This document shows, in pieces, positions 1 through 64,000 of a DNA stretch of 64,000 nt. A program made the translations under genes and the position numbers. The notes under the pieces were generated by a model. That model saw nothing but the letters and a program-made list of their open reading frames with translations, was not told the origin of the DNA and did not search any database. How positions within the stretch are numbered: position 1 is the first letter of the stretch; each line of letters opens with the position of its first letter. Source of the stretch: Aureibaculum luteum. GTDB lineage: Bacteria; Bacteroidota; Bacteroidia; Flavobacteriales; Flavobacteriaceae. The stretch is taken from the NCBI RefSeq assembly GCF_003449015.1, contig NZ_QRGD01000003.1, forward strand, positions 186,001 through 250,000, given 5' to 3'.

Positions 1-1
1 A

Positions 2-496
2 GAACAAATAGTTTCTACGTTAATGCTAAAAGGAAAATTGGGTGGATTTCATTTTAATGATAGTAAATATGGTGACGATGATTTAACTGTTGGAAGTATA
101 AAACCATATGCTTTGTTTTTAATATTTAATGAGCTCGTTTACGGTATGGAAAATAACCCTCAAAATCCAGATTTAGCTTGGATGATTGATGCCAGCCACA
201 ACATTAAAGATCCTTTAGAAGATTTAATTCAATCATTAGAAGCTATTCAAGAAGCTTACGCAAAAGCTTTACTTGTTGATCAAAAATCATTAAGAACCGC
301 TCAGCAAGAACACGATGTAGTGCGTTGCCAAGAAATAATACAAGAGGCGTACCGTACAGATGTAAGACCATTACTAGAGAAAGCAAGACTAGAAAAAGGA
401 GGTGCCCTACATCCTATTACAGCCTTTAGAGCTTTAAAAGTGAGAAATCAATTACTAAAAGAACGAGGAAAACACACTCAAGCAACTGGTTTATAA
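2..496 (+). CDS. L-rhamnose isomerase-type sugar isomerase, C-terminal part (cut by window start)
   Basis: The frame is open to the left edge, so the start codon lies outside the window; about 164 residues are visible. The segment GFHFNDSKYGDDDL followed by a long helical tail is typical of the C-terminal third of the RhaI-type L-rhamnose/L-ribulose isomerases (xylose-isomerase-like TIM barrel, divalent metal). Known role of the family: cytoplasmic aldose-ketose isomerisation, for example L-rhamnose to L-rhamnulose. The stop is one base before the ATG of the following FGGY kinase, so the two are almost certainly co-transcribed as isomerase plus kinase. The substrate could be a related 6-deoxy sugar or pentose. 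Confidence 0.8.
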   Translation, partial: EQIVSTLMLKGKLGGFHFNDSKYGDDDLTVGSIKPYALFLIFNELVYGMENNPQNPDLAWMIDASHNIKDPLEDLIQSLEAIQEAYAKALLVDQKSLRTAQQEHDVVRCQEIIQEAYRTDVRPLLEKARLEKGGALHPITAFRALKVRNQLLKERGKHTQATGL

Positions 497-497
497 A

Positions 498-1874
498 ATG
501 AAGACCCACGTTACTGCCATATTTGATATCGGAAAAACAAATAAGAAGTTTTTCCTTTTTGATAATGATCACCAAGAAATCTATAGAGAATATATACGTT
601 TTGATGAAATAGAAGATGAGGATGGGCATCCTACAGAAAATTTACCTGCCTTACAAAAATGGTTGAAAGATGTTTTTAACAGAATTTTAGATTCTGAAAA
701 TTACAATATAAAAGCAATTAATTTTTCGACCTATGGTGCAAGTATTGTTTATTTAGATAAAAATGGCAACGTACTTACCCCCCTTTATAATTATACTAAA
801 CCCATTGATGATAAAATCATAAATGATTTCTATAAAAAGTACGGTCCCGAAGAAACTTTTACTACGGAAACAGGCTCACCTAAATCAGGAATGTTAAACT
901 CAGGAATGCAATTGTATTGGATAAAGCAAACGAGACCCGATGTTTATAAGCACGTAAAATACGCATTACATTTTCCACAATATTTAAGCTTTATATTTAC
1001 AGGTATCCCTCTAAGTGAATACACAAGCATAGGTTGTCACACTTCGTTATGGAATTACGAGACGAAAGACTATCACAAATGGGTCTACGAAGAAGAAATT
1101 GATAAAATATTACCTCCTATCGTATCTACAGAAACGAGTATTAATATGAACTACAATGGCAAACGCATTAAAATTGGCGTTGGTATTCATGATAGTTCTT
1201 CAGCACTACTTCCTTATGTGAGAAGCATCAAAAAGCCCTTTATTTTAGTTTCAACCGGCACTTGGAGTATCTCATTAAATCCACACGCCACTAACCCGAA
1301 ACTTACTGAGAAAGAGGTTGAAAACGAGTGCATAAACTATATGCGTATTAATGGTAAGGCTGTAAAATCATCTCGTATTTTTTTAGGAAACGAATATAAA
1401 ATTCAAGTTCAAAAGTTAGCGAAGCATTATAATGTTGCGTCTGATTATCATAAAACAGTCGACTTTAGCTATAATTTATACACTAAAATTGTAGCTGATT
1501 TTGAACATTTATTTTTTTGGGAATCGTTGACTACTGAAACAATGCCTAAAAAAACTAAATTACCTTACGATAATTTTGAATTGGCCTATCACCATTTAAT
1601 TACCGAATTGGTAATTTTACAAGTTGAAAGTATAAAAACAGTTATTGGAAACGATAAAATAAAACGCTTATATGTTGACGGAGGGTTTACAGACAATGAT
1701 GTCTTTATCCGGTTATTATCACATTATTTACGTGATATGAAATTAAAAACGACGACGTCATCATTAGGATCTGCTTTAGGAGCCGCTATAGCCATTTCAG
1801 ATTCTAAATTAAACTCAAAATTTTTGAAGGATAATTATTCCTTGAAAAAGCACGTGCCATTTATAATTAAGTAA
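498..1874 (+). CDS. FGGY-family carbohydrate kinase (rhamnulokinase-like)
   Basis: A 458-residue protein with the FGGY/actin-like ATPase layout. The N-terminal phosphate motif is AIFDIGKTNKKFFLFD (about residues 8-23). A second glycine-rich segment is VSTGTWSISLNP near residue 250, and the adenosine-side motif VDGGFTDNDVF is near residue 395. There is no signal peptide, so it is cytoplasmic. Its ATG begins two bases after the isomerase stop codon, which fits phosphorylation of the ketose made by that enzyme (L-rhamnulose is the best guess). FGGY subfamilies are hard to separate by eye; fuculokinase or xylulokinase-like activity is possible. It appears to be the last gene of a sugar-catabolic operon entering from the left. 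Confidence 0.8.
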   Translation: MKTHVTAIFDIGKTNKKFFLFDNDHQEIYREYIRFDEIEDEDGHPTENLPALQKWLKDVFNRILDSENYNIKAINFSTYGASIVYLDKNGNVLTPLYNYTKPIDDKIINDFYKKYGPEETFTTETGSPKSGMLNSGMQLYWIKQTRPDVYKHVKYALHFPQYLSFIFTGIPLSEYTSIGCHTSLWNYETKDYHKWVYEEEIDKILPPIVSTETSINMNYNGKRIKIGVGIHDSSSALLPYVRSIKKPFILVSTGTWSISLNPHATNPKLTEKEVENECINYMRINGKAVKSSRIFLGNEYKIQVQKLAKHYNVASDYHKTVDFSYNLYTKIVADFEHLFFWESLTTETMPKKTKLPYDNFELAYHHLITELVILQVESIKTVIGNDKIKRLYVDGGFTDNDVFIRLLSHYLRDMKLKTTTSSLGSALGAAIAISDSKLNSKFLKDNYSLKKHVPFIIK

Positions 1875-1929
1875 TAGTAAAATGCAACTTGGAAATGGTC
1901 GATTACTAAAACCTCAACTTTTCAAAATA

Positions 1930-1950
1930 GTTAAGTACAATCTACTTAAC
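1930..1950. terminator. Hairpin between convergent genes
   Basis: Perfect 8-bp inverted repeat GTTAAGTA / TACTTAAC with a 5-base loop. It lies between the kinase stop and the stop of the convergent EamA gene. On the plus side a T-rich run (CTTCTTTTT) follows a few bases later. It may serve both directions. Confidence 0.5.
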
Positions 1951-1951
1951 A

Positions 1952-2785
1952 TCAACTTCTTTTTACGACTAAAACATTAAGTACAAGACTTATTACAATT
2001 AAAGTAATACCTAAAACACTTAGTAAAGTATAGCCTTCATGGAACCAAATTACACCTGCAATCATTGTAAAACCTACCTCAATATATTTTAAGGGTGCAA
2101 CCAACCTCGTTTCCGATTGCTGCATTGCTTTGGTCATATAAATCTGCCCAAAATATCCGGAAACCCCTAAACTCAATAACATAAGCCACTCCCATCCTTC
2201 TGGTGTAATCCAGTAATTAATACACAGCACTCCACTAACTAAAAATGCTAGTGTCATAAAATAATTAACGACTACCATCGGATGGTCCTTATTTCCAATT
2301 AATCGTATAAGCACAAACACAAGTCCCGTAAAAATTGCAGAAAGTAATGCAAAAACATACCCGAGTCCGAAACTACTAAAATCAAAACCCTTTAACATCA
2401 GTACACCAACAAATGCTGTTAGAAAAAATAACCATTGGATTGGCTTAATTCGTTCTTTCAAAATAAATAACGCGAATACAGCAGCAAAAATTGGAGCAAT
2501 ATATCGTATTGAAACAGCCGATCCTGTTGACAGTAACTTCAATGAAGAAAAGAACAATATCATGGCTATTAAACCAATGACACTCCTCAAAAGTAAGAGC
2601 TTCACTCTATTGCCAACAATAGGAATTTTCTTTTTTATCAAAAATGGATAGGTAAAAAACAACGACCCCAAGGCCCTGAAAAACACTATTTGATATACAT
2701 TAAATTTCCCTAAATACTTCACACCTATATTTAACATTGCAAATGCTAAGGCACTAATTATCATAAATTGAATTGCTTTTTTCAA
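1952..2785 (-). CDS. EamA/DMT-family membrane permease
   Basis: A 277-residue, almost entirely hydrophobic protein that can be divided into about ten membrane segments in two similar halves, as in the EamA (DUF6, RhaT-like) drug/metabolite transporters. The early segment (YLGKFNVYQIVFFRALGS) and the repeat-half segment near residue 145-165 match the usual EamA pattern. It sits in the inner membrane and the substrate cannot be read from the sequence. It is convergent with the FGGY kinase and divergent from the AraC regulator, and it is probably monocistronic. A link to polysaccharide use is not shown. Confidence 0.8.
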   Translation of the reverse strand: MKKAIQFMIISALAFAMLNIGVKYLGKFNVYQIVFFRALGSLFFTYPFLIKKKIPIVGNRVKLLLLRSVIGLIAMILFFSSLKLLSTGSAVSIRYIAPIFAAVFALFILKERIKPIQWLFFLTAFVGVLMLKGFDFSSFGLGYVFALLSAIFTGLVFVLIRLIGNKDHPMVVVNYFMTLAFLVSGVLCINYWITPEGWEWLMLLSLGVSGYFGQIYMTKAMQQSETRLVAPLKYIEVGFTMIAGVIWFHEGYTLLSVLGITLIVISLVLNVLVVKRS

Positions 2786-3231
2786 AAAAAAGGTGATTTG
2801 TTAAATTATATAATCGCAAAAGTATTGGAATTTATTGAATGTTGCTAAACGTATAACACTTCTTATTAATTTAGAACATATTGATGTTCAAAATCCACTT
2901 ATCAATTAAATTACTTCAAATAGAAAACTAGAGCTTAACAATTCATTTAACACTTTTAATCAAATGCCACTCTTTAAATAGCAAAACACCGGTATTAATT
3001 CACAAACCTTCAAGACAAACAAATAGACTTATATTCAGCTTAAATTGTCAAAAAAATAATATTTCTACGAATACTATAAACTATTCAAGAAACAGAACAC
3101 GTAAATATTAAGAAAATAGCATTAAAAATATTTGATATTATCAATAAAAACAGATCTAAAGCAACACTTTCAAATATAAATCGTAATTTGTCATTTTATA
3201 GATATTATATTACCATTTACAATTAAATATT
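2786..3231. other. Divergent intergenic region EamA / AraC
   Basis: 446 bases, strongly AT-rich, with no convincing open frame. It must carry the promoters of both flanking genes. The notable element is TTGATA-T-TATCAA at 3132-3144, annotated separately. I see no clean -33/-7 promoter pair. Confidence 0.6.
3132..3144. promoter_or_regulatory. Palindrome TTGATA-T-TATCAA upstream of AraC gene
   Basis: A perfect inverted repeat of six bases each side of one T, about 90 bases before the AraC start. Its half-sites are the same hexamers that form the larger inverted repeats upstream of three mannanase units, but with a spacer of 1 instead of 6. It could be an autoregulatory site. The hexamer is common in AT-rich DNA, so this is tentative. 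Confidence 0.3.
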
Positions 3232-4104
3232 ATGTATAAAGACATTCATAGAGAAATAACACCTTTGGCCGCAGAAGATAGTTTTTTGGTTTTTGACCGC
3301 GTTAAAGACGACTTCGACTTTCCAATTCATTTCCATCCTGAATATGAATTAAATTTCATTCACAATGGAAAAGGAGTAAGACGAGTTGTTGGTGATAGTT
3401 TAGAAGAAATTGATGACCTTGAACTTGTTTTAGTGGGCCCAAATTTATCACATGGCTGGGAGCTCTATCATTGTGATAAAAAAGAGATTCATGAGATAAC
3501 TATTCAATTTCACGATGACTTATTTGATTCAAAAATGTTATCTCGAAGGATTTTCAAACCTATAAAAGACCTCTTTAATCGTGCAAATCATGGGATTCTT
3601 TTTTCAAAAAAAATTACTCAAGACTTAATGCCCAGAATCTTAAAACTATCTAAAATTGATAGTATAGATTATTTTCTGGAATTGATTTCTATTTTACATG
3701 ACTTGGCAAACTCAAGAAATCAGCGACTACTTTCTACCTATATATCACAAAATGAAAATTTCGAAAACAGTAAAAAAATAAAAAAAGTATATGAATATGT
3801 TCAGGCAAATTTTGAACGAAAAATCACACTTAACGAGATTTCCGAACTTGCAAACATGAGTGCCGTTTCCTTTAACAGATTTATAAAAAAACGCACAGGA
3901 AAAACTTTTGTAGAGTACACTAATGACACACGTATTAGCTATGCCACTAGATGGTTGATAGAAACGGACTTAAGTATTGGAGAAATTGCATTTAAATGCG
4001 GCTTTAATAATATAGCCAACTTTAATCGAGTCTTCAAAAAAGTTAAAGACTGTACCCCTAGCGAGTACAAAGAAGAATTTGAAGGTATTAAAAGAGTTTT
4101 ATAA
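3232..4104 (+). CDS. AraC-family transcriptional regulator with N-terminal cupin
   Basis: 290 residues. The N-terminal half (about 20-110) is cupin-like, with FPIHFHPEYELNFIHNG and a later glycine/proline turn, as expected for a sugar-sensing AraC protein. The C-terminal ~100 residues form the double helix-turn-helix domain, with KKIKKVYEYVQANFERKI starting the first unit and the hallmark GFNNIANFNRVFKKVKDCTPSEYK at the end. It is cytoplasmic and DNA-binding. It stands directly upstream of the esterase/GH1 operon in the same direction and is the only regulator visible for the mannan part of the window. Activation of those genes in response to a sugar is inferred. Confidence 0.9.
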   Translation: MYKDIHREITPLAAEDSFLVFDRVKDDFDFPIHFHPEYELNFIHNGKGVRRVVGDSLEEIDDLELVLVGPNLSHGWELYHCDKKEIHEITIQFHDDLFDSKMLSRRIFKPIKDLFNRANHGILFSKKITQDLMPRILKLSKIDSIDYFLELISILHDLANSRNQRLLSTYISQNENFENSKKIKKVYEYVQANFERKITLNEISELANMSAVSFNRFIKKRTGKTFVEYTNDTRISYATRWLIETDLSIGEIAFKCGFNNIANFNRVFKKVKDCTPSEYKEEFEGIKRVL

Positions 4105-4196
4105 CTTAAGTTTTGTTTTAATAATATCACAATTTGATAAATAATTTTAAGTGGAATTTAGTGATTTAGCATAACTTTATAGTTTAAAACTTCTAC

Positions 4197-5294
4197 ATGT
4201 TTAACAAAATATATCTTCTCATTTTTTTTATTGCAATAGCTGGATGCCAACAACAAAAGAACAAAACGACATTTTACAAAACAAATAATCACTTTTTATC
4301 TTATCAAGGTAGAACTGAAATAATAAATGACAGCACTATAGCTTTAATTACATCTGGAGCTTCCGTGACATCTACTTTTAAAGGAACCTTTTGCAACGTT
4401 TATTTAAAAGGAGAGTTTGAACCGTATAATTATGTAACCGTAGAAATAGATGGCAATTATAGTGGACGCATAAAAATAAAAAGCGACTCAATAAGACCTT
4501 ATACCATAAAAATTCCTAAAACCGACAAAGAACACTCACTTCGAATTTTTAAAACTACAGAAGCCACTAGTGGAGCAATACTATTTGGAGGCATTGAAGT
4601 AAACGAACTTGTAAAAAACACAAAAACGAATAAAATAAAGATAGCATTCATTGGCGACTCAATTACCTGTGGTGCCGCATCAGACACTAGCGAAAACCCA
4701 TGTGGCTCGGGCTCATATATAGATCAACACAATGCATATATGTCTTACGGACCAAGAGTTGCACGGGCCTTACAAGCAGATTTTATACTAAATTCTGTGT
4801 CAGGAATAGGAATCTACAGAAATTGGAATGATGAAAATATCGAAGAACCTATCATGCCTCAAGTATATGAAAATCTATATATGAATCTTGATACTTCCAA
4901 ACCTTATAGTTTTAATTACAAACCAGATATTATTAGCATATGCCTTGGAACAAACGACATGTCTAATGGTGATGGCATAAAAATGCGATTGCCTTTTAAT
5001 AAAGAAAAATTTATTTCGAATTATATTAATTTTCTAAAAATGGTGATTTCGCACCAACCTGAAGCAAAAATTGTAGTATTAAATAGCCCAATGATTGAAG
5101 GTGAAAATAACGACCTACTCGTTTCATGTTTAAAAAGCATCCAAAATTACTTTCTTACAAATAAAAAAAAGGAAATATTACTTTTTGAATTTGATAAAAT
5201 CTATAACCATGGATGCTCTACACATCCTAATACTGATGAGCACAAAGAAATGGCAGAAAAATTAATACCATTTTTTAAAAATATATTAAATTAA
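4197..5294 (+). CDS. CE2-like acetyl-esterase lipoprotein (SGNH hydrolase)
   Basis: 365 residues. The N-terminus has a short hydrophobic stretch ending in the lipobox AIAGC (Cys17), so it is an exported lipoprotein. Residues about 30-135 form a small beta-sandwich; 145-365 are an SGNH/GDSL hydrolase with block I IAFIGDSITCG (Ser155), a Gly block GIGIYRNW, the Asn block CLGTNDMSNG and a C-terminal STHPNTDEH (His343). Jelly-roll plus SGNH is the layout of carbohydrate esterase family 2, which removes O-acetyl groups from xylan and glucomannan. It is the first gene of the +strand group after the AraC regulator. Deacetylation of glucomannan is inferred from the neighbouring mannanases. Confidence 0.82.
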   Translation: MFNKIYLLIFFIAIAGCQQQKNKTTFYKTNNHFLSYQGRTEIINDSTIALITSGASVTSTFKGTFCNVYLKGEFEPYNYVTVEIDGNYSGRIKIKSDSIRPYTIKIPKTDKEHSLRIFKTTEATSGAILFGGIEVNELVKNTKTNKIKIAFIGDSITCGAASDTSENPCGSGSYIDQHNAYMSYGPRVARALQADFILNSVSGIGIYRNWNDENIEEPIMPQVYENLYMNLDTSKPYSFNYKPDIISICLGTNDMSNGDGIKMRLPFNKEKFISNYINFLKMVISHQPEAKIVVLNSPMIEGENNDLLVSCLKSIQNYFLTNKKKEILLFEFDKIYNHGCSTHPNTDEHKEMAEKLIPFFKNILN

Positions 5295-5349
5295 TCTTTT
5301 GAAATCTCTACAAATTAAAATGATCACCACTAACCTTAAATCATTAAAT

Positions 5350-6720
5350 ATGAAAAAACATTTATTATATATTTTCTTAATCGCTTCGCAAATAGCATTT
5401 GCTGACGTCAGGCTACCAAGCATATTTACAGACCATATGGTATTGCAGCAAAAAAGTGAAGTTAAACTCTGGGGATGGTCGGACCCTGATGAAGAAATTG
5501 TCATAACACCCTCTTGGAGTGCTACAGAATATAAAGTTAAAGGATCTAACCAAGCGTATTGGGAAACTATTATTACAACTCCATCTGCTGGAGGACCTTT
5601 TACAATATCCATCAATGGCAATAACACACTAATTCTTAATGATATTTTAATTGGTGAGGTCTGGCTGTGTTCTGGGCAATCTAACATGGAAATGTCTGCA
5701 GCATGGGGTATTGAAAATGGTGATGAGGAAGTAAAAACTGCCAATCAATCAACTATTCGATTTTATACCGCACCAAAAATTAGTGCAAAATTTCCACAAC
5801 TGAATATTGTTTCACAATGGGAAGTTTGCAGTCCTATTTCCATGAAAAAAAATAGTGCTTTAGCTTATTTTTTCGCAAAAAGATTGCAAGAAGTGGATCC
5901 AGATGTACCCGTAGGGCTAATTATTTCAGCTTGGGGAGGCACACCAGCTGAAACTTGGATGCCTGAAGAAGTAATTAACAACGATACACTATTGTTAAAA
6001 ACCGCAAATTCATTAAAACCAGTACCTTGGGGACCAGTAGAACCAGCCAGAACTTTTAACGCGATGATAAACCCGTTGATAGACTACACAATTGCAGGTG
6101 CATTATGGTATCAAGGAGAAGCAAATGTCGGTTCTAATAATTATACCCATACACTTACAGCATTAATTAAGTCTTGGCGTGATTTATGGAAAAATGACTT
6201 TCCATTCTATATTGTTCAAATTGCACCGTATCAATATGGTGAAAATAACTTTAATGGTGCCATAATACGAGATGCTCAACGCATTGTATCTATGGAAATC
6301 CCAAATACCGATATGGTTGTAACTAGTGATATTTCAACTATAGATGACATACATCCTAAAGATAAAAAAACGGTTGGAATACGGTTAGCAAACTTAGCTT
6401 TGACAAAACATTACAAAAAGAATAATGACTTGGTAAATGGCCCATCATTCAAAAAAATTAGCGTTACTAAAAATAAAGTAAATGTCTATTTTGACTATGC
6501 AGAAGGACTGTACTTTAGTAATAAGCAACTATTATTTGAAGTAGCTGGTGATGATGGTGAGTTTTACCATGCCAAAGCCAAAATTTTTAAGGAAACCATA
6601 AAGGTTTCATCTAAAAAAGTAAAACATCCAACAAAAGTAAGATTTGCATGGGGCAACACCGTACAATCAAATTTATTTAACAAAGCAAATCTACCTGCTT
6701 CAACTTTTATAACAAAATAG
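5350..6720 (+). CDS. Sialate O-acetylesterase-like carbohydrate esterase (SASA domain)
   Basis: I take the ATG at 5350 because it starts a normal signal peptide (MKKHLLYIFLIASQIAFA); a TTG-initiated extension from 5299 would bury it. The 456-residue product begins with the IFTDHMVLQQ segment found in this family, then a small beta domain. The SGNH-type nucleophile motif LCSGQSNMEMS follows (Ser about 111), then LWYQGEANV and DDIHPKD near the C-terminus, which supplies the catalytic His. Relatives deacetylate sialic acids, but in plant-polysaccharide loci they act as acetylxylan or acetylmannan esterases. It follows the CE2-like gene by about 55 bases, which suggests two deacetylases of different regioselectivity. 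Confidence 0.85.
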   Translation: MKKHLLYIFLIASQIAFADVRLPSIFTDHMVLQQKSEVKLWGWSDPDEEIVITPSWSATEYKVKGSNQAYWETIITTPSAGGPFTISINGNNTLILNDILIGEVWLCSGQSNMEMSAAWGIENGDEEVKTANQSTIRFYTAPKISAKFPQLNIVSQWEVCSPISMKKNSALAYFFAKRLQEVDPDVPVGLIISAWGGTPAETWMPEEVINNDTLLLKTANSLKPVPWGPVEPARTFNAMINPLIDYTIAGALWYQGEANVGSNNYTHTLTALIKSWRDLWKNDFPFYIVQIAPYQYGENNFNGAIIRDAQRIVSMEIPNTDMVVTSDISTIDDIHPKDKKTVGIRLANLALTKHYKKNNDLVNGPSFKKISVTKNKVNVYFDYAEGLYFSNKQLLFEVAGDDGEFYHAKAKIFKETIKVSSKKVKHPTKVRFAWGNTVQSNLFNKANLPASTFITK

Positions 6721-6731
6721 ACAATTAACGT

Positions 6732-8108
6732 ATGATAAAATTTTCAAATGATTTTGTATGGGGTACGGCCACCTCTTCCTACCAAATAGAAGGTGCACAT
6801 AACATTGACGGAAAAGGACCATCAATATGGGACGCTTTTTGTACCATCCCTAATCGCATAAAAAATGGAGAAAATGCAAATCAAGCCATAGACCATTATC
6901 ATAATTACAAGGAAGATGTTGCCTTATTAAAATCTCAAGGATTTACCGCCTATCGCTTTTCCATTTCCTGGTCTAGAATTATGCCAGAAGGGAAAGGAAA
7001 AATCAATGAAGAAGGCATCCTCTTTTATAATAATTTAATTGATGAATTGTTAGCTAATGATATAACTCCTTGGGTAACCTTATATCATTGGGACTTACCT
7101 TTAGCTCTTCAAATGGAAAATGATGGATGGTTAAATCCAGATATTACTTGCTACTTTGAAGCTTACGCAAAAGTGTGTTTTAAACGTTTTGGTGATCGTG
7201 TTAAAAACTGGATAACACTTAACGAACCATGGGTGGTTTCTATCTTAGGCTATGGTCAAGGTGTTTTCGCACCAGGCAGAGTTTCTAATTCAGAACCATA
7301 TTTGGTAGGTCATCATTTATTATTAGCACATGCCCATGCTGTGAATTTATACAAAACGGAATTTGCACATCAAAATGGTATAATAGGAATTACAAATAAT
7401 TGCGATTGGAGAGAACCACTTACAGATAAACCTGAAGACATTGAAGCTGCCCAGCGTGCTCTTTTATTTTTTATTGGCTGGTTTGCAGATCCTATTTACT
7501 TAGGAGATTATCCTAAAGTAATGAAAGATAGACTTGGAGATAGACTGCCTAAATTTACAGTAGACGAAAAAAAATTGATTAAAAACTCTTCAGATTTTTT
7601 TGGACTTAATCATTACACCACGATGTACGCTGCTCAAGATGATAACAAAGACGTAAAAAGTAGCGTTTATGGCAATGGAGGTATTTCTGAAGATCAAGAT
7701 GTACTACTAACGCAAGATGAATCATGGCCTCTAACAGAATTTAATTGGGCAGTTGTGCCTTGGGGTTGTTATAAATTACTTGACTGGATTAGTAAACGAT
7801 ATGACAATCCTGATATTTATATTACGGAAAATGGATTTGCCTGTGACGACAAATTAGAAAATGGGGAAATAAATGACACTGACAGATTAGATTATTACAG
7901 ACAATATCTAGAGGCTTGCAATAAGGCAATTGAGAACGGAATAAAACTAAAAGGATATTTTGCATGGAGTCTCTTTGATAATTTCGAATGGGCCTCGGGC
8001 TATTCTATCCGATTTGGAATAAACTTTATAGATTATAAAACGCTTAAAAGAATTCCTAAAGCTTCCGCTTTATGGTTTAAAAAAATCATTAAAAATAAAG
8101 GTTGGTAA
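6732..8108 (+). CDS. Glycoside hydrolase family 1 (beta-glucosidase/beta-mannosidase)
   Basis: 458 residues, a full-length GH1 (alpha/beta)8 barrel. Visible are the N-terminal signature FVWGTATSSYQIEGA (8-22), the acid/base motif TLNEPW (Glu165) and the nucleophile motif YITENGF (Glu366). Aglycone-side residues FDNFEWASGY sit near the C-terminus. There is no signal peptide, so it is cytoplasmic and probably cleaves imported beta-1,4-linked di- or oligosaccharides. In a glucomannan locus both beta-glucosidase and beta-mannosidase activity are plausible, and the sequence alone does not decide. It starts 11 bases after the preceding esterase, so they share a transcript. Confidence 0.92.
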   Translation: MIKFSNDFVWGTATSSYQIEGAHNIDGKGPSIWDAFCTIPNRIKNGENANQAIDHYHNYKEDVALLKSQGFTAYRFSISWSRIMPEGKGKINEEGILFYNNLIDELLANDITPWVTLYHWDLPLALQMENDGWLNPDITCYFEAYAKVCFKRFGDRVKNWITLNEPWVVSILGYGQGVFAPGRVSNSEPYLVGHHLLLAHAHAVNLYKTEFAHQNGIIGITNNCDWREPLTDKPEDIEAAQRALLFFIGWFADPIYLGDYPKVMKDRLGDRLPKFTVDEKKLIKNSSDFFGLNHYTTMYAAQDDNKDVKSSVYGNGGISEDQDVLLTQDESWPLTEFNWAVVPWGCYKLLDWISKRYDNPDIYITENGFACDDKLENGEINDTDRLDYYRQYLEACNKAIENGIKLKGYFAWSLFDNFEWASGYSIRFGINFIDYKTLKRIPKASALWFKKIIKNKGW

Positions 8109-8161
8109 AACTTTAGATTTGATTTTAGAATACGAGTGAGAACAAATTAAAAACTTCAATT

Positions 8162-9703
8162 ATGAAACATTTATTTCTTATTGCAATCACCTTGAGTATT
8201 ATGTATGCCAATGGACAGGAATCAATCAAACCAAATCATCAAATGAAAAATTCAAATAACTATGGAATTTTTGAGAATCAAACAAATGTTGGAAACCCTG
8301 TAAATAAGGGCTCTATTGATTATAATAATGATACACAAGAATATACAATTACGGGTTCCGGAGTAAATGTTTGGGGAGCAAATGATCAATTTCAATATAT
8401 CTACAAATCTATTCAAGGAGATTTCATATTGAGAGCCAGAGTGAAATTTGTCGGAAAAGGTATAGACCCACATCGTAAAATAGGTTGGATGATTCGTAAT
8501 AATTTAAGTTCAAATTCACCTGAGGTACATGCCTCAATTCATGGAGATGGATTGACATCATTACAATACCGAAAAACAAATGGAGGAGAAACGGAGCAAA
8601 TAATTGAATCAGATAATAAAATGCCAGATGTTGTTCAATTAGAACGTCGAGGTCATGATTATTATATGTCAACCGCCAAATTTGGTGATTCACTTGTAAC
8701 AACAAAGTTAGAGGGAGTAAATTTAAGAAATGAGGTATTCGTAGGTTTGTATGTATGTTCGCATAATCCGGATGTCATGGAAAAAGCAATATTTAGTAAT
8801 GTACGTATTGTTAAGCCAGCCTCCAAAGACTTTATGGAATATAGAGACTATATAGGAAGTACCTTAGAAATAATGAATATAGAGACTGGACAGCGGAAAA
8901 CATTACTTAGTTCAGGGCATTCATTACAGGCTCCTAATTGGATAAATCAAGATAAAGAGTTGGTCTACAACTCTAATGGATTCTTATATAATTTTAATAT
9001 TAAAACAAAGGAAGTAAAACAGATAGAAACGGGCTTTGCAACTAGTAATAATAATGACCATGTATTTTCCTTTGACGAAAAAATATTGGGCATAAGCCAT
9101 CATAATCAAAAAAATAATGGAATCTCCTCTATCTATATTATGGATCCAAAAGGTGATTCAATTCCAAGAAAGATTACCTCAGATGGTGTTGGAGCTTCTT
9201 ATTTACATGGAATTTCGCCTGACAATAAAAAATTAATCTTTACGGGTCACCGAAATAATAAATATGACATCTATAGTATCGATATTGAATCAAGAAAAGA
9301 GACACAATTAACAGACACCAAAGATCTTGATGACGGATCTGAATATTCACCAGATGGTAAATACATATTTTTTAATTCTAACAGAACGGGTAATATGCAA
9401 TTATGGAGAATGCAAGCCGATGGAAGCAATCCTACACAATTAACTTTTAATACTAATTTTAAAGATTGGTTTCCACATGTCTCACCTGATGGCAAATGGA
9501 TAGCTTTTATTTCTTTCCCACCAACTATTGCTTTTGGTAATCATCCTTTTTATAAGCATTGTACCTTACGATTAATGCCTATTGAAGGAGGTACTCCAAA
9601 AATTATTGCATACATTTATGGTGGTCAAGGCACTATAAACGTTCCAAGCTGGTCAAAAGACAGTAAGCATATAGCATTTGTAACTAATTCCGATACATTC
9701 TAA
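8162..9703 (+). CDS. Exported protein: N-terminal beta-sandwich plus TolB-like beta-propeller
   Basis: 513 residues with a signal peptide (MKHLFLIAITLSIMYANG). Residues about 30-220 look like a concanavalin-like/DUF1349-type beta-sandwich (QGDFILRARVKFVG, GWMIRNN). Residues about 230-510 carry PD40/WD40-like repeats of TolB type, such as GISPDNKKLIFTGHRNNKYDIYSID, SPDGKYIFFNSNRTGNMQLW and SPDGKWIAFISFP. No catalytic residues can be named. TolB-like propellers occur in carbohydrate loci as exported proteins of unknown role; glycan binding or lyase activity is possible. It follows GH1 by 53 bases and precedes a ThuA protein on the same strand. Confidence 0.75.
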   Translation: MKHLFLIAITLSIMYANGQESIKPNHQMKNSNNYGIFENQTNVGNPVNKGSIDYNNDTQEYTITGSGVNVWGANDQFQYIYKSIQGDFILRARVKFVGKGIDPHRKIGWMIRNNLSSNSPEVHASIHGDGLTSLQYRKTNGGETEQIIESDNKMPDVVQLERRGHDYYMSTAKFGDSLVTTKLEGVNLRNEVFVGLYVCSHNPDVMEKAIFSNVRIVKPASKDFMEYRDYIGSTLEIMNIETGQRKTLLSSGHSLQAPNWINQDKELVYNSNGFLYNFNIKTKEVKQIETGFATSNNNDHVFSFDEKILGISHHNQKNNGISSIYIMDPKGDSIPRKITSDGVGASYLHGISPDNKKLIFTGHRNNKYDIYSIDIESRKETQLTDTKDLDDGSEYSPDGKYIFFNSNRTGNMQLWRMQADGSNPTQLTFNTNFKDWFPHVSPDGKWIAFISFPPTIAFGNHPFYKHCTLRLMPIEGGTPKIIAYIYGGQGTINVPSWSKDSKHIAFVTNSDTF

Positions 9704-9762
9704 TTAGTGTAAAGACATTTTTTAGTAAAAAAAATATTAAACTGATTCAATACTTATTTCAA

Positions 9763-10578
9763 ATGATTTTAAAAAAAAGATTTATCCAATTTATATGTAT
9801 TATTTCCTTGGGCCTATTCGTTACTAAGAATAGTATTGCCCAGCAGCAATTTACAGTTTTATTAATTACAGAAACCGCAGGATGGCATCATGAATCAATT
9901 CCAAATGGAATTACAGCCATCAATGAATTGGCTGCAAAACATAATTTTAAAGTCGTAAGACAACAAGAAGCCATAAAAATTTCCGAAGATGGGTTAAAAA
10001 ATATGGATGCCGTAATCTTTTTAAATACCACAGCAAACATTTTTGATGACGATGAGCAGAAAGCCTTTGAAAACTTTATTAAATCTGGTAAAGGATATAT
10101 TGGTATCCATGCAGCATCAGATACAGAATACGAGTGGGAATGGTACACCAAACTTGTAGGTAGAATGTTTCATATACATCCCGTAATACAAACAGCAAAA
10201 CTTAATATTATCAATCATGATTTTCCAGGCTTAGAGCATTTTCCTAATGAACTTTTATGGACAGATGAATGGTATGAATTTGGTGAAGAAAAAGTAAGTG
10301 ATTTAAATTATCTTATTACCGTAGATGAAAATTATTATACCCCTGCAGCTACTTGGAAAAATAGGGATATGGATAAAAATGGTAAAATGGTTGACCGAAC
10401 TGGAAAAGGGATGGGTAATTTTCATCCAATTTCGTGGTATCATGAATTTGATGGTGGACGATCTTTTTATACTGCTTTAGGGCATATTGAAAAAGTATAT
10501 GAAAATCAATGGTTTAAAGATCATTTATATGGAGGGATCTATTATGCTGCAACGGGCAAAGGCATCAAAGATAAATAG
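9763..10578 (+). CDS. ThuA-domain exported protein (trehalose-utilisation-like)
   Basis: 271 residues. A signal peptide ends near residue 27 (SIAQQQ). The rest is a ThuA/class-I-glutamine-amidotransferase-like fold: FTVLLITETAGWHHESIP at the first strand, YIGIHAASDTEYEW in the middle, and GRSFYTALGHIEKVYEN with DHLYGGIYYAATG near the end. ThuA proteins are linked to 3-keto-sugar metabolism in some bacteria, but the reaction here is unknown. It appears to end the operon that starts with the CE2-like gene. A second ThuA protein lies at 47881-48618 in the xylan block. Confidence 0.85.
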   Translation: MILKKRFIQFICIISLGLFVTKNSIAQQQFTVLLITETAGWHHESIPNGITAINELAAKHNFKVVRQQEAIKISEDGLKNMDAVIFLNTTANIFDDDEQKAFENFIKSGKGYIGIHAASDTEYEWEWYTKLVGRMFHIHPVIQTAKLNIINHDFPGLEHFPNELLWTDEWYEFGEEKVSDLNYLITVDENYYTPAATWKNRDMDKNGKMVDRTGKGMGNFHPISWYHEFDGGRSFYTALGHIEKVYENQWFKDHLYGGIYYAATGKGIKDK

Positions 10579-10650
10579 ATAACATAAGGAACCTCAAATT
10601 CAGACCTCAACGAAGGGTTTTGTTCAGACTAATAAGTGTTAAAAAATTGT

Positions 10651-12786
10651 CTATTGCTTGATTAATTTTAAGATTTTCGAACCATACAAAGTTTTAATCT
10701 TTAAAAGATAAATACCTATTATTACAGCAACTTCATTAATTTTACAATGAGCATCACAATTACCTGAACTGATTGCCCTCCCTGTTAAGTCATAAAAAGT
10801 ATAGCTAAAATTTTCGCTGGCTTCAATATTTAATTCTGCATGGAAAGGATTTGGAAAATACTTTATGTTAAGCGAATTAACTTCGTTTTCATTTACTGAT
10901 AAAGAACCACTTTTGGCAACAAATTGTGATAGTAAACTTATGTACGCAACTTGATAACCATTACTATTTTCGGTAACCTCCCATGAATTCATTGGCCAAG
11001 TTGTATTAAAATCATCATAGGCTTTTTGCTTAGGCTGCCCTTTAATTCTGCTAACCTGAGCCGTATTGCACGTTTGACCACTACAACCTCCTGATGAACA
11101 ACAATCATCCCAATCGTAACTAGGATTTGGTCCACCCGTTAAAAACCCTGGAGCAGGCCCCTTTGGATCATTCTGCACATTATCCCAATCCGTTCCATCT
11201 GCAAACCATGCATGATAAAATTCATTTACACCATTATCAGCCCCGTAATCATACATATTTGAGAGATAACAAAAATTTAAAGGATTTACTCCATGAAGGT
11301 AATGTAAATAAAGCTCTGCAGCCCTTAAAGCATCTTCATTATTCGTATTATCAATATTATAACCTACATAATCTGAAAACATAAGTCCCTTTTTTGACTT
11401 TGTACCATTACTCCCCCAAACATAGTCCTCCAAATGTGCTAAGTAAGGGTCTAATTCATTTGTTAAACCTCCAAAATTTCTTGAAGATTGCATGGCGTTT
11501 TTATAGATGTTTTTTATCGCGTTAGCAACTATTGAAGATACTCCCGTGAGACTGGCATAATACAACAACGACTCTTGATCTTCATGTTCAAAGGGGAACG
11601 CAAAATTCCAAAGCATTAAATGAATATCTTGATAATTATTCTCTACAAATGTCTTGTAGGATACATTATTTGTAAGATCAAACAAATAGGTTGCCGCCTT
11701 TACTTTAAAAGCCAATCTGCCATAATCATTCGTTTCTTGTTGACCAGCACCTATGCCCACTGAATTATAAGAAGCACTATTATTTTCCCAAACTACATTC
11801 GGGTTATTATCTGCCCAATTCCAAGCATTGGTCGCACTTTGTAAAAGATCAGCCCCATATACAGTCATTCCCATTTCATTAAATACTTTAGCCCCATAAG
11901 CAAATGCAGCAGCAGAAGCCAACGTACCAGATGTATTTACACCTCCATACAAACTTCTTCCCGTAGTTGAGGACGGCGGTGAAGCTTGCGAAAGACTTAC
12001 AACACTTATCATGGAACCATTGGTTTTCTGCAATTTTAGCAAGTAATCGAGCCCCCATTTTACTTCATCAATTAGATCAGGAATACCATTACCAGAATAA
12101 GGCAAGTTATAATTATCTCCCCATGCATCAGGATTTTTTTTATACGCTTTTAATAAGCTAACAATATAATTGGCCGTCCATGAGGTATACTTATTGTAAT
12201 CGCCTGCATCATACCATCCTCCACTTAAATCCTTTTGCGAAGAGGCATCATTAGGTGTATCAAATTTTCTGCACTGCGAATCTTGTAATGTGGCCAAATG
12301 ACTTGCTCCATCAGACCATTTTGCACCAGCATATTGCACACCTTTAGAATACCCGGCTCGTTGATAGAAAAAAGTACGAAAAGCATGTTTTAAAACTTCT
12401 TCATAAACATTATCATTGATGACAAAATCGTATGATTTTAAATTTTTAGTTACATCGAGAATATAATAAATGCCTGGAGTTTGGTATGAAGAAAAATCGA
12501 ACCACCAAGCTCTATCACCCGATGATGGATCTACTAAACCGGAATTGAAAGAAACTATATTTCCTGTATAAACAGTTGCACCATTATTAGCGTTAACTAA
12601 TGCATATTGAACACCTGGGGAAAATGATTCAGCGGCATCAAAACCCGTAACAGGATCTCTCATAACTGCAATTTTTTCAGAATCAGGACGATACCCAAAT
12701 TGATCAACTACAATGTATTTCGACAGTGTTTGCGATTGCATCAAAAATGAAATACTGATGAACACAACTAGAATATAATATTTCAT
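10651..12786 (-). CDS. GH9 endoglucanase with type IX secretion sorting domain
   Basis: Start taken at 12786 because MKYYILVVFISISFLMQSQ is a good signal peptide; a 13-residue upstream extension would spoil it. The 711-residue product has an N-terminal Ig-like CelD_N domain (YIVVDQFGYRPDSEKIAV). The GH9 (alpha/alpha)6 barrel follows, with the catalytic Asp pair in GGWYDAGDYNKYTSW and the expected acid Glu in SWEVTENSNGYQ. The last ~80 residues (FPNPFHAELNIEASENF onward) are a type A T9SS sorting domain, so it is exported to the cell surface or medium. GH9 enzymes cut beta-1,4-glucan or glucomannan. It is the last gene of the minus-strand mannan operon; CCSSGGCSGQTC suggests a Cys-rich loop. 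Confidence 0.9.
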   Translation of the reverse strand: MKYYILVVFISISFLMQSQTLSKYIVVDQFGYRPDSEKIAVMRDPVTGFDAAESFSPGVQYALVNANNGATVYTGNIVSFNSGLVDPSSGDRAWWFDFSSYQTPGIYYILDVTKNLKSYDFVINDNVYEEVLKHAFRTFFYQRAGYSKGVQYAGAKWSDGASHLATLQDSQCRKFDTPNDASSQKDLSGGWYDAGDYNKYTSWTANYIVSLLKAYKKNPDAWGDNYNLPYSGNGIPDLIDEVKWGLDYLLKLQKTNGSMISVVSLSQASPPSSTTGRSLYGGVNTSGTLASAAAFAYGAKVFNEMGMTVYGADLLQSATNAWNWADNNPNVVWENNSASYNSVGIGAGQQETNDYGRLAFKVKAATYLFDLTNNVSYKTFVENNYQDIHLMLWNFAFPFEHEDQESLLYYASLTGVSSIVANAIKNIYKNAMQSSRNFGGLTNELDPYLAHLEDYVWGSNGTKSKKGLMFSDYVGYNIDNTNNEDALRAAELYLHYLHGVNPLNFCYLSNMYDYGADNGVNEFYHAWFADGTDWDNVQNDPKGPAPGFLTGGPNPSYDWDDCCSSGGCSGQTCNTAQVSRIKGQPKQKAYDDFNTTWPMNSWEVTENSNGYQVAYISLLSQFVAKSGSLSVNENEVNSLNIKYFPNPFHAELNIEASENFSYTFYDLTGRAISSGNCDAHCKINEVAVIIGIYLLKIKTLYGSKILKLIKQ

Positions 12787-12842
12787 GCTATTTTTATATG
12801 ATATAAAATTACGAAATGAAAACAATAGTTAAGAATTTCAAA

Positions 12843-14171
12843 CTATTTCATTAATTGCTTATTCGCTTTCTTAATCATCTTGAGCGTTGAAGTATCTGAA
12901 GCAAATACAGAATTTAAACCTTGAGGTTCTTGGGGTGGATCTGCTGTAAAATCATCACCATGCATCCATTTTCCATTATCAGGATTCGTTTTTGCATAGC
13001 CAGCAAATCCCCAAAAATTTAAACCCGCCAAAACACCTTGCTTCTTTTTGCTCTCTATAATTCTATCAAAAATGGCATTGTAAAAAATATTTCTATTTGC
13101 AACGGAAGCTTCTTTTGATAAACTTTCCTTTTCACGTGGAAATCCAAATTCCGACATTACAATGGGCTTCTGCAACCTTTGAGCAACCAGTATATGTTCA
13201 TCCATATAAGTAGTTGCTTTTTCAACAGAAAGTAGTGTAGATTCCTTTTCATTATCAATATCGTACCAACCCCAATTTTTGGGCCACATGTGCATTACTA
13301 AATAATCAATGTTCTTATTCGTATGCACTCTTTCATACATATCTATATCTTGTAAAAAACCGTGTTTACCTTCGGTACCTGTTGATATTAAATGATTTGA
13401 ATCTAATGAAGCTATTAAATCTACGGTTTCATTAAGCCATGATGCAAAAGCTTTTTCATGATTAGGACTCATTAAAACTCTTGGCTCGTTAGCAACTTGC
13501 CAAGACATTACTGTATTATCTTCTGAGTATTTTAAACCCGTATACGCATTTGTTCGTTGTATTATAAATTTTACATGTTTATAAAACGCCTCTTTACAAG
13601 GTTTACAACTGTGAAATTGACTTGTATAAGTCATGTACTGATCCCATGAATATTGTTCTAAAAACGGATTAGGAACTTCTCCATACCCATTCCATTGCAA
13701 ATACTCAGACATACCACCAGACCAGATCCAATTATTATTTAAATACAAAACGGCGTACATATTTCTCTTACGCATTTCTGACATTAAAAAATCCAACCCA
13801 TCAAGTAAATCTTCATTATACACACCCTGTTCTGGCTGTAAAGCTGGATGCACTCTAGAATCACCACCATCACCTTCCGCTCCCACTAAAATACGCAGAT
13901 TATCAATACCTACTGATTTCATAAGGTCTAACTCTTTAATTAACCGATCACGATCTCCAATGTTTTTGGCGGCTATTAAAGGACCATACCAATAATTTGT
14001 ACCCACGAAATAATATGGAGCTTCACCTTTGTAAAATTTAGAATCTTTAACCGTTATTAAAGGAATAGCATTAGTATTAGTATCACTATTATCATCATCA
14101 GATTGTTTATTCTTGCATGAGAACAACAGAATAACACAGGCCATAAAATACATTAATGTTGTTTTTTTCAT
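12843..14171 (-). CDS. GH5 beta-mannanase lipoprotein (GH5_7-like)
   Basis: 442 residues with lipobox LLFSC (Cys19) and a Ser/Asp/Asn-rich linker, so it is a probable surface lipoprotein. The barrel begins KGEAPYYFVGTNYWYG. The acid/base lies in MSWQVANEPR (Glu229) and the nucleophile in VMSEFGFP (Glu341). The N-terminal FVGTNYWYG and the long GMSEYLQWNGYGEVPNPF loop resemble mannanases of GH5 subfamily 7. Likely reaction: endo-hydrolysis of beta-1,4-mannan or glucomannan. It lies a few bases after the epimerase stop and 56 bases before the GH9 start. The subfamily is read by eye only. Confidence 0.87.
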   Translation of the reverse strand: MKKTTLMYFMACVILLFSCKNKQSDDDNSDTNTNAIPLITVKDSKFYKGEAPYYFVGTNYWYGPLIAAKNIGDRDRLIKELDLMKSVGIDNLRILVGAEGDGGDSRVHPALQPEQGVYNEDLLDGLDFLMSEMRKRNMYAVLYLNNNWIWSGGMSEYLQWNGYGEVPNPFLEQYSWDQYMTYTSQFHSCKPCKEAFYKHVKFIIQRTNAYTGLKYSEDNTVMSWQVANEPRVLMSPNHEKAFASWLNETVDLIASLDSNHLISTGTEGKHGFLQDIDMYERVHTNKNIDYLVMHMWPKNWGWYDIDNEKESTLLSVEKATTYMDEHILVAQRLQKPIVMSEFGFPREKESLSKEASVANRNIFYNAIFDRIIESKKKQGVLAGLNFWGFAGYAKTNPDNGKWMHGDDFTADPPQEPQGLNSVFASDTSTLKMIKKANKQLMK

Positions 14172-14174
14172 ATT

Positions 14175-15356
14175 CTAACTGTTTAAGATTATAAACGCCC
14201 TTGAGGTGTGGTAAGGTGCTTTCCACATACTTACTTTATCTTCCTCTCTATAAGGGTCACCGTTTTTATCGACTCTAAAAAACCACTCTCCATTTTTATA
14301 ATCAATCAGGTACTTTTTAGTGAATTCCCAAATCTTTAATGAACTTTCAATGTACCTCTGATTCTTTTTTAAATTATAAGCATAATTCAACCCTACAAGT
14401 GCTTCTACTTGGGGCCACCAATGCCTATCAGTATCAATATGATTGTTATCTAAATTCTTTTCATTTATTACAGCCCCTTCACTATCTATTCCCTCATTTA
14501 AAAAAGAATCAGCTATCATTATTGCTAATTTGTTTGCTTTATTCAGTAAGGCTTCATCTTCAACGAGCTTAGCTGCTTCTATCAATAACCAAGCTGCTTC
14601 AATATCATGTCCATAAGAAATGGTATTACCTAACAAATTCCATTGATCATCAAAAAACAAATCAAAATGATTATTAGAATTAAGAAATTTTTCAAAGAAT
14701 ATTTCAATCAAATGTTTTAATGATGCTTTTAACTCGCCATTATCACAAATTTTCAACAAAGCAGTATAAGCTTCTAAAATATGAAGGTGTGTATTCATCG
14801 TTTTAGATGCATTCATATCCTTTTCACTTAATCTCATATCTTGAATCGGACTCCAAGTTTCATTAAATGCCTCGAAGTAGCCTACATTCACATCATCTTT
14901 GGCATATTCTTCAAGAAGGTTAAAAATTTCTAGTGCCCAAATTTTAGCCTCTTCATTTTCTGTAAACATATAGTATTCAGACAGTGCATAAATAGTAAAG
15001 GCTTGAGCATAAACTTGCTTTCGCGTGTCTATCGGATTTCCTTTATAATCTAACTCCCAAAAAACACCTTTGTGGTTTGAATCTTTAAAATAGCTTTTTA
15101 AATAGGTATACGCTCTATCGCAAATAGACCTGTATTCATTTGTTTTTAGATGATTTGAAGCTGCTGAAAATGACCAAAGAATTCGTGTATTTAAAATAAT
15201 ACCTTTAGAGGCTTTTGGCACGACAACATTGAAGTGATTAATTTTACCTAAAAAACCGCCATGGTTATGATCTAAAGTATTTAATGACCAGTAATTTAGT
15301 ACATTTATTAACTCAATGTTCAGTTCGTTTTTTAGTTGGGAATAAGCATTAGACAT
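14175..15356 (-). CDS. Cellobiose/mannobiose 2-epimerase (AGE family)
   Basis: Start taken at the ATG at 15356; the upstream GTG at 15359 is less likely. The 393-residue (alpha/alpha)6 barrel shows family landmarks: YWSLNTLDHNHGGFLGKI at the N-terminus, GVFWELDYKGNP, SYGHDIEAAWLL around the active-site His, and HWWPQVEALVG. No signal peptide, so cytoplasmic. In mannan-using Bacteroidetes this enzyme converts beta-1,4-mannobiose to 4-O-beta-mannosyl-glucose, the substrate of GH130 mannosylglucose phosphorylase. Its ATG shares one base with the TGA of the GH130 gene, which makes translational coupling and a joint role very likely. Confidence 0.9.
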   Translation of the reverse strand: MSNAYSQLKNELNIELINVLNYWSLNTLDHNHGGFLGKINHFNVVVPKASKGIILNTRILWSFSAASNHLKTNEYRSICDRAYTYLKSYFKDSNHKGVFWELDYKGNPIDTRKQVYAQAFTIYALSEYYMFTENEEAKIWALEIFNLLEEYAKDDVNVGYFEAFNETWSPIQDMRLSEKDMNASKTMNTHLHILEAYTALLKICDNGELKASLKHLIEIFFEKFLNSNNHFDLFFDDQWNLLGNTISYGHDIEAAWLLIEAAKLVEDEALLNKANKLAIMIADSFLNEGIDSEGAVINEKNLDNNHIDTDRHWWPQVEALVGLNYAYNLKKNQRYIESSLKIWEFTKKYLIDYKNGEWFFRVDKNGDPYREEDKVSMWKAPYHTSRAFIILNS

Positions 15357-16531
15357 CACCGTAGTTTGCTATTTTTATCTATAAGGCTGAGGATTGTTTG
15401 TACAGAATTTGCGGATGAGTATTTATCTTCAGGAGAATGCATAACATAATCTAACAATTTGTCAATTGATGATACCGCAACGTGCATCCTAGTATCTGAC
15501 GAAGCATAATAAATATAAACAGTGCCATTATCATCTTCAATCCAGCCGTTTGAAAATAAAACGTTTGAAACATCGCCAATTCTCTCATCATCTATTGGAG
15601 CCATAAAATGACCTGCAGGTTGATGAATTACTTTTGAAATATCATTTAAATCTGTCATAAACATATACAATGTATAACGTAAACCTGCTGCGGTATTTCG
15701 TACACCATGAGCGAGGTGCAACCAACCTTCTTTAGTTTTTATTGGTGCAGGTCCTTGTCCATTTTTTAATTCAAAAACAGTATGATAAATTTTATTATTA
15801 ATAATCTTTTCATTTTTCACAACAGGATTTATCATGTCATCGATATAACCAAGCCCGATACCACCACCATTACCAACATTTATAAACCCGTCTTGCGGAC
15901 GCGTATAAATAGCATATTTACCGTTAACAAATTCTGGATGCAACACTACATTTCGTTGTTGACCAGAACTTGAGATTAAATCAGGTAAACGTTCCCAATG
16001 AATAAGATCTTTTGTTCTAACAATCCCTGCGTTAGCGGTTGCAGAACTAGTATCACCTATTGGAGCTTCTGGGTCTTTACGTTCCGTACAAAACACACCA
16101 TATATCCAACCATCTTCATGGTTTATCAAACGCATATCATAAATATTGGTATCTGGATCTCCTTCAATTTCAGGAATTACGCATGGTTTATCCCAAAATT
16201 TAAAATGATCTACACCGTTGGGACTTTCTGCAATTGCAAAAAATGACTTACGATCGTTTCCTTCTACTCTTAAGCACAGCAAATACTTGCCATTCCATTT
16301 CATGGCTCCAGCATTAAAAGTGCCGTTAATACCTATTCGTTCTAACTCAAATGGATTTGTTTTAGGGTCAAAATCATACCTCCAATGAATTGGCGTATGA
16401 TCTGCTGTTACGACAGGATATTTATATCGTGTATAGATCCCATTTGAATTGGAAACGGGTTTATTTTTTTTGCTAATCAATTTAGCATATCTCTTTTTTT
16501 TCTTGGCTATTGTGCCATTTATTTTGTACAT
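15356..16531 (-). CDS. GH130 4-O-beta-D-mannosyl-D-glucose phosphorylase
   Basis: 391 residues from the ATG at 16531; a TTG four codons upstream would overlap the symporter gene. Typical GH130 five-bladed propeller segments are seen: [67 protein letters not shown] and [18 protein letters not shown]. Known reaction: phosphorolysis of mannosyl-glucose to mannose-1-phosphate and glucose, saving ATP. Cytoplasmic, no signal peptide. It is tightly linked to the 2-epimerase downstream and the SSS symporter upstream, the classic mannobiose catabolic trio. Assignment to the mannosylglucose subgroup rests on this context as well as on sequence. Confidence 0.9.
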
Positions 16532-16535
16532 ATAA

Positions 16536-18374
16536 TTAATCAATTTTTTCTTCTAATTTATTCCACCAGAATTTCTTTAATAGCACTAAACATATTACTA
16601 AAACAACAAGAGAAATATAAATAGGCGTTTGTTGTCTAAAAATGATATACATAGGTAAAATTACCAACGTTGTCTGTGCGGTTATACCTATTAACACATT
16701 AAACAAATCCATACCAAAACTTTCATTCTTTTTGAAATTCGGATCTTCAATTAGTAATTTATCATGGATTGGTTTCCAAAACCCCCACGGTTTAACATTT
16801 TTATAGAATTTTTTAAGAACGGCTTCATCTGTTGGCGGGGCAGAATACGTTCCAATGACAGAACCTATTAATGATGCCAATAATAACCAGGGAAATAGAT
16901 ACAAACCTAACACATCTGGAAACAATTCCGGAATCACCGCTGCAGATACTAAACCAGCTACCATACCCCAAAAGAAACCTTCGCCATTAAACCTCCACCA
17001 ATGCCATTTTAAAATGTTTGCACCGACATAACTTCCATATAAAACAGAGACTATCCATTGCAATACTGAATTTACATCCTTCGCAAATAATCCTAAAATT
17101 ATACTAACTATAACTACGATCACTCCAGTCATATAGTTCATGTTTCTTATCTCTTTAGGACTTGCATCTGGCTTTTTGTATTTTAAGTAAATATCATTCA
17201 CTAAATATGCTTGTGCAGCATTTAAAGTGCCTGCAAATGTTGACATAAATGCAGCAATTAATCCCGCTAATAAAAGCCCCAACAAACCTACTGGAACAAA
17301 CTGCTGTATAGCCGTTGGCAAAATCAATTCAAAATCAATTTCTCCTGCAGAATTTAATAAATCTAATTTTTCATAATAAATTAAAGCCAAGGCCGCAAAA
17401 CCTGCAATCATTAAATACCGAATTGGCATTAGAATTACAGATACAAATCCACTCATTTTAGAAGCTTCGGCTGCTGATTTTGTAGATAATATTTTCTGCA
17501 TATCATAATTTGGAGCTGGCCCTGCTACACTCACCAGCAACCCTTTAAAGACCATCATCATAAAGAAAATTGTAAATAATCCAAATCCGTCTTCTTTAAT
17601 TTTATTATTTACTTCAGGTATTATATGCGTCCAATCCATATTCAATTCCCATCCAAAAAACGGACTCATCCAACCATCAGGTACGTTCAACGTGTTACTT
17701 CCAACGGCTTGAAACCCTAAATAACCGATAACTAGAGCAGCTACAGTCATAATTCCAAATTGGACAACGTCTGCCCATACAATTCCAGACATACCACCTA
17801 ACAACGAATAAAATACGGCAAAAAAGGTAAAAATAGTACCATAAAAATGTGGCACATACTCTGGCGTTACATCAAAGGGAACATAATTACTTACCATTTC
17901 CCAAGGAATAAAAATTTCAATAAATTTACCTAAACCTATAAATCCATAAGCTAAATAGCCCAAGCACATTATCAATGCAAAAATGACCACAATAACATGT
18001 GACAGTTTTGCTCCTTTTGCAAACCCAAAACGTGTACCTATCCATTCAGCACCTGTGGTTGCGTTTGAACGCCTTAACCATTTAGACAAATACACCATCA
18101 AGAATACCTGATTAAAAACAGGCCATAACCACGGTATCCATGCACTTTTAATTCCATAGACAAACATCAAAGTTACAAGCCAAATTGTGCCAGAAATATC
18201 AAACATTCCTGAGGCATTAGAAAGCCCTAACAAATACCAAGGAATGGACTTACCACCTAGCAAATAATCATCTTTACTTCGTTGTGCTCTTTTTTTTAGA
18301 ACAAGTCCAATTATAACTATAGTTAGCAAATACAATAAAATAATTATAATATCTACTGTGTTGAGTAATTTCAT
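16536..18374 (-). CDS. SSS-family sodium:solute symporter
   Basis: 612 residues with about 13-14 membrane segments. The N-terminus [18 protein letters not shown] is followed by [22 protein letters not shown], the conserved SSS start, and later [20 protein letters not shown]. The C-terminus extends with two extra helices. It is an inner-membrane Na+-driven sugar importer. It lies between GH26 and GH130 with only a few bases separating it from GH130. Mannobiose, short manno-oligosaccharides or mannosyl-glucose are therefore the likely cargo; this is inferred from context, not from residues. Confidence 0.9.
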
Positions 18375-18393
18375 AGGTTGGTTGTGGTTAACT

Positions 18394-19548
18394 TTAATTA
18401 ATTTTTAACTCATTAATATCTTTTAAAAACAGTGTTTTCGATAGCTTTTCGAAATTTTTAAAATCACTTTCACTAGAATGTCCTTTATAAGGCATATAAT
18501 GATGATCAAGTCTTCCGTTTCTCCAGAACAACACCCATGCAATCCCTGAATTTTCTATACTAGGATATAAAACTTCTGAATACCAATTTTCAGTAGAAAT
18601 TGTTTCTAATCCTGTTTCCGTAAAAGCATAAAGCTTGTTCTTTTCTTTGGCAATATTTTTTACGAGTTCTAAATCTTTAACTACTGCTTCTGCATACTCT
18701 TTTGCATTTTTAAAATCATAAATATCAATACCCAAAATATCTACGTAATCGTCTCCAGGGTAGTATTTCAAATAATCATCGGACGGATTTAATTTATTTG
18801 GTGAATAAGCATATAACAAATTGTGCACGTTATGAGTATCTCTTAGCAACTGTACTGTTTCTTGCCACAATTGTTTGTACTCGGCTGCTGTACAGTTTGG
18901 ATCTCCCCACCAAAACCAAGCCCCATTCATTTCATGAAAAGGCCTAAATACCAAAGGTATGGGTTGATTATCATATTGCAATGACTTTATAAAATTCGCC
19001 ATTCGTTCTACCCAAAGCTCATATTTGGCTCTATTTTTACCACCTTTAATAATGTCAGCAACAGCAGGTGTTTTATCCCAAGAATCTCCATCGGATGTTG
19101 GGTTATCTGCATGCCAGCTAATGGTTATAATACCGCCCTTTTTATGAGCATCAATCATAAGTTTTCTCATCGTAACAAACGAAACGCTATCTAAATTTCT
19201 ATCAGAAGCCAATTCAATACGTCCTAAATCAAAACCATATACCGAAGGGAAATCTTGCACCACTTCATTTACATCGCTTTTTATAATTAAACTGTCATCA
19301 TTTTGCGTCCAGCTAATGCCATAAGATGTTGCGTCTTGATGCCCAATAGCAAAACCTTTTTTTGAAATTTCATTTAATTTTTGATAAAGATTCAAACAAC
19401 TTTCCGAAGCTTTTTCGTCAACTAACAAAGGCTTTTTTTCTTTTTGTTTTTGAGTAGTTGTACATGAATAAAAAGATACCATAAGTAACAATGCAAGAAC
19501 AGATTTACAGTAAAATTTAAGATTTTTATTTTTAATGGAGATCATCAT
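18394..19548 (-). CDS. GH26 beta-mannanase lipoprotein
   Basis: 384 residues with a signal and lipobox VSFYSC (Cys29). The GH26 barrel shows the substrate-binding GHQDATSYGISW (69-80), ITISWHADNP, the acid/base motif VFRPFHEMNGAWFWWG (Glu206) and the nucleophile in AFTETGLE (Glu311). The His before the catalytic Glu and the WFWWG stretch are hallmarks of GH26 mannanases. It is the first gene of the minus-strand unit GH26-SSS-GH130-epimerase-GH5-GH9. The upstream 160 bases hold a TAAATTTG -7-like box and a perfect 26-bp inverted repeat, both annotated separately. Release of mannobiose at the cell surface or in the periplasm is the likely job. Confidence 0.93.
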   Translation of the reverse strand: MMISIKNKNLKFYCKSVLALLLMVSFYSCTTTQKQKEKKPLLVDEKASESCLNLYQKLNEISKKGFAIGHQDATSYGISWTQNDDSLIIKSDVNEVVQDFPSVYGFDLGRIELASDRNLDSVSFVTMRKLMIDAHKKGGIITISWHADNPTSDGDSWDKTPAVADIIKGGKNRAKYELWVERMANFIKSLQYDNQPIPLVFRPFHEMNGAWFWWGDPNCTAAEYKQLWQETVQLLRDTHNVHNLLYAYSPNKLNPSDDYLKYYPGDDYVDILGIDIYDFKNAKEYAEAVVKDLELVKNIAKEKNKLYAFTETGLETISTENWYSEVLYPSIENSGIAWVLFWRNGRLDHHYMPYKGHSSESDFKNFEKLSKTLFLKDINELKIN

Positions 19549-19593
19549 AAATTGTATTTATAATAGAGGTTACTAGTTATTTATTGTAAAAAT

Positions 19594-19601
19594 CAAATTT
19601 A
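19594..19601 (-). promoter_or_regulatory. -7 box (TAAATTTG) of the GH26 mannan operon
   Basis: Read on the minus strand this is TAAATTTG, an exact fit to the Bacteroidetes TAnnTTTG -7 consensus, 46 bases before the GH26 ATG. The inverted repeat at 19618-19643 lies 16 bases further upstream and would cover the -33 region. Confidence 0.5.
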
Positions 19602-19617
19602 GCTATACTAAAATTAT

Positions 19618-19643
19618 GATATTGATATTATTTTATCAATATC
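19618..19643. promoter_or_regulatory. Operator-like inverted repeat 1 (10+6+10)
   Basis: Perfect inverted repeat GATATTGATA - TTATTT - TATCAATATC. It sits about 70 bases upstream of the GH26 start and directly upstream of the -7-like box. Two related repeats occur upstream of the GH5 genes at 21079 and 29821. The symmetry suggests binding of a dimeric regulator. Confidence 0.55.
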
Positions 19644-19711
19644 TTAAATTATTATTACGATGTGCAGGATTGATAGTTCAATTTTAGATCAATTTGATTT
19701 CGAAAATGATT

Positions 19712-21079
19712 TTACTCCTTTACCATTTTTTTAGATACACTTCCATTTTCTGTTGAAATTCGCAAATAATACATACCTGATGCTAGTTGAGACACATCCA
19801 GTTGATCATTCTCTAAAGCTTCGTTAATTATTACTTTACCATCGATAGAATAAACGAGCACCTCTCCTAATCCTTGCAAACCTTTGATTTGAATTTTATG
19901 TACTGATGGGTTTGGAAAGACAGAAATAGAGCCAAGTCCAAAATCACTAATTCCAGCGGTATTACAAGCATCTTTATCAAGAGCTATTACACTTCCATTA
20001 GTCACATTCATATACTTAATTTGAGGCTCTATAGCAATCCAGAGTGTAGACTCTTTATATTGCCATCCCCATGCTCCAAAATAACCATTATCATATAAGT
20101 AATCATATGTAGCATTTATAGGATAACCAAACCCAGTCATTAGTGACTCCGCTTCTGCCGCATGAAATTCACCAACCATAACGGGTTTATCTAACTCCCA
20201 ATAACTTGCAGGATGATGAAATGGTGAAATAGAAGATGATTGCCAATCATAATAATGAACTTGATAAAAATCTAAGGTACCATTATCAGAACCTCCAGCT
20301 GCAATTAATGCTGCATCTGAATAATAATTTTTCTGATTTACATTTGAGGAAACATTTTTATCCGTATTTGCTAACATAGACCAAGTCCCATTGGTAACAA
20401 GAGCTTCAGAATCAGCATCGTGAATTGCACCCGCTAATTTATTTACTACCATTTGAACATCGGCCATCGAAATTCTAACTGGTGTCCAACCAAATTCACT
20501 AGTCATCCCTTCTGGTTCATTAAAAATCTCCCAACTCATAAGTGCCGGATGATCTTTTAACCCATTAACCATAGGGGTTAAGGCATTATCTATATAGGAT
20601 TGTACATTAGTCGATGATTTTAAAAATGCCAAGTTACCGTCATAATTTATGTCGGTCCAACTTTTAGCCGTTGGGTCTTGAAGCATATCAAAAGAAAACA
20701 AACTAATATTTACCAGCACATTATTTGACCACGCCGCGTCTAACACATCTTTTATCTGATCTATAATTTGCTGATTTGTTAATGAATGATGTAAACCAGT
20801 AATATTGCCACTTGTTTGTATCTCTGGAGTAAAAGCTGCATCTGTATGGAGCCACCAACGCACAGAATTACCGCCTGAAGCCTTTACTTCTGAAAAGAAA
20901 TTATCAAAATAAGTCAGGTTTGGATTAGTACCAAACCCAACATCTCCACTAAATTGATTCCATGCTAAATTTGTTCCGCTTAAAAATAAATTTTGGCAGT
21001 TTACCTCAATAGTATTCTGAGCTTTCACCCCCAAAACCATTAAAATTGAAAGTATTAATATGTATTTCTTTTTTGACAT
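19712..21079 (-). CDS. GH5 mannanase (GH5_10-like) with T9SS sorting domain
   Basis: 455 residues with signal peptide MSKKKYILILSILMVLGVKA. The start of the mature protein, LFLSGTNLAWNQFSGDVGFG (31-50), recalls animal-type GH5 subfamily 10 mannanases. The acid/base is in WEIFNEPEG (Glu188) and the nucleophile in VMVGEFHA (Glu304). Residues ~376-455 (ISDFGLGSISVFPNPSVHK, then a DVSQLASGMYYLRI strand) are a type A T9SS sorting domain, so it is secreted or surface-anchored. It is the first gene of the minus-strand side facing SusC. It ends about 160 bases before the GH26 start and probably has its own transcript. Substrate is inferred from neighbours. Confidence 0.85.
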   Translation of the reverse strand: MSKKKYILILSILMVLGVKAQNTIEVNCQNLFLSGTNLAWNQFSGDVGFGTNPNLTYFDNFFSEVKASGGNSVRWWLHTDAAFTPEIQTSGNITGLHHSLTNQQIIDQIKDVLDAAWSNNVLVNISLFSFDMLQDPTAKSWTDINYDGNLAFLKSSTNVQSYIDNALTPMVNGLKDHPALMSWEIFNEPEGMTSEFGWTPVRISMADVQMVVNKLAGAIHDADSEALVTNGTWSMLANTDKNVSSNVNQKNYYSDAALIAAGGSDNGTLDFYQVHYYDWQSSSISPFHHPASYWELDKPVMVGEFHAAEAESLMTGFGYPINATYDYLYDNGYFGAWGWQYKESTLWIAIEPQIKYMNVTNGSVIALDKDACNTAGISDFGLGSISVFPNPSVHKIQIKGLQGLGEVLVYSIDGKVIINEALENDQLDVSQLASGMYYLRISTENGSVSKKMVKE

Positions 21080-21118
21080 AAATTATCTCTGTGTAAATAT
21101 AAGAATCAATCTAGCTAC

Positions 21119-21144
21119 TAATATGGTATTATTTTATCATAATA
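21119..21144. promoter_or_regulatory. Operator-like inverted repeat 2 (10+6+10)
   Basis: Imperfect inverted repeat TAATATGGTA - TTATTT - TATCATAATA (8 of 10 pairs), about 40 bases upstream of the GH5 start at 21079. The spacer is identical to that of repeat 1, and both have TAGCTA close by on the gene side, 11 bases nearer here. Confidence 0.45.
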
Positions 21145-21381
21145 ATAAAGTATTATTTCACAACATCTGATGAATTAGTAAACAGAACTAGCATCTCCAT
21201 CAAACACCCTGATAGAATGACTATTGACAGATAAATCAATCAATTAAATGTTTTAAAAACACTTAATAAACCTATAATTCATTTATAATAAATAAGACAA
21301 TAAAAGTGAATAACATACAAACAAGAAAATATTTTATCGATAAATGACAAAATAATATTAACATTCTATTAACTTTAAGTA

Positions 21382-21389
21382 TAATTTTG
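21382..21389 (+). promoter_or_regulatory. Possible -7 box (TAATTTTG) of the mannan susC
   Basis: TAATTTTG matches TAnnTTTG and lies about 90 bases before the SusC ATG. No clear -33 TTTG is seen at the usual distance, so the call is tentative. Confidence 0.35.
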
Positions 21390-21477
21390 GTATTGATAAT
21401 AACTTACTAGTTAAATTATACATTCTATAATTTATGTTTAGTGAAAATTAGAATTAACTAGATTAACTCAAAATCAT

Positions 21478-24400
21478 ATGCAAAAATTAAAATCAAAAAT
21501 CATTTATTGTAATGTAAATCGCTATTACTTGCTGTTATTATTTGGCTTATTAAGTCAATTAATTATAGCTCAAAGTACGATTAGTGGTGTAGTTTCAGAT
21601 TCAAATGGTGCTCCGCTACCCGGAGTCAATATTATTGAAAAAGGAACCTTAAATGGGGTATCTTCAGATTTTGATGGAAACTATCAAATATCAGTAAATA
21701 AAGGTACCACCTTAGTTTATAGTTTCATCGGTTTTAAGACACAAGAAATTTCAATTAACGGCAAATCAACTATTGATATTACCTTAGAAGAAGATTCTAA
21801 TAACTTAGATGAGGTAGTCATAATTGGTTACGGGTCTCAGAAAAGATCAGACATTAACAGTGCCGTTTCTTCGGTAAGTTCAGATGATCTAAAAGATTTA
21901 AAACAAGTTTCATTAGATCAGATGCTACAAGGTAAGGCCGCTGGTGTTAGTGTGACTTCTAATTCTGGTGCACCAGGAGGAGCCGCTTCTATTAGAATTA
22001 GAGGAACCACTTCATTAACAGGTACAAACGAACCTCTTTATATTATAGATGGTGTACCAATTTCTGGTGATGCTACAGGAAAATCTACAAGTGGCCAACC
22101 ACTAGTAGGTAAAGATGGCTTTTCTTCAACTGGCGGAAATGGTAATAACGCCGTGAGTCCATTATCAATGATAAACCCTAATGATATCGCATCGGTAGAC
22201 ATTTTAAAAGATGCTTCAGCAACCTCTATTTACGGGTCTAGAGGTGCAAACGGAGTAATTATTATTACAACAAAATCTGGAAAAAAAGGAAATGGTAAAA
22301 TTGCTTACGAAGGGTATACTTCTATTGTAAAGAATTATAAAGACCTTGATGTAATGAATTTACAAGAGTTTGCTGAACATAAAACAAATTTGGCCAATCT
22401 ATATGGAACCGAAGTTCGTCCAGAATTTTCACATCCAGAATTATTAGGAGAAGGAACTGATTGGCAAAACGAAGTATACAGGACCGCTGTTGCTCAAAAC
22501 CATCAATTGTCTTTTTCAGGAAGAAAAGAAGATATAAACTATTACTTATCGGCAGGTTTCTTAGATCAAGAAGGTACAATTATCGGCTCGGGACTTAAAA
22601 GGTATACCGCTAGATTAAATGTTGACTCTAAGGTTAAAGATTGGCTAAAAGTTGGTGCCAATTTAACTACGGGTATAACGAATGAGAAGGTTACTGTTAA
22701 CCAAAGTTTTACAGGTTTAATTAGTAATACGTTACTCCAATCTCCTGATATTCCAGTAAGAAATTCAGATGGTTCTTTTGCAGGACCACCAAGTGCAGAC
22801 CAAAGTGTTACTTACTACAATCCCGTTGCTGAAGCACTTACAAGAGAAAATAAATTAATCAGGAAAAACTTTTTAGGTAATATTTATGCTGAAATAACAA
22901 TTTTAGATGGCTTAAAATACAGAATGGAGTTATCTGGAAATACCGAATATTCGCAAAATGAAGATTTTAGACCATCTTACAAATGGGGATCTCAAGTAAA
23001 TCTTACTGCTGATTTAGATACAAGAAACCAAAACTGGTATTCAATAAACTTCAAAAACTTACTAACTTATAATAAGTCTATACAAAAGCATAGTTTTACA
23101 TTATTGCTAGGTCAAGAAGCGAATGATAGTCATTGGGAAGGTATCATAACATCTTCAAACGGTTTCCAGACAAATGAAAACCACACCATAAATTTAGCTG
23201 ATGTAGATAACAATACCGTAACAGGTTATAAAGGTAGTGCCTCAATATCGTCCTATTTTAGCCGTCTTATTTATAGTTTTGACAATAGATATAGTTTAAC
23301 AGGTTCTATAAGAGCTGATACATCTTCTAAATTTGACCCAACTACAGATAATCAAACTGGTATTTTTAAATCAATTGCTGGATCATGGAAATTATCAAAT
23401 GAATCATTTATGGAAGGGTTTGATACATATATAGATAATATAAAATTTAGAGTTGGTTATGGTGAAACAGGAAATCAACAAATTGAAAACAACAGATACA
23501 CCGCTCTTTTAGCGGCTCAAAATTCTGGATTAGGAAGCGGTTTTTTAGTGTCTAACTCTCCAAATCCTAATTTAACTTGGGAATCTTTAAATCAAACAAA
23601 CGGTGGTCTTGATTTTACACTATTTAATTCAAGACTTACAGCCAGTGTTGATGTTTATGACAAAAAATCAGAAGGATTTTTATTCCAAGTGCCGTTACCG
23701 GATTACTTAACTGGTGGTGGAGGTCAATACGGTGGAATTTCAGCACCATACTCAAACCTTGGAACCATGCAGAACAAAGGTTATGAAATTACATTAGGAT
23801 TAAATTTAGGTGATTCTAAAAGTTTTAGCTGGAATTCTTCATTGAACTATTCACACTATTCAAATAACCTAATTAGCATTCAAGACGGTATTGTGTTGAC
23901 ACAACAAATAAATACAAATGGTTATCAACCAGTAGTTGTCACAAACACCATCGTTGGCCAGCCAATAGGAATGTTTTACGGTTATGTTTCTGAGGGAATA
24001 TTTGACGATATGGCCACTTTAAATGCTGCACCGTTGCAATTTGGACAACCTGTAGGGACTGGCTCTGGTGAAACTTATTTGGGTGATTATAAGTACAAGG
24101 ATGTTAGTGGTCCAAATGGTGTGCCAGACGGCATAGTTGACGCATTAGATAAGACATTGATTGGAAGCCCGCATCCAGATTTTACGTTTGGTTTTACCAA
24201 TAACTTTAAGTATAAGAATTTTGATTTATCTGTATTTGTTCAAGGAACTTATGGAAATGACATTATGAACTTAACCCGAAGACAAGGTACAACTAATGCA
24301 TCATTATATGAAAATCAATTTGTTGAAGCTTCAAATTATTGGACTGAAACAAACACAAATACCAGCATCCCTAGACCAATTAATAATACGGCAAATACAA

Positions 24401-24678
24401 ACTTATTAATCTCTAGTCGTTATCTAGAAGATGGTTCTTATTTAAGAATTCAAAACTTAACTTTTGGCTATTCTTTACCACAAGATGTTTTAGAAAAAAT
24501 AAAAATGTCTAGAATAAGAATTTACGGCTCTGCTCAGAACCTCTATACCCTTACTAATTATTCAGGCTATGACCCTGAAATTGGATCCTTTAATCAAAGT
24601 CCGCTTTTGACAGGTATAGATAATGGAAGATACCCATCTCCAAGAACTTTTTCACTAGGTATAAACGTTGAATTTTAA
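21478..24678 (+). CDS. SusC-type TonB-dependent outer-membrane transporter (mannan PUL)
   Basis: 1066 residues. A signal peptide (to about residue 32, LIIAQ) is followed by a carboxypeptidase-D-like domain (STISGVVSDSNGAPLPGVNI). Next come the plug with its TonB-box region (DEVVIIGYGSQKRSDINSAV; LYIIDGVPISG; DASATSIYGSRGANGVIIITTK) and a 22-strand barrel ending in an aromatic C-terminus (SLGINVEF). It imports oligosaccharides across the outer membrane with the SusD lipoprotein 12 bases downstream. Divergent from mannanases and followed by GH27, it is probably specific for galactoglucomannan oligomers. Confidence 0.96.
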   Translation: MQKLKSKIIYCNVNRYYLLLLFGLLSQLIIAQSTISGVVSDSNGAPLPGVNIIEKGTLNGVSSDFDGNYQISVNKGTTLVYSFIGFKTQEISINGKSTIDITLEEDSNNLDEVVIIGYGSQKRSDINSAVSSVSSDDLKDLKQVSLDQMLQGKAAGVSVTSNSGAPGGAASIRIRGTTSLTGTNEPLYIIDGVPISGDATGKSTSGQPLVGKDGFSSTGGNGNNAVSPLSMINPNDIASVDILKDASATSIYGSRGANGVIIITTKSGKKGNGKIAYEGYTSIVKNYKDLDVMNLQEFAEHKTNLANLYGTEVRPEFSHPELLGEGTDWQNEVYRTAVAQNHQLSFSGRKEDINYYLSAGFLDQEGTIIGSGLKRYTARLNVDSKVKDWLKVGANLTTGITNEKVTVNQSFTGLISNTLLQSPDIPVRNSDGSFAGPPSADQSVTYYNPVAEALTRENKLIRKNFLGNIYAEITILDGLKYRMELSGNTEYSQNEDFRPSYKWGSQVNLTADLDTRNQNWYSINFKNLLTYNKSIQKHSFTLLLGQEANDSHWEGIITSSNGFQTNENHTINLADVDNNTVTGYKGSASISSYFSRLIYSFDNRYSLTGSIRADTSSKFDPTTDNQTGIFKSIAGSWKLSNESFMEGFDTYIDNIKFRVGYGETGNQQIENNRYTALLAAQNSGLGSGFLVSNSPNPNLTWESLNQTNGGLDFTLFNSRLTASVDVYDKKSEGFLFQVPLPDYLTGGGGQYGGISAPYSNLGTMQNKGYEITLGLNLGDSKSFSWNSSLNYSHYSNNLISIQDGIVLTQQINTNGYQPVVVTNTIVGQPIGMFYGYVSEGIFDDMATLNAAPLQFGQPVGTGSGETYLGDYKYKDVSGPNGVPDGIVDALDKTLIGSPHPDFTFGFTNNFKYKNFDLSVFVQGTYGNDIMNLTRRQGTTNASLYENQFVEASNYWTETNTNTSIPRPINNTANTNLLISSRYLEDGSYLRIQNLTFGYSLPQDVLEKIKMSRIRIYGSAQNLYTLTNYSGYDPEIGSFNQSPLLTGIDNGRYPSPRTFSLGINVEF

Positions 24679-24690
24679 AAAAATAAGAAA

Positions 24691-26280
24691 ATGAATAATA
24701 AAATATTTTTTAATTTGTATAAATTATTTAGTGTAGCACTACTAATTGTAGCCCTTGGATCTTGTTCTGAAGATTTTACAAATAGGCCACCAGAGGATAC
24801 CATAAGTTTAGATGCCTATTATAATAGTAATGAGCAAGTAGCTTCGGCAACCAATGGAATGTATAGCAGAACTTGGTTTCAATTATGCAACAAGTTCTTT
24901 TGGGCACTAGAAGTTGGTTCTGGAAACATGTATTCTGGTTCTCCAGATGTTAGTGGATTAAGAACTTTTTCAATGAACGGGAGTGATCCAGAATTAACAA
25001 ATGGCTGGGCGTCCTTATGGGCAAACATTGCTCAAGCTAATGCCATAATTAATTTCTTAGAATCTAGGGTTGGTGCAGAAGTAGATCAAGCGGTAATAGA
25101 TAATACCTTAGGAGAAGCTTATTTTATGAGAGCTACGGCTTATTTTTATTTAGTTCGTTTATGGGGCCCAGTTCCAATTATTGAGAACAATTTAGATTAT
25201 TCTGATGACCCATATATTAATACAAACCCTGAAGCTGACATCTACACATTGATTGTAAGTGATTATTTAGCAGCAATAAATAGGTTACAAGAAAAGACAA
25301 GAGGAGGTAATTATGGAGAAAATGCCCGGATTTCAAAAGGTTCCGCAAAAGCATTGCTTGCTAAAGTTTATTTATATCAAAAGGATTATGCTAATGCCAA
25401 AATCATGGCGGAAGATGTAATTAATAGTGGTGAATTTAAATTATTAGGCGGTAGTGAATTACCCTCAAAATCATTTGCAGATTTGTTTACGTATGCAAAT
25501 AACAATAATGAAGAATCAATTTTTGCCATTCAATGGAAAGGAGACGGAAACTACGGTTCAGCAAATAACTGTAACACTCAATTTGGTATTAGTTCATCAA
25601 CAGTTTCTACATCTAATGCTTCATACGGAGGTGTTTTTGGCCCATCTCAAGATGTAATGACAATATATGCAGCCAACGACGTAAGAGGACATGAAACTGT
25701 AATGCTACCAGGCAATGTTTATCCTGATTTAAATACATCTATTGGTTTAGGTTTTACAGTTCCAGACGAAAATAATGCTCAAAATTCTGGAGGAGGTATT
25801 AAAAAGTACTGTATTGGCGTACAATCTGATGCTACAGGCCCTGTTGATGCTTGGGCAATGATGGATAACAATACCTATATTATGCGATATGCAGAGCTCT
25901 TATTAATCCATGCAGAGGCTATTTTGGCAGGTGGTTCAAGTACTTCTGATGTTATGGCGTTGAATTCATTTAATGCCGTTAGAAATAGAGCTGGGTTATC
26001 AAGCTTAACTTCCATTACTTTTGATGATATTTTCAATGAAAGAAGAAAGGAATTATGTTTTGAAGGTGATTATTGGTTCGACCTTGGCAGATTAGATAAA
26101 ACAGATGCTATCGCTATTATGTCTGCACAAAACAGAGGAAACAAGGATAACGCAGAATATTTTACTCCTACATTTTCTTCCGATCATAATGCCAACGACT
26201 TTTTTATGGATTATCCTGATAACGATGTGGCAAAAAATCCTAAGTTATTAGAAGAACCAGTACCATATACTTTTAATTAA
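24691..26280 (+). CDS. SusD-family outer-membrane glycan-binding lipoprotein (mannan PUL)
   Basis: 529 residues with lipobox VALGSC (Cys25). Typical SusD/RagB features are the early DAYYNSNEQVASATNGMY helix, TPR-like helices with GEAYFMRATAYFYLVRLWGPVPI, and the C-terminal FNERRKELCFEGDYWFDLGRLD. It caps the SusC transporter and delivers oligosaccharide. Ligand specificity cannot be read directly; mannan is inferred from the locus. It is separated by 12 bases from SusC and 14 bases from the next lipoprotein, so one transcript is likely. Confidence 0.95.
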   Translation: MNNKIFFNLYKLFSVALLIVALGSCSEDFTNRPPEDTISLDAYYNSNEQVASATNGMYSRTWFQLCNKFFWALEVGSGNMYSGSPDVSGLRTFSMNGSDPELTNGWASLWANIAQANAIINFLESRVGAEVDQAVIDNTLGEAYFMRATAYFYLVRLWGPVPIIENNLDYSDDPYINTNPEADIYTLIVSDYLAAINRLQEKTRGGNYGENARISKGSAKALLAKVYLYQKDYANAKIMAEDVINSGEFKLLGGSELPSKSFADLFTYANNNNEESIFAIQWKGDGNYGSANNCNTQFGISSSTVSTSNASYGGVFGPSQDVMTIYAANDVRGHETVMLPGNVYPDLNTSIGLGFTVPDENNAQNSGGGIKKYCIGVQSDATGPVDAWAMMDNNTYIMRYAELLLIHAEAILAGGSSTSDVMALNSFNAVRNRAGLSSLTSITFDDIFNERRKELCFEGDYWFDLGRLDKTDAIAIMSAQNRGNKDNAEYFTPTFSSDHNANDFFMDYPDNDVAKNPKLLEEPVPYTFN

Positions 26281-26294
26281 AAAATAAAAAGATC

Positions 26295-27332
26295 ATGAAA
26301 AAATTCAAAATCAAAGACATATTTAGCTTTCTTATTATAGTGTCAATATTGGTAGGTACACTTACTTCATGTACCAGCGATGATAGTGAAAGTATTAATT
26401 CTTCCGCACCTCCAGTTATAAACAATGTAAGTATAGCCAGTGCAGGCGATTTAGTACCAACAACTGTAGGTTACGCAAATAACGTATACATTATTCAAGG
26501 ATCAGGTTTTTCAACGTTAGAAAAAATATATTTTAACGATGTAGACACCTATTTTAATCCAACAATGGTTACAGATACGGATATATTTGTCAATATTGAT
26601 CAGAATACACCTTATGAAAACGCATCAAGCGAATTAAAAGTGGTAACCAAAGGTGGTACCGTAATATACCCATTTGTTATTGCTCCACCAGCTCCACAAT
26701 TAACGAGAGGTTTTCAACCTGTAAATGCGGCTGAAGGTGAACAAATTACAATTTATGGAGATTTCTTTTTAGATCCTGTGGTCTCTTTTGGATCAACCGA
26801 AGCTACTATCGTTTCAAATACATTAACAGAAATCATAGCCATTGTTCCTGCAGGAGGTGACAAACAATACATTACTGTAACTACAATTTCGGGTGATATA
26901 ACATCTACTTACGCAGTAGGTACAGCACTTTATGATGATATTTGGTATGGAGGATTTGCACCACCAGAATGGAACAACCATGTTTATGAAACCAATAACA
27001 CGGCTGCCCAAGGCACAACCTATTTCAAAAAAGATATGGGAGGTTGGGATAATCTACAAGGAGAATGGAGTTGGGACGATCAAATAGCCGAATATGCTGG
27101 AATCAGAATGTCTTTAAAAGGCCCTGACGGCTCTAAACTAAAATTAGTTTTTAATGGAAATTGGAGTGATGATACCGCACCCATAATTACGCTTACCTCT
27201 GAATGGAAAGAGTATTATTTTACTTGGGCAGAATTGCTAGATGCCGGACATGTACAAAATATATCATTTCAAGAATTTACCGGGAATGGTGGAGAATACT
27301 ATTTCGATAATTTTGGATACATATTAAAATAG
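26295..27332 (+). CDS. Surface glycan-binding lipoprotein with IPT/TIG domains
   Basis: 345 residues with lipobox TLTSC (Cys26) and an acidic Ser-rich spacer. Residues ~38-205 contain two IPT/TIG immunoglobulin-like repeats (NVYIIQGSGFSTLEKIYF; AEGEQITIYGDFFLDPVVSFG). The C-terminal ~135 residues form a beta-sandwich rich in exposed aromatics (YFKKDMGGWDNLQGEWSW; EWKEYYFTW), fitting a carbohydrate-binding module. The position directly after SusD is that of a surface glycan-binding protein (SusE/F analogue). A strong terminator follows, so it ends the SusCD core transcript. Confidence 0.85.
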   Translation: MKKFKIKDIFSFLIIVSILVGTLTSCTSDDSESINSSAPPVINNVSIASAGDLVPTTVGYANNVYIIQGSGFSTLEKIYFNDVDTYFNPTMVTDTDIFVNIDQNTPYENASSELKVVTKGGTVIYPFVIAPPAPQLTRGFQPVNAAEGEQITIYGDFFLDPVVSFGSTEATIVSNTLTEIIAIVPAGGDKQYITVTTISGDITSTYAVGTALYDDIWYGGFAPPEWNNHVYETNNTAAQGTTYFKKDMGGWDNLQGEWSWDDQIAEYAGIRMSLKGPDGSKLKLVFNGNWSDDTAPIITLTSEWKEYYFTWAELLDAGHVQNISFQEFTGNGGEYYFDNFGYILK

Positions 27333-27361
27333 TAATTGTTGTTAATTGAGTTAGTAGTAAT

Positions 27362-27397
27362 AAAAAGCATCTGGAATATTTTCGAGATGCTTTTTTT
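27362..27397 (+). terminator. Rho-independent terminator after the SusC/SusD/SGBP unit
   Basis: 11-bp perfect stem AAAAAGCATCT / AGATGCTTTTT with a 12-base loop and a run of seven T. It is only 14 bases before the GH27 ATG, so GH27 depends on read-through or on an element inside this stretch. Confidence 0.85.
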
Positions 27398-27411
27398 AAA
27401 TTATTTAAATT

Positions 27412-28620
27412 ATGAAGAAAATAACAATCGGAATTCTTGTCCTATTACTTTGTGCACATACACACGCACAAAAATTTGAAGGCATAGCTGAAACACCTCC
27501 ATTAGGTTGGAATAGCTGGAATACTTTTTCAACTAACATCAATGAACAATTGGTAAAAGATATTGCCGATAAGTTTGTTGAATTAGGTTTGAAAGATGCA
27601 GGTTATGAATATATTGTATTAGATGATGGATGGATGGCTAAGGAGAGAGATGTAAATGGAAATTTAATTGCCGATCCAGTAAAGTTTCCAAGTGGTATGA
27701 AAGCTTTAGCCGATTATATTCATTCAAAAGGACTTAAATTCGGATTATACAATTGTGCCGGCTCTAAGACTTGTGCCGGGTATCCAGGCAGTAGAGGATA
27801 TGAATATCAAGATGCCCGTTCATATGCCTCATGGGATGTTGACTATTTGAAATACGATTGGTGTAATACAGATAAATTAAATGCAGAAGGAGCTTATATT
27901 ACGATGAGAGATGCCATAAAAACTGCAGGAAGACCAATGGTATTTAGCATTTGCGAATGGGGAGATAATAAGCCTTGGGAATGGGCAAAAGATGTTGGTC
28001 ACTCTTGGAGAGTTACAGGAGATATTATCAATTGTTGGGATTGTGAAATTGGCCATGGGTCTTGGTCTTCATGGGGTGTATGGAAGATTATTAATATGCG
28101 TAAAGCTATACGTAAGGCGGCTGGCCCTGGTCATTGGAACGATTACGACATGATGGAAGTGGGCAATGGCATGACTGATGCCGAGGATCGAAGCCATTTT
28201 GCTATGTGGAGCATGTTGGCCTCACCTTTAATTATGGGTAATGATTTAAGAGTTGCTTCTCCCCAAACAATCAAAACACTAACAAACAAAGAAGTAATTT
28301 CAGTAAATCAAGACAACCTAGGCATACAAGGTTTTAGGTTTTCAAACGAAAACAAGATAGAAATTTGGTTAAAACCTTTAAATAAAAATTCCTGGGCAAT
28401 GTGTTTTGTAAATATGAATGATAAACCAATTGAAATTAATTTTGATTGGAAAAAACATAACATTGGAGATGATGTTAATGAACGTAATTTGGATACTAAG
28501 AAAGATACTTATACTATTGAAGATCTATTTAACCATAAAAACTTAGGGAGTACAGCTAAAAACTTAAAAGGCAGAATTGGTGTGCATGATGTATTGATGA
28601 TCAAACTAGAATTAAAATAG
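27412..28620 (+). CDS. GH27 alpha-galactosidase
   Basis: 402 residues with signal peptide MKKITIGILVLLLCAHTHAQ. The GH27 barrel shows PPLGWNSWNTF (29-39), YIVLDDGWM, the nucleophile in YLKYDWCN (Asp149), the acid in SWRVTGDI (Asp204), and HWNDYDMMEVGNGMT. A C-terminal beta domain (~310-402) completes the usual length. The reaction is release of alpha-1,6-galactose from galacto(gluco)mannan, probably in the periplasm, clearing side chains for the mannanases. It follows the surface lipoprotein gene but is separated from it by a terminator. Confidence 0.95.
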   Translation: MKKITIGILVLLLCAHTHAQKFEGIAETPPLGWNSWNTFSTNINEQLVKDIADKFVELGLKDAGYEYIVLDDGWMAKERDVNGNLIADPVKFPSGMKALADYIHSKGLKFGLYNCAGSKTCAGYPGSRGYEYQDARSYASWDVDYLKYDWCNTDKLNAEGAYITMRDAIKTAGRPMVFSICEWGDNKPWEWAKDVGHSWRVTGDIINCWDCEIGHGSWSSWGVWKIINMRKAIRKAAGPGHWNDYDMMEVGNGMTDAEDRSHFAMWSMLASPLIMGNDLRVASPQTIKTLTNKEVISVNQDNLGIQGFRFSNENKIEIWLKPLNKNSWAMCFVNMNDKPIEINFDWKKHNIGDDVNERNLDTKKDTYTIEDLFNHKNLGSTAKNLKGRIGVHDVLMIKLELK

Positions 28621-28672
28621 AGTCGTTAGTTAAAACGCACTCAATTATTATTATTATTAACTATTTAATTAC

Positions 28673-28715
28673 ACTCCTGATAACTACAATTTTATTGTAC
28701 CTATCAGGAGTTTTT
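28673..28715. terminator. Terminator between GH27 and convergent GH5
   Basis: Stem ACTCCTGATA / TATCAGGAGT (10 bp) with an inner helper stem TACAAT / ATTGTA. On the plus strand a run of five T follows. It ends the GH27 transcript and may also act on the convergent GH5 gene. Confidence 0.85.
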
Positions 28716-28810
28716 CTAACATTTGAGTCAATTCTAGATTATCAATAACTTCTAAAAAACAAAGAACTAGTTTTCAAAGGGATCAGCCTCAAAATCCTTT
28801 TTCCTTGCTC

Positions 28811-29821
28811 TTAGTATTTATAACTCTGTAATTTCTTTTTGAAATACTTCCCATGTCTTGAAGGTGTATATTTTTCATCAATATAAAGGCGGGGTGCCCA
28901 TTCTTTATCAAAAACCCAAACCACATAAGAAATACCTTTTTCATCTGAATAGTTGGTAATAGCATCACCATAAGACTCATCGCTAACCACAGGAGAATGA
29001 GCTCCCGGATCTTCAGGACCGCAAAAACCAATTTCTGTTAAAATTACTGGATATTTATCTTTTACGAATCCCCAATCTTTTGTCCATTTTTCCTCCCAAG
29101 GCTTTTCACGTTTTTGAGGATAAGGATGAGAAACATAAGCTATTCCTTCAACATCCAAAGGACTCTCTTTTACTGGAGTAAGATCATAGGCCCAATTGAA
29201 TCCGGCAACTAACGGAATACCTTCTCCCCCATTGGTCCGAAGAATGCCAATCATTTCTTTATTTAGTTCCTTCCATTGCTCCCATGTAATTGTTCCCAAT
29301 TCATTATTATAAGTAGTAGGCTCATTAAAAAGCTCATAAAAAGCTACGGTTGTATTCTTTCCATATTTTTTACCTATTGTTCTCCAAAAATCAAAGGTTT
29401 GTTTTTTATCCGTATCATACATATCATGTTGATACATTTCAGTACGTAAATTCCCGATGCTATGCCAATCTATTACAACATACATTCCCAATTCACCTGC
29501 CCATTGAATACCATCGTCTAAAAGTTTTAGATACGCTTCTTTTCCTCTTTTCTTCCATGCTGTTGGATGTACTGGAAACCGCACCAAGTTAGCTCCCCAA
29601 TGCTTCATTTCTTCGAAGTATGATTTATTCCACAACTGTTGACGTTCGAGTTTATCAGGATCACTAGTATTTAACCCTCTAAAAACTGCAATTTTTCCAT
29701 CTTCCTTCACAAAGCTATTCCCTGAAACACTAACCCTACTTAAGACCTCTTGAGAATGCACAAAATTAATAGCAAGAAGTAAGATAAAAGTTGCCACAGT
29801 TTTATTCAAGAAAATTTTCAT
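28811..29821 (-). CDS. GH5 endo-beta-glucanase/mannanase
   Basis: 336 residues with a signal peptide (ends near FVHSQ, residue 24). Visible are FRGLNTSDPDKL, NLVRFPVHP, VVIDWHS (117-121), the acid/base in YELFNEPT (Glu167) and the nucleophile in ILTEIGFCGP (Glu263). It lacks a T9SS tail and a lipobox, so it is probably periplasmic. The barrel looks more like GH5 endoglucanases than the mannanase-type GH5 in this window, so beta-1,4-glucan or glucomannan are both possible. It appears to be its own unit: the next minus-strand gene upstream ends 328 bases away, and inverted repeat 3 lies in that gap. Confidence 0.85.
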   Translation of the reverse strand: MKIFLNKTVATFILLLAINFVHSQEVLSRVSVSGNSFVKEDGKIAVFRGLNTSDPDKLERQQLWNKSYFEEMKHWGANLVRFPVHPTAWKKRGKEAYLKLLDDGIQWAGELGMYVVIDWHSIGNLRTEMYQHDMYDTDKKQTFDFWRTIGKKYGKNTTVAFYELFNEPTTYNNELGTITWEQWKELNKEMIGILRTNGGEGIPLVAGFNWAYDLTPVKESPLDVEGIAYVSHPYPQKREKPWEEKWTKDWGFVKDKYPVILTEIGFCGPEDPGAHSPVVSDESYGDAITNYSDEKGISYVVWVFDKEWAPRLYIDEKYTPSRHGKYFKKKLQSYKY

Positions 29822-30149
29822 GTTTTTATTTTTATAAGATTATTACTATTTTGATTAGCAGTTGTTACGAGTGCTACACCTATTCCATTATTTAAATAAT
29901 TGCTACTTAAACATTGAATAGTTACGTAAAGGTCTTAATAATATTTATAAAAATTTGTCGCCTGAATTTTTAGTTTATAAGATTGATAATATAGTATCAA
30001 TATTCGAAATTTTTGACAATTTTATGAATACCTAAAGCATATGGAATATGATTAATTGGCCTTTCTAAATAATGGGTATTCCCAGACATTGAAAAGCTTA
30101 AGAGAAACCACCCACAATTTATTTCTTCGATAGTACTCAGTTCATTTTT
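29822..30149. other. Intergenic region upstream of GH5, with inverted repeat 3
   Basis: 328 bases without a gene. It holds inverted repeat 3 (29979-30004). No clear TAnnTTTG box is seen on the minus strand. Confidence 0.5.
29979..30004. promoter_or_regulatory. Operator-like inverted repeat 3 (10+6+10)
   Basis: AAGATTGATA - ATATAG - TATCAATATT, 9 of 10 pairs matching. The inner hexamers TTGATA / TATCAA are identical to repeat 1. It lies about 158 bases upstream of the GH5 start at 29821, farther than repeats 1 and 2. Confidence 0.45.
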
Positions 30150-30995
30150 CTATTTTGCGTAGTCATTAAAAAACTGTTCGGTGTCTTTTAAATCTTTCAA
30201 ACCTAATATCCAACAGACTTCAGAAAGATCTGAGAAGTCTAAACCGCCTTCAAAAATAGCCTCATTTTTGTATCTCCCCTCTTGACCGTTGTATTTATTT
30301 GAGGTTTTAATGGCTAGTCGCCAAATAGCAAGTAATTTTGGATCAGAAATTTTACTTTTCCAATTTTTAAACTCAGAATCATGAAACCCTGGAGTTCCGT
30401 TTCCAACTGCATTACCATCTGGTATTTTTTGATAATCCGTATTATTTTTCACAAAGAGTAACTCTTCTGGAGTTGTTGTCTTTTCATTCCAATCACTATG
30501 CTGTACCACATGAAAACGTTTAGAAATGTCCACGTTAGGCATATCTGATTGAATCACCCTTAAAAGGGCTGCTGTAAAATCAGACTGACCTGCTTCAGCA
30601 ATCCAAATATCACCTTCATTGAGTACTGTATTTTTAACAATAACGCTAACCTTTTTTATCGCATTTTTAAAATTTTCATGTGCATCTGTCCAATTATCTC
30701 CAAAAGCCAATTTCATTAAATCATTTGGAGGCACATATAACCCTTTTTGAATACCATATGTACCCGCTACTGCATGAAAGTTTATTTTCGAATACAAGGT
30801 GTCAGACAAAATAGTAGCTAATGCTGCAGCCGTGTGTAAGTCGTCTACATCCGTTTTACAATCAAATTGAACTAATAATAAATCTTTTTCTTTATTAAAA
30901 TCACCTTCGCTTGAGATTTTCATATCCGTAGCATGGCCATTAAACGATATAAAGGAAATTGCTATGACTATTAGTACTACTATTTTATTTTTCAT
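30150..30995 (-). CDS. Exported nucleoside-hydrolase-like protein of unknown function
   Basis: 281 residues. A signal peptide ends near FNGHA (residue 22). The first strand of the mature protein reads LLLVQFDCKTDVDDLHTAAAL (about 40-60); its Asp cluster (Asp45, 49, 51, 52) resembles the DxDxxxDD metal/ribose motif of nucleoside hydrolases and of the DUF1593-type exported relatives. Later landmarks are GDIWIAEAGQSDFTAALLR and FHVVQHSDWNEKTT. A true nucleosidase role is doubtful in this context; action on a sugar derivative is more likely but unproven. It lies downstream of the GH9-GH26 pair on the same strand, after a 168-base gap holding a small open frame. Confidence 0.6.
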   Translation of the reverse strand: MKNKIVVLIVIAISFISFNGHATDMKISSEGDFNKEKDLLLVQFDCKTDVDDLHTAAALATILSDTLYSKINFHAVAGTYGIQKGLYVPPNDLMKLAFGDNWTDAHENFKNAIKKVSVIVKNTVLNEGDIWIAEAGQSDFTAALLRVIQSDMPNVDISKRFHVVQHSDWNEKTTTPEELLFVKNNTDYQKIPDGNAVGNGTPGFHDSEFKNWKSKISDPKLLAIWRLAIKTSNKYNGQEGRYKNEAIFEGGLDFSDLSEVCWILGLKDLKDTEQFFNDYAK

Positions 30996-31014
30996 TTCTG
31001 TTATATTTTAAGTA

Positions 31015-31140
31015 TTAAATTAATTGGATTGTTATTACTTCCCCGTTGTACGTTACTGTTTGCCCCTCGGGCTTATAATTAAACGCATTTGGATTTTCTT
31101 TACTTACTGTTTTAATTACAAATTTTCTGTTTTTTAACAT
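31015..31140 (-). CDS. Possible 41-residue protein or gene remnant
   Basis: An open frame of 41 codons plus TAA between GH26 and the nucleoside-hydrolase-like gene. The frame is also open upstream of the ATG, with a hydrophobic ALILIFITVW stretch reaching into the end of the GH26 gene. The segment NPNAFNYKPEGQTVTYNGEV looks like real protein, with low stop density in a very AT-rich gap. No start signal can be recognised. It may be a small protein or the tail of a deleted gene. Function unknown. Confidence 0.3.
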   Translation of the reverse strand: MLKNRKFVIKTVSKENPNAFNYKPEGQTVTYNGEVITIQLI

Positions 31141-31163
31141 CCAAACTGTAATAAATATTAATA

Positions 31164-32159
31164 TTAATGCTCATTTTTTAATTCATCTCTGGTTATCGTA
31201 TTTGAGTACTTATAAATATCCTTAACACCTTCATCTGTATTTGCAGTTTTAAGCCATCCTGACCAAACCATGAACCAAGACCATTTTGGTTGAGCCTCTA
31301 AAATAAGAACATTTGGTAATTGTCCCACTTCACCAAGAGCGATTGGTTTGCCATCTGCCAATTCCAATAATTGTTCATAATCTTTTTGCTCATAATCATA
31401 ATGATACACATCTGTAGCTAACACATCAACAAATTGATGTCCTGGATAAAAATCTTTGTATTCAAAAGCTTCATCTTTGGGTATATCTCTAGGAGCATTG
31501 GCATTCCAAACCCAAATTAAATTATTTAAGCTATGATAATCTGTCAAACGTTGATATAACATTTTCCATAGTTTCATAAACCCTTCTTCACCCTTTTTGT
31601 CTCCCCACCAAAACCAAACACCATTCATTTCGTGATAAGGTCTAAACAATACAGGTATCTTATTTTTTTGAATCTCTTTTAAGTGAATTGCCAGTTGATC
31701 TACTTGATCTAGCCATCTCTTATGCACTAAAGTTCCTGGTGTTACAAGGTCTTTCCAATCTTTATTAGAAATTTCACTTTGAACACTCTCTTTCCAACCA
31801 TAAGGTGCATCATCTGATGGTTTACCTACATGCCACATTAATGTAATTATCGCACCATCTTCATGTTTTTTTATGACTTCGTTTACAAGTTTATAACCAG
31901 GATCAACCTCACCATTACTCCAATAAAAATCAGCTCCCCAAATGGCAGGGTATTTTCCGGTCATATTTTTTACACTGTCATAAAATCGATTTGTTTCATG
32001 ACTATAACAATGTTGGCCTGAAAGAATTTGACCATTTAAATTACCTATATAAGTCAATAAATCTTTTACTTCTTTAGAGGCTTCTTTGTTTACTGGTTCC
32101 ATCTGTGCATTACACACGACACTAAAGACCAAGGCAATTAGTAAATAATAATATTTCAT
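31164..32159 (-). CDS. GH26 beta-mannanase (second copy)
   Basis: 331 residues with signal peptide MKYYYLLIALVFSVVCNAQ. Visible are LNGQILSGQHCYSH (41-54), IITLMWHVGKP, the acid/base motif VLFRPYHEMNGVWFWWG (Glu177) and the nucleophile in IALGEVGQ (Glu277). This is full length for a one-domain GH26. It differs clearly from the lipoprotein GH26 at 18394-19548 (SGQHCYSHE against IGHQDATS), so it is not a recent duplicate. It starts two bases before the GH9 stop, so it is co-transcribed with that glucanase, as expected for glucomannan breakdown in the periplasm. Confidence 0.93.
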   Translation of the reverse strand: MKYYYLLIALVFSVVCNAQMEPVNKEASKEVKDLLTYIGNLNGQILSGQHCYSHETNRFYDSVKNMTGKYPAIWGADFYWSNGEVDPGYKLVNEVIKKHEDGAIITLMWHVGKPSDDAPYGWKESVQSEISNKDWKDLVTPGTLVHKRWLDQVDQLAIHLKEIQKNKIPVLFRPYHEMNGVWFWWGDKKGEEGFMKLWKMLYQRLTDYHSLNNLIWVWNANAPRDIPKDEAFEYKDFYPGHQFVDVLATDVYHYDYEQKDYEQLLELADGKPIALGEVGQLPNVLILEAQPKWSWFMVWSGWLKTANTDEGVKDIYKYSNTITRDELKNEH

Positions 32160-32161
32160 AT

Positions 32162-34663
32162 TTAATTTTTATTCAACAGTTGATCTGCTGCTAATATTAA
32201 AAATATATAATCTGTTGTTCCTCCTCCCAGCACATATTCAGTTTGTTGCCATAAGAAGGGCCATTCTAATAATTCTGGAAAATCGGGACGAATTAATGCT
32301 GTACCCGAACCAATACCTCCCGGAATATAAGAATGTTCTCCTCTATTTATTCCATAAGCCTGTGTTAAAGATCTTGATCCTACACCACTAGCAAATGAGG
32401 ATGTATTTATACCAGGATGTACGCCCAAAATAAAATTCATAGCATTTAACATATACTTTTTAGGAAAAATATCTGGATAGCTAGTATGGAAATAATATTG
32501 TCTTACTCCAAAGTTTTGAATGCCCCAACCGGCTCCCCAAATGTCTGGTTTATAAACTAAGCCATATGGTGTTTCATTTTCCAATTGCTGAACTTTTTCT
32601 AAATATTCTTTTACCGCACCTTCAATTTTTGTTCTGAACTTTTTACTTTTCACGAGTGGTAATGCAGGGCCTACGACCCATCCTACTTTTTCTATATTTT
32701 CAGTTATCACCTTAACATTATCACTTAAATATTCTGCATATTTAGCATTGCCTGTAGTTCTTAATAACTCGACAGCCAACTCAATTTTATCTAACTTATT
32801 ATTGGTGGACGTATTTGCCCAAATATTTTCTGCTATTGTTAAACATTTTGATGCTAAGCCCTCATTAAATCCTTTTAAAACTCTTGCGGTAGCCGCAAGT
32901 GCTGCCGCTGTATTAATTTCTCTTTTGGGATTGTTTTCTGTAAAAACCCATCTGTCATCTGGTGCATTATCCAATCCTTTTTCAATGTCAGATACTCCTG
33001 ATGCTGATAATTTATCATTTCCTGAATAAACTACATTATCACTATGGTTCACCGCGTCTCCTAGTAGAATATATTGACGCTTATGAGGTACAATAATCCC
33101 TCTATAGAATCTACCTAAGGACTCATAACCTCCTACAATTGACAAGGCTCCATGTTCTATTTGCTGCAACACATCCGCTTTGCCATCTGGCTGAAGCATT
33201 TCTACCGTTTTTGTCTCTTGATCAATACTGGTATTATCATAATCTACCTTAAAGATTTCGTAAATATGAGCTAATCCTTGAATGGTTGAAGCTTGAGATT
33301 CTACTCTAAGATCATAGTCTCCGGCATCATGCCAACCTCCTAAATTAATTCCGGGAACATGATCACCAGATTTAAAAGTGGTAAGCGTTTTTGGGCCTTG
33401 TAAATAACCATCAAAATGATTGGTATTGACCGGTGCCATTCTTGCATCATCTATATGGCAGCGTCCATGCCAAACCTTATACCTATCATTTACCCTCATA
33501 TGGCACATTTGCACAGGTAAAAAATATTCTAATGTTGGTTGCCAAACATTTCTTTGAAAAACAGTTGTACTTATTTGAAATGGACGTGTTGTAAACTCAT
33601 TATATTTAATTACATACATTCCAGGTTCTTTTATTTCAGAAAAATCAAATTGGTAGTATTTGTACCGTAAAAAGTTGCCCCAATCTTTAAGGTTTTGCGA
33701 TAACACTTCTGTAAATCCGCCTTTATTGTTAATTCTTAATAGCTTTATTTCTTGAATGTTTTTATCAAGCTTATCAGTTTCAACAACGGCAATTTTTTCT
33801 TGATTTGGATGATAACCAACCTGCGACACTTGTACTACTGGACTGTATTTATAATTATCAACAACATTTGGAGTAATTAGCCATTCTATAGCATTTTTAG
33901 TTTTACCAGAAGGCACCAAAGACCTAACCACAAACCATCCATTACTATGTTTAGCTCTACCATCTATTAATTGTAAATCCGTATTTTGAAGATTTTTAAT
34001 ATGTAGTGTTTGACTTTCATTTTCAGGAACTATAACCAGTTCTTTTCCTTTAGCCATGGGAGTCAATTGAAACTCATCATCGCCATCCTTATATCCGGGT
34101 CCATTAGCTTGTCTGTTAAATAACCCAAAATGATCATCCATATAATAACTCTTACCGAATAACGCCCCAGGAAACAGTTCTATATTCATACCCACTTTGC
34201 CAACCCACTTTTCTGGAATTGGCTCATCTAAATCAACTACAATTTTAAAAGATTTTCCTTGAGGAACAATTTTTAAATTATAAGACATGTTTAAATCAGG
34301 ATACACAATAGGATTAAACCCTGTTTGGTTTTTTGTAGCATCAGGATAGGTCATTTTTACACTAATCTCATGGCTTTTCCAATCCACTTTTCTTTCACCT
34401 ACTTTTGGAACAGGTTGCCATTGACCGGGTGTAGGTTCTAATCTTAAATCACCATTAGTAGCAACTCGAATACCATTTTGAATAATTCCGACACCTCCTT
34501 GATGACTCTCGGGGTAAAAATCATGTGCCAACATAACATTAGCACCTTGCATTTCTAAATACTCCAAAGTATTAATAGTAAAAATTTGAGTAGAATCTAC
34601 TTTCTGCTGTCCATAAAAATAAACACTACTGAGCAATACGTAAGCAAATAAAAAATGTTTCAT
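32162..34663 (-). CDS. GH9 beta-glucanase with extra N-terminal domain
   Basis: 833 residues, signal peptide MKHFLFAYVLLSSVYFYG. Residues ~25-270 form an additional beta-rich domain (GGVGIIQNGIRVATNGDLRLEP) not seen in the other GH9 here. An Ig-like CelD_N domain follows (QVSQVGYHPNQEKIAVV, ~275-370), then the GH9 catalytic barrel with Asp pair in GGWHDAGDYDLRVE and the presumed acid Glu in WQQTEYVLGGG at the C-terminus. It has no T9SS tail or lipobox and is probably periplasmic. Expected to attack beta-1,4-glucosyl links in glucomannan or other beta-glucans. It leads the GH9-GH26 pair; its promoter must lie in 34664-35024. Confidence 0.9.
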   Translation of the reverse strand: MKHFLFAYVLLSSVYFYGQQKVDSTQIFTINTLEYLEMQGANVMLAHDFYPESHQGGVGIIQNGIRVATNGDLRLEPTPGQWQPVPKVGERKVDWKSHEISVKMTYPDATKNQTGFNPIVYPDLNMSYNLKIVPQGKSFKIVVDLDEPIPEKWVGKVGMNIELFPGALFGKSYYMDDHFGLFNRQANGPGYKDGDDEFQLTPMAKGKELVIVPENESQTLHIKNLQNTDLQLIDGRAKHSNGWFVVRSLVPSGKTKNAIEWLITPNVVDNYKYSPVVQVSQVGYHPNQEKIAVVETDKLDKNIQEIKLLRINNKGGFTEVLSQNLKDWGNFLRYKYYQFDFSEIKEPGMYVIKYNEFTTRPFQISTTVFQRNVWQPTLEYFLPVQMCHMRVNDRYKVWHGRCHIDDARMAPVNTNHFDGYLQGPKTLTTFKSGDHVPGINLGGWHDAGDYDLRVESQASTIQGLAHIYEIFKVDYDNTSIDQETKTVEMLQPDGKADVLQQIEHGALSIVGGYESLGRFYRGIIVPHKRQYILLGDAVNHSDNVVYSGNDKLSASGVSDIEKGLDNAPDDRWVFTENNPKREINTAAALAATARVLKGFNEGLASKCLTIAENIWANTSTNNKLDKIELAVELLRTTGNAKYAEYLSDNVKVITENIEKVGWVVGPALPLVKSKKFRTKIEGAVKEYLEKVQQLENETPYGLVYKPDIWGAGWGIQNFGVRQYYFHTSYPDIFPKKYMLNAMNFILGVHPGINTSSFASGVGSRSLTQAYGINRGEHSYIPGGIGSGTALIRPDFPELLEWPFLWQQTEYVLGGGTTDYIFLILAADQLLNKN

Positions 34664-35024
34664 AATTCTAAATATTTCAAATGATAAGTTCTTTCAATTG
34701 TATCAATAAATCCACTCATATAATAAGTTGAATTGTCTATAATAAAATATTATATATCATAAAATCAATCCGACCTATTGTAAATATATTTAACAAAACC
34801 CTAATAACATACATGTTTTAGTGAAAACTTACACAAAAATATTACCTATACAACAATTGTATTATTACACGCTTCATCATTTATATCACTTCATTTTGTA
34901 TTGGATTATTTTTACAGTGTAATACTATAGTTACTTCATTACCCATAATTGATTTTTTTTGAAAAAGAACAAATGACATAAGCTTTTCTATAACCATTAA
35001 TTAGTTAAATCTTCAAAACCAACA
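34664..35024. other. Divergent intergenic region GH9 / GPH transporter
   Basis: 361 AT-rich bases without a gene. It must hold promoters for the GH9-GH26 unit and for the long +strand transporter/GH94 unit. TATCAA and TATCAT half-sites occur, but I find no full copy of the 10+6+10 inverted repeat and no clean promoter pair. Confidence 0.5.
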
Positions 35025-36638
35025 ATGAACATAAATCAGAAAATATCATTAAAAGAAAAAATCGGCTACGCGTTAGGTGATGGAGCAGCAAATATTGCTT
35101 GGAGAGGTGTAGCCACCTTCTTATTTATATTCTATACTGATGTTTTTGGACTAAGTCCAGTAACCGTTGGTGTTCTATTTCTAGTAGCTAGATTTAGTGA
35201 TGGAATAAGTGATATCTTAATGGGTGTTATTGGCGATAGAACCAAATCTAAATATGGTAAATTTAGACCCTGGATATTATGGACAGCTATACCATTGGCT
35301 GTAATACTCTCACTATTATTTACAAGCCCTGATTTAAGTGCATCTGGTAAAATTGCTTACGCATATGTTACCTATATCTTTTTTACGCTACTTTATACAG
35401 CCAATAATATTCCATATGGTGCTCTTATGGCAGTTATGACAGGAGATGATAAAGTGAGAACAACTTTAGGTTCCTATAGAATGGTAGGAGCATTTGCAGG
35501 TGGTATGCTTGTTCAAGGTGCCTTATTGTTTTTAGTAGCTCATTTTGGGAATGTGAACCCAGACATTGAGATCAATAAATTAGCTAATGAAAAGTTTAAA
35601 GTAGAAGTTTCTACATCAAAAGATGTAGAGAGTGTCAATATAAAAACAGAAGACGGTATCGCAACATTTGTTTGGGAAGATGCGAATATGGATTCTGAAG
35701 AAAATATTCCAACCCATGGAAAGAGTTTTGCAATGCAAGCCGGTAAAAAGTACTCATTTATTGTAACAGGAGAAGAAAATATTACCAACAGTACTATTTC
35801 AATTATTGATCAAAAGAAAGGCTATAGTAATTCCATGTATGTGATGTCTGCTTTTTTAGCACTATTCATGTTCATTACATTTTACACAACAAGAGAAAGA
35901 GTACAACCCCCTAAAGCTCAAAAAAATAATTTAAAACAAGATTTAAAAGACCTTATTTCTAATAAACCTTGGGTTGTTCTATTGGTTATCGGACTCCTAT
36001 TCAATGTTTACAATTCCATAAAACAAGGTATTGTTGTTATCTATTTTACACATTATTTAAATGATCAATTATTAGCGGCTTCTTATTTGGTTGGACTCAT
36101 GTTAGCCTCTGTAGCTGGTGCCATGCTTACTTCTCCTTTAGGAAGAAAACTAGGTAAACGCAATTTATTTATATATGCTTTACTCTTTTCTGGAGGTATA
36201 AATGCATTACTGATGTTTTGTGGCCCAGAAGATATTGGTGCCATTTTCACCATCGGTATTGTTTCAGAGTTTGCCTCTGCAATGTTTCCAACTTTGTTTT
36301 TTGTGATGTTGGGTGATGCTGCAGATTTTTCAGAATTTAAAAATGGAAGAAGAGCAACAGGTCTTATCTATTCAGCAGGTTCGTTTGCCACTAAATTTGG
36401 AGGCGGAATTGCAGGAGCAATAATTGGATTAGTATTAGGGGCTTTTCATTATAATGGACAAGATACAACATCTATAAAAGGAGCAATTCCAGGTATTATT
36501 ATGCTTATGAGTTGGGTTCCAGCAATAATAACGGTAGTAACTGCTGCATTAATGACCTTATATCCTCTTAACCAAAAGAAACTTGATGAGATTACTTTAG
36601 AATTAAATACCAGAAGATTAAAAGAACAAAACAACTAA
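35025..36638 (+). CDS. GPH-family (MFS) sugar:cation symporter with inserted soluble domain
   Basis: 537 residues. The N-terminus [18 protein letters not shown] and [16 protein letters not shown] (71-86) are hallmarks of glycoside-pentoside-hexuronide:cation symporters. Twelve membrane segments can be traced, but residues ~175-268 between segments 5 and 6 form a hydrophilic, beta-rich stretch ([19 protein letters not shown] ... [17 protein letters not shown]) absent from the second GPH protein at 42515-43969. By topology it would face the periplasm. It is followed 20 bases later by GH94 cellobiose phosphorylase, so cellobiose or cello/mannosyl-disaccharides are the probable cargo. Confidence 0.9.
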
Positions 36639-36658
36639 TACGATTAAAGATATATATT

Positions 36659-39094
36659 ATGAAATACGGACATTTTGATGATGCTAACAGAGAATATGTA
36701 ATTACGAACCCTAAGACTCCTTATCCTTGGATAAATTATCTTGGTAATGAAGATTTTTTCTCATTAACCTCAAACACAGCTGGAGGTTACACCTTTTATA
36801 AAGATGCTAAATTCAGAAGATTAACTCGCTACAGATATAATAACGTCCCTGTAGATGATGGTGGTAAATACTTTTATATAAAAGACGGTGATACGGTTTG
36901 GTCTCCAGGATGGAAACCTTCTAAAACAGAACTAGATAGTTATGAATGCCGTCATGGTATGAGTTACACAAAATTCAAAGGCTCAAAAAATGGCGTAGAG
37001 ACTGAAGTTATTCAGTTTATACCGCTTGGATTTTGGGGAGAGATTCAAAAAGTAACCCTTAAAAACACATCTTCAGAAGTTAAAAAATTGAAATTATTTT
37101 CTTTTGTAGAATGGTGTTTATGGAATGCTGAAGATGATATGACCAACTTTCAAAGAAATTTTAATACAGGTGAAGTTGAAATTGAAGATTCTGTAATCTA
37201 TCATAAAACTGAATTTAAAGAAAGACGCAACCATTATGCATTTTACTCAGTTAACCAACCTATACATGGTTTTGATACCGATAGAGAATCATTTATTGGT
37301 TTATATAATGGTTTTGACGCACCAGATGTTGTTACCGAAGGAAAACCTAAAAACTCTGTTGCTCATGGCTGGTCACCAATAGCATCTCATTATATTGAAG
37401 TTGAGTTACAACCAGGTGAAGAAAAAGACTATGTATTCATGTTAGGCTATGTAGAAGTTGATAAGGAAGATAAATGGGAAAGTAAATCAATCATTAATAA
37501 AAAACCTGCAAAGGAAATGATTGCCAAGTTTGATACTGTTGAAAAGGTGCAAGCTGCTTTAGATGAACTAAAAACCTATTGGGATAATCTTTTAGGTAAA
37601 ATAAATATCCAATCTAACGATGATAAATTAGATAGAATGGTAAACATTTGGAATCAATACCAATGTATGGTTACCTTTAATATGTCTCGTTCTGCTTCAT
37701 TCTTTGAATCAGGTATTGGACGTGGAATGGGATTCCGAGATTCTAACCAAGACCTGATTGGGTTTGTGCATCAAATTCCGGAAAGAGCAAGAGAACGTAT
37801 TTTTGACATTGCCTCAACGCAATTTGAAGATGGCTCGTGCTATCATCAATACCAACCTTTAACTAAGAAAGGAAATTCAGCCGTTGGAGGAGACTTTAAT
37901 GACGATCCTTTATGGTTAATCCTTTCAACGACAGAATATATTAAAGAAACAGGTGACTTTTCTTTATTAGATGAAATGGTGCCGTTTGATAATGATGCCT
38001 CAAAAGCAAAACCACATTTTGAACATTTAAAAGTGTCTTTTTACCATGTTGTTCATAATCTTGGTCCACATGGACTTCCTCTAATTGGAAGAGCAGACTG
38101 GAATGACTGCCTGAATCTAAATTGTTTTTCAGAAGATCCAAATGAATCTTTTCAAACTACAGGAAATAAAAAGGATGGAAAAGCAGAGTCATTAATGATT
38201 GCTGGTCTTTTTGTGGTTTATGGTAAAGAATATGTAAAATTATGTCGCAGAATAGGAAAAGAGGAAGAAGCTAATGAAGCTGAAAATCATGTAAACAATA
38301 TGATCGAAGCTGTAAAAAACCACGGATGGGATGGCGATTGGTATTTGCGTGCCTATGATTATTATGGAAACAAAATTGGATCTAATGAAAATGAAGAAGG
38401 AAAGATTTTTATAGAATCTCAAGGCTGGTGTACTATGGCCGAAATTGGTAAAGAAGAAGGAATGGTTAAAAAATCATTAGATGCTGTTAAAGAACATTTA
38501 GATTGTGATTATGGTATTGTTTTAAATAGCCCTGCTTTTACAAAATACCATATTGAATATGGAGAGATTTCAACATATCCTGCCGGTTACAAAGAAAATG
38601 GAGGCATTTTTTGTCACAATAATCCATGGATAATGATAGGAGAAACAGTATTAGGTCGCGGTGATCAAGCTTATGACTATTATACAAAAATAGCTCCTAG
38701 CTTTTTAGAAGATATATCAGAACTGCATCGCGTTGAACCGTATGTATACTGTCAAATGATTGCAGGTAAAGAGGCTTTTAAGCCTGGAGAGGCTAAAAAT
38801 TCTTGGCTTTCTGGAACTGCTTCTTGGAACTTCTTTGCAATTACTCAATATATATTAGGTATTAAAACTGATTATGATGGATTAAACATTAATCCTTGTA
38901 TTCCAAAAAAATGGGATGGTTTTAAAATGAAAAGAGATTTTAGAGGTGCTACCTATCATATAGAAGTTAAAAACCCTGATCATGTTAGTAAAGGAATAAA
39001 ATTAATTAATGTAAATGGAAAAGCTATCGATTCTACTATCGTTCCTATCCTAGAAAAAGGAAAAGAACATACTATAGAAGTAATCATGGGATAA
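36659..39094 (+). CDS. GH94 cellobiose phosphorylase
   Basis: 811 residues, the usual length. It starts [21 protein letters not shown], with N-terminal beta-sandwich landmarks [20 protein letters not shown]. The (alpha/alpha)6 part has [16 protein letters not shown] (355-369) and the general-acid motif [11 protein letters not shown] (Asp483), plus [11 protein letters not shown] near the C-terminus. Cytoplasmic, no signal. Known reaction: cellobiose + phosphate to alpha-glucose-1-phosphate + glucose. Specificity for cellobiose over other beta-glucosides is read from overall similarity. It pairs with the GPH transporter just upstream and complements GH130 on the mannose side, so both disaccharide types of glucomannan can be phosphorolysed. 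Confidence 0.92.
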
Positions 39095-39114
39095 ACTATT
39101 AAAAATATTACAAT

Positions 39115-41334
39115 ATGAACACATTCATCATTCAAAGACACAAAGTAATACATTCTATAATTACTTTGTGCTTTTTACTAAGCTATTCGCTTACAAACGC
39201 TCAACAATCAAGTAATATTCATTCAAAAAATACTGAAGTAAAAATTGACAGTATAATTTCTTTATTAACATTAGAAGAAAAGGTATCGCTAGTCCACGCT
39301 CAATCAAAATTTAGCACTCCCGGAATTCCTAGATTAGGGATTCCTGAAATTTGGATGTCAGATGGACCACATGGTGTTAGAGGAGAAATTAATTGGGACA
39401 ATTGGGGCTATGCAGATTGGACAAATGATTCAATAACAGCATTTCCTGCTTTAACTTGTCTTGCCGCAACCTTTAACCCAAGTCTTTCCAATGATTATGG
39501 AATAAGTGTTGGTGAAGAAGCACGGTATAGAAAGAAAGATATCTTATTAGGACCTGGTGTAAATATTTACCGCACACCTTTGAACGGCCGTAATTTTGAA
39601 TATATGGGTGAAGACCCTTTTCTTGCCTCAAAAATGGTAGTTCCTTATATAAAAGGAGTACAACAAAATGGTGTTTCAGCTTGTGTAAAACATTATGTTC
39701 TAAATAACCAGGAAGAATGGCGTGATCATATAAATGTGAAAGTAAGCGAAAGAGCGTTGCATGAAATCTATTTACCTGCCTTTAAAGCTGCCATTATGGA
39801 AGGCGGTGCATGGTCGCTTATGGGTTCGTACAATAAACACAACGGACAATATTGTAGTCATCATGATAAATTAATCAATAAAATTTTAAAAGGCGACTGG
39901 GGTTTTGATGGTGTTGTAATTACCGATTGGGGAAGTGCACATGATACCAAAGAGGCAATTCTTAATGGATTAGATATTGAAATGGGTACAGGAACTGACG
40001 GTTTAACTACAAACCAAAAAAATGCCTATGACAATTATTATCTGGCGTACCCTTTTTTACAATTATTAAAAAGTGGTGAAATTGACGAGAAATATGTAGA
40101 TGATAAAGTACGTAGAATTTTAAGGTTGATGTATCGAACAACCATGAGTTCTAATAGACCGATGGGTAGAATGAATAATGTGGAACACCACGAAGTTGCA
40201 AGAAAAGTAGCTTCTGAAGGTATCGTATTATTAAAAAATGAAAACAATTTCTTTCCTATTAAAGATGATAAAAACCTAACAATAGCTGTGATTGGTGAAA
40301 ATGCTACACGTTCTATGACTATAGGTGGTGGTTCTTCAGAATTAAAAGCACAGTTTGAAATTTCACCATTGGAAGGCCTTAAAAAAATCTACAAAAACGC
40401 AACTATAATTCATGCTATGGGTTATGCCTCAGGACCATCTGCTTATGCGAAAGTTCTACCATCTACATTAGATGCTGAGAAACTTAAAACAGAAGCTATT
40501 GCTACAGCTCAAAAAGCGGATATTGTTTTATTTGTGGGTGGATTAAATAAAAATCATCATCAAGATTGTGAAGGTGGTGACCGTTTAAAATTCGGACTTC
40601 CTTTTGGTCAAGAAGATTTAATCGATGAACTTTTAAAGGTTAACAAAAACATGGGTGTTATTCTAGTTAGTGGTAACGCAGTAGAAATGCCTTGGTTAGA
40701 GCAGGTGAACGGATTAATGCAATCGTGGTATTTAGGAAGTATGGCTGGTCAAGCCATTGCTGATGTTGTTATAGGCAATGTGAACCCTTCTGGTAAATTA
40801 CCTTTTTCTTTTCCTAAAAAATTAAAAGATAATGCAGCTCATTTTTATGGTGATATTTCTTATCCTGGCGACTCTATTAATCAAGAATACAAAGAGGGAA
40901 TTTTAGTAGGCTATAGATGGCACGATACTAAAAAAATAAAACCATTATTTCCTTTTGGATTCGGATTATCATATAGTTCTTTTGACTTAACCGACATTAC
41001 CACTGACAAAAAATCATATACTCCTAAAAGTCAAATTAAAGTGACTTGCACGGTATCCAATACTGGGACTAAAGATGGTGCCGAAGTAGTACAAGTATAT
41101 GTGGGCAAATCTAAATCTAAAGTCCAAAGAGCTTTCAAAGAACTGAAAGGGTTCAACAAAGTAAATCTCAACGCTGGTGAACAAAAAACTATTGAGGTTT
41201 TAATAAATACTGATGACCTTTCTTTTTATAATGAATCTACTGCCAATTGGCAACTTGAAACTGGCAATTACTACATTTATGTGGGTAACGCCTCGGATCA
41301 TATCACAAAAAAAATTAAATTCACAATTAACTAA
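39115..41334 (+). CDS. GH3 beta-glucosidase/beta-xylosidase
   Basis: 739 residues with signal peptide ending near SYSLTNAQ (30). The three-domain GH3 layout is complete: LGIPEIWMSDGPHGVRGE (74-91), VKHYVLNNQE and the nucleophile in GVVITDWGSAHD (Asp271), then the second domain with GGLNKNHHQDCEGGDR, which contributes the acid Glu. A C-terminal fibronectin-like domain follows (CTVSNTGTKDGAEVVQVYV). Probably periplasmic exo-glycosidase on cello-oligosaccharides; GH3 members can also be xylosidases. It lies between GH94 and GH10 in one run of +strand genes with gaps of about 20 bases or less. Confidence 0.93.
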   Translation: MNTFIIQRHKVIHSIITLCFLLSYSLTNAQQSSNIHSKNTEVKIDSIISLLTLEEKVSLVHAQSKFSTPGIPRLGIPEIWMSDGPHGVRGEINWDNWGYADWTNDSITAFPALTCLAATFNPSLSNDYGISVGEEARYRKKDILLGPGVNIYRTPLNGRNFEYMGEDPFLASKMVVPYIKGVQQNGVSACVKHYVLNNQEEWRDHINVKVSERALHEIYLPAFKAAIMEGGAWSLMGSYNKHNGQYCSHHDKLINKILKGDWGFDGVVITDWGSAHDTKEAILNGLDIEMGTGTDGLTTNQKNAYDNYYLAYPFLQLLKSGEIDEKYVDDKVRRILRLMYRTTMSSNRPMGRMNNVEHHEVARKVASEGIVLLKNENNFFPIKDDKNLTIAVIGENATRSMTIGGGSSELKAQFEISPLEGLKKIYKNATIIHAMGYASGPSAYAKVLPSTLDAEKLKTEAIATAQKADIVLFVGGLNKNHHQDCEGGDRLKFGLPFGQEDLIDELLKVNKNMGVILVSGNAVEMPWLEQVNGLMQSWYLGSMAGQAIADVVIGNVNPSGKLPFSFPKKLKDNAAHFYGDISYPGDSINQEYKEGILVGYRWHDTKKIKPLFPFGFGLSYSSFDLTDITTDKKSYTPKSQIKVTCTVSNTGTKDGAEVVQVYVGKSKSKVQRAFKELKGFNKVNLNAGEQKTIEVLINTDDLSFYNESTANWQLETGNYYIYVGNASDHITKKIKFTIN

Positions 41335-41344
41335 TAATCATCAC

Positions 41345-42499
41345 ATGAAAATCAACTTTAAAATCACCGTATTCCTACTCCTATTTATGGTTTCAGCAAT
41401 TGGTTGCGAAAAAAAAGAAGAAGTAGAAGAAGTAGAAGAACAAGTTAATGAAGAATCATTAACATTAAAAAGTGCCTTTGCAGACGACTTTTTTATTGGG
41501 TCTGCCGTAAATGATAATCATATTAACGGAAAAGACACGCTGGCTTTACAATTAATTGGAAAAGAGTTTAATACACTTACACCAGAAAACATTATGAAAT
41601 GGATGAATATTCATCCTGAAGAAAATACTTTTAATTATGATATGTCTGATCAATATGTGGCTTTGGGTGAAAAAAACAACATGCATATCGTTGGCCATAC
41701 TTTAGTTTGGCATAGCCAACTAGCTCCGTATATAAATACGATAAGTGACAGTGCTACAATGGCTGACAACCTTAAGAGTCATATTAACACAATAGTTGGT
41801 AAATACAAAGGAAGAATACATAGTTGGGATGTTGTAAATGAAGCCTTAAATGAAGATGGTACCTTACGAGAATCTATTTTCTTAAAAGTAATGGGTAACG
41901 ATTATATTAACTATGCTTTTCAACTTGCGGCTCTGGCAGATCCAGCAGCGGAACTAAATTATAATGACTATAACCTTTGGAAACCTGAAAAAAGAGCAGG
42001 TGTAGTTCAACTCGTGAAAGACTTACAAGCAAAAGGTACAAAGATAGATGGCGTTGGCATGCAAGCACATTGGAGTTTAGAAGGCCCATCAATAGAAGAT
42101 ATTGAAAACAGTATTCTTGCCTATTCAGATTTAGGTGTAAAGGTGATGTTCACGGAATTAGATGTAACCGTATTGCCAAATCCATGGGATTTAAACGGAG
42201 CGGCAGTGGAACAAAATTATGATAAGTTTGAAGGAGATCCTACGATGAACCCTTATCCGAATACATTACCTGATTCAATACAAAACAAACTAGCTAAACG
42301 ATATGAAGACATTTTTAACTTATTTTTAAAACATAAAGATAAAATAAGTAGGGTAACTTTCTGGGGAGTACATGATGGTCAATCTTGGCTCAATGACTGG
42401 CCTATAAAAGGAAGAACAAATCACCCGCTTTTATTTGACAGAAAATTGAATCCAAAAAAAGCGTATCAACAAATAATAGGGCTTAAAAAACAAAACTAA
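41345..42499 (+). CDS. GH10 endo-beta-1,4-xylanase lipoprotein
   Basis: Start taken at the ATG at 41345, which gives a lipoprotein signal with lipobox SAIGC (Cys21). An in-frame extension back to 41213 lies inside the GH3 gene. The mature protein begins with an acidic Glu-rich linker (KKEEVEEVEEQ). The GH10 barrel shows GHTLVWHSQ (117-125), the acid/base WDVVNEALNE (Glu166), NYNDYN and the nucleophile MFTELDVTVLP (Glu271). It acts on xylan, perhaps also on mixed beta-glucans, at the outer membrane. It starts the xylan-directed half of this transcript, followed 15 bases later by a GPH transporter. Confidence 0.95.
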   Translation: MKINFKITVFLLLFMVSAIGCEKKEEVEEVEEQVNEESLTLKSAFADDFFIGSAVNDNHINGKDTLALQLIGKEFNTLTPENIMKWMNIHPEENTFNYDMSDQYVALGEKNNMHIVGHTLVWHSQLAPYINTISDSATMADNLKSHINTIVGKYKGRIHSWDVVNEALNEDGTLRESIFLKVMGNDYINYAFQLAALADPAAELNYNDYNLWKPEKRAGVVQLVKDLQAKGTKIDGVGMQAHWSLEGPSIEDIENSILAYSDLGVKVMFTELDVTVLPNPWDLNGAAVEQNYDKFEGDPTMNPYPNTLPDSIQNKLAKRYEDIFNLFLKHKDKISRVTFWGVHDGQSWLNDWPIKGRTNHPLLFDRKLNPKKAYQQIIGLKKQN

Positions 42500-42514
42500 T
42501 CAACACATAAAATT

Positions 42515-43969
42515 ATGAGTTCTATTTCACAAAAATTATCCATAAAAGAAAAAATAGGCTATAGCTTAGGTGACCTTGCCGCAAACTTGGTTTTTCAAAC
42601 GCTAATGACTTACCTCGCCTATTTTTATACCGATATTTATGGGCTTGAAACAAATCATGCCTCGGCTATTATTCTAACAGTAGGTTTGGTTGCCGCTTTC
42701 GGTTTTAATCCAATTATAGGAGCACTTGCAGATAGAACAACCTCTAAATGGGGAAAATTTAGACCTTGGATATTATGGACAGCTGTACCACTCGGAGTTG
42801 CTGCCCTTTTAGCATTTAGCACGCCTGATTTTGAGTATAAGGGGAAGGTTATTTACGCTGCAGCAACCTATTCTCTTTTATTATTACTCTATGCTGCTAA
42901 CAACTTACCCTACTCTGCTTTAAGTGGTGTAATTACTGGTGATATGGGAGAGCGAAATAGCTTATCATCATATCGATTTGTAGCCGTAATGTTCGCTCAA
43001 TTTTTTGTGCAAGTATTTATGCTACCTATCATTGAAACAGCTGGTGGTGGTGACAAAGCCGTTGGTATTGAAATTGTAATGACTTGGCTAGCTATTATTG
43101 GTACTATTATGCTCATCATAACTTTTTTAACAACAAAGGAACGTGTAATACCTAAACCTGAACAAAAATCGAGCTTAAAAGAAGATATTGGTGATTTAAC
43201 CAAAAATAAACCATGGATTATCATGTTGGTTTTAACAACATTAATTTTTATTACACTCGCTATGAAAGGTGGTTCATACGTTTATTATTTTAAAAATTAT
43301 GTTGATGCCAATGAGCTAACCACTTTCATTAGTCCCATTTTAGATTTCTTATCTAATATCGGAATTAACTTCTTTGGAGAAGACCCGGTTTCTGCTGGTT
43401 TTGGTTTGTTTAATGCTGGTGGAATTATTTTTATGATTGTTGGTATCGGTTTATCCAAAAAATTAGCAGATAAATATGGCAAAAGAGATGTTTTTAAAGT
43501 GTTCTTATTTATATCAACACTTTTTATTATTTTCTTTTATTTTTTCTCCTCAAAATCAGTGGAGTTAATGTTTATCTCACAAATATTCCATGGTTTTTTC
43601 TATGGAATTACAATTCCGTTACTATGGGCAATGATCGCAGATGTTGCTGATTATTCTGAATGGAAAACCAATAGAAGAGCTACAGCCATAATTTTCTCCG
43701 CCATGATGGTTGGTTTAAAAGGTGGACTAAGTATTGGTAGTGCATTATTAACATGGATTTTAGGTCTTTATGGCTATGTTACAAAAGAATTAGCTACTGC
43801 TGGCGAAGCTATTATACAACCTGATAGTGCCATACAAGGGACTAAAATGCTCGTAAGTATTTACCCTGCAATTCCATTCTTATTAGGAGTTGTGTTGTTG
43901 TTTTTTTATGAAATAAATAAAAAAATGGAAACACAAATAGAATCAGAATTAAACGAAAGAAGAAATTAA
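42515..43969 (+). CDS. GPH-family sugar:cation symporter (xylo-oligosaccharide)
   Basis: 484 residues, 12 membrane segments. LSIKEKIGYSLGDLAANLVFQ at the start and [20 protein letters not shown] (72-91) are the GPH family signatures. An extra-membrane loop is present around residues 268-303 (NELTTFISPILDFLSNIGINF), between segments 7 and 8. Placed between GH10 and an intracellular GH43, it resembles XynB/XynD-type xylobiose/xylo-oligosaccharide importers. Compared with the first GPH protein it lacks the large insertion after segment 5, so the two are distinct paralogues rather than a tandem duplication. Confidence 0.9.
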   Translation: MSSISQKLSIKEKIGYSLGDLAANLVFQTLMTYLAYFYTDIYGLETNHASAIILTVGLVAAFGFNPIIGALADRTTSKWGKFRPWILWTAVPLGVAALLAFSTPDFEYKGKVIYAAATYSLLLLLYAANNLPYSALSGVITGDMGERNSLSSYRFVAVMFAQFFVQVFMLPIIETAGGGDKAVGIEIVMTWLAIIGTIMLIITFLTTKERVIPKPEQKSSLKEDIGDLTKNKPWIIMLVLTTLIFITLAMKGGSYVYYFKNYVDANELTTFISPILDFLSNIGINFFGEDPVSAGFGLFNAGGIIFMIVGIGLSKKLADKYGKRDVFKVFLFISTLFIIFFYFFSSKSVELMFISQIFHGFFYGITIPLLWAMIADVADYSEWKTNRRATAIIFSAMMVGLKGGLSIGSALLTWILGLYGYVTKELATAGEAIIQPDSAIQGTKMLVSIYPAIPFLLGVVLLFFYEINKKMETQIESELNERRN

Positions 43970-43980
43970 AATTTAAAATT

Positions 43981-45018
43981 ATGCCAGAAGAAAGTATAGA
44001 ACATATCGATTTTGATGCTTTAAACAAAAAAGCGATCTCTCAGCCCCTAGTCTCACATATTTATACGGCTGATCCATCGGCACATTATTTTAATGGGAAA
44101 ATTTATATATACCCTTCACATGATGTTGATGCCGGAGAAGCCTTTGATGATCTTGGAAGTCATTTCGCCATGGAAGACTATCATGTAATTTCAATGGACA
44201 GTATTGACAGTAAAGCTATAGACAATGGCATCGCCTTACATGTAAATGATGTACCATGGGCAGAAAAACAAATGTGGGCTCCTGATGCTAATGAAAAGGA
44301 TGGTACTTATTATTTATTTTTTCCAGCGAAAGCCTATGATGGCATATTTCGTATTGGTGTAGCTACAAGTTCATCACCTACTGGTCCATTTACGGCTCAA
44401 CCTAAAGCTATTAAAGGGAGTTTTTCCATTGACCCTGCTGTTTTTAAAGATGATGACGGAAGCTGTTATATGTATTTTGGAGGCCTTTGGGGCGGACAAT
44501 TACAGCGATGGAGAACTGGAACATTTAATGCTGCGGAACCTGATAGTCCCACTGCCTTTCTTCCTAATGATAATGAACTTGCATTATTACCCTATGTTGC
44601 TAAAATGACAGATGACTTATTGGAATTTGCAGAAAAACCTAAAACAATAGAAATTGTAGATGAAAAGGGTGCTTTATTATTAGCAGGAGATAACGAGCGT
44701 CGCTTTTTTGAAGCTGCTTGGTTACATAAACATAATGGTAACTATTATTTCTCTTATTCTACCGGTGATACGCATTTTATATGTTATGGAATTGGTGATA
44801 ATCCCTATGGTCCGTTTACGTATAAAGGAAGAATATTAAATCCAGTTGTAGGTTGGACATCGCATCATTCGGTTTGTGAAATTGAAGGAAAAACCTATTT
44901 ATTTTACCATGATTCTTCTTTATCTAAAGGAGTAACACATTTAAGATCGGTAAAAGTTGCTGAAATTACCTATTTGGAAGATGGAACAATTGTAACATTA
45001 GATCCGTATAAAGATTGA
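43981..45018 (+). CDS. Cytoplasmic GH43 beta-xylosidase/arabinofuranosidase
   Basis: 345 residues without signal peptide. The five-bladed propeller shows the general base in YTADPSAHYFNGK (Asp31), MWAPDANEKDGTYYLFF, the pKa-modulating Asp in FSIDPAVFKDDDG (Asp151) and the acid Glu in RRFFEAAWLHKHNG (Glu244), then SHHSVCEIEGKTYLFYHD. The length and single-domain form resemble GH43 subfamily 1. It cleaves imported xylobiose/xylo-oligosaccharides or removes arabinose in the cytoplasm. It lies 11 bases after the GPH transporter, consistent with direct hydrolysis of its cargo. Confidence 0.92.
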   Translation: MPEESIEHIDFDALNKKAISQPLVSHIYTADPSAHYFNGKIYIYPSHDVDAGEAFDDLGSHFAMEDYHVISMDSIDSKAIDNGIALHVNDVPWAEKQMWAPDANEKDGTYYLFFPAKAYDGIFRIGVATSSSPTGPFTAQPKAIKGSFSIDPAVFKDDDGSCYMYFGGLWGGQLQRWRTGTFNAAEPDSPTAFLPNDNELALLPYVAKMTDDLLEFAEKPKTIEIVDEKGALLLAGDNERRFFEAAWLHKHNGNYYFSYSTGDTHFICYGIGDNPYGPFTYKGRILNPVVGWTSHHSVCEIEGKTYLFYHDSSLSKGVTHLRSVKVAEITYLEDGTIVTLDPYKD

Positions 45019-45039
45019 TAAAAACATAAATTTAATTTT

Positions 45040-46746
45040 ATGAGAAAAGTTATACCATTTCTAATCATCGCAATTGCATTGTGGAGTTGTAATACCAAAA
45101 GCAAAGAAAACAATACGACCCTACAAAAAGAAATAGAACAAAGCTATTACAATAATCCAATTTTGGCGGGTTGGTATCCTGACCCTAGCATTACGGATGA
45201 TGGTAAAGGAAATTATTACCTTGTTAATTCTACGTTTTCGTATTTTCCGGGCATCCCTATTTTTCATAGTACGGATCTAGTAAACTGGAAACAAATTGGT
45301 AATGTTTTAGATAGACCTGAACAATTAGAATTGGAGGGTTTAGGAATGTCTAGAGGAATTTTTGCCCCAGATATCAGTTATGATAATGGTATTTTTTATC
45401 TTACCTGTACCGTAGTTGATGGCAAAGGTAATTTTGTAGTAACCGCAGAAAATCCAGCAGGTCCATGGTCTAACCCCACTTACTTACCTGAAGTTAATGG
45501 TATTGACCCTGCCCTATTTTTTGACGATGACAAATCATATATTATTTATAATAGTGATGCTCCTGATAACAAACCATTATATCAAGGTCATCGTACCATT
45601 AGAATGTTTGAATTTGATAAAGAAAATTTAAAAGTAGTTGGTGAAAATAGAATACTAATTAATGGAGGTGTTGACATTTCTAAAAAACCAGTATGGATTG
45701 AAGGCCCAAGAATGTATAAGTTGAATGGTTATTACTATTTAATGGCGGCAGAAGGAGGAACTTCAGTAGACCACTCTGAGGTGATCCTGAGAAATAAAAA
45801 CATCAATGACGAATTTATACCTTATAAAGACAATCCAATACTTACGCAAAGACAATTAGATCCCAATCGAAAAGACCCGATAACATCCGCTGGACATGCT
45901 GATTTAATTCAAACTAAAAAGGGGGAATGGTATGGCGTATTTTTGGCTACAAGAGATTATGGAGACGATCATTACAACACGGGTAGAGAAACCTTTTTAG
46001 CTCCTGTAAAGTGGATTGATGATTGGCCAATCTTTGATTTGGATGGTGAAACTATTAAATATCAATATCCATTACCAAAAGGTGTAAAAATCAACAAAGA
46101 ACTTTTCAACCTCAATGGAAACTTCACTTATACTGAAAATTTTGACAATGATAAATTAGGTTATAATTGGATGTTCTTAAGAACTCCAAAAGATACTTGG
46201 TATAGTCTAGAAGAAAAGATAGGTTATTTAACTATAAACACAAGGCCAGAAACACTATCTGGCATAAAGAATCCGAGTTTTATTGGGCATAGACAGCAAC
46301 ATTTAAAAGGTTCTGCTAGTGTAACGATAGACTTTTCTACTCAGACTCCTAATGAAAGTGCAGGTTTAGTTGCCTTTCAGAACGAAGCACATTTTTACTA
46401 TTTATGTAAATCAATTAAAAATGGCAAACCTGTTGTTGAATTGATAAAAGGCGGTGAAAAAGAGCCGACCGTAATTGCTTCTGTTGATTTACCCGAAACA
46501 ACTTCTACAATCCAATTAAAAATAGAAGCGAATGTAGACACCTATAACTTTTCTTACGCTATAGAAAACGACTGGAAAATCCTTGCAGAAAAGATTGACG
46601 GAAAGTACTTAAGCACTAAAGTAGCGGGTGGTTTTGTTGGAGTTACCTTAGGGATGTATACCACTTCAAATGGAAAAGAAAGCATTAATAAAGCGTATTT
46701 TGATTCTTTTACCTATACTGGCAATGATGCTATCTATGAAAATTAA
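45040..46746 (+). CDS. Exported GH43 beta-xylosidase lipoprotein (two-domain)
   Basis: 568 residues with lipobox ALWSC (Cys17). The catalytic propeller occupies ~35-340: base in AGWYPDPSITDDG (Asp48), GIFAPDISYDNGIFYL, Asp156 in GIDPALFFDDD and the acid Glu in PVWIEGPRMYKLNG (Glu221). The C-terminal ~200 residues are the beta-sandwich typical of long GH43 enzymes (SASVTIDFSTQTPNESAGLVA). It probably acts at the outer membrane or in the periplasm on xylan side chains or xylo-oligomers. It is the last gene of the long +strand unit, followed by a hairpin. Confidence 0.93.
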   Translation: MRKVIPFLIIAIALWSCNTKSKENNTTLQKEIEQSYYNNPILAGWYPDPSITDDGKGNYYLVNSTFSYFPGIPIFHSTDLVNWKQIGNVLDRPEQLELEGLGMSRGIFAPDISYDNGIFYLTCTVVDGKGNFVVTAENPAGPWSNPTYLPEVNGIDPALFFDDDKSYIIYNSDAPDNKPLYQGHRTIRMFEFDKENLKVVGENRILINGGVDISKKPVWIEGPRMYKLNGYYYLMAAEGGTSVDHSEVILRNKNINDEFIPYKDNPILTQRQLDPNRKDPITSAGHADLIQTKKGEWYGVFLATRDYGDDHYNTGRETFLAPVKWIDDWPIFDLDGETIKYQYPLPKGVKINKELFNLNGNFTYTENFDNDKLGYNWMFLRTPKDTWYSLEEKIGYLTINTRPETLSGIKNPSFIGHRQQHLKGSASVTIDFSTQTPNESAGLVAFQNEAHFYYLCKSIKNGKPVVELIKGGEKEPTVIASVDLPETTSTIQLKIEANVDTYNFSYAIENDWKILAEKIDGKYLSTKVAGGFVGVTLGMYTTSNGKESINKAYFDSFTYTGNDAIYEN

Positions 46747-46788
46747 TTGATTTTTTTAATGTATTAATATCATCGTTTTTATAACAAT

Positions 46789-46820
46789 AACTCAGACTTT
46801 CGAATCCGTAAGTTTGAGTT
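46789..46820. terminator. Hairpin between convergent GH43 and NHL genes
   Basis: 11-base stem AACTCAGACTT / AAGTTTGAGTT with one G-U pair and a 10-base loop. It overlaps the stop codon of the convergent NHL gene. T-runs are weak on both sides, so termination is likely but not certain. Confidence 0.5.
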
Positions 46821-47757
46821 ACTTGTTTATATCAACAGCATAAATAATTCCTGAGAGCATGTCAGGAACGAGTAATCGTTCGTTATGCTCTTCTAAATAA
46901 AAATCGGCCGCCGATTTTAATCCGTCAATCAACACAGTGGCTTCTTCTGTTTTTCCATTTATTTTCCAAACCTTTCCTTCACTCCAGCTACTCACATAAT
47001 AATTACCTGCACTGTCTTGCTCTATACCATCTGCACCTCTAAACACACCTTTTAAAGGTGCTAATTCACCTCCTTTGTTTACCAACACATTTCCAAGAAA
47101 AAATGATGTAACCATAATATTGTTATTATTATCCAGCCCAACGCCATTTGGATTCAACATAAGAGGAGATGTATCTTGCACTAAAGACACTTTTCCTTGT
47201 AAATCTACATGGTAAACTCGACCTAATTCTGGTACTAACTTTGCCTCATCACTATCTAAAGGCCAAAGGTTGTTCTTTTCATCTCGCATATATTTGGTTG
47301 CTCCCATATCCACCACGTAAAAACCTTTAGCGTCCGCATCAACAGCAACATCATTTAAGTATAATACTTCTTTTGGAAAATCATCTTTTTTTACAAAAAC
47401 ACCCGTTTTTCCATCCTTGTCTACTTTCCAAACGCAATCTAGATCTGAAAAATAGAGGTGTCCCTCTATAAATACAATCCCCTTTGGTTCATCAAATCCT
47501 TTTGCAAATACACGTACTCCCTCTTTTGAAATTTCAACAATCTCACCATCTCCTTTCTCTTTACCATTCATTACAGATACATAATAATTATCATTAAATC
47601 CTTTGGTAATACTTTCAGGTTTTATACCCACTTTAACTGGAAATTTAATATCAGACTCAACATTACATGCTACTAATAAAAACAATAGAAAGAAAAATGA
47701 CAAAAATTCTAGGCTCCCTTTTAATTTTCTTAAAATTTGGATAACTACTTTTTTCAT
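46819..47757 (-). CDS. NHL/SMP-30-like beta-propeller lipoprotein
   Basis: Start taken at 47757, giving a lipoprotein signal with lipobox LLVAC (Cys31); upstream in-frame ATGs add a hydrophobic leader that looks non-coding. The 312-residue product consists of propeller blades of NHL/SGL (gluconolactonase, strictosidine-synthase) type: GFDEPKGIVFIEGHLYFSDLD, YLNDVAVDADAKGFYVVDMG, LMLNPNGVGLDNNNNIMVTS and RGADGIEQDSAGNYYVSSW. Metal-binding residues of a true lactonase cannot be confirmed. It ends the minus-strand unit; the ThuA stop is about 120 bases upstream. A role in lactone hydrolysis or ligand binding is possible. Confidence 0.72.
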   Translation of the reverse strand: MKKVVIQILRKLKGSLEFLSFFFLLFLLVACNVESDIKFPVKVGIKPESITKGFNDNYYVSVMNGKEKGDGEIVEISKEGVRVFAKGFDEPKGIVFIEGHLYFSDLDCVWKVDKDGKTGVFVKKDDFPKEVLYLNDVAVDADAKGFYVVDMGATKYMRDEKNNLWPLDSDEAKLVPELGRVYHVDLQGKVSLVQDTSPLMLNPNGVGLDNNNNIMVTSFFLGNVLVNKGGELAPLKGVFRGADGIEQDSAGNYYVSSWSEGKVWKINGKTEEATVLIDGLKSAADFYLEEHNERLLVPDMLSGIIYAVDINK

Positions 47758-47880
47758 ATTCATTTGAATAAAATTTAACAAAATTATTATAATACATAAA
47801 CGGATAGACCACTTCAGCACTTTCATTTGGTATAAAATCATTAAAAAAAAGGAACTTTTAAAAAATCATAACAAAATAAT

Positions 47881-48618
47881 TTATTTATTAAGTGTCCAGT
47901 ATATTGCACCAAAAATGTGATTCAAAAAGTTTTTGTCTTTATACGTTTCAGGTTTATGACCTAAAGCAGTGTAAAATGACCTTCCTCCTTCATACTCTTG
48001 ATACCATGAAATAGGATGTTTCTCTCCCATACCTTTTAACGGGATATCATCATAACCCGCAGTAAAATCATAAGAAGCTTCATCAACAGTCAAAAGAATA
48101 TTTAGTTTATCTAAATTCATGTTTTCAAAGTTATACCATTCGTCACTACGAAGCCATTTCTTTGGTAGATGCCAAGTTGCAGGAAAATCATTATTCTCAA
48201 CTTTTACTATTGCTGCTTGTAATTTTGGATGATTTACAAATTTTGCTCCAACAAGACCATCAAACCAAGAATTATTGTTTTCACCATCTGCTGTTCCATG
48301 GATACCAACAAAGCCTCCTCCTCGTTTCATAAATGCTTTTAAAGCAACCATATGCTTTGTCTTCAACGAATCAGCATTAGCGTTCATAAATATTACGACA
48401 TCATGTTCTGGTAATTTCTTTATAAGATCATTTGGCCTTTGTGTCCAATTAAACGTAAACTGATGTTCTTCTGCCATTTCTTCAAAAGCTTGAATAGCAA
48501 CAGGGATAGTATTGTAATGCCAAGTATCATGTTGGGTAAACAATAAAACACTAAACTGATCTTGAGCATTTGTTTTAATCATTGTAAGGACACTTATAAT
48601 TAATAAAAGATACTTCAT
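47881..48618 (-). CDS. ThuA-domain exported protein (second copy)
   Basis: 245 residues from the ATG at 48618, which begins a clean signal peptide (MKYLLLIISVLTMIKTNAQ). The ThuA fold is shown by FSVLLFTQHDTWHYNTIP, HDVVIFMNANADSLK, GFVGIHGTADGENNNSWFDGLVG and EGGRSFYTALGHKPETYKD. It shares the family pattern but not close identity with the copy at 9763-10578. It lies between the TIM-barrel epimerase-like gene (25 bases upstream) and the NHL gene. ThuA proteins elsewhere co-occur with xylose-isomerase-like proteins and oxidoreductases; no oxidoreductase is seen here. Confidence 0.85.
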   Translation of the reverse strand: MKYLLLIISVLTMIKTNAQDQFSVLLFTQHDTWHYNTIPVAIQAFEEMAEEHQFTFNWTQRPNDLIKKLPEHDVVIFMNANADSLKTKHMVALKAFMKRGGGFVGIHGTADGENNNSWFDGLVGAKFVNHPKLQAAIVKVENNDFPATWHLPKKWLRSDEWYNFENMNLDKLNILLTVDEASYDFTAGYDDIPLKGMGEKHPISWYQEYEGGRSFYTALGHKPETYKDKNFLNHIFGAIYWTLNK

Positions 48619-48643
48619 TGTAAAAATTTTTAGAATCAAACGC

Positions 48644-49924
48644 TTATTTTAATAATTCATAATAAATATATTCCCAAGCTAAACTAACACTGAATAAAGG
48701 TGGAAAACTATAATCTTCAACTTCTGACAAGATATATTGAGCTCCAGCTATTTCTTGATAGTTGAAAATATCCTTGAAATCTATTTTACCACTTTCACCT
48801 AATTCTTTATAATCTTTCACATGCCAACTAATAAATCGTTTAGGATAATTTTTAAAATAATCGACAGGATTCACTCCTCCCACTTGCATCCAATATACAT
48901 CTGATTGAAAATAGACATACTCAGGATTGGTGTTTTGAAGAAAATAATCATAAATGGTTACGCCTTCTACCTTTAAAAATTCATCAGCATGATTATGATA
49001 CACAAACTTAAGTCCGTTCTCTTTACAAAGTTTTCCAACTTTATTATAATAATTAGAATACTCTTGAAGTTCTTTGATCGTCTTAATGTCTTTTAATTTA
49101 CTATTTGAGGTAGATAGATATTCAACACCAGCTTTTTTATGGTCTTGTATCGTTTTATTCCACCACGTATTTATTACAGTATCATCATTTTTATCTTCAG
49201 GATCGAAAAAAGTCATAGAACCCAAAAATTTCATACCTGATTTTTCAACCATAGCCTTAAACTGTTTTGGGGTTTGACCGTAAAAACTACCATTTTTATA
49301 TACAAAAGTTTCAACATAGCTATACCCCATTCTACCTAGTTGAATTAAGGTTTCTTCTGGGTTATCAAGCATGTTATCATGTACAGAAACGAGCTGAATA
49401 CCAATGTTTTTGTTTTTAGGATTATTTTTTATGTATCTGGTTTTCCATAAGCTTTGATTCTCATTATCAAACCCTTCTAATATAACATCCGTATAATTTT
49501 GAAAGTTAAAATCAACCCTCATTGTGTTATTACCATTAAGGTCTTTGTCTTGCATCGTCCATTTTTTTTCTGAAGCAAAGATTCCTTTTCCAGTAAAAAA
49601 TACGCCTTGTGTATTATGACCTGCAGCAAAAATAGTATCAGTAAAACTATCATAACCAATAATTTCATGAAGCAAAGGATTATATTGGTTACTACTATCT
49701 TTTTGTAAAACTTTAACTGTGAGAGAATGATTATTGAAATTATTCATACTACTCATTTTTATTTCTGGAAATTTTGCTACACTATCTGTGCTGGGATTTA
49801 CAGCACTTATCCACTGACCAGCGTATTGTCTTAGTCTATCTTTTTGAGAAGATATACTATAGTTTTCTTGAGCAAAACCGACAAAACACATAAAAATTAC
49901 AGCTAAAAATATAACTTTTTTCAT
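48644..49924 (-). CDS. Exported fusion: lipocalin-like domain + xylose-isomerase-like TIM barrel
   Basis: 426 residues, signal peptide MKKVIFLAVIFMCFVGFAQ. Residues ~25-165 form a beta-rich, lipocalin/DUF1579-like domain (LRQYAGQWISAVNP ... TGKGIFASEKKWTMQ). Residues ~172-426 are a sugar-phosphate isomerase/epimerase (AP-endonuclease-2-like) TIM barrel: IGIQLVSVHDNML, YVETF (Glu205), FVYHNHADE (His310, His312), YFQSDVYW (Asp342), SWHVKD (His368) and YILSEVE (Glu401). The metal site therefore looks intact. Exported TIM barrels of this family are linked to keto-sugar handling in other bacteria. The substrate is unknown; it sits between the GH26-like gene and ThuA with gaps of 6 and 25 bases. 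Confidence 0.72.
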   Translation of the reverse strand: MKKVIFLAVIFMCFVGFAQENYSISSQKDRLRQYAGQWISAVNPSTDSVAKFPEIKMSSMNNFNNHSLTVKVLQKDSSNQYNPLLHEIIGYDSFTDTIFAAGHNTQGVFFTGKGIFASEKKWTMQDKDLNGNNTMRVDFNFQNYTDVILEGFDNENQSLWKTRYIKNNPKNKNIGIQLVSVHDNMLDNPEETLIQLGRMGYSYVETFVYKNGSFYGQTPKQFKAMVEKSGMKFLGSMTFFDPEDKNDDTVINTWWNKTIQDHKKAGVEYLSTSNSKLKDIKTIKELQEYSNYYNKVGKLCKENGLKFVYHNHADEFLKVEGVTIYDYFLQNTNPEYVYFQSDVYWMQVGGVNPVDYFKNYPKRFISWHVKDYKELGESGKIDFKDIFNYQEIAGAQYILSEVEDYSFPPLFSVSLAWEYIYYELLK

Positions 49925-49930
49925 CTTTAC

Positions 49931-50920
49931 TTAATTATTATTAAGGTGAATAAATAATGGATTCTCCATTTCCTTTTTATAAGCCTCTAAAACAAATGGA
50001 TTTTTTTCTATACGGGCATCTTTCCAATCATGCCATTGAAAACCACTTTTGTTAGACCAATATATCCAATCCCAATTGATGTAGCAAAATGCTTTTATCC
50101 CTGGATTATCATATAACATCTCGAAATAAGGTTTAAACCATTTATCCCAAGAAGTTTTACCATCTAAAACTCCAACATATCGTGGTGTCGACTCGCCAAT
50201 CATTACTGGTTTTTCATGCATATGAGCTCTATCAAAAAAGTTTTGTAAGCCAATATTTGAAAATTCTTCTGGACTAAAAATATCAATACCCCACCAATCG
50301 ACATATTTGTCTCCGGGATAATATGCCATTAACTTTTCAAGCCCTATAAAGTCAGCCGAACCACCACCAGAACACCAAACCGTAGCCGATTTTATATTCT
50401 TTTCTTTAAATGCTTTAGAAATAGTTATGAAAACTTTTTTAAAACTTTCAGGAGAATATCCATTCCAATCACCCTCAAACTCATACCCTATTCTGGTAAA
50501 GGATGGTCTGTCTATATCCAAAAGCAATTTATAGAATGCTTGTAATTGTTTGTCATATTTTCCATCAGCTACTTCTTTATCTAAGCCTGCCCCAGTATCA
50601 TTACCACCAGTAAAACCTAAACCAATTTGAGGCATAATCCCTTTGGGCAAACTATCTAAAACATGTTTTAAATCTTTTCCCCAAGATTCAATCTTTTTCA
50701 CTGGTGCGGTTATATTAACATAAGTCATATATATTGCAGGCATCTTATTTTGCCCAACGGCATTTACATAATCTTGAAAGCCATTTTTATCCTGACCAGC
50801 ACCGTGATAAACTCCTGTTTCTGGTTCGTATTTAGCATTATAATTAAAACGAGGGATTACCTCTTGGCTAAATCCATTTTGCAAAAACAACAACAGAATA
50901 ATTAAACTTACTTTACGCAT
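49931..50920 (-). CDS. Divergent GH26-like / clan GH-A glycoside hydrolase
   Basis: Start taken at 50920, giving signal peptide MRKVSLIILLLFLQNGFSQ; the upstream extension is unlikely. The 329-residue product looks like a (beta/alpha)8 enzyme: VYHGAGQ and FQDYVNAVGQNKMPAIYMTYV at the start, a putative acid/base in FTRIGYEFEGDWNGY (Glu147), YYPGDKYVDWWGIDIF, and a putative nucleophile in KPVMIGESTPRYVG (Glu243). The arrangement recalls GH26, but the His before the acid Glu seen in the mannanases here is replaced by Tyr. A xylan-related specificity is inferred from the GH10 neighbour. No family can be assigned with certainty. Confidence 0.6.
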   Translation of the reverse strand: MRKVSLIILLLFLQNGFSQEVIPRFNYNAKYEPETGVYHGAGQDKNGFQDYVNAVGQNKMPAIYMTYVNITAPVKKIESWGKDLKHVLDSLPKGIMPQIGLGFTGGNDTGAGLDKEVADGKYDKQLQAFYKLLLDIDRPSFTRIGYEFEGDWNGYSPESFKKVFITISKAFKEKNIKSATVWCSGGGSADFIGLEKLMAYYPGDKYVDWWGIDIFSPEEFSNIGLQNFFDRAHMHEKPVMIGESTPRYVGVLDGKTSWDKWFKPYFEMLYDNPGIKAFCYINWDWIYWSNKSGFQWHDWKDARIEKNPFVLEAYKKEMENPLFIHLNNN

Positions 50921-51065
50921 AACTAATAAACTTTTAGTTTTATATTTTTTTTTAAAATATGTTTTCATTACTATTTGAAAACCAACATTTCACTGATACT
51001 AATTTGCATTTACATATAGATAATTTATGAGCTTTTTACACACTAGGTTACAGATTACTATTTAT

Positions 51066-51477
51066 CTAAATTCTTAATTTCAAATAATTCTTTTCTACTA
51101 CGTTTTTAAAATCGTTTTTTAACTGCTGGGTAAATTGGCTATCAATATTCGCCTTAGTCGCAATAATTAAAGTATTCGTAGACGCCACAGTATTTGAAAT
51201 AGTATACTCATGATTTAAAAAACCACATAGATCTCTAACAATTTCTTCTTTAGCTACATTTAATATTGCTGCATTACCAGTAAATGAAATTGAATTTAGG
51301 GTGTTTTCATAGGTATTCAGTGACGCTTTATTTTCTATCTTTTGATACTATCAGCCAAAGGTCATAGCGATTATCACTATATCTTTTTAAACTTAAAAAC
51401 GCACAAAGAAATATCAATAAACTTCTTACTGAATTTGTGCTATTAATTATATTTAAATGTCCGTTAGTTATTTTCCT
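51066..51477 (-). pseudogene. Frameshifted and truncated gene remnant, family unknown
   Basis: The gap between GH10 and the GH26-like gene holds two overlapping open frames without a usable ATG. The upstream one (51328-51477, with SLLIFLCAFLSLKRYSDN and YDLWLIVSKDRK) ends in TAA. The downstream one, shifted by one base (51066-51347), opens after TGA-TAG and runs 93 codons (IENKASLNTYENTLNSI; EEIVRDLCGFLNHEYTIS; NVVEKNYLKLRI). Joining them in the A-rich stretch near 51330-51345 would restore one frame of about 130 residues. The 5' end runs into the GH10 gene, so the original N-terminus is lost. I do not recognise the family. Confidence 0.6.
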
Positions 51478-52555
51478 TTAGGCCTTCTAAAAATCCAAAG
51501 TAAGCAGGTTTTTCCTTTAAATTTTCATCATATATACACGGCCAATCGTTCAAATTAAAGAACCCATTAATCCATGTATCTCTATCTGTAAAATCCCAAA
51601 AAGTAATTCCGTACTGTTGTTCTTTAGGCACAATTTTACGATACATTTTGGCGAGGTTCTTATATTTTTCTGCTTGAGCTTCTTTCATTTCGTCAGTCAA
51701 TTCATCATATAATTGAACTCCTCCTAATCTAGAATCGTCATGTGTATTAAAAATAATATCTACTTCTGATAAATGTATTTGCAAACCCGTAGCTGCCGCT
51801 TTTTTTAAGGCATCTGCTATTGTTTCATCAGGAATATCCATTCGAATGTGCATTTGAAATCCAATTCCAGAAATAGGAACTCCCTGTGCTTTTAATTCTT
51901 CAACCATGCGAAGTGTTCCATTTAATTTAGCAGTGTCGCGTTCAATATTAAAATCATTATAGAATAATACAGCATCAGGATCTGCTTCATGAGCATATGT
52001 AAAGGCCTTCGCAATATAATCTTTACCCATCGCTTTATACCAGATTGTTTCTCTATAGGCTCCACCTTTCGTTTCTAAACCTTCGTTAACCACATCCCAT
52101 CCATGTACTTTACCCTTATATCTACCCACATATTTATGAATATATTCTTTCATAAATTCAGCTAACCACAAACTGTCTTTCTCTGCCTTTTCTATCACCC
52201 ATTTAGGTGTAGAACTGTGCCAAATTAAATTGTGCCCAAAAAGTCGTTGCTTATTTTTTTCTGCATAATTTAAAATACTATCAATTCTAGACCATTGATA
52301 CGCTCCCTCTTTTGGAAGAATTTGCTGCATTTTCATATCACTAGTTGCCGTGATACTATTAAAATTTGCCTTTTCTAACACTTGTAGTTCTGAATCAGAT
52401 AGTAACGTTGTGATACGAACAGCGGTACCAATTGGAAAATTTGCGACATCTTTCAAACCTGTTTGTGACGGTTCAGACTGCTTACAACTTGTTATGAGTA
52501 ACAAAATAATGGACAACTTTAAAACTAAATTATATTCTTTTTTTAAAATCATCAT
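51464..52555 (-). CDS. GH10 endo-beta-1,4-xylanase lipoprotein (xylan PUL)
   Basis: 363 residues with lipobox LITSC (Cys24). The GH10 barrel is complete: FPIGTAVRI, GHNLIWHSSTPKW (107-119), acid/base in WDVVNEGLE (Glu158), FYNDFNIE and nucleophile in IHLSEVDI (Glu264), with FWDFTDRDTWI near the end. It is clearly different from the GH10 at 41345-42499, so the locus has two xylanases. It begins one base after the stop of the FG-GAP lipoprotein gene and is presumably on the same transcript. Surface or periplasmic cleavage of xylan is expected. Confidence 0.95.
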   Translation of the reverse strand: MMILKKEYNLVLKLSIILLLITSCKQSEPSQTGLKDVANFPIGTAVRITTLLSDSELQVLEKANFNSITATSDMKMQQILPKEGAYQWSRIDSILNYAEKNKQRLFGHNLIWHSSTPKWVIEKAEKDSLWLAEFMKEYIHKYVGRYKGKVHGWDVVNEGLETKGGAYRETIWYKAMGKDYIAKAFTYAHEADPDAVLFYNDFNIERDTAKLNGTLRMVEELKAQGVPISGIGFQMHIRMDIPDETIADALKKAAATGLQIHLSEVDIIFNTHDDSRLGGVQLYDELTDEMKEAQAEKYKNLAKMYRKIVPKEQQYGITFWDFTDRDTWINGFFNLNDWPCIYDENLKEKPAYFGFLEGLKENN

Positions 52556-52556
52556 T

Positions 52557-55500
52557 TTACTTATTTTGCTTTACATACTGCACATAGTCATCATTTTTTA
52601 CCGAAATAATGTAATTATCACCTTTCACTTTAATTGTTTGGATGTCTTTTACATCTCCAGGCATAAAAAAGCCACTTTCAGAGGCTGGAATAGCTTCAAA
52701 TGCCCCTTTGTTATTTCCTTTTAAGTACAAGCCGTAACTTGCATCGTTACGCGGTGTTTCTACTTCAGACATGTGAAGATTACCCGCTAATAAAACATCT
52801 AATGCCCCATCCTTATCAAAATCGTCAATTAAAACTTTATTAACACTTGACACTTGAGCTTCTACTGGAAGTTGGTGAATTACAAATTTGTCTCCTTGAT
52901 TTTCAAGATAAATACTGGCAAAAGATTTTACTTGATAATGTAAAGAAGCATTTAATGCTTGCTCTGAATAGATGTCGACCAAGGTGGCTTCGGAAAATGT
53001 TTCGTAATTTTCGAATTTCTTTTTTATTGATGGTATTTGCTGTGAAGAGCATCCACGGCCTCTTACGGGATATTGTTTTCCTCCATTATAATAACTTAGT
53101 ACAATATCACTTTTATTATTTTTATCAAAATCATTAACAAAAATATCAAAGGTTTCATTTTCATTAGCTTTGTATTTATAATTTAAGCCATTATTACCTA
53201 GGATATAATCCATATCACCATCATTATCAAAATCACCTTGATTGATACTCCACCACCAACCCGTGGTGTCTACAGTGAGCCCAAGCTCTTCAGAAACATC
53301 ACTAAATCCGGTTTTTGTATTTTTAAATACTCGAATTGGCATCCACTCTCCAACAACGATGATGTCTAACATCTTATCATTATTGTAATCTGTAATAACA
53401 GCACTCGTGGCCATACCCAAATCAGTAAATTCTTTTGGCATCATTTCAGTAAACACATCGAACTTTGCAATTCCATTTTTACTATTATTCTTCAGTAAAT
53501 AACTACTTGCAGGTAACGGATAGTTACCAGGAGTTTGACGCCCCAAAACCAATACATCTTCCTTACCATCACCATCAAAATCTGCATGATATACTTTAGA
53601 ACCACTGGTAATCATTTTAGGCAACGCCCCTTCATTTGCTTTGGTAAAATTTCCTTTTCCATCATTTAAATACAATCTGTCCTGTAGATTTTTTGAATCA
53701 GCTTTATACTCATATCCTCCACTGACTACATACAAATCATTATCACCATCTCCATCAGCATCAAAAATTGTAGCCCCAAGATCTTCACTATTCTCATCGA
53801 AATCAAGAGTCGATGCTTCAAATCCATTTTCATTTTGTAAGAAAATAGCTCCTTTTTTACCTTTAGAAGCACCAATGTAATAATCTTCTAAGTTGTCATT
53901 GTTCAAATCGCCTACAGCTAGAGCAGGACCAAAAGTTGACATTTTATGTGGTAATAGTACTTGGGTTTCAAAATCGTCATTGATATTCTCTTCATGTTTA
54001 TAAGATGGAAATAGATTGCTATTGTCCGTCATAAATAATTTATCACTAGTTGCAACTTCTACCTTTTCTTCGGATGCATCACTATGTTTTAGAACTATTG
54101 TTTTGTTGATGGTTGGATTCGTTACAACTTGTACTTTACCATCTGTCCAAACTACTTTTAACTCATCAATTTTTTCTACTTTACCGATTCCAAAATGTAA
54201 TTCTGGAGCTACTGAAGATTGAAATCCTCTCGACAACGTCAGTTCTTGCAGTTGTGTGTTATCTCCAGTTTTCAGATACACTCTGTTCCCAATTCCCAAT
54301 TTATTTTTAGAATCATCTTGAAATTTTACAGTAATATAATTATTAGCATTGGCATTATTATTCTTAAATAGTGAAGCATTATCATCTATATTATTTGTAA
54401 CTATTTCTAAATCGCCATCATTATCTAAATCGGCATATACAACACCATTTGAAAAGCCTTTAAATTCTATACCCCAATCTTTATTGGTTCTTTCGAATTT
54501 CATATCTCCAGTATTCTTAAACATAAAATTGTCTATTTTTTCTGAAGGAATTTCTAAACTCAGTTTTAGCATGGTATCTTGTTCTACTTTTACCTTTTTT
54601 AGCTTGTTGAAGTAATCATTATTATTGATTTCTCTCCTTGTTCCATTAGAAATGAATAAATCTTTGAATCCATCGTTATCAAAATCAGCAAATAGAGGGC
54701 CCCAACTCCAGTCTGTAGAAGAAACCCCTGCTAGTCTTGATATATTTGAAAAGTAAGGCACACCATCGTTAAAAACACCTGAATTTACCTGAAGACAATT
54801 TTGCATATACTGATAATGAAAACCAGCATTAACCACATCCCAAAATAATTCAGGGTTCATACTTGCCATATTCGCTTTTTGCCTTTTATTACTATTAGCA
54901 TCCATATCGTTTTGGAAAATATCAAGATTTCCATCATTATTAAAATCAGCTATGTCAGACCCCATACCATAAAATGCAGTATGAGCAGTGGCCTCTTTTA
55001 ACACTTCTTTAAAAGTACCATCTTGTTGATTTAGATACATAAAATCTGGTGAATTAAAATCTTGTGAAACATATAGATCTGGCCAACCATCATTATTTAA
55101 ATCGCCTACTGTAGCACTTAAGGTAAGTCCAAAAGCTTTTAAACCTGAAGCTTCGGTTACGTTAGTGAATGTATCTCCATCATTTCTATATAAGTGATTC
55201 GATTCAACGTCTTCAACGTTATTCATTTTATATTTATAAACGAAAGTTGGAGAAGTAAATAAGGTTGGAGGGTAATTGGCTACATATAAATCTAAATCGC
55301 CATCTCTATCATAATCTAAGAAAGTAGCTTGTACACCATTCCCTATATCATCTAATTTATAGGCTTCAGCCATTTCTGTGAAAGTGCCGTCTTGATTATT
55401 TATAAATAATTGATTGTTTTTAGGAGTAAATTTACCACCAACAGAGCAATAAATATCTAAGAAACCATCGCCATTGATATCTCCCATGGTTACACCTGTA

Positions 55501-55862
55501 TACCACCGCTCATCTCCAGATACACCGGCCTTTTCTGTAATGTCTTCAAATTTTAAATCTCCCTTGTTCAAATACAATTTGTTCGAGACTTGATTACCCG
55601 TAAAAAAAACATCTATGAGACCATCATTATTGATATCTCCGGCAGCAACACCACCACCCATATACAAATAAGAATAGGAAAAATAATTTAAAGAATCATT
55701 TTCAGTCAAATTGTTGGCAAAGTTTATTCCAGTATCAGATTCACTTAAACTGGTAAACATTTTTTCTTGGCTTATCTTCTCTGATTCAGTACAATTTAAT
55801 AATAATAATAATAATAACAGAACACCAAAGAAACTTACGAATATTTTAATTTTATTAATCAT
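52557..55862 (-). CDS. Large FG-GAP/VCBS repeat lipoprotein with UnbV/ASPIC domain
   Basis: Start taken at 55862: MINKIKIFVSFFG followed by a Leu run and lipobox LLLNC (Cys24). The 1101-residue product is built of FG-GAP/VCBS blades with calcium-binding DxDxDG-type turns throughout (GDINNDGLID, GDINGDGFLD, DYDRDGDLD, DFDNDGFKD, DADGDGDND). A UnbV/ASPIC-like segment near residues 530-610 (LQELTLSRGFQSSVAPELHFG) separates two propellers. This resembles CRTAC1-type proteins. No catalytic motif is visible. It stands directly after SusCD (terminator between) and just before GH10, where a surface glycan-binding protein is expected, so xylan binding at the cell surface is a reasonable but untested role. 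Confidence 0.82.
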   Translation of the reverse strand: MINKIKIFVSFFGVLLLLLLLLNCTESEKISQEKMFTSLSESDTGINFANNLTENDSLNYFSYSYLYMGGGVAAGDINNDGLIDVFFTGNQVSNKLYLNKGDLKFEDITEKAGVSGDERWYTGVTMGDINGDGFLDIYCSVGGKFTPKNNQLFINNQDGTFTEMAEAYKLDDIGNGVQATFLDYDRDGDLDLYVANYPPTLFTSPTFVYKYKMNNVEDVESNHLYRNDGDTFTNVTEASGLKAFGLTLSATVGDLNNDGWPDLYVSQDFNSPDFMYLNQQDGTFKEVLKEATAHTAFYGMGSDIADFNNDGNLDIFQNDMDANSNKRQKANMASMNPELFWDVVNAGFHYQYMQNCLQVNSGVFNDGVPYFSNISRLAGVSSTDWSWGPLFADFDNDGFKDLFISNGTRREINNNDYFNKLKKVKVEQDTMLKLSLEIPSEKIDNFMFKNTGDMKFERTNKDWGIEFKGFSNGVVYADLDNDGDLEIVTNNIDDNASLFKNNNANANNYITVKFQDDSKNKLGIGNRVYLKTGDNTQLQELTLSRGFQSSVAPELHFGIGKVEKIDELKVVWTDGKVQVVTNPTINKTIVLKHSDASEEKVEVATSDKLFMTDNSNLFPSYKHEENINDDFETQVLLPHKMSTFGPALAVGDLNNDNLEDYYIGASKGKKGAIFLQNENGFEASTLDFDENSEDLGATIFDADGDGDNDLYVVSGGYEYKADSKNLQDRLYLNDGKGNFTKANEGALPKMITSGSKVYHADFDGDGKEDVLVLGRQTPGNYPLPASSYLLKNNSKNGIAKFDVFTEMMPKEFTDLGMATSAVITDYNNDKMLDIIVVGEWMPIRVFKNTKTGFSDVSEELGLTVDTTGWWWSINQGDFDNDGDMDYILGNNGLNYKYKANENETFDIFVNDFDKNNKSDIVLSYYNGGKQYPVRGRGCSSQQIPSIKKKFENYETFSEATLVDIYSEQALNASLHYQVKSFASIYLENQGDKFVIHQLPVEAQVSSVNKVLIDDFDKDGALDVLLAGNLHMSEVETPRNDASYGLYLKGNNKGAFEAIPASESGFFMPGDVKDIQTIKVKGDNYIISVKNDDYVQYVKQNK

Positions 55863-56165
55863 TTTAACAATTATAAATATTATACTTTTTTTGAATTTAT
55901 TTTGCATTAAAGATAATTAATGTAGCTTTATTATGAGCTAAAAAAGCATCCTTTTTTGCTGATATTACAGTAATTTAGATTAACTATAATTAGTTGTTTA
56001 ATCAATAACTATTTTTTTAAATCCAACGTAAATTATTGATTTAATTATTATTCGAATTTTATAGTAACACCAGGTCATTTATTTTACCACAATAAACAAA
56101 AACAGCGTATTAAAATTTAATACGCTGTTTTCAAACTAACTCAATTACTATATTATTTTTTAATA
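55863..56165. other. Intergenic region SusD / FG-GAP lipoprotein
   Basis: 303 bases without a gene. It contains the terminator at 56099-56131. An A6/T6 hairpin (55936-55945 with 55952-55960) lies in the presumed leader of the FG-GAP gene. A promoter for the downstream genes would be expected here but I cannot pick one. Confidence 0.5.
56099..56131 (-). terminator. Strong terminator after SusC/SusD of the xylan PUL
   Basis: Near-perfect hairpin AACAGCGTATTAAA / TTTAATACGCTGTT; on the minus strand it is followed by TTTTTGTTTATT. It lies about 35 bases after the SusD stop and should separate SusCD from the downstream enzyme genes. Confidence 0.85.
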
Positions 56166-57650
56166 TTAATAACCAGGATTTTGATCGGCAGATGTAATGC
56201 TCTCATTTGAACTAATCTCTGCATCTGGTATTGGCATTAGCTCATGTTTACCCGCTTGAAAATTGGTTCCAGCTAGTTCAGTAGATGCATTACCCCATCT
56301 AACAATATCATTAAAACGTACCTGCTCACCTGCCAACTCTACTTTACGTTCATGTACTATAGCAGTAAAAACCTGATCTTTAGTTAACGTTGTTGCTAAC
56401 CCTGTTAAACCGGCTCTTAGCCTTACTCTATTAATATAACCCACTGCATCTGATTGTGTTCCCACTTCATTTTCACACTCAGCCATCATTAATAAAACAT
56501 CTGCATATCTAAGATATTTAAAGTTTATACCAGAAGTTTGATCTTCAGAAGCATCTTTATAATAATTTTGATACTTTTTCCAACCTGCTCTACGAACATC
56601 TGTTCCAACAGTTAAATTTGATGTAGTAATTGTAAGTGCTCCTTCTGCGTAAGAATCACCCACAGAGTAAAAAGTGTCACCAAATCTAGTATCACCAGCC
56701 TCATATTCATCTAACAAATCATCAGAAGGATACACGTTAAACCAATTTAAACATCCGTATTCTTGACCTCTAAAAGTAGCTTCATTTGGACCTGCACCAG
56801 AAGCGTCAGAATTCCATTGTGCAGAAAACCCTAAATCATCATCATATTCAATTTCAAAAATAGACTCAATTCCATGCTCAGTTTCTTCCTTAAAATTATC
56901 AAAGAAGTTTGCCTCCAATGCATAACCTGACAATTTATTAAATTCAGCTAATGCCAAAGCATGCTCACCTCTATATAAATATACTTTACCTAATAATGCT
57001 GTAGCAGCCCCTTTATTAGCTCTTCCATTATCTTCAACTCCTTTATCACGTAATGTGGTTTGGGCATCTTTTAAATCGTCTATTATTTGCTGATACACTA
57101 AATCTGCTGAACTTTTCGGAAAGCCCACTGGAGCTTCTGGAATTACCGTAATCAAAGGAACATCACCATATCTAACAACTAACCAAAAATAATACAGTCC
57201 TCTTAAGAATTTGGCTTCACCCATAAATTTTGCTTTGGTAGTGGTACTCATTAAAGTTTCTGGTATGGCATCTATCGCTTCTTTATTTTCTATTACAAAA
57301 TTTGCCTTGTTAACACCTCTAAAACAGCTATCCCAAAAGGCCTTATTAAGACCGTGACTAGAATCAAAAGAAAAATCTAGATATTGCTTTTTATCTGCTT
57401 CTAATTGTGGATTACCCGCATTTTCATGTGACATATTATCGGAAGAAAAAAACATTCCTCTAGAATACATACCATGCGTTTGAAAGTTTGCATAGGCTGC
57501 ATTTACTGCAGACTGAACCTGTGCCTCATTCTTAAAGAATGTGTCAGGAGACAATTGATTTGGATTTGTTAACTCCAAATCTTTTTCACTACATGCATTT
57601 ACAAGCAATAGCATAGTGAAAATTGTAAAGATTATTTTATATTTTTTCAT
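56166..57650 (-). CDS. SusD-family glycan-binding lipoprotein (xylan PUL)
   Basis: 494 residues with lipobox LLVNAC (Cys20). SusD/RagB landmarks: FFKNEAQVQSAVNAAYANFQ, GEAKFLRGLYYFWLVVRYGDVPL, NKGAATALLGKVYLYRGE, and C-terminal HERKVELAGEQVRFNDIVRWG and a PIPDAEI end typical of the family. It partners the SusC protein encoded 18 bases upstream and would bind the incoming oligosaccharide at the outer surface. Xylan specificity is inferred from the GH10 genes downstream. The following terminator suggests SusCD is the most abundant part of the transcript. Confidence 0.95.
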   Translation of the reverse strand: MKKYKIIFTIFTMLLLVNACSEKDLELTNPNQLSPDTFFKNEAQVQSAVNAAYANFQTHGMYSRGMFFSSDNMSHENAGNPQLEADKKQYLDFSFDSSHGLNKAFWDSCFRGVNKANFVIENKEAIDAIPETLMSTTTKAKFMGEAKFLRGLYYFWLVVRYGDVPLITVIPEAPVGFPKSSADLVYQQIIDDLKDAQTTLRDKGVEDNGRANKGAATALLGKVYLYRGEHALALAEFNKLSGYALEANFFDNFKEETEHGIESIFEIEYDDDLGFSAQWNSDASGAGPNEATFRGQEYGCLNWFNVYPSDDLLDEYEAGDTRFGDTFYSVGDSYAEGALTITTSNLTVGTDVRRAGWKKYQNYYKDASEDQTSGINFKYLRYADVLLMMAECENEVGTQSDAVGYINRVRLRAGLTGLATTLTKDQVFTAIVHERKVELAGEQVRFNDIVRWGNASTELAGTNFQAGKHELMPIPDAEISSNESITSADQNPGY

Positions 57651-57668
57651 AATTTAAATGTTTATTTT

Positions 57669-60600
57669 TTAAAATGTTACTTGTAAACCCAACAAAAATG
57701 TTTTAGGTTGAGGATAATTACCTCTATCAATTCCTGTTTCGAATGCCGAATTCGTTAGCACTGTAGAATTTCCAATTTCTGGATCCAAACCTGAATAGTC
57801 AGATAATGTAATTAAATTTTGTCCACTTACATAAATTCTAAATGAAGAGAATAATTTTTCTCCAAATACGTTTTCTGGTAAAGTATAGCCTAAAGATATA
57901 TTTTTTAACCTTGTATACGAACCATCTTCTACAAATCGATCAGAAATAGCAACGTTTTGCGGAGCTCCACCTGCCCTAGGCACACTATTAGAAGCATTAG
58001 TTGGCGTCCATCTATCTAAAACAGCAGTACCTGCGTTAAACAATCTTGGCATTCCTTCTAAATCATAAATATTTGTGTTATAGACATCATTACCTGCAAC
58101 TCCTGCAATAAATAAATTAAGATCCCAATTTTTATAATCACCACTTAAATTTAAACCATATGTAACATCAGGGTAAGGATTACCGATAACAACTCTATCA
58201 TCAGAAGTTATATCTCCATCACCACTATGATCTACAAAGCGAATATCTCCAGGCTGAACCGTTGTTTGGCCAGGGTTAGCCGTAAATACAGCATCAACTT
58301 CAGCTTGCGTTTGATAAATACCATCCGTTTCTAAACCATAAAAGTAAAATAAAGATTCACCTACCGATATTCTTGAAATATCAGATCCTTCAAAAAGGGC
58401 ACCAGTAATCTCAGTTAATTGACCTAAAGATTTTACTTCATTTTTACTAGTTCCTAAGTTTAGGTTGGCTGACCATGAGAAATCATCTCCGTAATGATTG
58501 TAGCCTAAATTTAATTCAAAACCATTGGTCTCCACTGATCCCACATTTTCTGTAATTGACCCCGCATGGAATCCTAAAGATACAGGCGTTGTTCTGCTCA
58601 TTAACAAGTCATCACTCGTATTTTTATAGTACTCAATAGAACCTGTAACTTTTTCATTAAAAAGACCAAAATCTAAACCGATGTTAACCATGGTAGTTTC
58701 CTCCCACTTTAAGTCTGGATTGGCTAAACCTGCTGCGGTAGTACCTACTGCTGCTACACCTCCAATTGGGTATGTAAAATCACTGGTTAGTGTTGGACTA
58801 TATAAATAATTTGAAATATTGTCATTACCTACAAGCCCCCAACTTCCTCTAATTTTTAAATTACTGAATTTACTATCTCCCATAAAACTTTCCTTGGCAA
58901 TATTCCAACCTAAAGCTAATGACGGAAAAGTACCCCATCGGTTATTTTCACCAAAACGTGATGAAGCATCTCTACGAATAGAAGCTGCAAAAATATACTT
59001 ACCATCATAATTATAATTAACCCTTCCTAAATAACCTATTCTATTGGTTTCAAAAGATTCACTCTTCAATGCAGAACCCTGATCTGAAACTTGATCTACC
59101 TCGTCACTAATAAGATTTTGACTAGCGGCATTAATATACGATGTATTATTTTCATATTTTTCTGCTACCAATAACACATCAAAATTATGAACATCTGCAA
59201 TGGTTTTTTCATAGTTTAAACTATTGGTAAATGTGATCGTCTGACCTACACCTGTATTTTTTGTTATTGATGCAAAAAGTTGTGAGCCGGTAAAAGCTCC
59301 TGCTACACTATCATCGTTATAAGACGGTACAAATCTATTATTACTATAGGTATAGTAGTCTAAACCAACTTGAGATTTAAATTTTAATCCTTCAATAATT
59401 TCAAATTCTGCAAATAAGCTACCTGTAATCGCAGTTGTTTTATTTAAGTTATTACCTAACGTCATAATTCTTACAGGATTTTCTGAATCTTGACCATCTA
59501 AAGTATTATCTGGACCTTGAAATCCACCTAAATTATCTGCATTATAAACGCTTAAATAGGGTGCCATCTTAATCGCATGTTCAATTATTGAACGACCTCC
59601 GCTTTGCAATTCTGGATTCTGATTGTTAAAAGAAATGGCCATTGTTTCACCAAATTTGAATTTACCTGATGTAAAACCACTATTTGCTCTAAAAGAATAT
59701 CTTTTAAATCCAGTTCCAACAACTGCCCCCTCTTGATCTAAAATACCTGCTGAAAATCTATAATTAGAATTTTCGTTACCACCTGACGCACTTAAATCAT
59801 AATTTTGTATCAATCCACTTTGAAAAATTTCATCTTGCCAATTTGTTTCGGCATTTGAAGAACTATTAGGAGAAGAAGGCGTAAAACCATAAGCATCTGA
59901 AGCATATTGTAAATATTGTTGTGTATTCAACACGTCATACCGTTGCGTTATATCTTGAAAACCTGCATAAGTATTAAAGGAAATTTTGGCTTTACCTGAT
60001 TTTCCTTTTTTAGTAGTTACCATAACCACACCATTAGAACCTTGCGACCCGTAAATAGCAGTAGTAGATGCATCCTTTAAAACGTTCACCGATTCAATAT
60101 CATTGGTACTAATACCTGCTAAACTACCTGTAATAACACCATCAATAACGTATAATGGATTATTATTACCTACCGTACCTAAACCTCTAATTCTTACTAT
60201 TGGAGCTGTACCAGGAGAACCACTGTTTATTACAGTTACACCAGATGCTCTACCTTGTAGGGCTTGTTCTGCTGTTGCAACTGGAAGTGCAGCTAGCTCA
60301 TCTGAATCAATTGAAGAAATTGCTCCCGTAACCTCGGCTCTACTTTGTGTTCCATAACCTACTACAACAACTTCGTCTAAAGCTTCGGCTGACACTAATA
60401 AGGTTACATTAATAGTTGCTTGTTCACCAACAGTAATTGTTTGTGTACTCATTCCAATAAAACTGAATGATAATTGATCTGTTGCACTTACATCTTCAAT
60501 TTGATATTTACCATCAAAATCAGTAGTTACACCATTACTTGTTCCAACCACGAGAATTGTAACTCCCGGCAGTGTCATTCCGTCACTATCTATCACCGTT

Positions 60601-60683
60601 CCACTCACGGTTTTAGTTTGTGCAAGAACACTTTGTGTGCAAATCATCACCAAAGCGATCATTGCGATTTTAAGCTTCATCAT
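57669..60683 (-). CDS. SusC-type TonB-dependent transporter (xylan PUL)
   Basis: 1004 residues. After a signal peptide (ends near TQSVLAQ) comes the carboxypeptidase-D-like domain (KTVSGTVIDSDGMTLPGVTI) with the TonB-box region DEVVVVGYGTQSRAEVTGAI. The plug (LYVIDGVITG; DASTTAIYGSQGSNGVVMVTTK) and the beta-barrel with aromatic C-terminus (LLGLQVTF) follow. It imports oligosaccharides across the outer membrane together with the SusD lipoprotein. It is not a close copy of the first SusC (21478-24678). It lies next to the HTCS regulator, which probably controls it. Confidence 0.96.
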   Translation of the reverse strand: MMKLKIAMIALVMICTQSVLAQTKTVSGTVIDSDGMTLPGVTILVVGTSNGVTTDFDGKYQIEDVSATDQLSFSFIGMSTQTITVGEQATINVTLLVSAEALDEVVVVGYGTQSRAEVTGAISSIDSDELAALPVATAEQALQGRASGVTVINSGSPGTAPIVRIRGLGTVGNNNPLYVIDGVITGSLAGISTNDIESVNVLKDASTTAIYGSQGSNGVVMVTTKKGKSGKAKISFNTYAGFQDITQRYDVLNTQQYLQYASDAYGFTPSSPNSSSNAETNWQDEIFQSGLIQNYDLSASGGNENSNYRFSAGILDQEGAVVGTGFKRYSFRANSGFTSGKFKFGETMAISFNNQNPELQSGGRSIIEHAIKMAPYLSVYNADNLGGFQGPDNTLDGQDSENPVRIMTLGNNLNKTTAITGSLFAEFEIIEGLKFKSQVGLDYYTYSNNRFVPSYNDDSVAGAFTGSQLFASITKNTGVGQTITFTNSLNYEKTIADVHNFDVLLVAEKYENNTSYINAASQNLISDEVDQVSDQGSALKSESFETNRIGYLGRVNYNYDGKYIFAASIRRDASSRFGENNRWGTFPSLALGWNIAKESFMGDSKFSNLKIRGSWGLVGNDNISNYLYSPTLTSDFTYPIGGVAAVGTTAAGLANPDLKWEETTMVNIGLDFGLFNEKVTGSIEYYKNTSDDLLMSRTTPVSLGFHAGSITENVGSVETNGFELNLGYNHYGDDFSWSANLNLGTSKNEVKSLGQLTEITGALFEGSDISRISVGESLFYFYGLETDGIYQTQAEVDAVFTANPGQTTVQPGDIRFVDHSGDGDITSDDRVVIGNPYPDVTYGLNLSGDYKNWDLNLFIAGVAGNDVYNTNIYDLEGMPRLFNAGTAVLDRWTPTNASNSVPRAGGAPQNVAISDRFVEDGSYTRLKNISLGYTLPENVFGEKLFSSFRIYVSGQNLITLSDYSGLDPEIGNSTVLTNSAFETGIDRGNYPQPKTFLLGLQVTF

Positions 60684-60841
60684 ATTTAATTATATTTAAG
60701 TTAGTAAAATTTTAAGTCTGAGTTTAAGTTTATTTTCAATATCTATTATTACAATGTTAATTCTATTATTAATTTAGATTATCCTGCACTAACCTGTTAA
60801 ACAATAAAAATATCAAATTACAGTATCTGATTTCCAGTGTT

Positions 60842-60849
60842 CAAATATA
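60842..60849 (-). promoter_or_regulatory. Possible -7 box (TATATTTG) of the xylan susC
   Basis: Minus-strand TATATTTG fits TAnnTTTG, about 160 bases upstream of the SusC start. No -33 element at the usual spacing is seen, so the leader would be long and the call weak. Confidence 0.3.
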
Positions 60850-60990
60850 AAGAGTAGTACTGTATATTATATAATACAAATCATGCATGCCGTAATACAT
60901 TTGTTGCAAAATGCCAAAAACACAAGTAAACTGGCCTATTAAAAAAATTCAATACAACATCTGTTTTAGAATCAAAAGGCTATTTCAAAA

Positions 60991-61014
60991 ATAAATAATA
61001 TCGAGATTATTTAT
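60991..61014 (-). terminator. A/T-only hairpin after the HTCS gene
   Basis: 9-bp stem ATAAATAAT / ATTATTTAT with a 6-base loop, followed on the minus strand by TTTTG. Because all pairs are A-T, it is a weak terminator candidate and could instead be a binding site. Confidence 0.3.
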
Positions 61015-61181
61015 ATCATCGTCTTTTATTGTCAAATAACCCCTTTAAAGGTCAATCAAATAGATTAACATTATATCATCATTTTAAAACTTTAAGTGTG
61101 CAATTTACACTTTTAATTTAATAAAAAATAATCTCACTCTACTATTTAATCTTATTAGACTTAAATATTAAATTTTTATGA

Positions 61182-64000
61182 TTACTTAACCTTAACCTCG
61201 GTAGGTAAAATTCCGAAGTGAGCTTTAAAACATTTTGTAAAATAAGAAGGAGATGCAAAACCTACTTGATAGCAAATTTCGCTTATTGTGGCACTGCCGC
61301 TTTCTAGCAATTGATTTGCTCTTTGCAGCCTAATATTTCTTATAAATTCATTAACCGTTTGCCCAGTAAGCATTTTTACTTTTCTATATAACTGACTGCG
61401 ACTGAGATTTAACTGAGATGCTAGAACTTCAACACTGAGATTTGAATCACTAATATTATCATTAATGTAAGTCAAAATTTTCTGAATAAACTCTTTATCT
61501 ATGGATGTTGCATTTTTATTCTCTTCAGCACCACTAATTTCACTAAAATACTTATTAAAGATCAATTTTCTACTTTGTATTAATTGTGCCAACCTTAATT
61601 TAACCAACCTCATATCAAAGGGCTTTTTCATATAGGCATCTGCACCAATTTCAACACTTTCTATTCTATCATCCAATTTAGACTTCGCGGTAAGCACTAA
61701 AATTGGAATATGACTGGTTCTAATATCACTTTTAATTTTTTTACAAAACTCTAACCCATCCATTTCAGGCATAATGATATCAGTAATAATAATATCTGGC
61801 AAATTTTCATGAGCCAACTTTAAACCCTCAACACCATTGTTAGCTACTATTATTTTATAATACTCCTTTAATTCACCTCTTAGATAGTCTCTTAATTCTA
61901 CATTATCCTCAACAATTAAAAGCGTATCTGTCCGTGACCCCTTTTCTGTTACACCAACTTTGTTTTGTTCATTAGGCAATTTTTCTAATAATGGATGTTT
62001 ATTCCTTACAAAATTTTCTGTCTCAATAGTAGTAGCCAATTCATCTTTACCTAAATGTTCTTTACCGAAAGGCAATAAAACTTTAAATTTTGTTCCACTA
62101 CCTATTTCACTTTCCACATCAATAATTCCTCTATGTAATCTAACAAAACTCTGAACAACTTCTAGACCTATGCCTGTTCCTCCATAATAAGCCTTATTTA
62201 AGTTATCAACCTGATAAAACCGCTCAAATATTTTAGTTAACTGCTCAGGTTCTAAACCTGGCCCTGTATCAGATATACTAATTGCTACGTATTCTTTGAT
62301 CAATAAATTATCGTTTAATTCCTCTAATTTAGAATTAGAATCTTTCATTGATATTTCAATAGTAATAGCACCTCCTTCTGGAGTTACCTTAAATGCATTG
62401 GAAAGAATATTAAAAATTATCTTTTCAAGCATATTTTTATCTGCCCACAAATCTAATTCAGAAACGTCTGCATCTACATTCAAATAAATATTCCTCCGTG
62501 TAGCCTCTTCGTCAAAGTAACTAACAATGTCTTCGCAAAATGGAATTAGATTTAATTTATTCGCTTTAATTTTTAATTTATGTTGCTCCAGTTTTCTAAA
62601 GTCCATTAACTCATTGGTTAACCTTGATAATCTTTTTGCATTTTTTTCAATAATTTGAAGTTTTCCTTTGACATCATCAGGAAAATCTGCAACTTTATTA
62701 TTAATTAAATTTGTTAACGGGCTTAGAATAAGTGTTAATGGTGTTCTAAACTCATGGGATATATTTGTAAAAAATTGAAATTTCTTATCATTTAACTCCT
62801 CTTCTTGAAACCTTTTATTTCTCTCATTAGCGATTACTTGTTTTTCTCTAATTCTGTTCTGAGTAATCGTATAGAGTAAATATAAAATCAATAAAAGAAG
62901 AGCTAAATAGGTCAAAAATGCCCAATTCGTTTTCCACCAAGGGGGTAGGATTTTAATCGACAAACTTAAGGGTACCTCATTCCATACACCATCATTATTA
63001 GCTGCTTTTAATTTGAAAACATATTCACCATGATTTAAATGTGTGTAAGTAGCACTGCGTAAATTGCCCACATAATTCCAAGAACTCTCTAAGCCTTCCA
63101 AATAATAAGCGTATTGATTTTTTTCTGATCTTGTATAATTAATTGCAGCAAATTCTATTGTAAATACCGATTGTGAATTATCTAACGTAATACTTTTAGT
63201 TTCTGCAATTACTTTTTTTAATGGAGAGTTTTTTTGATAAGGCAATATGGATTCATTGAATAATTTAAAGCCTACTAAATATAATGAAGGTACACTAATA
63301 TTAATTTTAATGTCTTTAGGATTAAAATAATCAATACCTTTATAATTACCGAAATAAAGAATACCCTCTTTATCTCTTAACGCAGCATTAAAATTAAAGT
63401 CATTGGAAAGTAGACCATCATTAACTGTATAATTTATAAAAGTATTACTCTTTCTATCTAATTTTGAGATGCCCTCATTACCTGTTAACCATAAATCGCC
63501 TTCTTTACTTTGAATAATTCCTGCAACATTTTCTTCTTGCAAACCCGACAACCTGTTGTACCACTCTAACTCATCAGTATTAATATTGTATTTACATAAA
63601 CCGGCCCCTCTTGTACCAATCCATAAAATATTATCAGTACCTAAGTGTAATGATAAAATATGATTAGCACTGGCATAATTACCATATTTTTCAGCTAACC
63701 TTTTTTCCATAGAAACTATTGAAAATTGGCCATTTGGTAGTTTTTTTATCTTAAACAACCCCTTTGTAGTACCTAACCAAATGTTACTTTCTGGATCAAT
63801 CAACACTTTTCTAACATCACTTGTAGTAATACCATTTTCAACAAAAGGTTTTGACTTATAATGCGTAATTTCTTTACTAACCGGATCAAAAGAGTGAAGC
63901 CCTTTAAAAAAAGTACCTATCCAAATAGTACCATTAGGATCTTCACTAATACTTAATATGGTATTAGAGGTTAACTTCCCTTTTGTGTTTTTTATATTGT
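61182..64000 (-). CDS. Hybrid two-component system regulator (HTCS), N-terminus outside window
   Basis: The frame runs open to the right edge, so the N-terminus is missing; the apparent internal start at 63806 is a GTG inside the domain. In order: reg_prop propeller repeats (GTIWIGTFFKGLHSF; NIWLGTTKGLFKI; LWIGTRGAGLCKYN), a Y_Y_Y domain (YAYYLEGLESSWNYVG), one membrane helix (FLTYLALLLLILYLL), HisKA with FFTNISHEFRTPLTLIL, HATPase_c (NILSNAFKVTPEGG; GTGIGLEVVQSF), a response-regulator receiver (LIVEDNVELRDY; DIIITDIIMPEMDG) and a C-terminal AraC HTH (LSRSQLYRKVKMLTGQ). It senses periplasmic oligosaccharide and activates a PUL. It is adjacent to the xylan SusC, its probable target. Confidence 0.95.
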   Translation of the reverse strand, partial: NIKNTKGKLTSNTILSISEDPNGTIWIGTFFKGLHSFDPVSKEITHYKSKPFVENGITTSDVRKVLIDPESNIWLGTTKGLFKIKKLPNGQFSIVSMEKRLAEKYGNYASANHILSLHLGTDNILWIGTRGAGLCKYNINTDELEWYNRLSGLQEENVAGIIQSKEGDLWLTGNEGISKLDRKSNTFINYTVNDGLLSNDFNFNAALRDKEGILYFGNYKGIDYFNPKDIKINISVPSLYLVGFKLFNESILPYQKNSPLKKVIAETKSITLDNSQSVFTIEFAAINYTRSEKNQYAYYLEGLESSWNYVGNLRSATYTHLNHGEYVFKLKAANNDGVWNEVPLSLSIKILPPWWKTNWAFLTYLALLLLILYLLYTITQNRIREKQVIANERNKRFQEEELNDKKFQFFTNISHEFRTPLTLILSPLTNLINNKVADFPDDVKGKLQIIEKNAKRLSRLTNELMDFRKLEQHKLKIKANKLNLIPFCEDIVSYFDEEATRRNIYLNVDADVSELDLWADKNMLEKIIFNILSNAFKVTPEGGAITIEISMKDSNSKLEELNDNLLIKEYVAISISDTGPGLEPEQLTKIFERFYQVDNLNKAYYGGTGIGLEVVQSFVRLHRGIIDVESEIGSGTKFKVLLPFGKEHLGKDELATTIETENFVRNKHPLLEKLPNEQNKVGVTEKGSRTDTLLIVEDNVELRDYLRGELKEYYKIIVANNGVEGLKLAHENLPDIIITDIIMPEMDGLEFCKKIKSDIRTSHIPILVLTAKSKLDDRIESVEIGADAYMKKPFDMRLVKLRLAQLIQSRKLIFNKYFSEISGAEENKNATSIDKEFIQKILTYINDNISDSNLSVEVLASQLNLSRSQLYRKVKMLTGQTVNEFIRNIRLQRANQLLESGSATISEICYQVGFASPSYFTKCFKAHFGILPTEVKVK

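Follow-up and report, generated by a model that had tools for sequence, protein, structure and literature searches.

A xylan utilization locus of Aureibaculum luteum with a putative exported module of 3-keto-glycoside-lyase type

The window analyzed here is a stretch of 64,000 nucleotides from Aureibaculum luteum, in which a row of minus-strand genes faces a convergent group of xylan genes. The features concerned, in window positions, are:

39115..46746, plus strand: convergent xylan genes (GH3, GH10, an MFS transporter and two GH43)
46819..47841, minus strand: SMP-30/gluconolactonase-like propeller with a lipoprotein-type N-terminus (start probably later than listed)
47881..48639, minus strand: ThuA-family protein, export-type by sequence (likely start, the ATG near 48618)
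48644..49924, minus strand: putative exported fusion of an N-terminal beta domain (about residues 25-168) and a C-terminal TIM barrel (about residues 171-426), predicted to be of 3-keto-glycoside 1,2-lyase type
49931..50968, minus strand: predicted GH26 mixed-linkage xylanase of AlXyn26A type (likely start, 50920)
51069..51317, minus strand: remnant of a GH67 (alpha-glucuronidase) N-terminal domain, between the GH10 and GH26 genes
51464..52555, minus strand: GH10 xylanase (Pfam)
52557..55907, minus strand: FG-GAP / ASPIC-UnbV protein (Pfam)
56166..57650, minus strand: SusD-family protein
57669..60683, minus strand: SusC-type TonB-dependent transporter (Plug and CarbopepD_reg_2 match; barrel model unmatched at E 0.001)
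61182..63806, minus strand: hybrid two-component regulator (Reg_prop, Y_Y_Y, HisKA, receiver, HTH_18)

A SusC/SusD pair, a regulator and glycoside hydrolases occur together here, as in polysaccharide utilization loci, and a locus of this kind for algal mixed-linkage (beta-1,3/1,4) xylan is the best explanation for the region. ORF coordinates, Pfam matches and N-termini read by eye bear out the preliminary description of four ORFs in a row on one strand, all with export-type N-termini: the propeller, ThuA, fusion and GH26 genes, separated as listed by 39, 4 and 6 bases. The propeller ORF matches SGL over the cut-off (E 2.9e-7), the ThuA ORF matches PF06283 over the curated cut-off (E 3.6e-60, profile positions 2-209 of 209), the TIM half of the fusion matches AP_endonuc_2 (E 6.9e-9), and the GH26 ORF has a match below cut-off only (E 0.0022). 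Judged by eye, a hydrophobic export-type stretch opens all four ORFs, and the SGL protein has a lipobox-like LVAC. In the GH26, ThuA and SGL ORFs, translation probably begins further in than listed, at internal Met codons that yield ordinary signal peptides; the likely GH26 start agrees with the end at 50920 given earlier.

Aligned with AlXyn26A (7XJR), a characterized mixed-linkage xylanase, the GH26 protein scores 710 bits across 328 residues, of which roughly nine-tenths are identical by eye. The position of AlXyn26A E243 is conserved, and we observed no relevant difference between the two proteins. By this homology, the GH26 is part of conventional xylan degradation, which corrects the earlier view that none of the four genes has a textbook function in that process.

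The TIM barrel of the fusion is nearest, in sequence and predicted fold, to 3-keto-glycoside lyases, which favors the 3-keto-sugar chemistry suggested earlier for this region. Searched against PDB sequences, it matches 8tct, 8tcd and 8tcs with E-values of 1.7e-64 to 2.9e-58. A structure model based on a 62-row alignment, used instead of a single-sequence prediction that gave only pLDDT 43.6, has pLDDT 94.2 and pTM 0.90. Its best PDB fold matches are AL1 (8TCD, 8TCR) and BT1 (8TCT), with Z 37.0-37.4 and rmsd 1.2-1.3 over 254-255 residues at 42-44% identity; their name, 3-keto-beta-glucopyranoside-1,2-lyases, is taken from the PDB titles. Both are reportedly the subject of a study by Nasseri et al. 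in 2024. They share with the fusion the TIM fold and the metal and base residues. Unlike them, the fusion has an extra N-terminal beta domain without known family and Met237 instead of His, and its gene adjoins ThuA and a propeller rather than Gfo/Idh/MocA and a 3-keto-disaccharide hydrolase.

The O-glycoside beta-eliminase AtOGE (8BVK), which lacks the extra domain, is about 25% identical to the fusion and matches its model at Z 22.0. Excerpts from its published account (PMC10628242) give 3-keto-flavonoid glucosides as substrates, H132, D163, H189 and E233 as metal ligands, and H134 as the base. By alignment offset, the ligands map to H310, D342, H368 and E401 of the fusion and the base to H312. 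All five residues are invariant in 62 of 62 aligned rows; at the 38 fusion loci described below, invariance of H310, N311, H312 and E315 is partly built in, one scan pattern being HNHADEF. Position 237, by contrast, is Met in 40 of 40 fusions and His in 22 of 22 TIM-only rows, with His also aligned there in 8tct and 8tcd, and further pocket positions are altered in the fusions. The substrate or the reaction may therefore differ from that of a plain lyase.

For the N-terminal domain, a profile search of PDB sequences gave nothing usable (the top hit, to a phage capsid protein, had E 0.045), and comparison of 22 members with Pfam gave no consistent match. A fold search with the whole fusion model was filled by TIM barrels. 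'Lipocalin', the name under which the domain was initially described, is a tentative label for these predicted strands.

Two scan patterns of exact peptides retrieved 38 fusion loci in named genomes; there are thus at least that many, and the sample favors proteins with those motifs. It includes two copies on one contig (L073 and L075) and six loci retained despite short flanks (L063, L084, L085, L093, L094 and L096). The fusions form one clade in a quick, midpoint-rooted tree that included N-domain columns and carried long-branch warnings. ThuA lies downstream of the fusion at 23 of the 38 loci (at 22 as the next gene on the same strand, at most 281 bases away, and at one 2 kb on), and 15 loci have no adjoining ThuA; the corresponding count within 1.5 kb of TIM-only relatives is 0 of 26. 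An SGL-type propeller is found as an ORF near 15 of the 38 fusions, or 16 counting an HMM-only match at L091, all of them ThuA-positive; such propellers also lie near 4 of 26 TIM-only genes, and near 3 of 10 in a set that partly coincides with these. At 22 of 38 loci, some of them in other families (such as L076, L077, L079 and L096), a GH10 gene lies within 10 kb of the fusion, versus none of 10 longer TIM-only controls. Eight of these controls show the same loci as eight of the 26 at greater length, and two, L034 and L038, span less than 10 kb. Fisher tests on these neighbor counts used the 16 propeller loci and treat the loci as independent, though they are not.

The co-occurrence across genomes that had been named as a check is seen in part. 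In different genera the fusion is again paired with ThuA, and often has an SMP-30-like propeller as well, so that the lack of conserved co-occurrence which would have spoken against a shared role failed to appear. GH26, on the other hand, is near the fusion at only 6 of 38 loci. The exact row GH26-fusion-ThuA-propeller is present at only three of the 38 and in the window, and the idea of four genes as one fixed module has to be given up.

ThuA is fused to a 3-keto-disaccharide hydrolase in L161 and L103, and the A. luteum genome encodes a ThuA fused to a GSDH-cytochrome c protein. Among 30 sampled ThuA-family loci, a TIM lyase was found within 1.5 kb at none, Gfo at two and PF06439 at two; by these counts, the ThuA family at large has no fixed bond with this chemistry. 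In the ThuA/ThuB 3-keto-disaccharide pathway of rhizobia and Agrobacterium, said to have been described by Ampomah in 2013, ThuA likewise stands beside sugar-oxidation chemistry. The window ThuA differs from that system in having no adjoining ThuB-type oxidoreductase, in its export-type sequence and in its place next to a lyase-like fusion. Excerpts of one source (PMC4765114) link thuAB with 3-keto-maltose, not xylan. Our search for literature tying ThuA to polysaccharide utilization loci and xylan found none. As for the propeller, N163, N232 and D271 align with clear SGL homologues, and the metal-site E does not; we take the metal-binding residues of SMP-30/gluconolactonases to be E, N, N and D.

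As stated in the preliminary description, the window holds no dehydrogenase of the families searched: none of the 18 GFO_IDH_MocA matches (17 over cut-off) and neither of the 2 GMC_oxred_C matches in the genome falls within it (C22:186001-250000). Oxidoreductases that could start 3-keto chemistry are present elsewhere in the same genome, in exported-type clusters of Gfo/Idh/MocA, GMC and 3-keto-disaccharide hydrolase genes, one of which brings together a Tat-type Gfo, TIM, PF06439, Gluconate_2-dh3 and GMC. A nearby partner, for which the same description had advised looking, is uncommon: Gfo/Idh/MocA occurs within 10 kb at 3 of the 38 fusion loci, no GMC, Gluconate_2-dh3 or PF06439 HMM match was found at any of them, and we reject the view that the fusion generally has a Gfo/Idh/MocA partner close by. 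Whole-genome PF01408 counts, obtained for 35 of 37 records (L073 and L079 excepted), were uninformative on proximity; 20 plus-strand stretches chosen from these matches supplied the Gfo HMM. The PF06439 HMM came from 8 of 9 loci of the A. luteum genome, L140 having been dropped by the ORF rule and L137 and L141 being a single ORF. In the Gfo/Idh/MocA protein of L062, a xylan locus, no export signal is seen by eye; the best match to it in the A. luteum genome, at C22:71481, is 43% identical. That of L083 lies 7.6 kb from the fusion and is without a clear signal. The Colwellia locus L082 carries two copies, one unsignalled in a row with an aldo/keto reductase and the fusion, and one divergent and Tat-type. 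In L100, a close TIM-only relative, a Tat-type Gfo/Idh/MocA, a 3-keto-disaccharide hydrolase and the TIM gene stand in a row.

The best reading of these sequences is that the fusion, ThuA and propeller make up a re-specialized, exported module of 3-keto-glycoside-lyase type, often serving xylan. In the locus, chains would be cut by GH26 and GH10, imported by SusC/D, and finally hydrolyzed by GH43 and GH3. Hydrolases for xylan are already in the locus, which is a point against an elimination branch. Beside this hydrolytic path, the fusion, ThuA and propeller would provide a second one, oxidative and located in the cell envelope. It would start with the oxidation of C3 of the terminal sugar by an exported 3-oxidoreductase from another part of the genome, and a divalent metal held in the TIM barrel by H310, D342, H368 and E401 would bind the 3-keto group. 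H312 would take the C2 proton, and the glycosidic bond would break by beta-elimination. The resulting keto-glycal, or a lactone made from it, may then be processed by ThuA and the propeller; the substrate could be a xylosyl unit or a minor substituent. Elimination of this kind, being independent of linkage type, would suit a mixed-linkage chain.

We may also hypothesize that the fusion acts on a 3-keto or ketose sugar without beta-elimination, as an epimerase, isomerase or hydratase, using the same metal site, with the beta domain as a lid or binding module. Its fold is common to ketose 3-epimerases and the 3-keto-D-glucoside 4-epimerase YcjR, and the replacement of His237 in every fusion is in keeping with such a change. 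However, the likeness to the lyases (42-44%, Z 37) is far above that to ketose epimerases (11-15%, Z about 21-22), and the fusion keeps the full set of metal and base residues of the eliminases; we regard this reading as unlikely.

Two other possibilities concern the link with the xylan backbone. The fusion and ThuA may have a general role in the envelope, such as repair or salvage of oxidized sugars, and lie in xylan loci by chance or hitch-hiking: GH10 is missing within 10 kb at 16 of 38 fusion loci, and several fusions are outside any evident xylan or polysaccharide locus. Its frequency at the remaining 22, in several families, against none of the controls, makes this quite improbable. We give slightly less credence still to a module that strips a xylan substituent, for example a glucuronic-acid side group, in place of a lost alpha-glucuronidase. 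A GH67 N-terminal remnant does lie directly upstream in the window and in L061, and GH88 genes are near the fusion in L084 and L093. Nevertheless, L071 carries a full GH67 together with fusion, ThuA and propeller, and the AlXyn26A substrate, Palmaria mixed-linkage xylan, is described in excerpts of PMC13351767 as a xylose homopolymer.

The balance of probability, in our view, tips slightly toward a xylan utilization locus that combines a hydrolytic path with a putative envelope branch of oxidative beta-elimination through the fusion, ThuA and propeller. Its support comes from homology, the modeled fold, the conservation of metal ligands and base, recurring gene order and genomic oxidoreductases. 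A wider proposal, which we put forward only tentatively and think rather doubtful, is that marine bacteria have a dedicated, linkage-blind xylan branch in the envelope. In it, C3 would be oxidized in trans, the fusion with its rebuilt pocket would carry out the elimination, and ThuA and propeller would handle the product, ThuA acting as a hydratase or isomerase that replaces the 3-keto-disaccharide hydrolase. If this is true, marine xylan breakdown would have a redox-elimination route beside hydrolysis, and a chemistry known from glucosides would extend to an algal pentosan. ThuA, fused to 3-keto-sugar enzymes in several genomes, would gain a testable job, and the fusion could be used as a marker of the redox-elimination route.

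The four reported genes belong to a minus-strand series that begins with a hybrid regulator and is convergent with a group of plus-strand genes:

61182-63806, minus strand, hybrid regulator, start of the series
57669-60683, minus strand, SusC
56166-57650, minus strand, SusD
52557-55907, minus strand, FG-GAP/ASPIC protein
51464-52555, minus strand, GH10
49931-50968, minus strand, GH26
48644-49924, minus strand, exported fusion of an N-terminal beta domain and a C-terminal TIM barrel
47881-48639, minus strand, ThuA
46819-47841, minus strand, propeller
plus strand, convergent: GH3, GH10, MFS transporter, two GH43

The gaps between the four reported ORFs, in ascending coordinates, are 39, 4 and 6 bases, so that a single shared transcript is likely. 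A GH67 N-terminal domain remnant (51069-51317, minus strand) sits between GH10 and GH26 and is 95% identical to positions 8657-8905 of fusion locus L061; a complete GH67 is found at L071:13111-15282. Genes of the unsaturated uronyl hydrolase family GH88 lie near the fusion in Zobellia amurskyensis (L093:12578-13765) and in a Cytophagales MAG (L084:8084-9292). A distinct cluster in the window (10651-19548, minus strand), with GH9, an ORF (12843-14171) for which Pfam gave no match, a GlcNAc 2-epimerase family gene, GH130, a sodium:solute symporter and GH26, looks like a mannan locus.

The preliminary description held that none of the four genes performs a textbook step of xylan breakdown, which fails for GH26. 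Its Pfam matches are below cut-off only; it aligns with AlXyn26A (7XJR) at 710 bits over 328 residues, about nine in ten identical by eye, and retains the E243 position. AlXyn26A, from Algibacter sp. L4_22, is described as cleaving beta-1,4 bonds that come after a beta-1,3 bond (PMC12706835). Among 397 family genomes, five had matches at E <=1e-30: the own genome, G335 (87%), where the order GH26-fusion-ThuA is that of the window, and three at 33-39%. The GH26 is an ordinary gene for such a xylan locus.

The description's suggestion of 3-keto chemistry fares better for the other three genes, given the nearness of the TIM barrel to AL1 and BT1 and the frequent placing of ThuA after the fusion. 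Fusion residues 171-420 match 8tct, 8tcd and 8tcs (E 1.7e-64 to 2.9e-58). A model built on 62 aligned rows, 40 fusions and 22 TIM-only relatives lacking the N-terminal domain, reached pLDDT 94.2 and pTM 0.90, with a predicted beta domain (strands 36-166) and TIM barrel (174-424). AL1 and BT1, 3-keto-beta-glucopyranoside-1,2-lyases by their PDB titles, align with it over 254-255 residues (Z 37.0-37.4, rmsd 1.2-1.3, 42-44% identity), followed by two uncharacterised Parabacteroides proteins (Z 34.2 and 32.4), Art22 and IolE (Z about 23-24), and then the beta-eliminase AtOGE (Z 22.0). The metal ligands of AtOGE are, according to PMC10628242, H132, D163, H189 and weakly E233, and its base is H134; H134A is inactive and H189A has <0.1% activity. 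By aligned-range offset these five residues correspond to fusion H310, D342, H368, E401 and H312, all invariant in 62/62 rows, as are E205, N311 and E315; the invariance of H310-E315 is partly built in, since HNHADEF was one of two scan patterns, and 20 of the 22 TIM-only rows came from the family survey, which did not use it. A lone copy of the N-terminal domain, a 164-residue ORF (L039:9673-10167, genome G001), has a hybrid regulator and xylan genes as its neighbours.

Residue 237 is Met in all 40 fusion rows and His in all 22 TIM-only rows; Met346 is also exclusive to fusions. Relative to the five nearest TIM-only rows, changes occur at 206-208, 239, 273-274 and 293. We call the fusion a lyase variant, not a lyase member, because its sugar pocket is, as judged from the alignment, rebuilt, and perhaps its reaction too.

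The family survey gave a match to the fusion protein in 96 of 299 genomes, full-length in four (the own genome, G246, G227 and G075). The species-genome pattern scan yielded 56 loci, 38 of them with the fusion, on 37 contigs, going by their record titles mostly from Flavobacterium, Algibacter, Zobellia, Maribacter, Labilibaculum, Gilvimarinus, Colwellia, Psychrosphaera and the like; the first five are Bacteroidota and the last three Gammaproteobacteria. The 40 fusion rows form a single clade in a quick tree (SH-aLRT 100).

Co-occurrence across genomes, which the preliminary description had proposed as a check, was borne out for the fusion and ThuA, often with a propeller. ThuA directly follows the fusion, on the same strand and within 281 bases, at 22/38 loci, or 23/38 counting L073 (a ThuA fragment after the fusion, the whole gene 2 kb on) and leaving out L079 (a distant fragment only). 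Propellers of SGL type (SMP-30/gluconolactonase-like), drawn from two families, are encoded by an ORF at 15/38 loci, or at 16/38 with an HMM match at L091 included, and every propeller-bearing locus is ThuA-positive. GH10 occurs at 22/38 loci and GH26 at 6/38, the GH26 always immediately upstream of the fusion. The uninterrupted order GH26-fusion-ThuA-propeller is found at L061, L069 and L074 and in the window; at L031 and L070, from one genome, GH16 occupies the position after ThuA. No ThuA was seen near TIM-only relatives (0/26 within 1.5 kb; 0/10 up to 10 kb, an overlapping set), no GH10 near ten of them, and no TIM lyase in the neighbourhood of the 30 ThuA genes sampled. On the tree, ThuA appears in the Zobellia/Maribacter clade and the xylan clade, with clades lacking it between, and its pairing with the fusion was either ancestral and then lost or acquired twice. 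A protein of about 134 residues, exported-type and with no Pfam match (reference L062:13831-14232), occurs at 10/38 fusion loci, every one ThuA-positive; copies are 68-95% identical to the reference, another is at L053:4459-4860, and a search of the window's genome, run without a positive control, gave no match.

ThuA is connected with 3-keto chemistry by association only, and the link is not seen at most sampled ThuA loci. Fusions of ThuA to a 3-keto-disaccharide hydrolase (PF06439) occur at L161 and at L103 (Streptomyces oceani); the L103 locus also holds a TIM relative. According to PMC9007349, PF06439 includes the 3-ketotrehalose hydrolase BT2157, a putative 3'-ketolactose hydrolase and also an endo-xanthanase/lichenase; other papers describe BT2158 as a periplasmic glycoside 3-dehydrogenase (PMC11300592) and interpret a thuAB-like pair of Paenibacillus JDR-2 as producing 3-keto-maltose (PMC4765114). 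The window's genome encodes a 1115-residue protein (L179:9376-12723) combining ThuA, glucose/sorbosone dehydrogenase (GSDH), PKD, cytochrome c and CBM6. The window propeller is 23-25% identical to clear SGL homologues and retains N163, N232 and D271. Another ThuA gene of the window (9763-10578, plus strand) comes immediately after a second exported propeller, of PD40 type (8162-9703), and the pair is placed behind CE2, SASA and GH1 genes.

The gap of a dehydrogenase was rightly flagged at the locus and is filled at the genome level only. The window's genome has 18 Gfo/Idh/MocA matches (17 above cut-off), nine PF06439 and two GMC. As for oxidoreductases nearby, Gfo/Idh/MocA genes lie within 10 kb of the fusion at 3/38 loci, and no GMC or Gluconate_2-dh3 match was found within 10 kb of any of the 38. 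L062, a xylan locus with GH26, has one, its export signal absent by eye; L082 (Colwellia, GH10 nearby) has Gfo, aldo/keto reductase and fusion in a row plus a divergent Tat-type Gfo; L083 has a single one, 7.6 kb away. The clearest case is a TIM-only relative, L100, with Tat-type Gfo/Idh/MocA, 3-keto-disaccharide hydrolase and TIM genes consecutively. Contig C1 of the window's genome carries a cluster of Tat-type Gfo, TIM, PF06439, Gluconate_2-dh3 and GMC, and contigs C30 and C40 carry more Gfo and PF06439 genes, with N-termini Tat-like or lipoprotein by eye. With oxidoreductases elsewhere in the genome, oxidation in trans is possible for the window's module; a C3-type oxidation step would be supplied by a distant enzyme.

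Since catalysis is deduced, Met237 stands where the lyases have His, and the HNH motif is in part a product of how the loci were scanned for (which lowers it slightly), our confidence is only moderate that the fusion module, as sequence and model suggest, represents a re-specialised, exported system of 3-keto-glycoside-lyase type, frequently linked to xylan.
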